From contig NZ_QAII01000158.1 in NCBI RefSeq assembly GCF_003060965.1, forward strand, positions 1 to 44,746: a stretch of DNA of 44,746 nucleotides, given 5' to 3'. The translations under genes were made by a program, and so were the position numbers. How positions within the stretch are numbered: the first letter of the stretch is position 1; each line of letters opens with the position of its first letter. Positions 1 to 44,746 of this stretch are shown here, piece by piece. Below the pieces are notes generated by a model, which searched no databases, was not told the DNA's origin, and saw nothing but the letters and a program-made list of their open reading frames with translations. The DNA is from Caulobacter sp. HMWF025. GTDB taxonomy: Bacteria > Pseudomonadota > Alphaproteobacteria > Caulobacterales > Caulobacteraceae.

Positions 1-503
1 GCCTGAAGGTGACGCTCTATCCGTTCGTGCTGATGGATGTGCCGGCAGCGTCGGGCCTGGCTGATCCGTGGGGCGGGGCCGGGCAGGGGGCCTATCCGTG
101 GCGCGGGCGGATCACCTGCCATCCGGCCCCCGGACGGCCCGGATCGCCGGACGGCAGTGCCGGAGCGGCCGGCCAGGTCGCCGCCTTTTTCGGCAGCGCC
201 ACCCCCGGCCAGTTCGGCCAGAGCGATGGTCTGCCGACCTTCTCCGGCGGAGCCGACTGGGGCTACCGGCGGATGGTCCTGCACGCGGCGGCCCTGGCGC
301 AGCTGGCGGGCGGGGTCGACGGCTTCCTGATCGGGTCGGAGCTGCGCAGCCTGACCGCGGTGCGCGGGCCCGGGGGCAGCTATCCGGCGGTCACGGCGCT
401 GAAGGCCCTGGCCGGGGACGTGCGGTCGATGCTCGGGACGGGCCCGCAGATCGGCTATGCGGCCGACTGGAGCGAACCCGTCGCTGTTAGACGCCCGGCC
501 TAA
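1..503 (+). pseudogene. GTA host-specificity/tail hub protein (orfg15 type), upstream part, split by island
   Basis: The frame is open from the window edge and runs to a TAA at 501-503. The protein resembles the TIM-barrel-like glycoside hydrolase region of the large gene transfer agent tail protein (orfg15, host-specificity protein of Rhodobacter-type GTAs); recognisable segments are LKVTLYPFVLMDVP, WRGRITCHPAPG and IGYAADWSE. Native sequence ends at about base 475; the last residues (PVAVRRPA) are encoded by the island. The continuation, YFGHQPADGSG, is found about 17.3 kb downstream at 17788, and joining the two keeps the frame. In GTAs this protein forms part of the baseplate hub and tip that contacts the recipient cell, so the split probably abolishes functional particles. 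No other inactivating change is seen, which suggests the insertion is recent. Confidence 0.9.
470..475. repeat. attL core (GAGCGA)
   Basis: This is the left copy of the 6-bp direct repeat shared with 17782-17787. Restored attB would read GGCCGA-ctg-GAGCGA-gtact-TCGGCC, so the core is flanked by a 6-bp inverted repeat (461-466 and 17793-17798), as expected of a dimeric large serine integrase attB. The exact crossover dinucleotide cannot be told from this one junction pair. Confidence 0.7.
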
Positions 504-552
504 CGCAGTCGCATTCGTCCCAACTGGTCCCGGTTAGTCACAGGCGCCTAAC
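486..552. repeat. GTTAG/CTAAC inverted-motif cluster at island left end
   Basis: GTTAG occurs at 486-490 and 533-537 and CTAAC at 500-504 and 548-552, giving two inverted pairs spaced by 9 and 10 bases. The same two motifs recur at the right end (GTTAG 17739-17743, CTAAC 17764-17768) with a 20-base spacer. The cluster lies between attL and the integrase start, so it could bind the integrase, a directionality factor or a repressor of the integrase promoter. Confidence 0.45.
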
Positions 553-620
553 AGCCCCGCAATCGACCGACTAGGCGGATGTTAAGCACCTACGGCTAGG
601 CTATTTCGCGAGGGTCACAG

Positions 621-2345
621 ATGCCGAACGCCTACATTTACAGCCGATTTTCCACGCCGCAGCAGGAACACGGCAATTCGCTCGAACGCCAGCGCGAGCT
701 TTGCGAGAGCTTCTGCGCCCGGCGTGGTTGGACCATCGCCGATAGAATTGAGGACAAAGGTAAGTCCGCGTGGAAGGGCGATCACCTCCGTAGCGGCAAC
801 CTTGGCAAGTTCGCCGCCCGCGTTCGTAGCGGTGACATCGAGCCGGGCTCAATCCTCGTCGTCGAACAACTCGACCGCCTGTCGCGTCTGGACCCGCGCA
901 CAGCCCAGCGGTGGATGGAAGACCTTTGCGAAATCGGTCTCAAGATCGCGACCGTGGAAGGCGAGAAGGTCTACGACGAAGGTGCCTTGAGAGGCCCCGA
1001 CCAAATCACCAATATCCTGATGATCCTCATTAAGGCTCAGGTGGCTAACGAGCATTCGAACCGGAAATCGGCGCTCAACTACGACAATTGGGCACGGCGA
1101 TTCGCTCGCGCCAAAGAAGGCAAGATCATCAGCCGCCGCGTCCCGGCGTGGCTGTCTGTGATCGACGGCGAATGGAAGATCGACGACACGAAAGCTGAGA
1201 CCGTCAGGGCGGTTTACCGCTGGTCTGTCGAAGGTCAAGGCAACCGCATGATCGCGACCGCTCTAAACGAGGCCAAGGTTCCTAGCTTCGGCGGTCGCGG
1301 CACAAAGTGGACCGACAAATATGTTGGCCTGCTGCTGCATAGTCCGGCGGTCGAAGGCGACTACATCCCCGGTGCAAGCAACGGCACGGGTACTGGAGAG
1401 CGCATCGTTGGCTATTTCCCCCGGATCGTTGATGCCTCCGTTGTAGCTCAGGCGCGCACGGCGTCGGATAGTCGTCGCGGAACTGGAGGTCGTTACCGTC
1501 GCCTTTCCACCAACCTCTTCGCTCAGGGCGTCACGTGCGGTTGCTGCGGGGGGCCGATGACCCTCCGTCCCCGCCAGTCGAGCAAGCTGTCACCGACGAG
1601 CGTTCTGCGGAAAGGCCTATTCAAGTGCCGAAATTCCATGTCGGGCCGGGGCTGCGAACAACGCCAAATGTTCGCCTATGCGGCCTTTGAGGTCACCGCG
1701 CTTAACGAGGTGCTGCATCTCGCCTTGGACAATCGGTTCTTCACGAAGGCCAATGAGACCATCGGTGTCGTGAACGAGGTCGCTCAGATCGAGAAGGATT
1801 TAAAAGACGCCACCGACCAGCAGGCGTCAGCGGTGAACCTGTCGATCAAGAACCCCGAAATCCCTGCCTATCAGGATCGCGCCGCTGAACTGCAACGATC
1901 AATCATGAGGTTAAAGGATGAGCTTGAAGAGGCTCGCAAACGCCTCAACAAGGCCCGTGGTGCCGTCGATGCCTCCGAGCATCAGCGTCGTGTTTTCGAG
2001 GTCCGTGACCTTCTCGACGATCCTGACGAAGCGACGAGGACTGAGGCACGCCGAAAGGTGGCCGAAGCTATCCGGGCTATGGGCGTAAGTGTCGTCTGTG
2101 AGGTTCAGGACGGCTATCGCCAGTATGTCCTCACATTCTCAAAAATCTTGCGGGTCGTGATCGATACCAAGGGCGAGGTCATCGACAAACTCGATGTCAT
2201 GCAGCTTTTCAAGGATCAGACACCGGAAACCCTCACGGCACTTGAAGCGCATTTTAAGACTGGTCTCGGTGCGAGCCCCGTCACCCCCGCCTTGACGGAG
2301 AAGGCGAACCTTCTCGTCGCCCGTCATGCCCGAGGTGCGGCCTAG
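621..2345 (+). CDS. Large serine recombinase (site-specific integrase)
   Basis: This 574-residue protein is the likely integrase/excisionase of the island. The N-terminal resolvase domain has the motif YIYSRFST with the probable catalytic Ser at residue 11, and the DRLSR motif expected in the active site. A recombinase domain follows (AVYRWSVEGQGNRMIATALN), then a zinc ribbon with Cys306, Cys309, Cys336 and Cys345, and a charged coiled coil at roughly residues 380-447, the part that controls integration versus excision in large serine integrases. The ATG is chosen because GAGGGT sits just upstream. It lies next to attL and points into the island, the usual position. Length and domain order are complete, so the enzyme may be active. 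Confidence 0.95.
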   Translation: MPNAYIYSRFSTPQQEHGNSLERQRELCESFCARRGWTIADRIEDKGKSAWKGDHLRSGNLGKFAARVRSGDIEPGSILVVEQLDRLSRLDPRTAQRWMEDLCEIGLKIATVEGEKVYDEGALRGPDQITNILMILIKAQVANEHSNRKSALNYDNWARRFARAKEGKIISRRVPAWLSVIDGEWKIDDTKAETVRAVYRWSVEGQGNRMIATALNEAKVPSFGGRGTKWTDKYVGLLLHSPAVEGDYIPGASNGTGTGERIVGYFPRIVDASVVAQARTASDSRRGTGGRYRRLSTNLFAQGVTCGCCGGPMTLRPRQSSKLSPTSVLRKGLFKCRNSMSGRGCEQRQMFAYAAFEVTALNEVLHLALDNRFFTKANETIGVVNEVAQIEKDLKDATDQQASAVNLSIKNPEIPAYQDRAAELQRSIMRLKDELEEARKRLNKARGAVDASEHQRRVFEVRDLLDDPDEATRTEARRKVAEAIRAMGVSVVCEVQDGYRQYVLTFSKILRVVIDTKGEVIDKLDVMQLFKDQTPETLTALEAHFKTGLGASPVTPALTEKANLLVARHARGAA

Positions 2346-2447
2346 AATACTAAAGTCGCCCGCCGGGCAAATTCGGTCGAGGCGAAGTCATTATGGAAAA
2401 CAGTCTGGAAATGGGCCGATTGGTCGCCTTCCCAAGCCCGTTTTCAT

Positions 2448-2696
2448 TCACGACCCAACGGCCAAGCGAGCGATCTTGGCGTCCGGCGTGATGTTCCTGC
2501 GTGTTTGGCTTGCGGACGGCTTCGCCGCCGCGTCCGGGCGGAGGAAACGGGTCGAAACAACGCCGTTCAGGCTGGAACTTATATTGCTGATTAGCTCGTT
2601 TAGATCGGTCACAGAAACTGCGTTGTTTCCGATGAACGCGGAAAGCAATTCCACCCTCAAATCGACGCTCTTGTGGTCCATAATTTCGCTCCGCAT
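2448..2696 (-). CDS. MucR/Ros-like protein truncated before the zinc finger
   Basis: This 82-residue protein resembles the N-terminal half of MucR/Ros regulators: a helix-rich start (VDLRVELLSAFIGNNAVSVTDLNELISNISSSL) matches the family oligomerisation region, and the later RRNITPD matches the KKSVTPD segment just before the zinc finger. There the similarity stops: residues AKIARLAVGS follow and then a stop. Neither other frame downstream encodes the expected CLEDG...H...H finger, so the DNA-binding half is missing rather than frameshifted. An alternative start is Met6. It is divergent from the exonuclease gene across a very AT-rich gap. It could be a decayed gene or a short form that can only oligomerise; homology is assigned from pattern only. 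Confidence 0.6.
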   Translation of the reverse strand: MRSEIMDHKSVDLRVELLSAFIGNNAVSVTDLNELISNISSSLNGVVSTRFLRPDAAAKPSASQTRRNITPDAKIARLAVGS

Positions 2697-2786
2697 CGAC
2701 TGATTATATAAATTACGGTTATATATATCATTCTATGCTATAGTGGACGAACAATATGTCGATATATTTGAGATTTCGGAGGTAAT
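2697..2786. promoter_or_regulatory. AT-rich divergent promoter region with TpA steps
   Basis: The 90-base gap between the MucR-like gene and the exonuclease gene is far more AT-rich than its surroundings and full of TA steps (TATATAA, TTATATATAT, GATATATTTG). MucR/Ros proteins are known to bind AT-rich DNA with TpA steps. GCTATAGTGG near 2738-2747 is a possible -10 region for the plus strand. GGAGG at 2778-2782 sits four bases before a TTG at 2787 and fixes that gene's start. Confidence 0.5.
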
Positions 2787-3557
2787 TTGGCCCAGTACGT
2801 TGTCGTGTTCGATCTGGAGACCATTCCTGATCTTGAGGCAGTTTCGCGGATCAACGGGTTGGCTGAGCACGACGACGCGGTAGCTGAGGGGATCGTCGGC
2901 GAGAAGTTCCCGAAACTCCCTCTGCACAAAATCGCCTGCATCGGCGCCGTGATCGCTGAACGGCTGGATGACCACTGGGCGATCCGGTCGCTGGGTGCAC
3001 CGCATATGGGCGAACGATCCGAGGCCGACCTGATCTCGTCTTTCTCTGACCGGCTCCAGTCCCTCCGCCCGACCCTTGTCAGCTTCAACGGTCAGGGCTT
3101 CGATCTGCCGGTCTTGCGCTACAGGGCGATGGTCAATTCGATCCCGGCGCCGGGTCTCCATGCCCGTGCGTACTTCAAGCGCTACGATGATGCCGCCGTC
3201 GATCTGTGCGACGTGCTGGGTTCGTACAGCAGCGGCGCCAAGGCGAAGCTGGACGAGCTATGCCGGGTTCTGGGGCTGGCGGGAAAGCCTGACGGCGTTG
3301 ACGGCGCTGAGGTGGCTGGATTCGTGAAGGCCGGGCGGATCGCCGAGGTCGCCGCGTACTGTGAGACCGATGTCGTGAACACCTATCGGGTGTGGCTGCG
3401 TTATGAACTGTTCCGGGGGGCATTGAAGCCTGACGAGTTCCGGTCCAGCGAGACGGCGCTTGCCGACTTCATCCGGGCACGGCTAGTCGAGAAGCCCCAC
3501 CTCGCGTTTCTGATCGATGATCTGCATCGGTCTGTAGAGGTGCCGATCTCCGCCTGA
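2787..3557 (+). CDS. DEDD-type 3'-5' exonuclease (PolB exonuclease-like)
   Basis: This 256-residue protein looks like a stand-alone proofreading-type exonuclease of the DnaQ-like superfamily, related to the predicted 3'-5' exonucleases with a PolB-like fold (PolB_exo_2). Exo I is FDLETI (Asp9, Glu11), Exo II is SFNGQGFDLPVL (Asp106), and Exo III is the region around YCETDVVNTY (Asp195), so the acidic residues needed for two-metal catalysis are present. No polymerase domain follows. The TTG start is supported by GGAGG four bases upstream. Its role in the island is unknown; it could act in DNA repair or in degrading invading DNA. The next gene, the HEPN protein, is convergent. Confidence 0.85.
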   Translation: MAQYVVVFDLETIPDLEAVSRINGLAEHDDAVAEGIVGEKFPKLPLHKIACIGAVIAERLDDHWAIRSLGAPHMGERSEADLISSFSDRLQSLRPTLVSFNGQGFDLPVLRYRAMVNSIPAPGLHARAYFKRYDDAAVDLCDVLGSYSSGAKAKLDELCRVLGLAGKPDGVDGAEVAGFVKAGRIAEVAAYCETDVVNTYRVWLRYELFRGALKPDEFRSSETALADFIRARLVEKPHLAFLIDDLHRSVEVPISA

Positions 3558-3620
3558 CCGGGGCGCTGGTGTTGCCGAGGCACGCTCCCCTACAGTCGCC
3601 CCTCTAGTGGCCTCCCTCGA

Positions 3621-4364
3621 TCAGCGCTGCCCGGCGATGTCCTGTTGGCGGACGAGGCCAGCATCAATCATTCTGGCGTCGATGTGTTCGGCGAGTGCCT
3701 TCACCGCGTTTCGTGCACGAGTGACAAAATCAAAGTTCATCGTGATGGCACCATTTCTTGCAATGGGGACGTCAGGATAAGAGCGAACGTACAGATCGTC
3801 TGGCTTGCCATCTCGGTGTACCAATATATGGCGAGCATCTAGGTAGGGCATTGCTGCCGTCAGAACGTTCTCTTCTAGCTGTAGTCCAACGCGAACGCTC
3901 ATTTTGTTTATTAGAGAGCGTGTATTTCGTTCATTCTCAAGCGCCCGAAATATCTTGTCGGATATCAAGCGTATAACAGCATCCCAAGAACCAGCTTGAA
4001 GGATTTCTTTGGCGTGAATGTCGAGTTTGACTTCGCCAGCAAAACGCGACGCATCTACTCCGGCGAGCGCTGCTCGCGATAGAGACGTTGCGAGAAAATC
4101 AGAAAAATCTTCGTATAATTCCTTTATAAAGGCGACGTGGATTGTGGATTTCAAATGCAGACCGACAATTTTCCGAGACTGTATTGTATTAGGGCAAGCG
4201 TGAAGTCGGGGGTATCCATCAACTCGCCCTCCTGTCGCCTCACAGATGGTCCTCTCGTCGGCCTGTCCGCGCAGGAAGTTTGTTATAAGCACGTCGGTTA
4301 GCTCAAGGTCTGTCTCGTAGGAGATCAGACGTTGAGTGAATCTGTGGAGCGCCTTGCTTGGCAA
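3621..4364 (-). CDS. HEPN-domain protein, putative RNase
   Basis: This 247-residue protein has the Rx4-6H signature of HEPN ribonucleases as Arg178-His179-Ile-Leu-Val-His183, followed by RDGKPDDLY, in a helix-rich context like the RiboL-PSP/MAE_28990-type HEPN group. HEPN proteins commonly act as RNA-cleaving toxins in abortive defence. No nucleotidyltransferase-like (MNT) antitoxin lies beside it; the neighbour on the same strand is a resolvase ending about 110 bases upstream. Base composition is clearly more AT-rich than the chromosome. The TTG start is preferred because GAGGGGGA lies about seven bases upstream. The overall family assignment rests on the motif and fold pattern, so an unrelated helical protein remains possible. 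Confidence 0.6.
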   Translation of the reverse strand: MPSKALHRFTQRLISYETDLELTDVLITNFLRGQADERTICEATGGRVDGYPRLHACPNTIQSRKIVGLHLKSTIHVAFIKELYEDFSDFLATSLSRAALAGVDASRFAGEVKLDIHAKEILQAGSWDAVIRLISDKIFRALENERNTRSLINKMSVRVGLQLEENVLTAAMPYLDARHILVHRDGKPDDLYVRSYPDVPIARNGAITMNFDFVTRARNAVKALAEHIDARMIDAGLVRQQDIAGQR

Positions 4365-4474
4365 ATCTTGTCCCCCTCGCTCCGTGTCCCCAGAGCGCTA
4401 CCGCTACTTGTCCATTGGTTGTCAGCTTTCGCAATGGCTGAGTTGGAGATCGGCGCCCAACTTGCGAGGGCGAG

Positions 4475-5053
4475 CTACACTCGCTGCTCGCCCATAGCTG
4501 TTCGGCCGCCCGGCAGCGCCCGATAAAGCGTCGCCGGAGCACATCCGACCTGACCGGCGACTTCGGCGACAGTCAGCGTGCCCTCCGCGATCAGCGCCTT
4601 GGCCACGCGGAGCTTCTGATCGTCGAGGGAGCGTGGGCGACCGCCAACTCGACCACGGGCACGAGCGGCGGCGAGGCCGTGTCGCGTGCGCAGTTTGAGG
4701 ATGTCAGTCTCGGCCTGATTAAGGGCTGCGAGCATGTTCACCCAAAGCCTGCCGGTCGGCGAAGAGGTTTCGATATTTTCGGTCAGGGAATGCAGCCCGA
4801 TCTCCCGGCTGTTCAGATCGTCAACGATGTCGATGATCTGCCGCATATTTCGACCGAGGCGCGAAAGCGCGAAAACGCAGAGCACGTCGCCGGGGCGGGC
4901 AAACTCCAGCGCCTTGGCAAGCTCCGGCCGGTCGATGCGCGTACCGGAAACAGTCTCAAGGAAGATGCGTTCGCAGCCCGCTTTTTCCAGAGCGTCGATT
5001 TGTAGAGCATGATCCTGCGACGAAGTGGAAACCCGAGAAAAGCCGATCTTCAT
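4475..5053 (-). CDS. Serine resolvase/DNA invertase (small serine recombinase)
   Basis: This 192-residue protein has the standard layout of resolvases and invertases. The N-terminal catalytic domain begins MKIGFSRVST with Ser9 as the nucleophile and contains SRLGRNMRQI (Arg65, Arg68). A long E helix follows, and a C-terminal helix-turn-helix (about residues 158-182, TVAEVAGQVGCAPATLYRAL). A GGGAG ribosome site precedes the ATG. It could resolve multimers of a circular island form, invert a DNA segment, or be a transposon remnant; no transposase lies next to it. Inverted repeats just upstream (5112-5152) are candidate binding sites. Confidence 0.93.
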   Translation of the reverse strand: MKIGFSRVSTSSQDHALQIDALEKAGCERIFLETVSGTRIDRPELAKALEFARPGDVLCVFALSRLGRNMRQIIDIVDDLNSREIGLHSLTENIETSSPTGRLWVNMLAALNQAETDILKLRTRHGLAAARARGRVGGRPRSLDDQKLRVAKALIAEGTLTVAEVAGQVGCAPATLYRALPGGRTAMGEQRV

Positions 5054-5111
5054 TCAATCTCCCAAAACTCAACGGATTGCTCGCAATCCAGACAGTGGTT
5101 TTAGGATACAG

Positions 5112-5152
5112 TATTGAGATGATTTTTTCCTCAATAAACGGGCGTATTGAGG
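5112..5152. repeat. Three TATTGAG/CTCAATA repeats upstream of the resolvase
   Basis: TATTGAG lies at 5112-5118, CTCAATA at 5130-5136 and TATTGAG at 5145-5151. The last two extend to CCTCAATA-N8-TATTGAGG (5129-5152), a perfect 8-bp inverted repeat 24 bases long. This gap separates the resolvase from the HTH-methyltransferase gene, which is divergent. The repeats may be recombinase sites (res-like) or an operator for the HTH domains of the methyltransferase. Confidence 0.5.
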
Positions 5153-5296
5153 CAAGATATTCAAAGCATAATACCGATCATTTGATGGAAATCAGAGAGA
5201 GGGCGTCGGCCGTCGCGGCGAGCGACATTCGGCCGCCATCCGGCTCCTCGCTGGAAACCTTCCGGTAAAGGATTCTACCCCAGAAATGGCGCCATC

Positions 5297-6589
5297 ATGC
5301 CGTTCGACGCCGCACCATCAGTCAACGAAACTACCATCGAGTATGCGGCCGGAGCTTTAGGCGCCGGTTTGCGTGAAGTGCGCCGCTCGATGAAGTTCAG
5401 CCAGAAGCGACTGGCTGCCGAGGCGGGGATCGATCTGGTCACCGTGCAAGGGCTGGAGCAGGGCTGCGGCACGCTGCGGTCGCTTCTGGCGGTGCTCGGC
5501 GTCTTGAGGCTGCGGTTCGCCGACCAGCAGCCGTCGCTGGAAGTTGGCGGGTGGATCGCTACCGTTCGGAGGGCGACGGGTTACTCACAGGCGGCGCTCG
5601 CTACGCTGATCGGCCTCAGCAAGCCGACAATCATCCAGATCGAACACGGGCGGGGCAACCTGCGGAGCCTGCTCCTTGCGATGATGTTCCTGCGGCTCAC
5701 GCCGATGGTCGTTCCGCAGACCGATCCACTACATGGCGCCCGCCTGATCCTCGGTGACTGTCTGGAGGTGCTGCCCACGCTGCCAGACCGTTCGATCAGC
5801 GCGGTCATCGCCGACCTGCCATACTCGCTCACCAATCTGGAATGGGATGAGGCGATTCCGCTGGAGCCGCTGTGGGAGCAGTTCCGGCGAGTTCTAAAGC
5901 CGACTGGCGCCGTGATCCTGACGGCCAGTCAGCCGTTCACCGCAGAGTTGGTGATGAGCAATCCTGAGTGGTTCAAGGAGGCGCTGGTTTGGGAAAAGAG
6001 CCGTGCGACCGGGTTTCTACAGGCCAGTAAGCGGCACCTCAAAAAACATGAAGACGTCCTCGTTTTCAGCCCCGGTACTATCGTGTCGGGAAGGGGGCAT
6101 CAGATCGCCCGCAACATGACCTTCAATCCGCAGGGGTTGGTCGAGCTTGAAAGGCCAGTGCGTTCCGGCGGTGGGATTGTGAAGGGCGGCACGCTGTCAG
6201 ATTCCGGCGGCCAGAACACCCTCAGCCCGATCTACCGCCCTTGCTACATCAAGCCCAACACAAAGCGAAACGGCGAGCCGGACACCTTCAACGGCAAGCC
6301 CATCACCGGCGATGGCCGCAATCAAACCCACACGAACTATCCGAAGTCGATCCTACGGTTTCCCTCTGAGTTTAGGCCCGTCCACCCGACGCAGAAGCCG
6401 CTCGAACTGATGCGATACCTCGTCCGCACATTCACGAACGAAGGCGACACCGTACTGGATTGCTGCTTCGGCTCTGGCACGACGGCGGTGGCGGCTGTGA
6501 TGGAGGGGCGCCGGTTCGTCGGCGTCGAGAAGGATGCAGGCTACTTCGAGCTTGCACAGGAGCGGCTACGGCTGGTGCGGCTGGGCTAA
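5297..6589 (+). CDS. DNA methyltransferase with two N-terminal HTH domains
   Basis: This 430-residue protein has two related XRE-like helix-turn-helix units at about residues 22-73 and 84-135. They look like an internal duplication: LREVRRSMKFSQKRLA / IATVRRATGYSQAALA and LEQGCGTLRSLL / IEHGRGNLRSLL. An N6-adenine/N4-cytosine methyltransferase of beta-type order follows, with catalytic motif IV DLPY at 173-176 (a variant of DPPY), HPTQKP near 355, and the AdoMet-binding motif FGSGTT at 391-396 close to the C terminus. It is divergent from the resolvase and convergent with the Type ISP enzyme. It may be an orphan methyltransferase that also represses its own promoter. The DLPY variant keeps the Asp, Pro and Tyr, so activity is plausible. 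Confidence 0.9.
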   Translation: MPFDAAPSVNETTIEYAAGALGAGLREVRRSMKFSQKRLAAEAGIDLVTVQGLEQGCGTLRSLLAVLGVLRLRFADQQPSLEVGGWIATVRRATGYSQAALATLIGLSKPTIIQIEHGRGNLRSLLLAMMFLRLTPMVVPQTDPLHGARLILGDCLEVLPTLPDRSISAVIADLPYSLTNLEWDEAIPLEPLWEQFRRVLKPTGAVILTASQPFTAELVMSNPEWFKEALVWEKSRATGFLQASKRHLKKHEDVLVFSPGTIVSGRGHQIARNMTFNPQGLVELERPVRSGGGIVKGGTLSDSGGQNTLSPIYRPCYIKPNTKRNGEPDTFNGKPITGDGRNQTHTNYPKSILRFPSEFRPVHPTQKPLELMRYLVRTFTNEGDTVLDCCFGSGTTAVAAVMEGRRFVGVEKDAGYFELAQERLRLVRLG

Positions 6590-6625
6590 TTCGGCCGCAC
6601 CAGATCGTCATTGAATAGTAGCCTA

Positions 6626-9600
6626 CTAGGCCTGTGCGGTGTCCGTCTTGGTCGTGTCCATGATGTCGAGTGCGGGCAGGCTGCGCACGATCTTCATGGT
6701 CTCCAAGCTGACGGTGATGACCCGCTGGAACAGCTTGAGTGGGTAGGCGGGGTCGCCGACTGTCTCGACGGCGTAGCGGTTGGCGTCGTTGACGATACCG
6801 CTGTCTTTGTCGGTTTTTACGACCTGTCGTTCCATGACCCATTCAAGCGCCGACTTGCCGTTGACGATGTAGTCGTAGGCGTGGATCGGAATGTTCGTCA
6901 TCGTGATGCGCGGGTTATAAATCACCGTCGCCTTATCGACTTTGGGTCGCTTGCCACCGAATTTCATCTTTTCAACGCGGTAGAACGTCTTTTCGTCCTC
7001 GATCACTGCGAGGCTCAGATCACCCTCTTTAATCGTGACTGGGTAGGGCTCAACAGTTTCGAAGTCCACGTGTAAATCTGCCAAACTCTCTCCCGCTCTC
7101 ACGAACTGCCAGAAATCCTCCACCTTCTTTGGAAGTGGAATTCGTGGCAGTTGCTTGGAAAGATTGTCTTGAAATTGCGCTCGATATGATTCTGAGTGTA
7201 GAATTCCATATACGTAATGGAAAACGTCCTCCTTCATTATCGTTGCTTCTGGATAAGCTGCTTTAAAGTGAGAAAGTCCTGCATCCGTTATTCCGTCGCG
7301 AACCTCTGTATCATCAAGGTCAAGTTCCTGCTTGATGCTATCTGTAGGTCGGGGATACAAGTATAGGGGGAACGTCTGGGTACTTGATGGACCTTCACGT
7401 GATGGAATCCACCCGCTCATAAAGCAGCTAAATGGCACCGACGCGCCAACGCCCGTTACCCAGATAACCCGGTTCGCTTTCCCTTTTTCCGGGAACATCC
7501 TCGGGAGTTGCCCGCGCTCATGGTTTAGCTGATCATCAAAATACAGCCACTGCATTGTAAATGGCTTCGCAACGCACTGGACTAGGTTTTCCTCTTGGAA
7601 GGAAGCCTTTCGACGCTTCGCTAAATCTGTCAGCAGGCTTCTCGTCCAGCTAATTTTCGTCGAATCTTTCGAAGCGAGTGATCTAGCCCCCAGCCAATCC
7701 ATCTTATGCTTTGAAAACTCTTCCGTAAGTCTTTCGATCTCAGAATTATAGAACGAGATAAAATTTCTCACGCGCGAACGTAGTTCTATAATGCTTGAGT
7801 TTATGACCCAAGCATCTCGCCCAGTTTCTATCCCGCGCGAATAAGTGGAGAAAATTGCAGGCTCTCTATTGGCGTCTTTGTTCCCGATGCGGATGTAACG
7901 GTCGAAACTTTCGTCCCTTTGCTTAACCCAGTCATTTTGGGTGTCTGGCGTGACTGCGGTCCATCCATTTGCGGCACTGATGCCGCCTATGCTTCCAAAC
8001 ATGGAGATGCGTGCCAATTTATCCGCTTGGCTTAGATAATCTCCAATGTCGTGAACATAGATGTTGCCACGCTTTTCCACGGAGGGGTTCTTGACGAAGA
8101 GCCAGATGGCGATAGGGGCACGGCTGCCGGAGCCAAAAATCTTCCCGCCTTCGCGGCGTGATTGCTCGCCCGATGTTCGCTGATTTCCGCGAAGGTGGAA
8201 TATGTAGAGATCGGAGAATTCCTCTGCGAGGGATTTCCGAAGTCCATCCGTAGAATTCCCGTCGATCCAGCCAGCATTTGTCACAAATGACACAATGCCG
8301 CTATCTCCGATACGATCGCTGGCCCAGCGAACCGCCCTAATGTAGCTGTCATAAAGCGCATTGAGATTTGTAGCGCTACTGTTCGCAGCGTAGGTCTCTC
8401 TTATTCTTTCATCGAGTTTCGGATAGTTCGAATTAGCAGAGTCGTCATTTGCGCTACTTTGACCCACTGAATACGGCGGATTTCCAATAATTACCCGTAT
8501 ATCAAGAGATTTTTGTCGCATCCGCCGACTGCTATTATCGGCCATTATTTCGCTAATTAAATCACGATCCTGCTCATATAGTTGAAAGGTATCGGTAAGG
8601 CAGATTCCGCCAAACGGAGCATATTCATTCGTTATGCCGGAGTACGTGGCTTCAATGTTGATGGCTGCGATGTAGTATGCAAGAAGGACTATTTCATTTG
8701 CATGTATTTCGTTGGAATATTTCCTTTTGATATCTTCTCGCGATATGAGCCCAGATTGCAGGAGGCGAGTTATAAAGGTGCCTGTACCTGTGAAGGGGTC
8801 AATTATATGAACGCCCTCACTTCCAAGGTTTTGCCCGAATTCTGATCGAAGAACTTCGTCAACCGACCGAATTATAAAATCGACTACTTCAACTGGCGTG
8901 TAAACGATGCCGAGCTTTTCTGTCATTCTGGGGAAGGCTGTTCGGAAGAACTTATCGTAAAGTTCGACTATAATTCTTTGTTTGGCTTCCGGGGAGTCGA
9001 TGCCCGAGGCTCGGCGACGCACACTTTCATAAAAACTATTGAGCGACTCGGATTCCTTCTCCAAGTTTTGCTCATCCAGAATGTCTAAAACCCCTTGCAT
9101 CGCCACTGACACAGGGTTGTTTTTCGCGAAGCTGTGATCCTCGAATAGAGCTTCGAATACTGGCTTTGTGATGATGTGCTGGGCCAGCATCTCGACCGCA
9201 TCTGATTCAGAGATGCTTTCGTTCAGGTCATCGCGAATTTCTGCTAGGAACTCCCGGAATGCCTTTCGTTCCGCTGTTCCTTCCTTTTGGACCAGAGCGG
9301 TGATGCGCGTGATGTGCGTTTGGGCGATCTTGGCGATGTCGCTGGCCCAATTCTCCCAGTAGTCGCGCCTACCGCACTTCTTGACGATCTTCGCCATGAT
9401 CGCCTTCGAGAACTCATCGAATACGAACTCGATCTGGCTTTCGTCAGGGCGCTTGCGTTCTGGCTTGTCGTCATCGCCGTCGTCATCCGGGGCGCTGCCG
9501 TGACCGATGTTCGCCTTCCCCTTAGACTTGTCGGCCTTGTTGGGCAGCTTGTTGCTTACGGCGATGACCTCGATCTGGCCGCCGACATCGACGCCCAAAT

Positions 9601-11524
9601 CCATCTTGTTGATCATCGCGTCGAACCGTTCGTCGTGTGATCGCAGGGCATTCAGGATTTGCCAGACGACGCGATAACGCTCGTTGTCGTTCAGGGCATC
9701 CTCGGGCGACATTCCAGCGGGCACGCCGATGGGCAGGATCACGTAACCCATCTTCTTGCCTTCGGCCCGGCGCATGACGCGGCCGACCGACTGCACCACA
9801 TCGATTTGGGACTTCCGGGGGTGCATGAAGAGGATCGCGTCAAGAGCGGGGACATCGACGCCCTCGGACAGGCAGCGGGCATTGGTAAGGATACGGCAGA
9901 CATCCTCGGGCTGATCGGCCTTGAGCCAATCTAGGCAACGGTTCCGCTCCTTGGCATTGAATGTGCCGTCAACGTGTTGAAGCTCGCAACCGAGTGGCGT
10001 TCGGCCTGCTTCGACCTCCTTGCCCTCCTCAGACGCGAGGTACTCGGCGACTACCGCTTGGAACTGGTCCTTGATCAGCTTCGAACTGGCGATGTCCTTA
10101 CAAAACGCCAGCGCCCTGTGCATGGGCTCGCCGTCGTCGCCTATGTCCTGTTTCAAGTCGCCCTTGGTGAGCGCCTTGTAGCAACCGATGATCTTGGTCG
10201 CGTCATCCAATTTCAGTTCATTGTCACCGGCCGCCAAGCGGCTCTGGATGCTGGAACTGACCATTCCCTCGTCCACGGCGAGGACGACAACCTTGTAGTC
10301 CGTGAGCAGGCCGTTTTCGACCGCCCAGCCGAAGCCCTTCTGGAATAGGGTCGTTCCGTACTTGGTCTCGTCGTCCATCGAGCAGAGTTCGACTGAGGCC
10401 TCGTTGGCCTTCGTCTTAACGCCATCACCGAACACGCGGGGCGTCGCGGTCATGTAGAGCCGTTTCTTGCCCTTGAGGTACGTCTGATCATGGACCCTGA
10501 CGAAATGGCTCTCTTCGTCGCCTGCGAACGTCGCTCCGGTCGTCCTGTGGGCCTCGTCGCAAATGATGAGGTCGAACTCAGGCATCCCGTGTGCCGTCTG
10601 CGCCGCCGCCACGACCTGAATGGACTGGTAGGTCGCGAACACGACCGTCATCCGGTCTGGTGCCGAATGTGCGACCTTCTTGGCCAGCTTGGCCGCGTCG
10701 GTCGTCGCCGGATAGTCGAGGTCATGGGCTTCGACTTCGGCCACGTCGTCGGCGTTGCGGCGCCGTTTCCCGACCTGAGCATCTGAGCAGACGGCGAAGG
10801 CTCGAAGTGGTGTCGTGGAATCGATGGTCCATTCCCGAATGGTCTGGGACATCAGCGACAGTGACGGTACGAGGAACAGCGCGGTCTTGCCGACGCCGAC
10901 CATGTTCTCCGCGATCTTGAGGCCGGTGAACGTCTTGCCGGTGCCGCAGGCCATGATCAGCTTGCCACGGTCACCCTCGGACAAGCCCTCGCGAACCGCC
11001 TCCAACGCCTGTTCTTGGTGGGGGCGGGCCTTCTTCTTCTCGGCGACCTCCACGGTTTCGTCGCGGAGGTACTTGGCCCAGTTGATGCTTTCGGCGAGGC
11101 GATCCAGACCGATCCGGGTGGTTTCGATCTGCTGGCCGTCAAGGGCATCTTCGGCGTGACCGCTCCACGGTGCGTCCGTGGTGTCGATGATCAAGCGGCG
11201 AGTGAACGGGCTCTTCCCCGACGCCGTGAAGAAGCTGTCAATGTCGGCCTTTTGGACACGATGGCCTTCTTGGTAGAATTTGCACTGGATCGCGCAGACG
11301 CCGCCGTCTCGCATCTGTGCGACGACATCAATCCCAGTGTCACGGCCGTCTCGGCCTGACGCCTTGGCCCAGTCGGAATAGAGCCAAGCGTCCTCGTATT
11401 CCTGAGCCATGCCGGGATCGTGCTTGATGAACTCCACCGCGATGCGCTCGAAGTAGTTTCCCTTCTCCCGCTCGGAGCGGGCGGCGTCGCGAAAGGATTT
11501 CAGCAGGGCGCGTAGATCGGACAT
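6626..11524 (-). CDS. Type ISP restriction-modification enzyme (nuclease-helicase-methyltransferase)
   Basis: This 1632-residue single-chain enzyme matches the architecture of LlaGI/LlaBIII (about 1570 residues). An N-terminal Mrr-like PD-(D/E)XK nuclease has Asp66 and Gln80-Cys-Lys82. The SF2 translocase has Walker A MACGTGKT (191-198), DEAH (323-326), TATP (359-362) and motif VI QSVGRVMRR (about 578-586). The gamma-type N6-adenine methyltransferase has DPFTGTG (909-915) and NPPY (1015-1018). The remaining C-terminal part would be target recognition. All key residues are present, so it should recognise, methylate and cut on its own. The stretch coding for about residues 780-1480 is visibly more AT-rich than the helicase half. 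It is last in a minus-strand series behind the flagellin and two small genes. Confidence 0.93.
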   Translation of the reverse strand: MSDLRALLKSFRDAARSEREKGNYFERIAVEFIKHDPGMAQEYEDAWLYSDWAKASGRDGRDTGIDVVAQMRDGGVCAIQCKFYQEGHRVQKADIDSFFTASGKSPFTRRLIIDTTDAPWSGHAEDALDGQQIETTRIGLDRLAESINWAKYLRDETVEVAEKKKARPHQEQALEAVREGLSEGDRGKLIMACGTGKTFTGLKIAENMVGVGKTALFLVPSLSLMSQTIREWTIDSTTPLRAFAVCSDAQVGKRRRNADDVAEVEAHDLDYPATTDAAKLAKKVAHSAPDRMTVVFATYQSIQVVAAAQTAHGMPEFDLIICDEAHRTTGATFAGDEESHFVRVHDQTYLKGKKRLYMTATPRVFGDGVKTKANEASVELCSMDDETKYGTTLFQKGFGWAVENGLLTDYKVVVLAVDEGMVSSSIQSRLAAGDNELKLDDATKIIGCYKALTKGDLKQDIGDDGEPMHRALAFCKDIASSKLIKDQFQAVVAEYLASEEGKEVEAGRTPLGCELQHVDGTFNAKERNRCLDWLKADQPEDVCRILTNARCLSEGVDVPALDAILFMHPRKSQIDVVQSVGRVMRRAEGKKMGYVILPIGVPAGMSPEDALNDNERYRVVWQILNALRSHDERFDAMINKMDLGVDVGGQIEVIAVSNKLPNKADKSKGKANIGHGSAPDDDGDDDKPERKRPDESQIEFVFDEFSKAIMAKIVKKCGRRDYWENWASDIAKIAQTHITRITALVQKEGTAERKAFREFLAEIRDDLNESISESDAVEMLAQHIITKPVFEALFEDHSFAKNNPVSVAMQGVLDILDEQNLEKESESLNSFYESVRRRASGIDSPEAKQRIIVELYDKFFRTAFPRMTEKLGIVYTPVEVVDFIIRSVDEVLRSEFGQNLGSEGVHIIDPFTGTGTFITRLLQSGLISREDIKRKYSNEIHANEIVLLAYYIAAINIEATYSGITNEYAPFGGICLTDTFQLYEQDRDLISEIMADNSSRRMRQKSLDIRVIIGNPPYSVGQSSANDDSANSNYPKLDERIRETYAANSSATNLNALYDSYIRAVRWASDRIGDSGIVSFVTNAGWIDGNSTDGLRKSLAEEFSDLYIFHLRGNQRTSGEQSRREGGKIFGSGSRAPIAIWLFVKNPSVEKRGNIYVHDIGDYLSQADKLARISMFGSIGGISAANGWTAVTPDTQNDWVKQRDESFDRYIRIGNKDANREPAIFSTYSRGIETGRDAWVINSSIIELRSRVRNFISFYNSEIERLTEEFSKHKMDWLGARSLASKDSTKISWTRSLLTDLAKRRKASFQEENLVQCVAKPFTMQWLYFDDQLNHERGQLPRMFPEKGKANRVIWVTGVGASVPFSCFMSGWIPSREGPSSTQTFPLYLYPRPTDSIKQELDLDDTEVRDGITDAGLSHFKAAYPEATIMKEDVFHYVYGILHSESYRAQFQDNLSKQLPRIPLPKKVEDFWQFVRAGESLADLHVDFETVEPYPVTIKEGDLSLAVIEDEKTFYRVEKMKFGGKRPKVDKATVIYNPRITMTNIPIHAYDYIVNGKSALEWVMERQVVKTDKDSGIVNDANRYAVETVGDPAYPLKLFQRVITVSLETMKIVRSLPALDIMDTTKTDTAQA

Positions 11525-11667
11525 GGGCTCACCGGACAGCGAAACGGCAGCGTGGGCGGGTGAGCGACACGAGGGAGGTCACCCCAGATGCTGCCCGGCC
11601 ATGCTGGCGCTACCGTGGCGTGCGTCGGGAGAAGTGGGAACCCCCATGAAGGTCTGATCCACAGTGA

Positions 11668-12054
11668 TCAGCGTATTACGGCCTGACGGTAGTGCTCGTA
11701 ACGGCTCATCAGATCGCGCCGGGCGTTGTCATCGCCCACCCCGATTTGTGTCAGTCGCTTCCAACTGACTATGCTCGGAGGCCGGTCCGCAATGTGGCGT
11801 TCACATTCGGGGCGGTCCGCTTCTGTGACTACGAATTCGTCGGTGCCCACAAACTCGTCGAAGTCGGACAGTACGACGCCCGCGAGTTTCGTGTGTAGGT
11901 GCGTCAGCGCCTCTGGGTCCGCGACCTTGATCACGAGAAGGTTCGTCGGTTCCGGCTCGGTCACCCAGTGCCCCGCCGCGAGCATGGCCGCCACGATCTC
12001 GTCTGGAATGGTGCTGGTGACGGGGGCGGCGATCAGCCAAGGGCGCCAGATCAT
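11668..12054 (-). CDS. Hypothetical protein, coupled to upstream small gene
   Basis: This 128-residue protein begins MIWRPWLIAAPVTSTIPDEI and is not recognised. No signal peptide or membrane segment is seen; there is a mixed alpha/beta pattern with many acidic residues (SDFDEFVGTDEFVVTEADRPE). Although the frame is open further upstream, the start at 12054 is preferred because its ATG overlaps the stop of the preceding gene in the arrangement ATGA, the sign of translational coupling. The two products therefore probably work together. It sits between the flagellin and the Type ISP gene, on the same strand as both. Confidence 0.6.
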   Translation of the reverse strand: MIWRPWLIAAPVTSTIPDEIVAAMLAAGHWVTEPEPTNLLVIKVADPEALTHLHTKLAGVVLSDFDEFVGTDEFVVTEADRPECERHIADRPPSIVSWKRLTQIGVGDDNARRDLMSRYEHYRQAVIR

Positions 12055-12302
12055 CGACCACTCCACAGGCGACGATCCGGCCGTTCCGGCCATACGAGCT
12101 TCTGGAGGCAGTAGAGGGCGAGGATGTACCGGCCACGGCCGTAGAGCCATCTGATGAGGTGGAGCAGGGCGCTGTCCGATGGGCGCCCGTGGCGATTGGT
12201 GGTGGCGTAGTTGTGTGCGGCGCCAAGGAGTTCGGTGGAGAAATGGCGCCGCGAATGGGTCAGGCCACGCTCTGCCATCATGTCGTAGAGGTCGTTGATC
12301 AT
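12051..12302 (-). CDS. Small hypothetical protein (possibly DUF6626-like)
   Basis: This 83-residue protein begins MINDLYDMMAERGLTHSRRHFSTELLGAAHNY. The pattern of a short helical segment followed by RxxFSxxxLGxxxxY recalls small proteins annotated as DUF6626 in alphaproteobacteria, of unknown function; this match is from memory and uncertain. The residue pattern would allow a helix-turn-helix-like fold. Its stop overlaps the next gene's start (ATGA), so the two form an operon. Confidence 0.6.
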   Translation of the reverse strand: MINDLYDMMAERGLTHSRRHFSTELLGAAHNYATTNRHGRPSDSALLHLIRWLYGRGRYILALYCLQKLVWPERPDRRLWSGR

Positions 12303-12526
12303 GATGGTATTTAGCCTGACCGCCCCGGTCGGCGGCTGGACCGGAGGCCTACTTGCGCCTCTGGCTGAAACTTCATCGAACGCCGCACTTCGTGCAGATC
12401 AGCGCCCAGCGCTCTGGCGGTATGTTCGACGGTGGATTCGTTGACCGTTGGTGTGGCGTCGAATGGCGTGACGATCCCATTTCAGGGGTAGAAACCTTTA
12501 CCGGTGATCAGTCGCGACCGTCACCC

Positions 12527-13363
12527 CTAGCCAAAAAGACTGCGCAGCCAGTTGGCCGAGTTGGTGGCGATGGACAAGGCCTGCACGCCGAGGGACTGCT
12601 TGGTTTGTAGGGCGGTGAGCTTGGCGCTCTCCTTGCTTAGGTCGGCGTCTATCAGGTTGCCCACCCCGATCTCGGATTGATCTTGCAGCTTGCCGACGAG
12701 TGCCGTCTGGCCATCGAGCGCCTCGCCCTGAGTGCCCAGCTTGGCGAGAGCGGCGGTCATGCTCTTCAAGGTGTGGCTGACATCCGAAAGGCAGTACTGG
12801 GCGTATTCGACCTCATCCAGCGTGTGCCCTCGCATGTAGTACGGGTCGGTCGGCGTGTAGGGCGTAAACTTGGCGCCGAGGCCGTCGATGTCCACGGTCT
12901 GGGCGCCATCGCCACTGGCCAGAAAACTGACCGTCTGGCTCCCGGTCAGCAGATTGATGCCGTCGAAATCCGCGCCTTCGAAGGTTCGCATGATCTGCAA
13001 GTGCATCGTCCAGTAGTCATCCATGAGGGACTGGCGGCTGCTGCGGGGAATGCTCTCTTCTGTGCCGGTCAGAGCCAAGGCCTTCATCTTGGTCAGGAGA
13101 TCGACAACCTGCTCACCGGCAGCCAACGCCACGTCCACGGCGCCTCGACCGCGTGCCAGCGAGTCCTTCACCGCGTTCAGGGCGTTGGCGTCAGCGGTCT
13201 GTCGCTTGGCGATGGCATAGGTCGCCCCGTCATCCTTAGCCGAATTGACCTCGCGACCCGTCGCGATGCGAGTGGTCGTCGTGGCCAAGTCCCGCCCTGT
13301 CGCATTGAGCCCTTGAAGAGCAACAAGGGCCTGAGCGTTGGTGTTGACGCTGTTGATCCCCAT
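12527..13363 (-). CDS. Flagellin
   Basis: This 278-residue protein is a complete short flagellin of the Caulobacter type (family members about 273-278 residues). The N-terminal D0/D1 region (MGINSVNTNAQALVALQGLN, then RIATGREVNSAKDDGATYAIA) and the C-terminal D1/D0 region (ALDGQTALVGKLQDQSEIGVGNLIDADLSKESAKLTALQTKQSLGVQALSIATNSANWLRSLF) are both present, with a short central region and no variable D2/D3 domain. The start at 13363 is chosen over an in-frame ATG 13 codons earlier because flagellins start this way and GAGGGGGA lies just upstream. Filament monomers are exported by the flagellar type III apparatus, so this one must rely on the host's. Its presence in a restriction-rich island is unusual. 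Confidence 0.92.
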   Translation of the reverse strand: MGINSVNTNAQALVALQGLNATGRDLATTTTRIATGREVNSAKDDGATYAIAKRQTADANALNAVKDSLARGRGAVDVALAAGEQVVDLLTKMKALALTGTEESIPRSSRQSLMDDYWTMHLQIMRTFEGADFDGINLLTGSQTVSFLASGDGAQTVDIDGLGAKFTPYTPTDPYYMRGHTLDEVEYAQYCLSDVSHTLKSMTAALAKLGTQGEALDGQTALVGKLQDQSEIGVGNLIDADLSKESAKLTALQTKQSLGVQALSIATNSANWLRSLFG

Positions 13364-13455
13364 CCGGTCCCCCTCGGCGGCCGAGTGGGCCGATGTCGTC
13401 AATATGAACTATAGTAGATAAACTCCAAGATGCGTGAACGCCAAGCGTGTTCGGC
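13364..13455. promoter_or_regulatory. Divergent control region with ACTATAGT palindrome
   Basis: The gap between the flagellin and the XRE regulator contains an AT-rich patch, AATATGAACTATAGTAGATA, centred on the perfect 8-bp palindrome ACTATAGT (13408-13415). Short palindromes of this kind in a divergent promoter are typical operators of small XRE repressors, so the regulator next door may control both itself and the flagellin. Confidence 0.45.
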
Positions 13456-13680
13456 ATGGACATGCGAAAGATCGTCGGCCGGAATGTGCGGAAGTACCGC
13501 CTCGAACGAGGGCTGACGCAGGAGGTGTTCGCTGAGCGCTGTGGGTTCGCCCAAAATTACCTGAGCGATCTCGAACGCGGAAAGCGCAACCCGACCATCG
13601 TCACCCTGTGGGAACTCGCGCAAGCGTTGGAGGTCACGCCCATTGCCCTATTGGCCGATGACGCCGAAGGCGAAGCCTAG
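13456..13680 (+). CDS. XRE-family transcriptional regulator
   Basis: This is a compact helix-turn-helix protein of about 74 residues: VGRNVRKYRLERGLTQEVFAERCGFAQNYLSDLERGKRNPTIVTLWELAQAL is a full HTH_3/Cro-C1 domain covering almost the whole length. Such single-domain proteins act as dimeric repressors or controller proteins of restriction systems and phages. The start is uncertain (GTG 13447, ATG 13456 or ATG 13462; no strong ribosome site for any). It is divergent from the flagellin/Type ISP series and could be its controller. Confidence 0.88.
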   Translation: MDMRKIVGRNVRKYRLERGLTQEVFAERCGFAQNYLSDLERGKRNPTIVTLWELAQALEVTPIALLADDAEGEA

Positions 13681-13909
13681 CTCATTCCGGCGCTGCTGCT
13701 GATTGGGCGCCAGCCTTGTTGTACGGGATTGGGGGCCGTGAGCTTGCTGCACTGCGCTCAGGCCGCTCTTGGCGTTCCCGCTCAGGCGCAGCCTTCGCTC
13801 CCACACCGGCGAGCAGTTTTCTGCATCCCACAGAGAGAAAAGTGTCAAACTGTGTGAAATACGAAGATTTAGAATTGCATGTTCTCGCGTTCAGATCGGC
13901 TTTCATTAT

Positions 13910-13977
13910 CCCCCTGTCCCTCCATCACACTGGAATTACACATTGAATGTGTAGGCAGAGGATGGAGAGACAGGGGG
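13910..13977. repeat. Long nested inverted repeat (hairpin)
   Basis: The outer arms at 13910-13926 and 13961-13977 are 17 bases long and complementary at 16 positions (CCCCCTGTC...). Inside, TACACATT (13937-13944) and AATGTGTA (13946-13953) form a second, perfect 8-bp pair around a single G. No T-tract follows on either strand, so it is not an ordinary terminator. It may be a structured RNA, a palindromic mobile unit or a protein-binding site. Confidence 0.6.
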
Positions 13978-14540
13978 AAGAACCTTCTCGGACGAGTCGG
14001 CTTTCTGTAAATGACTTAGGTTGTTACTCCGTGCGAGCGGTTTCCCGGTACTCGCCTTGTCATGACTTCCCGATCCCATGACCTAAGACGCCTGAGCATT
14101 ACTCGGCGTAGGGGCTGCTTAACCCGCGTCCAGAGTGCAGAGGCCGCAGACGTCATGCGTCGCGCGCTTGCCAATGAATCGCCTGCCCTCGTGAGGCGGG
14201 GTCGCTTGCTTGTCACTTATGGTGGATCGAAACGGTTCGCCGGTCCCCGGCCACGGGGGTGACGGCTGCACTGGCGCACTCTACAGACCGTGCGTCAGTT
14301 TCTAGGGCTCCAAGTCGGTCACGGCGGACCCCAGATCATTGAATGTCTAACGAGGCTACCAACTCTCATCTGGCCCCTTCGGGCCTTAACGGACGACCGG
14401 GACCGATCCCGTTCCGTGTTTGGTGCTCTCTACACCGGTCTAGCTGGTAATCGGCATCCCCCGACCCCTGTACGTTGGCTAGTTTGGGCCGGGTCAGCCT
14501 AGTAAGAAGTCACCCTGAGAGTATATGTGGTAGAAAAGAA

Positions 14541-14650
14541 AAAGCCCCCAAGCAGGTGACGGTCTGCTTGGGAGCTTCGAATGTCGTTGTGTTCACCACA
14601 TCAACATTGAACTCGTTGAACGCGCCGCCACGGCTTGCTCGATAATATAT
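14541..14650 (-). ncRNA. Candidate small RNA ending at the minus-strand terminator
   Basis: This is an inference from context. The terminator at 14542-14577 has no protein gene feeding it. Upstream on the minus strand is an AT-rich promoter-like stretch (14640-14680) with TTGAAT near 14678-14673 or TTCAAC near 14674-14669 and AT-rich -10 candidates (GATAAA, TATATT) 17-18 bases on. A transcript of about 100 bases would result. Open frames inside are only a few codons long. Confidence 0.35.
14542..14577 (-). terminator. Rho-independent terminator (minus strand)
   Basis: The stem is AAGCcCCCAAGCAG / CTGCTTGGGaGCTT, 13 of 14 pairs with an 8-base loop. Read on the minus strand it is followed by TTTTTCTTTT, a proper U-tract. 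No protein gene on the minus strand ends here, so it should end a short RNA that starts within the next 100-150 bases upstream. Confidence 0.7.
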
Positions 14651-14731
14651 TTATCTCATATTCAGCGGTTGAATTCAATTTTAATCGTTATGTTGTAAAT
14701 TAAATCGGAGTTTGGCAGCTAAGAGTTGTGC

Positions 14732-15373
14732 ATGATCTTTAGGTTGGCGGTATTTTGCTTTCTTGATGCCAATGGCAGGCTGAACGCCGCCGAATTTCGA
14801 CGATACCTCCGGTCGGTCTGCGGCCAGAACTGGGTCTGCACCTACAACTGGCGTTTCGAGGCTCCCCCGGCGGCGCTGGGCCTCTCGTTGCCGGTGATCG
14901 TTCATCGTGAGGAGCGAGATGCACTGGTGGCGCCGCCGACCGGCGTCTGTCGTGTGACCGACGAAGTTCTCCTGACGCCCAGCCAAGAGAGACGGTGGCG
15001 GAACATCTGCTTCCAACGAATGCCGTTCCCGCAGCCCAACGGAGATCATTTCCCGTGGGAGGCTGTCTGTTTCGAAGTCCCGAATGTGTCGCCCGCCGTT
15101 CTGGAGGTGATCGACGCCGTTGCGGCCTATCCGTGGGAAGTGCGTGGAGAACTTCTCACGGTGTGTCCGGCCGACGCGATGACGATCTTCCAAACGCAGT
15201 CGCCGGATACCTTCAAGTATCGGGGACGACCTTCGCGCGAGGGTGGCGAGCCGGTGCGGGCACCGAGCCAGACGGTCGTGCATGGGCGCGTGCGCAGCGA
15301 CCGTTCGTCCGAGTTGGTGGCGTTCGACAGCATCGACGATCTCATCGCCGCCATCAGACGACTTGAGCCCTGA
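14732..15373 (+). CDS. Hypothetical protein, first gene upstream of GmrSD-like nuclease
   Basis: This roughly 213-residue protein begins MIFRLAVFCFLDANGRLNAAEFRRYLRSVCG and is not recognised. It has no obvious signal peptide, is rich in aromatic residues and Pro, and has a distinct central segment (TPSQERRWRNICFQRMPFP) and a C-terminal helix (DSIDDLIAAIRRLEP). The ATG at 14732 is chosen; an in-frame TTG lies two codons earlier. It is followed at once by another unknown gene and then by the DUF262/DUF1524 nuclease, all on the same strand, so the three may form one system. Confidence 0.7.
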   Translation: MIFRLAVFCFLDANGRLNAAEFRRYLRSVCGQNWVCTYNWRFEAPPAALGLSLPVIVHREERDALVAPPTGVCRVTDEVLLTPSQERRWRNICFQRMPFPQPNGDHFPWEAVCFEVPNVSPAVLEVIDAVAAYPWEVRGELLTVCPADAMTIFQTQSPDTFKYRGRPSREGGEPVRAPSQTVVHGRVRSDRSSELVAFDSIDDLIAAIRRLEP

Positions 15374-15414
15374 GAGTTTGGCGGGCCGAGGAATATGCCC
15401 GGTGGCTGTGGGCA

Positions 15415-15756
15415 ATGGAGATCATCCAGATCGCAGCCGGGCGGTCTGTGATCCTACCGGTGTGCGGCGTGGGTCTGGTGCGTGAACCCAGCACCAAGGA
15501 GCGGGAGGCGGCACACGAACTTGTCGAGGCCCTTCGGTCGGACAATGCGTCCGTACATCTCATGTCACCATCATTGGTGGCGTTGGTCAGGGCGATTCGC
15601 CCTCGAAATACGTCTGACTTCTCCGGCTCGCCGTTTCTGGTCGCTCGCAGCCGTCGCCTGACGACCATCGAGCACAGAGAGCGGGGCGGTAGCCGTTGGA
15701 TCGATGTCCGGGGTCAGCATCAGGCGATCTGGCGATGGCTGACGAAACGTCAGTAG
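15415..15756 (+). CDS. Hypothetical protein, second gene upstream of GmrSD-like nuclease
   Basis: This is a basic protein of 113 residues from the ATG, not recognised. The frame stays open upstream to 15367 and the translated stretch RVWRAEEYARWLWA looks like real protein, but offers no ATG, GTG or TTG. The only near-start is CTG at 15370, which overlaps the previous gene's stop as CTGA, so a non-standard start with translational coupling is possible and would add 15 residues. A Ser/Arg-rich C-terminal part ends HQAIWRWLTKRQ. It is co-directional with its neighbours. Confidence 0.6.
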   Translation: MEIIQIAAGRSVILPVCGVGLVREPSTKEREAAHELVEALRSDNASVHLMSPSLVALVRAIRPRNTSDFSGSPFLVARSRRLTTIEHRERGGSRWIDVRGQHQAIWRWLTKRQ

Positions 15757-15816
15757 TTGTGGCGTGACAATGCTGATGCCGAAGGTTTAGTTGAAGCCCT
15801 GCTGTAGGGGGCCGAT

Positions 15817-17709
15817 TTGGACGCGAAGCCACTATCCATCGGGAAGATCGTCAGCGAACGCCAGCGCTTCATCGTCCCAATCTACCAGCGCACATACGCA
15901 TGGAATCAGCGGGAACTTGAGCCGTTGGTGGAGCAGATAGAGGGCAAGGCCGACGAACTGTTGAAAACCGGGAAGGTCGCATTCTCCCACTACATGGGCG
16001 CGCTGTTGTTGATCCCGGATAGCGATCCGGTTTTCGGCAAGATTCAGGCCTTCAATGTCGTTGACGGTCAGCAGCGCCTTACGACCTTCCACCTCTGTTT
16101 CGCGGCCCTACGCGATGTCGCGAAGGAGTTTGGCTTTCCAGACGTCGCGCGCCAGCTTTCCGATCTGATCGTCCATAGCGACGATACGCCGATGCAAGAT
16201 CGGGCCACTGAACGGTACAAGCTGGAGCCCACGACCTATGATCGGGCGTTGTTCCGGCACATCATCGACCTAGACCGCGCAACGCTGCGCCAGAAATACC
16301 CCGACCACTTCTTCAAGAACGGGAAGATTCGGAACACCGCTCCCGGCCCGCTGTGGGCATATTGGTATTTCTGGGATCAGGCGGAAGACTACATCACCGA
16401 GGGGCGACGGCTCCCAGACCGCAAGGAGTACGACCATGCGGTTCTACATCAGCGCTTGCTCGCCCTATCGACCGTCCTGTTCGAACACTTCCGGCTGATC
16501 GTCATCACCCTCGCGGCCGATGACGACGCTCAGGTGATCTTTGAAACACTCAACAGCGGCGGCAAGCCGCTGGCCGCCATGGACCTCGTGCGCAACGACG
16601 TGTTCCACCGTGCTAACCGCCGCAACGAAGATCAGGGTGCTTTACTAGAAGAGCACTGGTCTGAGTTCGAGCAGCCGTTCTGGAAGCAGGAGCAGACGCA
16701 GGGGCGTATCAAAAAGCCGAGGATCGACTTCTTCTTGGGCCACGTCCTCGCGGCCGAGCGTGGTGTCGTCATCTCGCTGGGAGAGCTATTCTCCGAATAT
16801 AAGGCGTTCGTCGCCGCGCGTGCGTTTGAGAGCACCGCCGCCGAGCTTGGCGCTCTGACGAAGTACGCCCCGGCCTATCGCCAACTTGCCGAGCCTTCTG
16901 TCACCGGCGAATTGTCTAAGTTGTCGCGAAGGCTGAACACATTCGATCTATCGACCGCGTACCCGCTTGTTCTGGTGATCGCTCAATCCGACGCTGACGA
17001 TGCCACCAAGGCCCGGCTCTACGACCTCGTGGGGAGCTACATCGTTCGCCGGGCGATCTGCTATCTGTCGCCGAAGAACTACAACAATCTCTTCGTGGAG
17101 GTCGCGGCCTTCATGAAGAAGAACGGCATCACGGAGGACGCGTTCGCCACGGTGATGGACGCCAAGAAGGGCGCTGATACATCTCGTTTTCCGACCGACG
17201 ACGAGTTCGCCGCCGCCATACGTAGTCGGCCCCAATACGGCTGGATTCCGCAGCATCGGCTCAAGCTGATCCTCGAAGAGTTGGAATTCGCCATGCGCGA
17301 CAAGTTCAACATCCATGGAACGCTTCAAGACGGCCTGACGATTGAACACGTCATGCCGCAGACATGGACGACCAATTGGCCGCTCCCCAGTGGCGCGGTC
17401 GTACCGGCCGATTTTATTTCGGGCGTTGATGAGGCGGTGCGGTTGGAAATCGAGGCGAGAAAGGCGGTTGTACAGACCCTGCCGAACCTGACGCTGCTTA
17501 CGCCGCCAGCCAATTCGTCGGCGAGCAATTCTGACTTCGAAACGAAGAGGGTTCGTCTCCATGACTCGCTCCTCAAAACGAACATCGCCATCGCGGCGGA
17601 GCCCGTTTGGAACGAGCAAGCCATTGCGCGTCGCGCTGATGTGATGGCAGCGGCTGCGATAGCGCTTTGGCCTTCGCCGAGCACCCCAACGGCTAATGCT
17701 GATGGATGA
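15817..17709 (+). CDS. DUF262/DUF1524 protein, GmrSD-like (type IV restriction) nuclease
   Basis: This 630-residue protein has the two-part layout of GmrSD-like enzymes. The N-terminal DUF262 (GmrS/ParB-like NTPase fold) shows PIYQRTYAWN (21-30) and the signature DGQQR (83-87). The C-terminal DUF1524 HNH-type nuclease shows IEHVMPQ with His511 and then NLTLLT...NSSASN...F. GmrSD enzymes cut DNA carrying modified cytosine; relatives act in other defence systems such as SspE, but no phosphorothioation genes are present here. The TTG start follows AGGGGG. It is the last gene of the island, about 70 bases from the right junction. Confidence 0.9.
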   Translation: MDAKPLSIGKIVSERQRFIVPIYQRTYAWNQRELEPLVEQIEGKADELLKTGKVAFSHYMGALLLIPDSDPVFGKIQAFNVVDGQQRLTTFHLCFAALRDVAKEFGFPDVARQLSDLIVHSDDTPMQDRATERYKLEPTTYDRALFRHIIDLDRATLRQKYPDHFFKNGKIRNTAPGPLWAYWYFWDQAEDYITEGRRLPDRKEYDHAVLHQRLLALSTVLFEHFRLIVITLAADDDAQVIFETLNSGGKPLAAMDLVRNDVFHRANRRNEDQGALLEEHWSEFEQPFWKQEQTQGRIKKPRIDFFLGHVLAAERGVVISLGELFSEYKAFVAARAFESTAAELGALTKYAPAYRQLAEPSVTGELSKLSRRLNTFDLSTAYPLVLVIAQSDADDATKARLYDLVGSYIVRRAICYLSPKNYNNLFVEVAAFMKKNGITEDAFATVMDAKKGADTSRFPTDDEFAAAIRSRPQYGWIPQHRLKLILEELEFAMRDKFNIHGTLQDGLTIEHVMPQTWTTNWPLPSGAVVPADFISGVDEAVRLEIEARKAVVQTLPNLTLLTPPANSSASNSDFETKRVRLHDSLLKTNIAIAAEPVWNEQAIARRADVMAAAAIALWPSPSTPTANADG

Positions 17710-17738
17710 GTTCGATCTGTCAGAGGGCCAAGCAGACC

Positions 17739-17768
17739 GTTAGTCCTCGTCTTCGCGCTGGTAGCTAA
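17739..17768. repeat. GTTAG/CTAAC pair at island right end
   Basis: GTTAG (17739-17743) and CTAAC (17764-17768) repeat the inverted motifs of the left end, here with a 20-base spacer against 9 and 10 bases on the left. In the circular form CTAAC here and GTTAG at 486-490 would flank the crossover core, as arms of attP. Confidence 0.4.
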
Positions 17769-17781
17769 CGTGGAACTTGTC

Positions 17782-17787
17782 GAGCGA
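17782..17787. repeat. attR core (GAGCGA)
   Basis: This is the right copy of the 6-bp repeat at 470-475. Coding sequence for the GTA tail protein resumes here in the frame left at the other end (Ser codon AGC at 471-473 and 17783-17785). Confidence 0.7.
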
Positions 17788-20125
17788 GTACTTCGGCCAC
17801 CAGCCCGCCGACGGCTCGGGCCATGCGGTCTTCCACCTCGACCCGCTGTGGAGCGACCCGGCCATCGATTTCGTCGGCATCGACTTCTATCCCCCGGTCA
17901 CCGACTGGCGGGACGGCACGGGGCATCTGGACGCGCTGGCGGGCCTTACCGGGCCGCACGACAGCGCCGGCCTGCGGGCCGGTCTGACCGGCGGTGAGGG
18001 CTTTGACTGGTCCTATGCCGACGAGGCCGCGCGGCTGGCCCAGGTCCGCACCCCCATCACCGACGGGGCCCATGGCGAGGCCTGGATGTTCCGGCCCAAG
18101 GACCTGAAGGGCTGGTGGAGCCATGCGCATTACGACCGTCCCGGCGGCGTGCGTTCGGCCACCCCGACCGGCTGGGTGCCGCAGTCCAAGCCGATCCGGC
18201 TGATCGAGTTCGGCTGTCCGGCCATCGACAAGGGCAGCAATGCGCCCAACCTCTTCATTGACGCCAAGAGCGCCGAGAGCGGCCTGCCGCCGTTTTCGAG
18301 CGGCGCGCGCGACGAGATCGGTCAGCGGCGGTTCCTGGAGGCGGTGCTGGACTGGCTCGCCGATCCGGCCGCCAATCCGGTGTCTCGGGTCTATGGCCGG
18401 CCGATGGTCGAGGCGGCCTCGGCCTGGTGCTGGGATGCGCGGCCGTTTCCCGACTTTCCGGCCCGCAGCGCGATCTGGGCTGATGGACCCAACTGGCTGA
18501 CGGGACACTGGCTGAACGGCCGGACCGGGACCGCGCCGCTGGTCGAGCTGATCGCGGCGCTGGCGGCCCGGGCCGGGGTGGCGCTGGATCCCGGCGAGGC
18601 GAGCGGCGGGGCCGTCGGCTATGTCCTCGACCGGCCGATGCGGCTGCGCGACGCCCTGGCTCCGCTGTGCGAGGCCTTTGGACTGGATGCCGTGGAGCGG
18701 GGCGGGGCCGTGCGGCTGGTCTCGCGCGCGGGCCCGGCGACTGAAGTTCTGGACGAGGCCGATCTCGCCTGGCCCGAGGATCGTGCCGCGCCGGTCACCG
18801 CCGTGCGTCGCCTGACCGATCCTGTCGCCGCCGTGCGCCTGCGCTTCATCGATGCGGCCCGCGACGACCAGGCCGGTTCGGTCAGCGTGCGGCGTGCGGG
18901 CGGCAATGGCAGTGCCGACATCGAGATGCCGCTGGGACTCTATGCGGCGGACGCCACTGTGGTCGCTCAACGCCTGCTGGACGCCGCCCTGGCCGCGCAG
19001 CGCGAGCGGGTCGTGCATCTGGCCCCCCTGGCCGCCCTGCGTCTGGAAACCGGCACCCGTCTGAGCTTCGAAGGCGAGGCCTGGCAGGTGCGGCGCATCG
19101 ATCTCGACGAGCAGCCGCGGGCCCTGCTGGCCCCGGTGCTGCCTGATCCAAGCCTGGCCGCGAGCCAGGACTGGTCCCCGGCACCGGCCCGCGAGCCGCC
19201 CGGCTCGCCGGTCGTTCAGGTCCTCGACCTGCCGATGCCGCCGGAGGGCGGGGAGGATCTGCGACCGTGGATCGCCGTCGCCGCCGAGCCGTGGCGACCG
19301 ATGGAGGTGCATGCCGGTGCCGATGTCGACAGCCTGACCCTGCGGGCGGCGGTGCCAGCGGCCGCGAGCCTGGGTCAGACCCTCGCCGACCTGCCGCCGG
19401 CCTCGCCGCACCGTCTGGATCGAAGCGGTCGCCTGACGGTTCGGCTGGAAGGCATCGGCCTGTCGTCCCGGTCGCTGGCCCTGGCCCTGGCAGGCGACGG
19501 GGTCATCGCGGTTCAGGGCGCGGCCGGTGCCTGGGAGGTGATCGGCTACGCTACGGCGACCCTGGTCGCGCCGGAGGTCTGGACCCTGTCGGGCCTGTTG
19601 CGCGGCCAGTGGGACGGGCAGGCCGCGCCTGACCTGATCCCGGCGGGCGCGGCGGTCGTGCTGCTGGACGAGACCCTGGCGCGGCTGACGCTTTCCGGTT
19701 TTGAGCGCGGGGTGCCGCTGCGGGTGCGGGCCGCGCCGGCCGGGGGACCGCCGTCCGGCCCGGCGATGAGCGAAGCGATAATAACCTGGACCGGCCGGGC
19801 GGCGCGGCCCCTGGCTCCGGCCCATCTGCGGGTCCGGTCAGTCGGGGGCGACCAGACGATCCGCTGGATTCGCCGCAGCCGGGTCGGCGGCGATGTCTGG
19901 GACGGTGAGGTTCCGCTCGGCGAGCTGGCCGAGACCTGGCGGCTGAGAGTCCTCAACGGCAGCGCGGTGGTCCGCGAGGTGGTGCTGGCCGCACCGGGGT
20001 TCACCTATTCCGCCGCCCTGCGCGCTGTCGATCTGGCGGCCGGAACGGCCGGAATCCTGAGCGTTGAGGTCGCCCAGGGCTCGGCCACGGCGGGTTGGGG
20101 TGTCCCGGCCACAAGGTTGCTGTGA
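17783..20125 (+). pseudogene. GTA host-specificity/tail hub protein (orfg15 type), downstream part
   Basis: About 780 residues continue the gene cut at 475. SEYFGHQPADGSGHAVFHLDPLWSDPAIDFVGIDFYPPVTDWR completes the GTA TIM-barrel-like domain. A phage-tail-like domain follows (MRLRDALAPLCEAFGLDAVERGGAVRLVSR) and then the C-terminal domain typical of the GTA protein (near WTLSGLLRGQWDG). The half has no native start codon or ribosome site; translation could begin only by chance. The frame is intact to its stop, with no other lesions. The next gene is a J-domain protein. Confidence 0.9.
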
Positions 20126-20207
20126 TAATAATGCAACAATTGGCTTGCGCCACGGCGCGAACGGCCTAAGTGAGTAGGGCTTTCCCTGACTCCGCAGAGG
20201 CAATTCC

Positions 20208-21140
20208 TTGGCGCGTGACCCCTATCTGGAACTTGGCGTATCCCGGACCGCGAGCGCGGACGAGATCCGCAAGGCGTTCCGCAAACTGGCCAAGCAGTTT
20301 CACCCCGACACCAATCCCGGCAACAAGGCGGCCGAAGACCGCTTCAAGCAGGTCAGTGCCGCCTTCGATATCCTGGGTGATGTCGAGAAGAAGAAGAAGT
20401 TCGACGCCGGCGAGATCGATGCCGACGGCCGCGAGACCATGCGCGGTTATGGCGGGGCGGGCGGCAATCCGTTCGGCGGCGGTTTCAATCGCGGCGGCTT
20501 TTCCTCGCGCGGTGGCTCTGACGGTCCCGATATCGATCTGGGCGACCTGTTCGGCGACATCCTCGGACGCGGGTCGCGCAGCCAGGGCGGTTTCGGTGGC
20601 GGGGCCGGAGGCTTTTCGCCGCGCGGGGCCGATGTCCGGGCCAGGCTCGACGTCGACCTGGAAGAGGCCATCCGGGGCGGCAAGAAGCGCGTGGCGTTTT
20701 CGGACGGCCGCACGATCGATGTCTCCATCCCGCCCGGGGCCCAGGAAGGCCAGACCCTGCGCCTGAAGGGGCAGGGCAGTCCCGGCCGCGCCGGGCCCGG
20801 CGACGCGCTGATTGAACTGTCGATCAAGCCGCACCCGATCTACCGCCGTGAGGGCGAGATCCTGGTCATGGACCTGCCGGTCTCGGTGCCCGATGCGGTG
20901 CTGGGCGGCAAGGTCGAAGCCCCGACCCCGGACGGGGCGGTCATGCTGAACGTGCCCAAGGGCAGCAACAGCGGCGCGACCCTGCGGCTCAAGGGCCGGG
21001 GTCTGGCCGATGCCAAGGGCAAGCGTGGCGATCTGCTGGCCCGTCTGGTGGTGACCCTGCCCGACACCATCGATCCCGACCTGGAAAAGTTCGCCCAGGC
21101 CTGGCGCGAGCAGAAGCCCTATTCGCCCAAGCGGAAGTAG
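20208..21140 (+). CDS. DnaJ-class co-chaperone (CbpA-like)
   Basis: This 310-residue protein has an N-terminal J domain (residues 1-70) with the HPD motif at 32-34, needed to stimulate DnaK ATPase. A Gly/Phe-rich linker (about 78-135) follows, and then the two beta-barrel C-terminal substrate-binding domains (about 140-305). There is no Cys-rich zinc-finger region, so it is a class II (CbpA-like) J protein rather than canonical DnaJ. The TTG start is preceded by AGAGGC. It ends four bases from the convergent epimerase gene. Confidence 0.93.
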   Translation: MARDPYLELGVSRTASADEIRKAFRKLAKQFHPDTNPGNKAAEDRFKQVSAAFDILGDVEKKKKFDAGEIDADGRETMRGYGGAGGNPFGGGFNRGGFSSRGGSDGPDIDLGDLFGDILGRGSRSQGGFGGGAGGFSPRGADVRARLDVDLEEAIRGGKKRVAFSDGRTIDVSIPPGAQEGQTLRLKGQGSPGRAGPGDALIELSIKPHPIYRREGEILVMDLPVSVPDAVLGGKVEAPTPDGAVMLNVPKGSNSGATLRLKGRGLADAKGKRGDLLARLVVTLPDTIDPDLEKFAQAWREQKPYSPKRK

Positions 21141-21144
21141 GGCT

Positions 21145-22005
21145 CTAGCGGCCCGAGGCCAGGATCGCCTTCAGCCCCTCGCGATAGGTCGGATAGTGCA
21201 GGGTCCAGCCCAGCTCGGCCTTGGCCCGGGCGTTCGAGACCCGCTTGTTCTCGGCATAGAAGCGCCGGGTGGCGGGCGACAGGCCCAGTTCGTTGAAGGG
21301 CAGGTCCGGTGGCACCGGCACGCCGAGCAGGCCGGCCGCATACTCCATCACGTCCTGTGGTGGGGCCGGCTCGTCGTCGCAGAGATTGTAGATGCCGCCC
21401 GCCCGGGGCTGGTCCAGTGAGGCCAGCAGGCCCGAGACGATGTCGTCCAGATGGATGCGGCTGAACACCTGGCCCGGCTTGACGATCCGGCGGCCTTCAC
21501 CGGCTCGCAGGCGGTCCAGCGCGCTGCGGCCGGGGCCATAGATGCCCGGCAGTCGGAAGCTGGTCACCGTCAGGCCCATGCCGCGACCGACCTGACGCCA
21601 GTCGCGCTCGGCCCCGACCCGGCGGGCCCCCTCGACCGACTGGGCCTTGAGCGGCGAGGTCTCGAACACCCAACGTCCTTCGAAGTCGCCATAGACGCCG
21701 GTGGTCGACAGATAGCCGATCCAGTCGGGAAAGGCCTGGGCCTGGGCGAGGGCGGGAATCACCGATTCCAGCGCCGCGCAGCCGTCCGGTCCGGGCGGGG
21801 AGGTGATCAGCACGGCCGTCACACCCGCCATGGCGGCGGCCATCGCTTCGCGGTCGCTTGGGTCGGCCGGGGTGATGCCCGCTGCGCGCAGGGCCTGCGC
21901 CTGTTGCGGCGAGCGGGCGGTCGCGGCGATTTCCCAGCCCCGGACGCGCAGGGCTTCAGCGAAAGCGGTCCCCACATAGCCCAGGCCGAACACGAACAGA
22001 CGCAA
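21145..22005 (-). CDS. NAD(P)-dependent epimerase/dehydratase-like SDR protein
   Basis: This 286-residue protein, from a TTG start, has a Rossmann fold at the N terminus (FVFGLGYVGTAFAEAL), then YLSTTGVYGDFEGRWV and the segment RLPGIYGPGRSALDRL typical of extended short-chain dehydrogenases of the YeeZ type. The longer frame would add 49 residues before the nucleotide-binding motif, unlike the family; GGCGGAG sits upstream of the TTG at 22005, which begins the protein just before the fold. The catalytic Tyr-x3-Lys pair is not clear, as in the atypical SDR group. The substrate is unknown. Confidence 0.82.
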   Translation of the reverse strand: MRLFVFGLGYVGTAFAEALRVRGWEIAATARSPQQAQALRAAGITPADPSDREAMAAAMAGVTAVLITSPPGPDGCAALESVIPALAQAQAFPDWIGYLSTTGVYGDFEGRWVFETSPLKAQSVEGARRVGAERDWRQVGRGMGLTVTSFRLPGIYGPGRSALDRLRAGEGRRIVKPGQVFSRIHLDDIVSGLLASLDQPRAGGIYNLCDDEPAPPQDVMEYAAGLLGVPVPPDLPFNELGLSPATRRFYAENKRVSNARAKAELGWTLHYPTYREGLKAILASGR

Positions 22006-22155
22006 GGTCGAAACTCCGCCACCCCAATCCTCAGGGGGCTGATTGAGCGCCGGAAAGAAGCGCCTTCGCAAGCCCTCAAACGCCCCTTGCAAACGGCCAA
22101 GCGCTCTGCCATAAGCCGCCTCCTCGTCGCGGGGCGGTTCTTTCGCTTCCACGAT

Positions 22156-22230
22156 GCGGGCGTAGCTCAGTGGTAGAGCACAACCTTGCCAAGGTTGGGG
22201 TCGAGAGTTCGAATCTCTTCGCCCGCTCCA
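22156..22230 (+). tRNA. tRNA-Gly (anticodon GCC), copy 1
   Basis: This is a full cloverleaf of 75 bases including encoded CCA: acceptor GCGGGCG/CGCCCGC, D arm GCTC...GAGC, anticodon stem CAACC/GGTTG around TTGCCAA (anticodon GCC at 22188-22190), and T arm GAGAGTTCGAATCTC. Confidence 0.97.
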
Positions 22231-22276
22231 GTCTCCAGCCTCCTGGAGAGTGGAACGAGACCCGAGAAATCCGGAT

Positions 22277-22351
22277 GCGGGCGTAGCTCAGTGGTAGAGC
22301 ACAACCTTGCCAAGGTTGGGGTCGAGAGTTCGAATCTCTTCGCCCGCTCCA
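22277..22351 (+). tRNA. tRNA-Gly (anticodon GCC), copy 2
   Basis: This gene is identical over all 75 bases to the copy 121 bases upstream, with the same anticodon and encoded CCA. The 46-base spacer contains a small hairpin (CTCCAG/CTGGAG). The two are probably transcribed together and processed. A CT-rich tract ending in TTTT follows. Confidence 0.97.
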
Positions 22352-22478
22352 ATTTCTCCTCTCTCTCTCTCTTTTCCTGACATCGACAGACTTGAGCCCC
22401 TGGCCCGCCACGGTCCGGGTTTGGCTGCGGGCTGATTCCTGATCTAACCCTGCGAACAGGTTTTTGCGGGGAGTGCCC

Positions 22479-24248
22479 ATGGCTGTTCGTCGGATGTCGC
22501 GCTGGGGCCTGCCGGGCCTGCTGGCGGTTGCCCTGCTGTCTTCTGCGGCCCACGCGGCACCGCAGCCGGGCGACCGGCTGACTGCGGCGGTCAAGGCCTA
22601 TGAGGCGGCCAATGCCGGGGGCGAGGACGATGACGGCGGCGGGGCTGAGGCCCAGCGCTGGCGGTTGCCGGTCGTCGGTCCGGCGGCCGATGCGGCCCGA
22701 AAAGCCCGTCTGGTCCAGGCCCGGAGCCTGCTGGACGGTGTGGACCTCGCCACCCTGACCCCCGACCAGCGGCTGACCGCGCAGATCCTGCGGTTTTCCC
22801 TCGATGAGCGGATCGAGGGGCTGGGCTTTGACGAGTCGCGCATGCCGTTCAGCAGTGACGGCGGCTTTGACGTGGCGCTGCTCTATCGCGCGAACGGCAT
22901 GCGGCTGAAGTCCGAGGCCGAGGCCCGCAAGTGGCTGGACCTGATCGCCACCACGCCGGACTGGTATGCGGTCAACCTCGCCAATGCCCGGCGCGGCATG
23001 GCCAGCGGCTTTGTCCAGGCCGTGCCGACCGCCCAGTCGGTGCTGGACCGCGCCCGGCGCACGGCGGCCACGCCGGTCGCCGAAGAGCCGCTGCTGGCCC
23101 CCCTGCGGGCCCTGCCGGCCAGTGTACCGGCCGACCGCAAGGCGGTCCTGATCGCCGAGGGCGAGGCGCTTCTGGCCACCCGCATCGCGCCGGCCCGCGC
23201 CGGCTTCGTCAGCTTCATGGAAACCGAATACCTGCCCAAGGCGGCCAAGAGCCTGGCGGCCTCGGACCTGCCGGACGGTCGGCGCTACTACGCCTATCTG
23301 GCGCGCCGCCACACGACGACGAGCATGACGCCGGACCAGATCCATGACCTCGGCCAAAGCGAGGTGGCCCGTATCCGGGCCCGGATGCAGACGGTGATGA
23401 CCCAGACCGGCTTTACCGGCACCCTGCCCGAGTTCATCACCTATCTGCGCAAGGATCCGAAGTTCTACGCCACCAGCCGCCAGCAGCTGCTGGAAAAGGC
23501 CAGCGAGATCGCCAAGCGCGCCGATGACCAGCTGCCGGCCCATTTCGGCGTGCTGCCGCGCCTGAGCTATGGCGTGCGCCCCGTGCCGGCCAGTATCGAG
23601 AAGGGCTACACGACCGGCCGCTATTTCGGCGGCGACCCTAAGGCCGGACGGGCCGGGGGGCTGATGATCAACACCTCCGAGCTGGACCAGCGGGCGCTGT
23701 ACGAACTGCCGGCCCTGGTGCTGCACGAGGGCGCGCCCGGGCATCACACCCAGACCTCGCTGGCCCAGGAACAGACGGACGTGCCCGAGTTCCGCAAGGG
23801 TCTGTATTTCAACGCCTTCGGTGAGGGCTGGGGCCTCTATTCGGAATGGCTGGGAGAGGAGATGGGGATCTATCGCGATCCGTATGAGCTGTTCGGCCGG
23901 CTGTCTTACGAGATGTGGCGGGCCTGCCGGCTGGTGGCCGACACCGGCCTGCACTGGAAGCACTGGAGCCTCGAGCAGGCCCGGGCCTGCTTTACGGACA
24001 ATACCGCCCTGTCACCGGTCAATATCGAGGTTGAACTGGCCCGCTATGTCTCCTGGCCGGGCCAGGCCCTGGCCTACAAGGTGGGCGAGCTGAAGATCCT
24101 GGAGCTGCGTCACCGGGCTGAAGCGGCGCTCGGCGACCGGTTCGACGAGCGCCGGTTCCATGATGCCGTGCTGCTGCAGGGGTCCCTGCCGATGGCGGTG
24201 CTGGAGCAGCGGATCGATGCCTGGATCGCCGACCAGAAGAAGGGCTAG
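22479..24248 (+). CDS. Secreted DUF885 family protein, putative metallopeptidase-like
   Basis: This is a 589-residue exported protein. The signal peptide covers about residues 1-26 (MAVRRMSRWGLPGLLAVALLSSAAHA). The DUF885 hallmark HEGAPGHH lies at 416-423 and could supply metal ligands (His416, Glu417 and later His), with a conserved EGWGLYSEWLGEEMG segment after it. DUF885 proteins are widespread in Caulobacteraceae in several copies and are suspected peptidases; the substrate is unknown. The start at 22479 is chosen because GGGGAG lies just upstream and the signal peptide begins there. Confidence 0.88.
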   Translation: MAVRRMSRWGLPGLLAVALLSSAAHAAPQPGDRLTAAVKAYEAANAGGEDDDGGGAEAQRWRLPVVGPAADAARKARLVQARSLLDGVDLATLTPDQRLTAQILRFSLDERIEGLGFDESRMPFSSDGGFDVALLYRANGMRLKSEAEARKWLDLIATTPDWYAVNLANARRGMASGFVQAVPTAQSVLDRARRTAATPVAEEPLLAPLRALPASVPADRKAVLIAEGEALLATRIAPARAGFVSFMETEYLPKAAKSLAASDLPDGRRYYAYLARRHTTTSMTPDQIHDLGQSEVARIRARMQTVMTQTGFTGTLPEFITYLRKDPKFYATSRQQLLEKASEIAKRADDQLPAHFGVLPRLSYGVRPVPASIEKGYTTGRYFGGDPKAGRAGGLMINTSELDQRALYELPALVLHEGAPGHHTQTSLAQEQTDVPEFRKGLYFNAFGEGWGLYSEWLGEEMGIYRDPYELFGRLSYEMWRACRLVADTGLHWKHWSLEQARACFTDNTALSPVNIEVELARYVSWPGQALAYKVGELKILELRHRAEAALGDRFDERRFHDAVLLQGSLPMAVLEQRIDAWIADQKKG

Positions 24249-24311
24249 GGAGCACAGTTCGCCGGTCGGCGGCCATTTGGCCGCTGGGCCCGTGACAGAA
24301 CGACACACCCC

Positions 24312-24343
24312 GTTCATAAGCGCTTTGTTCAGTCTCCATTCAG
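24312..24343 (+). promoter_or_regulatory. Repeated TTCA motifs upstream of the PepSY/two-component operon
   Basis: GTTCA at 24312-24316, GTTCA at 24327-24331 and ATTCA at 24338-24342 precede the PepSY gene; TTCAG-N6-TTCAG (24328-24343) is a direct repeat of 11-base period. OmpR/PhoP-type regulators bind such direct repeats, so the regulator encoded in this operon may bind here. Confidence 0.35.
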
Positions 24344-24367
24344 CCGCCGTCCTCTAGATCTGAGCGC

Positions 24368-24685
24368 ATGAAACCGATCCGCGCCCTCTTCGTCGCCGCT
24401 GCCCTCGCCGCCGCCCTGCCGGGTGTCGCGTCGGCGCAACGCGGCCCGGACTCGCTGGGCGCCGACTGGCGGGCCCAGCAGGACCAGGCCCGCGGCGGCG
24501 TTCAGTCGGGTCGTCTCGTGCCGCTGGCCCGGGTGATCGAGCAGATCGCCCGCCGGACCCCCGGCCGCGTGCTCGACGCCGGCCTCGAAGGCCGCAACTA
24601 CCGGGTCCGGTGGGCCACCACCGACGGCCGCCGCATCGACTTCATCGTCGATGCCGAGAGCGGCCAGATCCTCAGCGCCAATTAA
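24368..24685 (+). CDS. Periplasmic PepSY-domain protein
   Basis: This 105-residue protein has a signal peptide (MKPIRALFVAAALAAALPGVASA) and one PepSY-like domain (VPLARVIEQIARRTPGRVLDAGLEGRNYRVRWATTDGRRIDFIVDAESGQIL). PepSY proteins inhibit peptidases or modulate sensors outside the membrane. It lies 12 bases before a response regulator and histidine kinase on the same strand, an arrangement seen with PhoPQ/FeuPQ-like systems, so it may tune the kinase. Confidence 0.88.
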   Translation: MKPIRALFVAAALAAALPGVASAQRGPDSLGADWRAQQDQARGGVQSGRLVPLARVIEQIARRTPGRVLDAGLEGRNYRVRWATTDGRRIDFIVDAESGQILSAN

Positions 24686-24697
24686 GGGCCTCTTTGC

Positions 24698-25375
24698 ATG
24701 CGTATCCTGCTTGTCGAGGACGATCCCGACCTGACGCGCCAGCTGAAACTGGCCCTGGCCGATGCCGGCTATGCCGTTGATCATGCGCCGGACGGGGAGG
24801 AAGCCCAGTTCCTGGGCGAGACCGAGCCCTATGACGCGGTGATCCTCGATCTCGGCCTGCCCAAGGTGGACGGCGTCTCGGTGCTGGAGCGCTGGCGGCG
24901 GGGCAATGTCGCCACGCCGGTGCTGATCCTCACCGCCCGCGCCGCCTGGAGCGACAAGGTCGCCGGCTTCGACGCCGGGGCCGATGACTATCTGGCCAAG
25001 CCGTTCCACACCGAAGAGCTGCTGGCGCGGCTGCGGGCCCTGCTGCGCCGCTCGGCCGGCCATGCCGCCCCCAGTCTGTCCTGCGGAGCCCTGCGTCTCG
25101 ACCCCCGCGCCGCCCGCGCGTCGGTCAATGGCGAGCCCCTGCGTCTGACCTCGCTGGAATACCGCCTGCTGCACTACATGATGATGCACCAGGGCCGGGT
25201 GATCGGGCGGACCGAGCTGGTCGAGCACCTGTACGACCAGGACTTCGACCGCGACTCCAACACCATCGAGGTGTTCATCGGCCGGCTGCGCAAGAAGCTG
25301 GGCTCCGACCGCATCGAGACGGTGCGTGGCCTGGGCTACCGGCTGACGCCCCTGGAAGGCGAGTCGGCGGGGTGA
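24698..25375 (+). CDS. OmpR-family response regulator (PhoP/FeuP-like)
   Basis: This 225-residue protein has a receiver domain with the acidic pair Asp8/Asp9, phosphoacceptor Asp51 (VILDLGLPKVDG), Thr79 and Lys101. The C-terminal winged helix follows (LTSLEYRLLHYMMMHQGRVIGRTELVEHLYDQDFDRDSNTIEVFIGRLRKKL). Its stop overlaps the start of the kinase gene (GTGA), so the two are co-translated. It is the likely transcriptional output of this system. Confidence 0.94.
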   Translation: MRILLVEDDPDLTRQLKLALADAGYAVDHAPDGEEAQFLGETEPYDAVILDLGLPKVDGVSVLERWRRGNVATPVLILTARAAWSDKVAGFDAGADDYLAKPFHTEELLARLRALLRRSAGHAAPSLSCGALRLDPRAARASVNGEPLRLTSLEYRLLHYMMMHQGRVIGRTELVEHLYDQDFDRDSNTIEVFIGRLRKKLGSDRIETVRGLGYRLTPLEGESAG

Positions 25376-26790
25376 GTCTTCTGACGCGCGTCCGCGACCT
25401 GCTCGCGCCGCGCAAGCGCTCGCTGGTCTTTCGCCTCGTCCTGCTGGCCAGTCTCTGGACCCTGCTGGTGGTCGCGGTGGCGGGCGTCTTCGTCAACAGC
25501 CAGTTCCGCGACGCCGGCATCCGGCGGTTCGACCAGTCGTTGTCGATGCTCACCGACGACCTCTATGCCGGCACCACGGTCGAGGACGGCGTGGTCAAGG
25601 CGCCGTTCCTGGTCGATATCCGGGCGACCCGCGCCTATTCCGGTCGCTACTGGACCCTGTTCGACAGCCCCGGCGGTGGGGTTCTGAAGGCGATCGAGCG
25701 GTCGCGGTCGCTGTTCGACAGCGACCTGATGCTCTCGTCAGCCCAGATCGACCAGCTGATGGCGTCGCCGGGCAAGACCCTGTTCCTCGACATGCGCGGT
25801 CCGCAGGACAAGCCGCTGCGCGCCGCCGCCCTTCTCGCCCGCCTGCCGGGCCACACGACTCCGGTGGTATTCCTCGCCGCCGAGGACCGCTCGCAGATCG
25901 ACGCCGATGCCGGGCGGTTCGTGCGCATCACCGCCATGGCCCTGCTGATCCTCGGCGGCGGCCTGATCCTGGCCGTGGTCGTGCAGGTCCGCTTCGGTCT
26001 CGCGCCGCTGTTCGAGCTCCGGCGTGAGGTGGCCTCGGTTCGCCGGGGCCAGACCGAGCGCCTGCATGGCCAGTATCCCGAGGAACTCGAGCCCCTGGCT
26101 GTGGAGCTGAACGCCCTTCTGGCCCACAACCAGGAAGTCGTCGAGCGCCAGCGGACCCATGTCGGCAACCTCGCTCATGCCCTGAAGACCCCGCTGTCGG
26201 TGATGCTGACCGAGGCCTCGCAGCAACCCGGCCCGCTGTCGGCGCTCGTGACCCGCCAGGCTGACGTGATGCGCGAGCAGGTCGACCATCACCTGCGCCG
26301 GGCCCGTGCGGCCGCCCGCTCGCAGACCAGCGGCGAGCGGACCCCGGTCGAGCCGATCCTTGACGAACTGGCGGTGACCCTGGAGCGGATCTTCCAGGAC
26401 AAGGCAGACGGGCAGGGGATCGAGATCGACTGGCGCTGCCCCGATGATCTCTGCTTCCAGGGCGAGAAACAGGACCTGATGGAACTGGCCGGCAATGTGA
26501 TGGAGAACGCCGGAAAGTGGTGCCGGGGGCGGATCCGGGTCATGGCAACGTCCGTCGGCGAGGCCCGCTGGAGCCTGGTCGTCGATGACGACGGGCCGGG
26601 CCTGCCGCCCGAGCGCTGGGCCGACGCGCTCAAGCGCGGCCAGCGTCTGGACGAGCATACGCCGGGATCGGGGCTCGGCCTGTCCATCGTCGATGAACTG
26701 TCCCGGGCCTACGGCGGGTCGGTGACACTCGGCGATTCCCCGCTCGGTGGCCTGCGGGTCTCGCTCGATCTGCCGCGGGCACCGGGCTAG
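25372..26790 (+). CDS. Sensor histidine kinase (PhoQ/FeuQ-like)
   Basis: This 472-residue membrane kinase has a first transmembrane helix at about residues 20-42 and a periplasmic sensor region to about 185. A second helix follows (ITAMALLILGGGLILAVVVQ), then a HAMP-like linker, the dimerisation domain with the phospho-accepting His269 in NLAHALKTPLSV, and the ATPase domain with ENAGKWCRGRI, DDDGPGLPPE and GSGLGLSIVDEL. The GTG start overlaps the regulator's stop. The HALKTPL form is typical of the PhoQ/FeuQ group, whose signals include divalent cations or periplasmic stress; the real signal is unknown. Confidence 0.92.
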   Translation: MSLLTRVRDLLAPRKRSLVFRLVLLASLWTLLVVAVAGVFVNSQFRDAGIRRFDQSLSMLTDDLYAGTTVEDGVVKAPFLVDIRATRAYSGRYWTLFDSPGGGVLKAIERSRSLFDSDLMLSSAQIDQLMASPGKTLFLDMRGPQDKPLRAAALLARLPGHTTPVVFLAAEDRSQIDADAGRFVRITAMALLILGGGLILAVVVQVRFGLAPLFELRREVASVRRGQTERLHGQYPEELEPLAVELNALLAHNQEVVERQRTHVGNLAHALKTPLSVMLTEASQQPGPLSALVTRQADVMREQVDHHLRRARAAARSQTSGERTPVEPILDELAVTLERIFQDKADGQGIEIDWRCPDDLCFQGEKQDLMELAGNVMENAGKWCRGRIRVMATSVGEARWSLVVDDDGPGLPPERWADALKRGQRLDEHTPGSGLGLSIVDELSRAYGGSVTLGDSPLGGLRVSLDLPRAPG

Positions 26791-26975
26791 AGATTCCCGT
26801 CGCACAGGCTGTGTCCAGCGGTGTCAGGGCTGGCTTTGCAAGCCTTTGCCGCATCTGAACTTTTGGCCGTCCGGATTTCCGTGTTCGGCCGAACGATTTT
26901 CACGAGATTTCGGAAAGTCTTAACCTCGTTGGCAACATGGTTGACGCTGTCGGTCCTTTGACCCGGCGGAGACTC

Positions 26976-28307
26976 ATGACCGCAATCGCTGCGCACAAAC
27001 TGCAGATCATCCGGACGCTGGTGCAAACCGCGCCCGATGCTGCGTTGCGCAGCCTCGAACTGGCTCTGTCCGGGGTCGGTGAAGTCGGCGGTCTGGCCCA
27101 GGTTCGCGGCCTGGTCGAGGTCGAGACCACCGAGCGTTTCGTCCGCAACAATGTCCTCGCGCCGATCGTGCCGCTGTGCGGGCCGCGAAAGGACGGACTG
27201 ATCCACTTTCCCCCCGTCGTTCTGGCGCGTCTCTGGAAGGCGCTGAAGACCGTCGCACCCCGCGCCGTCGAGGACGCCGCATCCCGCTGCAATCCCTGGG
27301 ATCTGGAGCAGGGGGCGCCCGAAGTCTTCGACCAGCTCTGCGCGATGGCCGTTACCGGCCTGCGTGACCCTTCGCAGACCGCTTTCGATTCGCTCCGCGA
27401 CCTGAGCGAGTGCGAGCAGTTGGCCCGCTGCCTGGAGATTTCCAGCATCGTCCGGACGACCCTGCCGAAGCTGTCGGACTGGGTCAGCAAGATGAGCGGC
27501 GAGCGGGCTGCCGCCGCGCGCTTGGCCTATCGCGACGCCTGCGCCATTCGCGACGACGCCGGTCCGATGCTGTTCGACATGATGGCGGCCCAGCTGCCGG
27601 ACGAATGGCGGATTCTGCGGATTATCTCGGCGGTCATGGACCGGCCGAACGATCGCTACATGGCCAGCTCGGAAGCTGCCTCGTTCGGTGAGAGCGTGCT
27701 GACCGACATCGAAACCTCCATTGCCATGATCCGCGATTTCGATCTCGAGCGGGGCGAGAAGATCGGGCGCGAGGCCGGCCATATCGCCCAGCGCGTGGCC
27801 TTGCAGATCATTGAGCTCGAGCAGTCCGTGAACCTCGCCAAGGACGGCCCCTGGGGCAAGCGCGTGGCGAAGTTCAAGCAGGCCATCGCCCAGGCCGCCG
27901 ACATCCGTATGGCGGCCGCCGACCGGGAACTGGCCGAAGCCCTGCCGACGCGGCCGATCTCGATCCTGGGCGGCAAGGGCGGCAAGGGAGTGGCCCTGCT
28001 CGACAATCCGCCGGACGAGCGCCGGGTGCGCCGCGCCACCGCCGCCCTGACCTTCATCGCCGAACTGCGTCCCTGCGCCGACAAGAGCGGCTATGGTACG
28101 ACGCGGATCAAGGCGCTCGAGAAGCTCAATACCCGCCTGGACCAGTATATCGAGGACGTCCTCTATGCGGCCCGGACCGGTGAGGGCGGTGATCCTGCGA
28201 TCGCCCGGCAGTATCTCGACATCGCCGCCAATCTGATTGCCTACACCCGCGATGACAAAACCGCCGAGATTGTCCGGCGCCGGGCGGCGGCGGCAATCGC
28301 GGCCTGA
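26976..28307 (+). CDS. Conserved hypothetical protein (helical, cytoplasmic)
   Basis: This protein has 443 residues from the ATG at 26976, which has GGAGA just upstream; an in-frame ATG at 26937 would add 13. It is not recognised. There is no signal peptide or membrane segment. It is almost wholly alpha-helical by pattern, with conserved-looking parts such as FVRNNVLAPIVPLCGP, DDAGPMLFDMMAAQLPDEWRILRIISAV and a basic glycine stretch SILGGKGGKGVALLDNPPDERRVRRAT. It stands alone between the two-component system and the cytochrome c maturation operon. Codon usage is that of the host chromosome. Confidence 0.82.
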   Translation: MTAIAAHKLQIIRTLVQTAPDAALRSLELALSGVGEVGGLAQVRGLVEVETTERFVRNNVLAPIVPLCGPRKDGLIHFPPVVLARLWKALKTVAPRAVEDAASRCNPWDLEQGAPEVFDQLCAMAVTGLRDPSQTAFDSLRDLSECEQLARCLEISSIVRTTLPKLSDWVSKMSGERAAAARLAYRDACAIRDDAGPMLFDMMAAQLPDEWRILRIISAVMDRPNDRYMASSEAASFGESVLTDIETSIAMIRDFDLERGEKIGREAGHIAQRVALQIIELEQSVNLAKDGPWGKRVAKFKQAIAQAADIRMAAADRELAEALPTRPISILGGKGGKGVALLDNPPDERRVRRATAALTFIAELRPCADKSGYGTTRIKALEKLNTRLDQYIEDVLYAARTGEGGDPAIARQYLDIAANLIAYTRDDKTAEIVRRRAAAAIAA

Positions 28308-28409
28308 GGCCTGTCTGCCCTCACACTCCCGGACAGCAAGTGTGCCGGAGTAACCCCTTAAGCGCTTTTTTCGCTAACGGCCGAAGCCATTCCCGGCTAA
28401 CAGGCCCTT

Positions 28410-29528
28410 ATGTTGGCATTCTGGATCTCGGCTGCGGGATTGTCGGCGGCAGCCGGCGCGCTCGTGCTGCGCAGTGCGGCGAAAAGCCGTCTCGTTGTTG
28501 CCCCTGAACGAGACGCCCAGCGTCGGCAACTGCTCGAGATCGAGCGGCTGGCCGGCCAGGGTCTTCTTGACGAGGCCGAGCGTCAGGGCGCCCGCACCGA
28601 GGCGGCCCGGCGGCTGCTGGCCTCGGCCGATCATGTCGAGGCCTGGCCCTCCGAGGGGGCTGGTCCGCGTCGCATCGCCCTGCTGACGGCCGCCCTGGCG
28701 CCGATCGCGGCCCTGGCCACCTATGTGGCCATCGGGTCCCCGGGCATGCCCGACCAGCCCTATGCCGGCCGCGTCGCCGAGTGGCGGGCCACCGATCCCG
28801 CCACCCTGGATCCGCCCCGGATTGCGGCGGTTCTGGCCTCCATCGCGGCCGAACGGCCCACCGATCCCGAGCCCCTGAAACATCTGGCCCTGGCGCGTGC
28901 CGCCTCCGGCGACCTGCCCGGAGCCGAGCAGGCCCTCCGCCGGGCCGTGCGTCTGGCCCCCGGCCGGGTCGACCTGTGGACCGCCCTTGGCGAAGTCTTC
29001 GTCTCCGAGGCCCAGGGCGAGGTCGGCCCCGATGCCCGCCTGGCCTTCGGCGAGGCGCTGAAGATCGATCCCGCTGCGCCCAGCCCGCGCTACTATCTGG
29101 CCCGTAGCCGGATCGCCGACGGTGACGTTGCCGGGGGGCTGGCCGACTGGCGCGCCCTGGCAGCAGACCTGCCGTCCGATGACCAGGGCCGCGAGCCGCT
29201 CATGCGTGAGATCGCGACCGTCGAGAAGGCCGGCGGCCTGCCTGCACCGGTGGCCCAGCCGGGCGAAACCGAGCAGGTCCAGGGCATGATCGCCGGCATG
29301 GTCGAGGGCCTGGCGACGCGGCTCAAGACCGCGCCCGATGACCCCGACGGCTGGGTGCGGCTGGTGAGAGCCTATGCCGTGATGGGCGAGACGGCCAAGC
29401 TGGCTGCGGCCCTGGCCGAGGCTTCGGCCCGCTTCTCCGGCGAGCCCAAGGTGCTGGCCGCGCTGCGTCAGGCGGCCCAGACGCCGCCGCAACCAAAAAC
29501 CGGTCAACAGGACGGGGCAAGGCCATGA
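28410..29528 (+). CDS. ccmI: Cytochrome c maturation protein CcmI (CycH)
   Basis: This 372-residue protein is the apocytochrome c chaperone of System I. Two membrane segments (residues 1-20 and about 87-107) enclose a cytoplasmic loop with a leucine-rich helix (RRQLLEIERLAGQGLLDEAERQ). A periplasmic TPR region follows (about 145-275, PEPLKHLALARAASGDLPGAEQALRRAVRLAPGR). It is first in an operon with ccmE, ccmF and ccmH; its stop overlaps the ccmE start (ATGA). Confidence 0.93.
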   Translation: MLAFWISAAGLSAAAGALVLRSAAKSRLVVAPERDAQRRQLLEIERLAGQGLLDEAERQGARTEAARRLLASADHVEAWPSEGAGPRRIALLTAALAPIAALATYVAIGSPGMPDQPYAGRVAEWRATDPATLDPPRIAAVLASIAAERPTDPEPLKHLALARAASGDLPGAEQALRRAVRLAPGRVDLWTALGEVFVSEAQGEVGPDARLAFGEALKIDPAAPSPRYYLARSRIADGDVAGGLADWRALAADLPSDDQGREPLMREIATVEKAGGLPAPVAQPGETEQVQGMIAGMVEGLATRLKTAPDDPDGWVRLVRAYAVMGETAKLAAALAEASARFSGEPKVLAALRQAAQTPPQPKTGQQDGARP

Positions 29529-30022
29529 GTTTCTGGCCGAAATCCCGCAAGGCCCGGCGTCGTCTGACGATTCTTCTCGCCATCGCCCCGGTCCTCGCCC
29601 TGGCGGTCGGACTGGCGCTGTACGGCATGCGCGACGCCATCTCGCTGTTCTACACGCCCGCCCAGGCCCAGGCGGCCAAGGTGCCGGCCGGTCGAAAGGT
29701 CCAGCTGGGCGGGCTCGTTCAGGCGGGCAGCGTCGTCAAGCACCCCGGCGGCGATGTCGAGTTCGTGGTCGCCGACCACACCGCCACGGCCCTGGTGAAA
29801 TTCCAGGGTGACCTGCCGGACCTGTTCCGTGAGGGGCAGGGCATCGTGGCCCAGGGATCGTTTGACGAGTCCGGCACCTTCATCGCCAAACAGGTCCTGG
29901 CCAAGCACGACGAGCGCTACATGCCGCGAGAAGTGTCCAAGGCCCTGAAGGAACAGGGCGAATGGCGCGGGCAGGGGGCCGGTGCTCCGGCCTATGCCGC
30001 ACCGGCCGGGGGTAAGCCATGA
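29525..30022 (+). CDS. ccmE: Cytochrome c maturation haem chaperone CcmE (CycJ)
   Basis: This 165-residue protein has an N-terminal membrane anchor (about 14-35) and a periplasmic OB-fold domain carrying the HxxxY haem-attachment motif as His128-Asp-Glu-Arg-Tyr132 in LAKHDERYMP. It binds haem covalently for delivery to CcmF/CcmH. Start and stop overlap the neighbouring genes (ATGA on both sides), so all are translated together. Confidence 0.97.
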   Translation: MSFWPKSRKARRRLTILLAIAPVLALAVGLALYGMRDAISLFYTPAQAQAAKVPAGRKVQLGGLVQAGSVVKHPGGDVEFVVADHTATALVKFQGDLPDLFREGQGIVAQGSFDESGTFIAKQVLAKHDERYMPREVSKALKEQGEWRGQGAGAPAYAAPAGGKP

Positions 30023-32001
30023 TCATCGAACTGGGCGCCTTCGCCCTGATCCTGGCCCTCGTGTTTTCGGTGCTGCAGACCGGGCTGTCCGCCGTCGGCG
30101 GGGCGCGGCGCTCGGCCGTGCTCGCCGGGGCCGGACGGGGTGCGGCCCTGGCCACCTTCCTGTGCGTGGCGGTGACCTTCGCCGCCCTGGTCCACGCCTT
30201 CGTCACGTCCGACTTCTCGGTTGCCAATGTCGCGGCCAATTCCCACACCGCCAAGCCGATGCTGTTCAAGGTGGCCGGGGCCTGGGGCAGCCATGAGGGC
30301 TCCATGCTGCTCTGGTGCCTGGTGCTGACGGGCTATGGCGCGGCCATGGCCGTGTTCGGCGCCAGCCTGCCGCCGCGCCTGCGGGCCTATGCGGTGGCGG
30401 TGCAGGGGGCGCTGGGGATCATGTTCCTGGCCTATACCGTCTTCGCCTCCAACCCGATGATCCGGCTGGTGGATCCGCCGGTCGAGGGCCGTTCGCTCAA
30501 CCCGCTTCTGCAGGACTGGGCCCTGGCCGTGCATCCGCCCTTCCTCTATGCGGGCTATGTCGGCTTCTCGGTGGTCTACAGCCTGGCCATGGGGGCCCTG
30601 ATCGAGGGCCGGGTCGATGCGGCCTGGGCCCGCTGGGTCCGGCCCTGGACCCTCGCCGCCTGGAGCCTGCTGACCATCGGCATCACCCTGGGGGCCTTCT
30701 GGGCCTATTACGAGCTGGGCTGGGGCGGCTGGTGGTTCTGGGACCCGGTCGAGAATGCCAGCTTCATGCCGTGGCTGATCGGCGCGGCGCTGCTGCACTC
30801 GGCCATCGTGCTGGAAAAGCGCGGAGCCCTGCCGGGCTGGACGGTCTTCCTGGGCCTGGCGGCCTTCACCTTCTCGATGCTGGGAGCCTTCCTCGTGCGC
30901 TCGGGCGTGCTGACCTCGGTCCACGCCTTCGCCGTCGATCCGACCCGCGGCGTGCTGCTGCTGATGATGATGGGTGTCGCGGCCGGGAGCGGGTTCCTGC
31001 TGTTTGCCCTGCGCGCGCCGTCGCTCAATTCCGGTGGCCTGTTCGCGCCGGTCAGTCGCGAAAGCGCGATCGTGCTGAACAATATCGTCCTGTCGACCGC
31101 CACGGCGACCGTCCTGCTGGGCACCCTCTATCCGCTGATCCGCGAGGCCATCGACGGCGAGGCGGTTTCGGTGGGCCCGCCGTTCTTCAACCTGACCTTT
31201 ACGCCGGTCATGCTGCTGGCCCTGGCCATCCTGCCCGCCGGGCCGCTGCTGGCCTGGAAGCGCGGCGATGCCGGAGCGGTGATGCGCCGGCTCTGGGTGG
31301 CCCTGGCGGCGGCCGCGGTGCTGGGCCTGGTGACCTACGGGCTGATCGTGCCCCGCAAGGCGCTGGCCAGCGCCGGTGTGGCCCTGGGCTTCTGGCTGAT
31401 CGGCGGGGCCCTGGCCGAGCTGGCCGAGCGGGTGAAGCTGCTGCGCGTCCCGCTGGCCCAGACCTGGCGACGGGCCACCGGCCTGCCGCGCGGGGCGTGG
31501 GGCACCACCCTGGCCCATGCCGGCATGGGCGTCTTTGTGCTCGGTGCGTCGTTCGAGACGGCCTGGCGGGTCGAGCAGGCCCAGGCGCTCAGCCTTGGAC
31601 AGTCCTTCAGACTGGGAGCCTACAGCCTGACCCTGCAGGATGTCGGCACCGTCGAGGGCCCGAACTATCTGGCCGAGCGCGGCAAGGTGGCGATCGTCGA
31701 CCAGGCCGGCCGTCTGGTCTGCGCGGCCCGTCCCGAACGCCGCTTCTATCCCACCGGCGGCCAGACCACGTCCGAGGTGCACATCTGCCCGAAGGGCCTG
31801 GACGATCTCTATATCGTTCTGGGCGAGCGCCGGGCGGGCGAGGGCGGCAAGCCGGCCTGGCTCGTGCGCGCCTATGTCAATCCGTGGGTGCGACTGATCT
31901 TCCTGGGCCCGCTGCTGATGGCGCTGGGCGGGGCCATCTCCCTGTCTGACCGGCGTATCCGGCTGGGCGTGGGCCGTCGCGCCTCGGAGACTGCCGCGTG
32001 A
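30019..32001 (+). CDS. ccmF: Haem lyase CcmF (CycK)
   Basis: This 660-residue polytopic membrane protein is of normal CcmF length. The periplasmic WWD haem-binding signature is present as WGGWWFWDPVENASFMPW (Trp235-Asp242). Conserved histidines flank it, as in AAVHPPFLYAGYVGFSV-like and GAWGSHEGSMLLW segments. It transfers haem from CcmE to apocytochrome c together with CcmH and CcmI. Its stop overlaps the ccmH GTG start. Confidence 0.97.
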   Translation: MIIELGAFALILALVFSVLQTGLSAVGGARRSAVLAGAGRGAALATFLCVAVTFAALVHAFVTSDFSVANVAANSHTAKPMLFKVAGAWGSHEGSMLLWCLVLTGYGAAMAVFGASLPPRLRAYAVAVQGALGIMFLAYTVFASNPMIRLVDPPVEGRSLNPLLQDWALAVHPPFLYAGYVGFSVVYSLAMGALIEGRVDAAWARWVRPWTLAAWSLLTIGITLGAFWAYYELGWGGWWFWDPVENASFMPWLIGAALLHSAIVLEKRGALPGWTVFLGLAAFTFSMLGAFLVRSGVLTSVHAFAVDPTRGVLLLMMMGVAAGSGFLLFALRAPSLNSGGLFAPVSRESAIVLNNIVLSTATATVLLGTLYPLIREAIDGEAVSVGPPFFNLTFTPVMLLALAILPAGPLLAWKRGDAGAVMRRLWVALAAAAVLGLVTYGLIVPRKALASAGVALGFWLIGGALAELAERVKLLRVPLAQTWRRATGLPRGAWGTTLAHAGMGVFVLGASFETAWRVEQAQALSLGQSFRLGAYSLTLQDVGTVEGPNYLAERGKVAIVDQAGRLVCAARPERRFYPTGGQTTSEVHICPKGLDDLYIVLGERRAGEGGKPAWLVRAYVNPWVRLIFLGPLLMALGGAISLSDRRIRLGVGRRASETAA

Positions 32002-32531
32002 GGGGCTCATCGCTCGGCGCCCTGCGCGCCTTCGCCCTCACCCTGACGGCGGTGGTCTGCATGGCGGCGGCTTCCGAGCCCTCGGAACGCCTGCCTGATC
32101 CGGCCCAGGAGGCCCGGGCCCGCACCCTGTTCCGCGAGGTCCGCTGCCTGGTCTGCCAGAACGAGTCGATCGACGACTCCCAGGCCGAACTGGCCGGCGA
32201 CCTGCGGCAGATCGTGCGCAAGGAAATCGCCCAGGGCCGAACCGATGCCGAGGTGCGGGCTTTCCTGGTGGCGCGCTACGGTGAGTTCGTGCTGCTGAAG
32301 CCGCCGTTCTCGGTGGGAAATGCCGCGCTTTGGCTGGCTCCTGCCGGGCTTTTGCTGGCCGGGGGCGGTCTTCTGGTTGCGCTGTTGCGCCGGCGCTCTG
32401 CGGCCGGATCCGCTGAAACCGCCGAGGTGGACGCCCTGTCAGCCGAGGAAGAAGCCCGCCTCGCGGTTCTGCTGGAGGGCGACGGCCACGATTGCGCCGA
32501 AAAGGGGTCGCAAGAAGACCCTCCCGCGTGA
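31998..32531 (+). CDS. ccmH: Cytochrome c maturation thioreductase CcmH (CycL)
   Basis: This 177-residue protein has a signal/anchor region and then the redox motif Cys50-Leu-Val-Cys53 in RCLVCQNESIDDS that reduces apocytochrome thiols. A transmembrane helix (about 110-132) and a short acidic tail follow. In many bacteria ccmG (the thioredoxin-like partner) sits between ccmF and ccmH; here it is absent and must lie elsewhere. Confidence 0.95.
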   Translation: MRGSSLGALRAFALTLTAVVCMAAASEPSERLPDPAQEARARTLFREVRCLVCQNESIDDSQAELAGDLRQIVRKEIAQGRTDAEVRAFLVARYGEFVLLKPPFSVGNAALWLAPAGLLLAGGGLLVALLRRRSAAGSAETAEVDALSAEEEARLAVLLEGDGHDCAEKGSQEDPPA

Positions 32532-32632
32532 TGCAAAGATGTTTCAGGAACCATTGCGCGATATCCGTTCGAGACTAGGTTCTGCAGTGACAGGTCCCGG
32601 CGCCGAGCGCCGCGGGTGAGGAAAGACAAGAG

Positions 32633-34201
32633 ATGACCGCTAGGAAGTCGGGTTTCATTCTGGGCGCCGTCGCCGGCGCGGGCGTCGCTGCCGCAGCCCT
32701 GGCGGGTGCCGGGATGCGGATGGGGACGGCGGACGCCGCCGAGACGCCCCCGGCCGCCCACGCCGCCATGGCACCGGTTGCCAATTTCGCGCCGCCGCCC
32801 GGTGCGCCCATGTCGTTCGCCGACATCTTCGAGAAGGTGTCGCCCGCCGTCGTCCAGATCGACGTGACGTCCAAGGCAGCCGCTTCGCCGCGCCTGCGCA
32901 TTCCGGGCCTCGAGGGCTTCGACATCGTGCCGCGCGGCCAGAAGCCGGGCGCTGAAGGTGAGGAAGACGCTCCGGCGGCTCCCAAGCAGCAGTCCTCGGG
33001 CTCGGGCTTCTTCATCTCGGCCGACGGCTACATCGTGACCAACAATCACGTCGTCGCCGACGCCGACGAGATCAAGGTGGTCATGAAGGACGGCCGCGAG
33101 CTGAAGGCCACGGTGGTCGGCCGCGACGAAGGCACCGACCTGGCGGTGATCAAGGTCACCGACCCCAAGGCCAAGGGTGCCGACTTCCCCTATGTCGACT
33201 TCGAGAACCAGGCCAAGCCGCGGGTCGGCGACTGGGTCATCACCATCGGCAATCCGTTCGGCCTGGGCGGCACGGCCACGGCCGGCATCATCTCGGCCTA
33301 TAATCGCGATCTGGGCGACAGCTCGTCGCGCTTCGTCGACTACATCCAGATCGATGCCCCCATCAACCGGGGCAATTCCGGTGGTCCGTCCTTCGACATC
33401 TATGGCCGCGTGATCGGGGTCAATACCGCGATCTTCTCGCCGACCGGCGGCTCGGTCGGGATCGGCTTCGCCATTCCCGCCGACGTGGCCGAGTCGACGG
33501 CCCGTCAGCTGATCAGTGGCGGCAAGGTCGTGCGCGGCTACATCGGCGCCAACATCCAGGACTTCAATCCCGAGATGGCCGAAGCCCTGGGCATGCCGGA
33601 CGTCAAGGGCGTGATCATCGCCGAGCTGGTGGCCGGCGCGCCGGGCCAGAAGGCGGGCCTGCTGCCCGAGGACATCGTCACGGCGGTCAACGGTGTCGCC
33701 GTGAAGACCGGTTCGGAACTGACGCGCGAAGTCGCCAAGTCCCGCCCGGGCGAGCCGATCAAGCTGTCGGTCCTGCGGGGCGGCAAGCCGCGCACCATCG
33801 AGGTCAAGTCGGGCGTCCGTCCGTCGGAAGACTCGCTGGGGGCCGGGGATGACAATGCCGAGGGCGGTGCCAACCCGACCCCCGAAAAGCCCCAGACCCA
33901 GAAGTTCGAAGCGCTGGGCCTGAGCCTCGCGCCGATCGATGCGGCGGCCCGCGCGGCCTTCAAGATCGATCCGGACCTCAAGGGCCTGCTGATCACCGGC
34001 GTGAAAACCGACTCCGACGCCGGCGAAAAGGGCCTGGCCAAGGGCGACGTGCTGGCCGGGATCAACGGCATGACCGTCGGCTCGGCGGCCGATGTCAACG
34101 CAGCGGTGGCCGCCGCGCGCAAGGCTGGTCGCCCCAGCGTGCTGGCCAAGGTGGTCCGTCAGGGGCGCCCGCTGGTCATGGCGCTGAAGATCGCCCCCTG
34201 A
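32633..34201 (+). CDS. degP: Periplasmic serine protease DegP/HtrA (Do family)
   Basis: This 522-residue protein has an N-terminal hydrophobic export signal, a trypsin-like domain with catalytic triad His139 (TNNHVVADADEI), Asp169 (GTDLAVIKV) and Ser249 (NRGNSGGPSF), and two PDZ domains (about 300-390 and 425-515). It degrades or refolds damaged envelope proteins. It follows the ccm operon by about 100 bases with its own upstream region and AGGAAAG ribosome site, and ends at a strong terminator. Confidence 0.96.
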   Translation: MTARKSGFILGAVAGAGVAAAALAGAGMRMGTADAAETPPAAHAAMAPVANFAPPPGAPMSFADIFEKVSPAVVQIDVTSKAAASPRLRIPGLEGFDIVPRGQKPGAEGEEDAPAAPKQQSSGSGFFISADGYIVTNNHVVADADEIKVVMKDGRELKATVVGRDEGTDLAVIKVTDPKAKGADFPYVDFENQAKPRVGDWVITIGNPFGLGGTATAGIISAYNRDLGDSSSRFVDYIQIDAPINRGNSGGPSFDIYGRVIGVNTAIFSPTGGSVGIGFAIPADVAESTARQLISGGKVVRGYIGANIQDFNPEMAEALGMPDVKGVIIAELVAGAPGQKAGLLPEDIVTAVNGVAVKTGSELTREVAKSRPGEPIKLSVLRGGKPRTIEVKSGVRPSEDSLGAGDDNAEGGANPTPEKPQTQKFEALGLSLAPIDAAARAAFKIDPDLKGLLITGVKTDSDAGEKGLAKGDVLAGINGMTVGSAADVNAAVAAARKAGRPSVLAKVVRQGRPLVMALKIAP

Positions 34202-34226
34202 TCCGGCGTCAGCGCTGAAACGATCC

Positions 34227-34258
34227 AGCCCGCCCCGGATCTCCGGGGCGGGCTTTTT
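34227..34258 (+). terminator. Rho-independent terminator after degP
   Basis: The stem is a perfect 12 bp, AGCCCGCCCCGG / CCGGGGCGGGCT, with a 4-base loop (ATCT), followed directly by TTTT. Confidence 0.93.
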
Positions 34259-34394
34259 CGTCCGGAGTCTGTCGAAGGTTTAAGGGACGGCTGTCCTCAA
34301 AACCGGTATCCAGAGTCCAGATGTCGCGTCCCGGGGTCGAATCGGGAGAACGTGGGTTGTTTCTCCGTTCGACGGACGCATGAGGGGCTGGCTG

Positions 34395-35066
34395 ATGCGT
34401 ATTCTGATCATTGAAGACGATATCGAGGCGGCTGCGGCCATGAGCCATGGTCTCACGGAGGCTGGCTATCAGTGCGAGCATGCGCCCGATGGCGAGGCCG
34501 GCCTGATTGCGGCCGGCAAGGGCGGTTTCGACGTCCTGATCGTCGACCGCATGATGCCCAAGAAGGACGGCGTCGAGGTCGTCGAGACCCTGCGCCGCGA
34601 GGGTGACAACACCCCCGTCCTGTTCCTGTCGGCCTTGGGCGAAGTCGGCGACCGCGTCGTCGGTCTGAAGGCCGGGGCTGACGACTATCTGGTCAAGCCC
34701 TATGCCTTCCCCGAGCTGATGGCGCGGGTCGAAGCCCTGTCACGCCGGCGCGAAACCGGCGCCGTCGCCACGACGCTGAAGGTCGGCGAGCTCGAGATGA
34801 ACCTGATCAACCGCACGGTTCACCGCCAGGGCAAGGAGATCGACCTGCAGCCGCGCGAGTTCCAGTTGCTGGAATTCATGATGCGCCATGCCGGACAGTC
34901 GGTGACCCGCACCATGCTGCTGGAAAAGGTCTGGGAATATCACTTCGATCCGCAGACCAATGTGATCGACGTCCACATCTCGCGCCTGCGCAGCAAGATC
35001 GACAAGGGCTTTGACCGGGCGATGCTGCAGACCGTGCGCGGGGCGGGCTACCGGCTGGATCCCTAG
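34395..35066 (+). CDS. OmpR-family response regulator
   Basis: This regulator has 223 residues from the ATG at 34395, which is preceded by GAGGGG; an in-frame ATG lies five codons earlier. The receiver domain has Asp8/Asp9, phosphoacceptor Asp51 (VLIVDRMMPKKDG) and Lys in YLVKPYAF. The winged helix is DLQPREFQLLEFMMRHAGQSVTRTMLLEKVWEYHFDPQTNVIDVHISRLRSKI, close to the CzcR/CusR type. The kinase follows after 42 bases. The position behind degP suggests an envelope stress role, but the target genes are unknown. Confidence 0.94.
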   Translation: MRILIIEDDIEAAAAMSHGLTEAGYQCEHAPDGEAGLIAAGKGGFDVLIVDRMMPKKDGVEVVETLRREGDNTPVLFLSALGEVGDRVVGLKAGADDYLVKPYAFPELMARVEALSRRRETGAVATTLKVGELEMNLINRTVHRQGKEIDLQPREFQLLEFMMRHAGQSVTRTMLLEKVWEYHFDPQTNVIDVHISRLRSKIDKGFDRAMLQTVRGAGYRLDP

Positions 35067-35108
35067 GTGTCCCGGCGGCTTCGCCTGACGGGCATGAAAG
35101 TCTAGACC

Positions 35109-36515
35109 ATGCGCATGCCGCGCCTTTTGCGGACGACTCCGTTCCGCCTGACCCTGCTGTTCCTGGCCCTGTTCGCGGCGGCCGCCAGTGCGTTCCTCGG
35201 CTACATCTATATCGCGACGGCCGGCGAGGTGAACCGTCGCGCCGATGCCGAGATCAGCCGTGAAATGGAGAGCCTCGAGGCGACCTATCGGGTCGGGGGC
35301 CAGGCGACGCTCAACCAGGCGATCATCGAACGGGCCATCGGTGAGCGGCCGTTCGTCTATCTGCTGCTGGATCCGGCGGGCAAGAAGGTCTCCGGCTCGG
35401 TCGAGGCCCTGCCGGTCGACAGCTTCAGCGGGCCCGGCCCGGCCTGGGTGACCTTCAAGCTGACTGACCGCAACATCGACGGGGCCGAGATCCGGCGCTC
35501 GACCCGGAGTGTGATTGTTCGCCTCGACGGCGGCGAGGTGCTGATGGTCGGCGCCGACGTCCAGGACTCCGAGGACTATGTTCGCAAGATCGTCCGGGCC
35601 CTCTGGGGGGCCGGGGCGCTGGTGATCCTGCTGGGCCTGGCCGGCGGGGTGCTGATCAGCCGTAACGTCTCGCGCAGCATGCAGGGGCTGGTGGATCTGG
35701 TCACCGCCGTCCAGGCCGGCGACCTGCACGCCCGCGCCAAGGTGCGCGGCGCACGCGACGAGTATGACGAACTGGCCGAGGGCCTGAACGACATGCTCGA
35801 CCGCATCGAGCGCCTGATGGGCGGCCTGCGCCATGCCGGCGACGCGATCGCCCACGACCTGCGCTCGCCCCTGACCCGGCTGCGGGCCCGCATGGAGGTG
35901 GCCCTGATCGATGCCGAGAACGGCAAGGGCGATCCGGTCGCGGCGCTGGAGACGGCCCTGCTCGACGCCGACGGTGTGCTCAAGACCTTCAATGCGGTGC
36001 TGGCCATCGCCCGCCTGCAGGCCGCCGGTCAGGCCCCCGACCAGAAGAGCTTCGACTCCTCCGAATTGGCCCGCGACATGGCCGAGCTCTACGAGTTCTC
36101 GTGCGAGGACAAGGGGCTGGACTTCAAGGCCGAGATCACCCCGTCGCTGGTCATCCGCGGCAATCGCGAGTTCATCGCCCAGGCCCTGGCCAACATCCTC
36201 GACAACGCCATCAAATATACCCCCTCGGGCGGGGCCATCATGCTGCGTGCCCGGCGGCGGTCGTCCGGCGAGCTGGAGTTTTCGGTCACCGACACCGGCC
36301 CCGGCGTGCCCGACGAGGACCGGGCCCGCGTCGTCCAGCGCTTCGTGCGGCTCGAAAACAGCCGCAGCGAGCCGGGGGCGGGCCTTGGCCTCTCGCTCGT
36401 GCAGGCCGTCGTCGCCTCGCACGGCGGCCGGCTGGAACTGTCCGAAGGCCCCGGTGAATACAACGGCATGGGCCCGGGCCTGCGTGTGGCCCTGGTGCTG
36501 CCGAGAGTGGAGTAG
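35109..36515 (+). CDS. Sensor histidine kinase
   Basis: This 468-residue kinase has two transmembrane helices (about 12-35 and 165-185) around a periplasmic region, a HAMP domain (about 185-240), His249 in AIAHDLRSPLTRLRARME, and an ATPase domain with NILDNAIKYTPSGG, DTGPGVPDED and GAGLGLSLVQAVV. All motifs of an active kinase are present. It pairs with the regulator just upstream. Confidence 0.94.
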   Translation: MRMPRLLRTTPFRLTLLFLALFAAAASAFLGYIYIATAGEVNRRADAEISREMESLEATYRVGGQATLNQAIIERAIGERPFVYLLLDPAGKKVSGSVEALPVDSFSGPGPAWVTFKLTDRNIDGAEIRRSTRSVIVRLDGGEVLMVGADVQDSEDYVRKIVRALWGAGALVILLGLAGGVLISRNVSRSMQGLVDLVTAVQAGDLHARAKVRGARDEYDELAEGLNDMLDRIERLMGGLRHAGDAIAHDLRSPLTRLRARMEVALIDAENGKGDPVAALETALLDADGVLKTFNAVLAIARLQAAGQAPDQKSFDSSELARDMAELYEFSCEDKGLDFKAEITPSLVIRGNREFIAQALANILDNAIKYTPSGGAIMLRARRRSSGELEFSVTDTGPGVPDEDRARVVQRFVRLENSRSEPGAGLGLSLVQAVVASHGGRLELSEGPGEYNGMGPGLRVALVLPRVE

Positions 36516-36611
36516 GCTCTCCCGGGGCGTGCTGGTGACGACGGCACCCGGGGAACCTCGGCAGCGTGCTGATGCTTGCTGACACGAGCCGGGCGGGCCA
36601 CGGTGGCCGCC

Positions 36612-39497
36612 ATGACTCGCCTGCTCGACCGCCTGGCCCCCTGCGGCCCGATCCACGATCCCAAGGCCGCCGAGCGGGCGCATGAGGCGATCCTGCGCAA
36701 GGTCGGGGAGGCGGGCCTCGCCGGTGTCGAGGCGGCCTGGCCGGCCCTGGCGCCGGTCTTTGCGGCCTCGTCCTATCTGGCCGGACTGGCGCGACGCGAT
36801 GCGGGGCGTCTGCCCGGGATTCTGCTGGCTGATCCGGTCTCGCGCCTCGACAGCCTGCTGGCCGAGACCGCCACGGTGGCTGCCGAGCCCGATTTCGAGA
36901 CCGCCCGCCGCCGGCTGCGTGAGCTGAAAGCCGACCTGCACCTGCTGACGGCGCTCTGCGATCTGGGCGGGGTCTGGGATCTTGACCAAGTGACCGGGGC
37001 CCTGACCCGGTTCGCCGATGCCAGTCTCAAGGCGGGTCTGGCCCAGGCCGTGCGGGTTGAGGTTTTACGTGGGGCCCTGACGCATGTCGGCGAGGGCGCG
37101 GACGGGCCCGCGCCCGGCCTGTTCTGCATCGCCATGGGCAAACACGGCGCCTTTGAGCTGAACTATTCCAGCGATATCGATTTCTCGATCTTCTACGTCC
37201 CCGAGCGGCTGCCAGTGGCCGAAGGGATTGAGCCCCAGGGTGTGGCGGTTCGCATCGCCAACCATCTGGGCCGGATTCTGCAGGAGCGCACCGCCGACGG
37301 CTATGTGTTCCGGATCGACCTGCGCCTGCGGCCCGACCCGTCCTCGACCCCGCCGGCCATGCCGGTCGATGCAGCCCTCGACTACTATGAGAGCGTCGGC
37401 CAGAACTGGGAGCGGGCGGCCCATATCAAGGCCCGGATCGCGGCCGGTGATCCGGACGAGGGCGCGGCCTTCCTGGCCCATCTGCAGCCCTTCATCTGGC
37501 GGCGCAATCTGGACTTTGCGGCCATTGCCGACATCCATTCGATCAAGCGCCAGATCCATACCTACAAGGTCGATGACCGCCTGACCGCCAAGGGGGCTGA
37601 CCTGAAGCTGGGGCGCGGCGGCATCCGCGAGATCGAGTTCTTCGTCCAGACCCAGCAGCTGATCCTCGGCGGACGCCAGCCGGACCTGCGCTCGCCCCGC
37701 ACCCTGGACGCCCTGGCGGCCCTGGCGGCGGCGGGGCATGTCACCGTCGCCGACGCCGAATGGCTGACGCAGGCCTATCGCGACCTGCGCGCCCTGGAAC
37801 ACCGCGCCCAGATGATCGCCGACGAGCAGACCCACAAGCTGCCGGAGTCCGATGCCGACCGTAAGAAGGTCGCGGCCCTGTGGGGCGAGGGCAATCTGCG
37901 GTCGTTTGATGCGGCGGTCGGCAGGATCCTCAAGGGCGTCAACCAGCGCTACGGCCGGTTGTTTGCGGGCGAGGAGGCGTTGTCGTCGCGCTTCGGTTCG
38001 CTGGTCTTTACCGGGGTCGAGGATGATCCCGAGACTCTTGCCACGCTCAAGCGCATGGGTTTTTCCAGTCCAGAGCGGGTGGCGGCGACCATTCGCGGCT
38101 GGCACCACGGCCATATTGCCGCGACCCGCACCGAGCGGAGCCGCGAGCTGTTCACGCGCCTGGCTCCGCGCCTGCTGGACGCCGCCAATGCCACCGGCGC
38201 GCCCGACACCGCCTTCAACCGTTTTGCGGACTTCTTCGGCTCGCTGAGCTCGGGCGTGCAGATCCAGTCGCTGTTCCTGGCCCAGCCGCGCCTGTTCGAG
38301 CTGATCGTCGAGGTCATGGCCTTCGCGCCGCGCCTGGCCGCGACCCTGGCCCGGCGGCCGACCGCGCTGGACGCCCTGCTGGACCCGGCCTTCTTCGGCA
38401 GCATGGCCGTGCCCGAGACGGCGCCCTGGGATCCGGACGATTTCGAAGGGGCGATGAACGCCGCCCGCCGGCTGTTCCGCGACCAGAGCTTCCGGATCGG
38501 CGTGCGGGTGATGAGCGGCACCGCCGATGCCCGCGACGTCGGGGCGGCCTTTGCCGGGCTGGGCGACCTGATCGTGGCCGGTCTGGCCCCGGCGGCTCTG
38601 GCCGAGACGGTGCGGCTGGGCGGCGACTTCCCGGGCGAGGTGGCGGTGGTGGCCCTGGGCAAGGCCGGATCGCGCGAGATGACCGCCAAGTCCGACCTCG
38701 ACCTGATGACCCTCTATGCGGCGCACGAGCCGGCAGCGATGTCGGCGATCAAGGGCTGGGGAGCCGAGAGCTTCTATGCCCGCTTCACCCAGCGCCTGAC
38801 CTCGGCCCTCTCGGCCCCGACCGGAGAGGGGACCCTCTATGAGGTGGACCTGAAGCTGCGCCCCTCCGGCACCAAGGGACCGGTCGCTGTCAGCTTTGCC
38901 GCCTTCGAAGACTATTACGCCCGCGAGGCCGAGACCTGGGAACTGCTGGCCATGACCCGGGCGCGGGTGATCTGGGCCAGTTCGCCGGCCTTCCAGGCCC
39001 GGGCCGAGGCGGCGATCGAGGCGGCCCTTCGCCGGCCGCGCGATGCGGACCGGACCGCCCTCGATGTGCTGGAGATGCGGGCCCTGATGGAGCAGGAGCG
39101 GCCCGGCAGCGGCATCTGGGATCTGAAGCTGTCGCCCGGCGGCCTCGTCGATATCGAGTTCGTCGCCCAGTTCCTGCAACTGCGCCACGCCGCCGGGGGC
39201 GGCCCCCTCGCCCAGAACACCGGCGAGGCCCTGGCGGCCCTGCGCGCGGCCGGCCTGGGCGAGGCGTCAGCCCTGTCGGCGCTTGAGACCGCCTGGCGGC
39301 TGGAGCAGGACCTGTCGCAACTGCTCAAGGTGGCGCTCGAGGACGGGACCGATCCTGAGCTGGAACCGAAGGCCTTCAAGGCCATGCTGGCCAGGGCCGG
39401 ACACGCGCGCACCTTCGCCACGCTGAAAACCCGGCTGGCCAGGGCCAAGCAGGAGGCCCGGGCGGCGTTCGAGACGGTGGTGCGGGTGGAGTCCTGA
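36612..39497 (+). CDS. glnE: Glutamine synthetase adenylyltransferase/adenylyl-removing enzyme GlnE
   Basis: This protein has 961 residues from the ATG at 36612; the frame is open 12 codons further to a TTG at 36576. It has the two nucleotidyltransferase halves of GlnE: the N-terminal deadenylylase with MGKHGAFELNYSSDIDFSIFY near residue 175, and the C-terminal adenylylase with LGKAGSREMTAKSDLDLMTLY near residue 680. Each carries the DxD metal motif. GlnE switches glutamine synthetase on and off according to PII and glutamine. The first motif has KHGAFE rather than the usual KLGGRE, a mild variation. Confidence 0.95.
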   Translation: MTRLLDRLAPCGPIHDPKAAERAHEAILRKVGEAGLAGVEAAWPALAPVFAASSYLAGLARRDAGRLPGILLADPVSRLDSLLAETATVAAEPDFETARRRLRELKADLHLLTALCDLGGVWDLDQVTGALTRFADASLKAGLAQAVRVEVLRGALTHVGEGADGPAPGLFCIAMGKHGAFELNYSSDIDFSIFYVPERLPVAEGIEPQGVAVRIANHLGRILQERTADGYVFRIDLRLRPDPSSTPPAMPVDAALDYYESVGQNWERAAHIKARIAAGDPDEGAAFLAHLQPFIWRRNLDFAAIADIHSIKRQIHTYKVDDRLTAKGADLKLGRGGIREIEFFVQTQQLILGGRQPDLRSPRTLDALAALAAAGHVTVADAEWLTQAYRDLRALEHRAQMIADEQTHKLPESDADRKKVAALWGEGNLRSFDAAVGRILKGVNQRYGRLFAGEEALSSRFGSLVFTGVEDDPETLATLKRMGFSSPERVAATIRGWHHGHIAATRTERSRELFTRLAPRLLDAANATGAPDTAFNRFADFFGSLSSGVQIQSLFLAQPRLFELIVEVMAFAPRLAATLARRPTALDALLDPAFFGSMAVPETAPWDPDDFEGAMNAARRLFRDQSFRIGVRVMSGTADARDVGAAFAGLGDLIVAGLAPAALAETVRLGGDFPGEVAVVALGKAGSREMTAKSDLDLMTLYAAHEPAAMSAIKGWGAESFYARFTQRLTSALSAPTGEGTLYEVDLKLRPSGTKGPVAVSFAAFEDYYAREAETWELLAMTRARVIWASSPAFQARAEAAIEAALRRPRDADRTALDVLEMRALMEQERPGSGIWDLKLSPGGLVDIEFVAQFLQLRHAAGGGPLAQNTGEALAALRAAGLGEASALSALETAWRLEQDLSQLLKVALEDGTDPELEPKAFKAMLARAGHARTFATLKTRLARAKQEARAAFETVVRVES

Positions 39498-39622
39498 GCC
39501 CGGGCCACAGTCGCAAAACCGCAACCGTGTGGTGGTAACTGGTCTATACCAATTCACGGTGGATGGCCGGCTCCAGCAGGATGGCCGCGGTCCAGCGTGC
39601 TGGTCAGTTTCCGGAGCCCGCC

Positions 39623-41287
39623 ATGACCCACCCCATCCGCTACCTCGCCACCGCGATCGCCCTGATCGCCGGTCTGGCCTGCGCAAGCTCTGCCCTGGCT
39701 GACAGTGCGCGCAAGGTTGAGCATGTGATCATCATCGGCGTAGACGGCCTCAGCCCCGACGGGGTGATGAAGGCCCAGACGCCGATCCTGCAGGACATGA
39801 TGAAGCATGGCAGCTGGAGCCTGCATGCCCGGGGCGTGCTGCCCACCACCAGCGGGGCCAACTGGGCCTCGATCCTCAACGGAGTGGGGCCCGAACAGCA
39901 TGGCGTGACCAGCAATGACTGGAAGGTGGGCGAATTTAACTTTCCCTCTTCGGTCACCGGGTCGGGCGGCTTCTTCCCGTCGATCTTCCAGGTGCTGTTC
40001 GACCAGCAACCGCAACTGGAAGTGGGCTCGATCTATCAGTGGGACGGCTTCGGCAACCTCTATGACCACCGGTTCGTGGACTATGACGTCAATTCCAAGG
40101 ACGAGGCCGACACGGCGGCCCTGGCCATCGCCTATATCAAGGCCCGCAAGCCCGGCCTGCTGTTCGTGCACTTCGATGACGTCGATCATGCCGGGCACGA
40201 ATTCGGCCATGGAACGGCGCGCTACTACGACGCCGTGGCCAGGGTCGACACGCTGATCGGCCAGATTCGTCAGGCGACCGAGGTGGCCGGGATCGCCGAC
40301 CGGACGGTGATCCTGGTCACCTCCGATCACGGCGGTGTCGGCAAGGGCCACGGCGGGGAAAGCCTGGCCGAGCTGGAGATCCCCTGGATTGCCTATGGCC
40401 AGGCCATCAAGCCGGGCGTCCAGCTTGACCTACCGATCAACACCTTCGACACCGCGGCGACCACCGCCTGGCTGCTGGGGGCGAAGATCCCCTATGCCTG
40501 GCTGGGCCGGCCGGTGACGCCGATCCTGAAGGGCGAAGCCGCGCCGGAGCAGGCCTATCGCTCCAGCAGCTTCTACGCCTCGCCGGTGATCGCGCCGGCC
40601 CGTGACGGAACCGCGACCGCCGGCGGGCTGTTCGTCGCCGAGACAGTCCAGATGACCCTCAGCAATCCCAACCCGGTGGGCGAGATCCGCTACACTCTGG
40701 ACAGCAGCTTCCCGACACCCGCCTCGCCGCTCTATGCCGGCCCGGTTACGATCCGCCGAAATACGATCGTGCGTGCTACCCTGTTCGTCGACAGTCAGGC
40801 CGCCAGCGTTCCGGCGACCGGCTTTTTCCGGATGCTGGACCCAAAGACCGCCGTCGCCTCCGGCGTGACCTGGAAGGCCTATCTGCTGCCGGAGGGGCCG
40901 GTGCGGCTGCCCGATTTCACGCGGCTGCAGCCCGCGGCTTCCGGCACCGCCCACGAGATCTCGCTGACCGGGCTGAAACTGCCCCGCGAGGACAGCGTCG
41001 CCGTGGTGTTCGAGGGTGACCTGCAGATCGCGGCCGCCGGGACCTATGGCTTCTCCCTGGCCTCGGACGACGGCAGCAAGCTCTATATCGACGGCAAGCC
41101 GGTGGTCGACAATGACGGAGACCACGGTGTGCTCACGGCCGGTGGCAGCATCGACCTGACGCCCGGCAAACACGCCATCCGGGTGGAGTGGTTCAACGGC
41201 GGCGGCGGTGCCTGGCTGGGGGCCTATGTCCAGGGGCCAGGCCTTCCCCGCCAGTTCATCGACCCCAACGGGCTGACGCCGCGCTAG
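39623..41287 (+). CDS. Secreted alkaline phosphatase-family phosphodiesterase with PA14 domain
   Basis: This protein has 554 residues from the ATG at 39623, which has CGGAG upstream and opens a signal peptide (MTHPIRYLATAIALIAGLACASSALA). The type I phosphodiesterase/nucleotide pyrophosphatase fold has metal and nucleophile motifs IIGVDGLSPD, LPTTSGANW (Thr/Ser nucleophile region), FDDVDHAGHEFGHG and VTSDHGGVGKGHGG. A chitobiase-like beta domain follows (EIRYTLDSSFPTPASPLYAGP) and a C-terminal PA14-like domain (AAAGTYGFSLASDDGSKLYIDGKPVVDNDGDHG). It is probably periplasmic or extracellular, hydrolysing phosphodiesters on a glycan- or nucleotide-bearing substrate; the substrate is unknown. Confidence 0.88.
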   Translation: MTHPIRYLATAIALIAGLACASSALADSARKVEHVIIIGVDGLSPDGVMKAQTPILQDMMKHGSWSLHARGVLPTTSGANWASILNGVGPEQHGVTSNDWKVGEFNFPSSVTGSGGFFPSIFQVLFDQQPQLEVGSIYQWDGFGNLYDHRFVDYDVNSKDEADTAALAIAYIKARKPGLLFVHFDDVDHAGHEFGHGTARYYDAVARVDTLIGQIRQATEVAGIADRTVILVTSDHGGVGKGHGGESLAELEIPWIAYGQAIKPGVQLDLPINTFDTAATTAWLLGAKIPYAWLGRPVTPILKGEAAPEQAYRSSSFYASPVIAPARDGTATAGGLFVAETVQMTLSNPNPVGEIRYTLDSSFPTPASPLYAGPVTIRRNTIVRATLFVDSQAASVPATGFFRMLDPKTAVASGVTWKAYLLPEGPVRLPDFTRLQPAASGTAHEISLTGLKLPREDSVAVVFEGDLQIAAAGTYGFSLASDDGSKLYIDGKPVVDNDGDHGVLTAGGSIDLTPGKHAIRVEWFNGGGGAWLGAYVQGPGLPRQFIDPNGLTPR

Positions 41288-41291
41288 AGCA

Positions 41292-41311
41292 AAGGTCTTC
41301 GGTCGAAGGCC
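41292..41311 (+). terminator. Hairpin after the phosphodiesterase gene
   Basis: AGGTCTTCG and CGAAGGCCT pair over nine bases (one G-U) around a two-base centre, five bases after the stop codon. No T-tract follows, so termination is possible but unproven. Confidence 0.35.
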
Positions 41312-41394
41312 TGTGCGGTCCAGCGACGGAAACCGGATCTGTCTCCGTTGAAGGTCTGTGGGACGGGGGCGTCCGATAGATCTGGAGACCAAAG

Positions 41395-41808
41395 ATGAAG
41401 CTGAAACTTACCCTGATCGGCCTTGCCGCCGTGATGATCGCGACGCCGGTCCTGGCCGGGGGGCAGCACGGCCCGAAGCTGGATACGAACGGCGACGGCA
41501 AGGTCACCCAGAGCGAATTCCAGGCGGGACGCTCAGCCCAGATGCTGGCCCTCGACAGCAACAAGGACGGCAAGCTGTCCCGCGCGGAGTTTGCAGCCCT
41601 CGGTGAGGAACGGGCCAAGGCCAAGCGCGAACGCCGGGCCGACCGCATGTGGTCCCGGCTCGACAGCGACAAGGACGGTGTCCTGTCGCGCGCCGAGATG
41701 GACGGGGCTCTCGCTGCCCGCTTCCAGCGCATGGACTCCGACAAGGACGGTGTCCTGAGCGCTTCGGATTTGAAGTCCGGTCGTGATCGTAAGAAGGTTG
41801 GTCTCTGA
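41395..41808 (+). CDS. Secreted EF-hand calcium-binding protein
   Basis: This 137-residue protein has a signal peptide (MKLKLTLIGLAAVMIATPVLA) and four canonical EF-hand loops at residues 30-41 (DTNGDGKVTQSE), 54-65 (DSNKDGKLSRAE), 90-101 (DSDKDGVLSRAE) and 114-125 (DSDKDGVLSASD). Coordinating Asp/Asn and final acidic residues are present in each, so all four should bind calcium. It is followed 30 bases later by an ECF sigma gene on the same strand. Confidence 0.95.
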   Translation: MKLKLTLIGLAAVMIATPVLAGGQHGPKLDTNGDGKVTQSEFQAGRSAQMLALDSNKDGKLSRAEFAALGEERAKAKRERRADRMWSRLDSDKDGVLSRAEMDGALAARFQRMDSDKDGVLSASDLKSGRDRKKVGL

Positions 41809-41838
41809 TCGATGCGACTTCGGGCGGCGAGGTGACGA

Positions 41839-42399
41839 TTGACGTCGCAGGGGAGCGATCCCGACGAGGCATTGCTGGCGGACGTCGGGCGGGGCGACCC
41901 GCGTGCCGTTCGCCAGCTGCTGGATCGGCGGTTGCCCCGTATCCTCGCCCTGGCGCGGCGTATGCTCAACGACTCCGGCGAAGCCGAGGACGTGGCGCAG
42001 GAGACCTTCCTGCGGGCCTGGAAACAGGCCCGGTCCTGGCAGCCGGGTGCAGCCCGGTTCGATACCTGGCTGCACCGGGTGGCCCTGAACCTGTGCCGCG
42101 ACCGGCTGCGGCGCCGTCGCGACGTGGTGATGGCCGAGCCCCCCGAGCAGGCCGATCCCGGCCCGCGCCCCGATGCCGGAGTGCTGGGGCGCGAGGTCTC
42201 GCACCGGGTCGAAGCGGCCCTGGCGGCCCTGCCGGCCCGTCAGCGCGAGGCGATCGTCCTGTGCCATCACCAGGGCCTGGGCAATATCGAGGCCGCGGCC
42301 CTGATGCAGGTCAGTGTCGAGGCGCTGGAAGGCCTGCTGGGACGCGGTCGGCGTGCCCTGAAGGCCGCGCTGGCCGACCTGACGCGGGACGCCGGATGA
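41839..42399 (+). CDS. ECF-family RNA polymerase sigma factor
   Basis: This 186-residue protein has the two ECF domains: sigma-2 (ALARRMLNDSGEAEDVAQETFLRAWKQ...FDTWLHRVALNLCRDRLRRRR, about 30-95) and sigma-4 (ALAALPARQREAIVLCHHQGLGNIEAAALMQVSVEALEGLLGRGRRALKAAL, about 130-180). The TTG start is supported by GAGGTGA just upstream. The next two genes look like its membrane-bound control proteins. Confidence 0.93.
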   Translation: MTSQGSDPDEALLADVGRGDPRAVRQLLDRRLPRILALARRMLNDSGEAEDVAQETFLRAWKQARSWQPGAARFDTWLHRVALNLCRDRLRRRRDVVMAEPPEQADPGPRPDAGVLGREVSHRVEAALAALPARQREAIVLCHHQGLGNIEAAALMQVSVEALEGLLGRGRRALKAALADLTRDAG

Positions 42400-42412
42400 T
42401 GGAGATGCCACG

Positions 42413-42850
42413 ATGAGCGAGATGAGCCTCTCACGGGATCGCTTTCTGGCCCTGGCTGAAGCCTACGGCGGTGACATTGCCCGCTGGCCCGAGCCCGAGC
42501 GTGAGGCGGCGCGGGCCCTGCTGTTGCAGGACCCGCAAGGCCTTGGACACCATCTGGAAGCGGCGGCCGCGCTGGACCGTCTGCTCGACCTGGCCCCGGC
42601 CGGTGCGGTGGATGCGGCCCTGCTGGGCCGTCTGGTTTCGGCCGCACCGCGTCCCGCAGCCTCCGCCTGGCGCTGGATCGCCGGGCTCGGTGCGGCCCTC
42701 GGTCTCGGCGTCTCGGCCATGGCCGGGGTTACGGTGGGCGTTGTCCTGGCCGGCCATGACCGGGAGGACCTGAGTGCCGACGCGCTGATCGCGTCGTCGG
42801 TGGACGGGGGTGACGCGACCGACAGTCTCGAGGAGCCCGCAGCATCATGA
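42413..42850 (+). CDS. Putative anti-sigma factor, membrane-anchored
   Basis: This 145-residue protein has a soluble N-terminal helical part (SLSRDRFLALAEAYGGDIARWPEPEREAARALL) and one transmembrane helix (about 84-108, WRWIAGLGAALGLGVSAMAGVTVGVVLAG). The layout and the place straight after an ECF sigma gene fit an anti-sigma factor, although no zinc-binding HxxxCxxC motif is visible. The segment YGGDIARWPEPER is found in small proteins next to alphaproteobacterial ECF genes. Its stop overlaps the next start (ATGA). The role is inferred from context. Confidence 0.7.
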   Translation: MSEMSLSRDRFLALAEAYGGDIARWPEPEREAARALLLQDPQGLGHHLEAAAALDRLLDLAPAGAVDAALLGRLVSAAPRPAASAWRWIAGLGAALGLGVSAMAGVTVGVVLAGHDREDLSADALIASSVDGGDATDSLEEPAAS

Positions 42851-43332
42851 TCTCGACCCGAACCCTGACCGTGGCCCTGATCGTGTCGGGCGCACTGAAC
42901 CTCTTCCTGGTCGGCGGCATTGCGGGCGCGGCCTTCATGCGTCACCGGATCAAGGCCGAGTATCCGGTGGTCGGTGCCGTGACCGGGCGCGCGCCGCTGT
43001 GGACGGCCGGGCGTGGCCTGACGGTCGAGCACCGGCAGGGCCTGCGGGCGGTGGTGCGCGAGGCCAATCAGGCCAATCGCGACGCCGTGCGGCAGGCACG
43101 ATCGGAACGCCGTGCGGTCTGGAAGAGCTTTGCCGACGAGCCGTTTGACGCGGCCGCCGCCTCACGCCGGCTTGCCGCGGCGCGCGAACTGGACGTCCAG
43201 ACCCGTGGCCGGGTGGACGAGGCGCTGGTGGGCTATGCCGCTACCCTGCCGGCCGGGGAACGGGCCGCTCTGGCAGACGGTCTGCAGCGCCTGCAGTCCG
43301 CCCGGGGCGGTGATCGGCCGCCCCGGCACTGA
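42847..43332 (+). CDS. Periplasmic heavy-metal sensor/CnrX-CpxP-like protein
   Basis: This 161-residue protein has one N-terminal membrane anchor (about 7-30) and a periplasmic helical hairpin with many Arg and Ala (GLTVEHRQGLRAVVREANQANRDAVRQARSERRAVWKSFADEPFD), as in the heavy-metal resistance family that includes CnrX and CpxP-like proteins. In CnrX systems such a protein holds the anti-sigma factor inactive until metal binds. Placed after an ECF sigma and a putative anti-sigma gene, with which it is translationally coupled, it is the likely sensor. Metal ligands are not obvious. Confidence 0.82.
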   Translation: MISTRTLTVALIVSGALNLFLVGGIAGAAFMRHRIKAEYPVVGAVTGRAPLWTAGRGLTVEHRQGLRAVVREANQANRDAVRQARSERRAVWKSFADEPFDAAAASRRLAAARELDVQTRGRVDEALVGYAATLPAGERAALADGLQRLQSARGGDRPPRH

Positions 43333-43347
43333 TATTTCAAAATCGGC

Positions 43348-43374
43348 GTAACCAAACGGCGCGGTGATCCGTAT
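43348..43374 (+). promoter_or_regulatory. ECF-type promoter upstream of msrP (GTAACC-N16-CGTAT)
   Basis: GTAACC (43348-43353) and CGTAT (43370-43374) are separated by exactly 16 bases and lie about 32 bases before the msrP ATG. The AAC and CGT cores at this spacing are the usual -35 and -10 signature of ECF sigma promoters. The sigma factor SigF of Caulobacter controls a yedY-type gene, which supports the reading. Confidence 0.6.
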
Positions 43375-43406
43375 CTTGGACGAAGTGTTCTTTTCCGGAG
43401 CCCGCC

Positions 43407-44327
43407 ATGCTGATCCGCCAAGCCCCCGACCTGAGCGAAAACGAGGTCACCGGCCAGGACCTCTATCTGCGGCGGCGGTCCTTCATCGCCGGAGCAGCCG
43501 GACTGGGCCTTGCCGGTCTCGGCGGGGCAGCGGCCGCTGCGCCCCTCAACTTCTCGAAGGGCTTTTCCACGAAAGAGCCCCCGACCTCGCGCGAGGATGT
43601 CACCACCTACAACAACTTCTATGAGTTCGGGGTCGACAAGAGCGATCCGGCTGAGAACGCCGGCAAGCTCAAGACCCGGCCCTGGACCGTGCGCATCGAC
43701 GGCGAATGCGAAGCCCCCCGCACGGTCGGAATCGAAGACCTGATCAAGGCCAACAAGCTTGAGGAGCGCATCTACCGGATGCGCTGTGTCGAGGGCTGGT
43801 CGATGGTGATCCCGTGGGCCGGCTTCCCCCTGAAGGACCTGCTGGCGACGGTCAAGCCGACGTCGAAGGCCAAGTTCGTCGCCTTCGAAACCCTGGTGCG
43901 GCCGTCGGAAATGCCGGGCCAGGCCTGGAACACCCTGGACTGGCCCTATCGCGAAGGCCTGCGGATCGATGAGGCCACCCATCCGCTGACCCTGATGGCG
44001 GTCGGTCTCTATGGCGAGACCCTGCCCAACCAGAACGGCGCGCCGCTGCGGCTGGTGGTGCCGTGGAAGTACGGCTTCAAGGGGGCCAAGTCGATCGTCC
44101 GGATCACCCTGACCGAGCGCCAGCCCGCCACCGCATGGAACCGCCTGGCTCCGCGCGAGTACGGCTTCTATTCCAACGTCAATCCGGCGGTTGATCATCC
44201 GCGCTGGTCCCAGGCCACCGAGCGCCGGATCGGCGAGTTCCGCCGCCGCGAGACCCTGCCGTTCAACGGTTATGGCCAGTATGTCGCCGATCTCTATCGG
44301 GGCATGGATCTGAAGACCTACTACTGA
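43407..44327 (+). CDS. msrP: Protein-methionine-sulfoxide reductase catalytic subunit MsrP (YedY)
   Basis: This 306-residue protein has a Tat signal with [24 protein letters not shown] (residues about 22-47), so it is exported folded with its cofactor. The molybdopterin-binding sulfite-oxidase fold carries the Mo-ligand Cys127 in [13 protein letters not shown], followed by GFPLKDLL and the C-terminal [18 protein letters not shown]. It repairs oxidised methionines in periplasmic proteins, using electrons from MsrQ, whose gene overlaps its stop codon. Confidence 0.97.
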
Positions 44328-44746
44328 TGGAACCGACCAGGGCGGCGAGAAAACGCCCCTCGCGACTGCAGGACAACCTGGTCTATGGCCTGGTCTGGCT
44401 AGCCTGCCTTGCGCCCCTGCTGTGGCTGGCCTGGAAGGGCTTTGCCGGCGATCTGGGGGCCAATCCGATCGAGAAGCTGATCCGGCAGCTGGGGGTCTGG
44501 GGTCTGCGACTGCTGCTGGTCGGTCTGGCCATCACCCCGGCGGCGCGGATTTTCCGGCAGCCGCGTCTCATCCGCTTCCGGCGGACGGTCGGCCTGTTCG
44601 CCTTCGCCTATATCGTGCTGCACCTGTTCAGCTATGTCGGGGTCGACCTCTATTTCGACCTCGGCCAGCTGTGGAAGGACATTCTCAAGCGGCCCTTCAT
44701 CACCCTGGGCATGCTCGGCTTGGTGCTGCTGATCCCGCTGGCGGTG
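44327..44746 (+). CDS. msrQ: Haem-binding membrane subunit MsrQ (YedZ), partial
   Basis: The first 140 codons are in the window and the gene runs off the end. The ATG overlaps the msrP stop (TGATG). Several hydrophobic helices are present (LVYGLVWLACLAPLLWLAW, LLLVGLAITPAARI, TVGLFAFAYIVLHLFSYVGVDLYF, ITLGMLGLVLLIPLAV), with the family motif RRTVGLFAFAYIVLHL holding a probable haem-ligand His. It passes electrons from the respiratory chain to MsrP. Confidence 0.95.
   Translation, partial: MEPTRAARKRPSRLQDNLVYGLVWLACLAPLLWLAWKGFAGDLGANPIEKLIRQLGVWGLRLLLVGLAITPAARIFRQPRLIRFRRTVGLFAFAYIVLHLFSYVGVDLYFDLGQLWKDILKRPFITLGMLGLVLLIPLAV

Follow-up and report, generated by a model that had tools for sequence, protein, structure and literature searches.

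A diverged flagellin gene opposite a small XRE regulator in a large-serine-recombinase island of a Caulobacter-family genome

Among the described systems, the closest to the locus presented here are the flagellin-remodelling prophages, in which the RNA-guided repressor TldR represses the host flagellin and FliCP replaces it (PMC13418256). According to the 2026 FR-phi paper, no prophage-encoded flagellins were known before these TldR-linked ones (PMC13418256). Like the FliCP-TldR prophages, our locus is a mobile element with a lone, diverged flagellin gene beside a regulator gene, in a host with flagella of its own, and the strong divergence from the host flagellin that characterizes FliCP is found here as well (46-48% identity to the standard host paralogues compared). 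Unlike them, it is a large-serine-recombinase (LSR) island with restriction genes and not a phage, its regulator is a small XRE protein and not TldR, and there is no sign of repression of the host flagellins. Neither a TnpB/TldR-like gene nor phage structural genes were detected among the island open reading frames (ORFs) scanned, and no guide RNA was matched in Rfam. The island is not a member of the FliCP-TldR group; it would follow a similar line if the reading proposed below is right.

Three further systems share single traits with the locus. The island flagellin belongs to the same family as the multi-flagellin system of Caulobacter (FljJ, FljK, FljL, FljM, FljN, FljO) and has a length close to 273 aa, but it is located in an island and lacks the sigma-54 promoter and the shared 5' element. 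Like the lone plasmid-borne flagellins of rhizobia (FlaCa of Rhizobium etli, pRapFH23c), it is single, distant from flagellar clusters and carried by a mobile replicon; unlike it, these proteins (about 33% identical to the island flagellin) are conserved in many Rhizobium plasmids and are accompanied by neither an XRE gene nor a restriction island. The regulator resembles the control (C) proteins C.BclI, C.AhdI and C.Esp1396I of restriction-modification (R-M) systems in being a small protein of the XRE type whose own start is closely preceded by a palindromic element; unlike in these systems, it is not adjacent to an R gene, and its orthologues are found beside many unrelated plasmid genes.

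The window, that is, the whole stretch of 44,746 nt that was analysed, corresponds to contig C109 of a Caulobacter-family genome of 3.96 Mb. A 17.3-kb island of the LSR type splits the gene encoding GTA_TIM, a gene transfer agent (GTA) tail-associated protein, into two parts (3-500 and 17777-20125), and has a GC content of 0.47-0.63 compared to 0.65-0.75 in the flank. The features discussed below are the following:

476-17784, no strand assigned: integrated island in the GTA_TIM gene (rcc01698-like); ends approximate, from the GTA_TIM halves, the junctions and the GC dip
621-2345, plus strand: LSR with Resolvase and Recombinase domains, at the left end of the island; a 74% identical LSR occupies the same GTA site in genome G034
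6626-11524, minus strand: Type ISP restriction-modification enzyme
12051-12302, minus strand: conserved island protein of 83 aa, with homologues in the LSR islands of genomes G034 and G025
12527-13363, minus strand: flagellin, intact, divergent, 278 aa, ATG start
13408-13420, no strand assigned: ACTATAGTAGATA, in the intergenic region of the divergent pair; putative operator or promoter of the XRE gene
13456-13680, plus strand: XRE/Cro-C1 regulator, similar to R-M control proteins, 74 aa, 64% identical to the G025 orthologue
15817-17709, plus strand: GmrSD-type modification-dependent restriction enzyme

Further cargo includes a PolB-type exonuclease, a resolvase and a methyltransferase with fused HTH domains. 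The LSR of G034 has entered GTA_TIM at the same codon region (WSEYF; L130/L131), evidencing that this GTA gene is a repeated integration site, and the insertion of LSR elements at GTA_TIM in two species should disable the gene transfer agent. The cargo of the G034 island comprises Type I restriction genes and homologues of the methyltransferase and of the 83-aa protein; no flagellin was found in it. As separate observations, the DNA methyltransferase with fused N-terminal HTH domains (5297-6589) has its homologue in this same-site island at L130:15764-16972, and the gene of the PolB-type 3'-5' exonuclease (2787-3557) has counterparts in another genus, g6, where four islands have such a gene near an LSR gene (loci L177, L180, L182 and L183; E about 1e-110).

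The reading frame of the flagellin extends over 12527-13402 on the minus strand and is open up to 13402, where TTG is the first possible start; the ATG at 13363, preceded by GAGGGGG, is the probable start codon. The N- and C-terminal helical domains are intact and score above the curated Pfam cut-offs (Flagellin_N, PF00669, 76.2 bits against 26.6; Flagellin_C, PF00700, 28.3 bits against 23), the GC content by codon position is 0.61/0.46/0.80, and the best matches in the PDB are FljN, FljL, FljK and FljM. The protein has an insertion with TDPYYMRGH and a cysteine. A single-sequence AlphaFold fold reached a pLDDT of 43 and was discarded. The first-pass annotation of this DNA had described a full-length, intact flagellin gene, with no other flagellar genes, in a restriction-rich mobile island and divergent from a small XRE gene with an 8-bp palindrome in between. 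This description is borne out by both Pfam domains, by the arrangement of the two genes around ACTATAGT, by the LSR, Type ISP and GmrSD genes and the insertion in a gene-transfer-agent gene, and by the absence of other flagellar genes among the island ORFs scanned.

Searches in 75 genomes of the genus, 390 of the family, 299 of the order and 385 of the class (overlapping sets) gave a best identity to the island flagellin of 53%, and no close relative was found in the family, order and class genomes. Four peptide-pattern scans of the IMG/VR viral contigs, an insensitive method, returned no relatives. The host genome contains seven further flagellin-domain genes, one of which is probably FlgL-like, judging by a weak score. 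Near-identity to a chromosomal paralogue, the outcome that the first-pass annotation had set against its own proposal, is absent, and at 46-48% identity a copy of a host paralogue is ruled out. The end branch of the island flagellin in the tree measures 1.44 changes per column (median 0.09), and its placement is unsure because of this length. An origin within the structural flagellins of the genus was not rejected in AU tests (p 0.21-0.34). Phylogeny was discarded as a means of naming the donor, since the branch is long and the AU tests do not decide. The protein had been called foreign: its divergence is strong, and a foreign origin is plausible; a known distant donor does not follow, since the AU tests allow a structural origin inside the genus.

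The XRE frame is open from 13447 (13447-13680; HTH_3, E=3.6e-17), and the MDMR start conserved in its homologues sets the start codon at 13456. The protein matches C.BclI (E=3.7e-9) and the PADLOC Control_protein model (E=3.4e-14). No R gene that it could control adjoins it, its neighbours being the flagellin and a stretch without recognised genes. Homologues with 60-70% identity occur on many alphaproteobacterial plasmids beside varied genes, and since the regulator is so widespread in other company its pairing with the flagellin may be partly incidental; it is a predicted general mobile-element autoregulator. Downstream of the XRE gene, an inverted repeat of 18 bp (94%; TCCCCCTGTCCCTCCATC, 13909-13978, 34-nt loop) was observed, surrounded by about 1 kb without a recognised gene.

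The palindrome ACTATAGT occupies 13408-13415, with about 45 bp separating it from the start of the flagellin gene and 41 bp from that of the XRE gene. The element is found 46-48 bp before the start codons of XRE orthologues in G025, G053, Rhizobium beringeri, Shinella and Roseomonas, and in degenerate form before those of R. daejeonense, Phaeobacter, Paracoccus and G047. The extended motif ACTATAGTTGATAA or a close variant is the form conserved before XRE orthologues, and its presence at the same place indicates that the palindrome is not due to chance; as it also precedes XRE orthologues on unrelated plasmids, it is not specific to the flagellin. Most likely, as judged from this conservation, it would be the XRE's own operator or promoter. 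A role as flagellin operator was rejected on account of its conservation at XRE orthologues without a flagellin, and the palindrome is absent from the host flagellin loci compared. The palindrome reported earlier is thus present and real, but it belongs to the XRE gene and not specifically to the flagellin. Considering that TATAGT can be read on both strands, one site could serve the two genes. A scan of viral contigs for the operator pattern gave 98 matches, which were judged chance. The XRE gene and ACTATAGTTGATAA form a widespread pair on alphaproteobacterial plasmids (loci L301-L306).

With the LSR as bait, a search of 388 family genomes yielded 20 LSR loci, of which five belong to this genus, and flagellins were found to recur in the LSR islands of G025 and G026, contrary to the possibility, raised with the original proposal, that the flagellin would never recur in other islands. 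In the congener G025, an LSR is flanked by a region of lowered GC content, about 6.4 kb long, that contains a 381-aa flagellin divergent from the 64%-identical XRE; the flagellin is nearly the only recognisable cargo, and no recognised defence gene was found in this island. In G026, the GC content is lowered between about 1223 and 1241 kb, and this region includes an LSR, a resolvase, a 421-aa flagellin, a probable two-component system and a Type ISP gene. Counting the window, three of the five genus loci have a flagellin no more than about 20 kb away; a rough base rate puts the probability of this at 2.5e-5 to 9e-4 for the five, a group picked after looking, and at 0.002 to 0.06 for three out of all 20 LSR loci. 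No flagellin was found at the fifth genus locus or at the loci of other genera, some of which are on short contigs. A 4.25-kb block with resolvase, flagellin, kinase-like and response regulator genes is present twice in G026 (L137:1700-5950 and L142:7303-11550) and may itself be mobile, since the two copies are 90% identical. The resolvase was dismissed as a general partner of the flagellin, the pair being seen only in G026, twice.

Altogether, we consider, with a probability of about one half, that the gene encodes an accessory flagellin that is cargo of an LSR island, placed beside a mobile-element XRE, and that this protein, if expressed, would enter and alter the host filament. Given that the flagellin-XRE pair is also present in the G025 island, elements of this kind may modify the flagellum of their host. 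No sigma-54 site, of the kind seen before two host flagellins, was found upstream of the island flagellin, and the conserved flagellin 5' element around GTCAAAATGACG, common to three host flagellins, is missing there; expression, if any, would therefore lie outside the normal flagellar hierarchy. It can be hypothesized that transcription would start from the shared XRE operator region and not depend on sigma-54 and the FljJ/FlbT circuit, that the product would be exported by the host flagellar secretion system and, as the most likely mechanism, mixed into the host filament, and that the surface and mechanics of the filament would be changed, amounting to a flagellar conversion by the island. 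The significance of the finding is that flagellins of similar divergence are carried here, in alphaproteobacteria, by integrative islands other than phages and beside a different regulator. Should they function, the remodelling of filaments by mobile elements would extend beyond a single phage group. We know of no settled explanation for the multi-flagellin habit of Caulobacter relatives, which, if the proposal is true, would gain a horizontal component that can be tested in a genetically tractable host.

The main rival is that the flagellin is a passenger, acquired by chance by a recombining island and currently under drift, of no use to either host or island. The very long end branch and the missing host-type promoter are consistent with it, as is the G034 island, with its 74% identical LSR at the same site and no flagellin. 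The island protein also departs from the family at 15-16 near-invariant columns, compared to at most nine in chromosomal rows, so that it may assemble poorly. Against drift, the ORF is intact and the pattern of constraint is kept: 79% of the near-invariant columns are retained versus about 40% of the others (p=4e-9), and only five out of 300 sequences in a neutral-drift simulation reached the same divergence without a stop codon, which together indicate flagellin-like constraint for most of the history of the gene. The recurrence of flagellins in two more LSR islands, in G025 with hardly any other recognisable cargo, also speaks against a chance passenger, which we regard as rather improbable.

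Compared with the anti-phage reading, the passenger is the stronger rival and a FljJ-like regulatory role the weaker. According to the anti-phage reading, an altered filament would lessen or divert the binding of flagellotropic phages and complement the restriction functions of the island. The co-location of the Type ISP and GmrSD genes with the flagellin and the presence of a flagellin and a Type ISP gene in the G026 island fit such an anti-adsorption layer. A survey of flagellins beside Type ISP genes, proposed in the first-pass annotation, gave none in the DNA covered around 38 loci of query-like enzymes from other species, several of these lying on short contigs. On this count the flagellin was rejected as a regular Type ISP neighbour, with G026 as a partly deviating case. 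Moreover, all six flagellins of C. crescentus are bound by phage phiCbK (review PMC9266447), and the FliCP/TldR authors judged phage resistance unlikely to be the main driver (PMC13418256). An anti-phage benefit is not favoured in view of these two reports and of the G025 island without recognised defence genes, and it is unlikely as the main function; phage evasion is one possible benefit of the island flagellin. Least probable is a regulatory flagellin that acts inside the cell on FlbT/FlaF and alters when, or in what amount, the host flagellins are made. FljJ is a precedent for it (PMC7591256), and the high divergence from structural flagellins and an AU test not firmly against placement in the FljJ clade (p=0.09) are compatible with it, but the best tree places the protein outside that clade and is 20.6 log units better.

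Returning to the accessory flagellin as island cargo, it is tentatively proposed that LSR islands of Caulobacter-like bacteria include a flagellar-conversion class, in which each island would carry its own fast-evolving flagellin opposite an XRE and change the filament independently of the host hierarchy. The flagellins of G025, G026, G069 and host contig C69 form one clade with full support; that of the window joins it at 78/80 only, between long branches, so that the three island flagellins are weakly grouped as one family. The C69 protein is a second unusual flagellin of the same host (about 440 aa; G000 contig C69:1058-2323, L144) and belongs to a patchy accessory clade, being detected in three out of 75 genus genomes at E<=1e-60.
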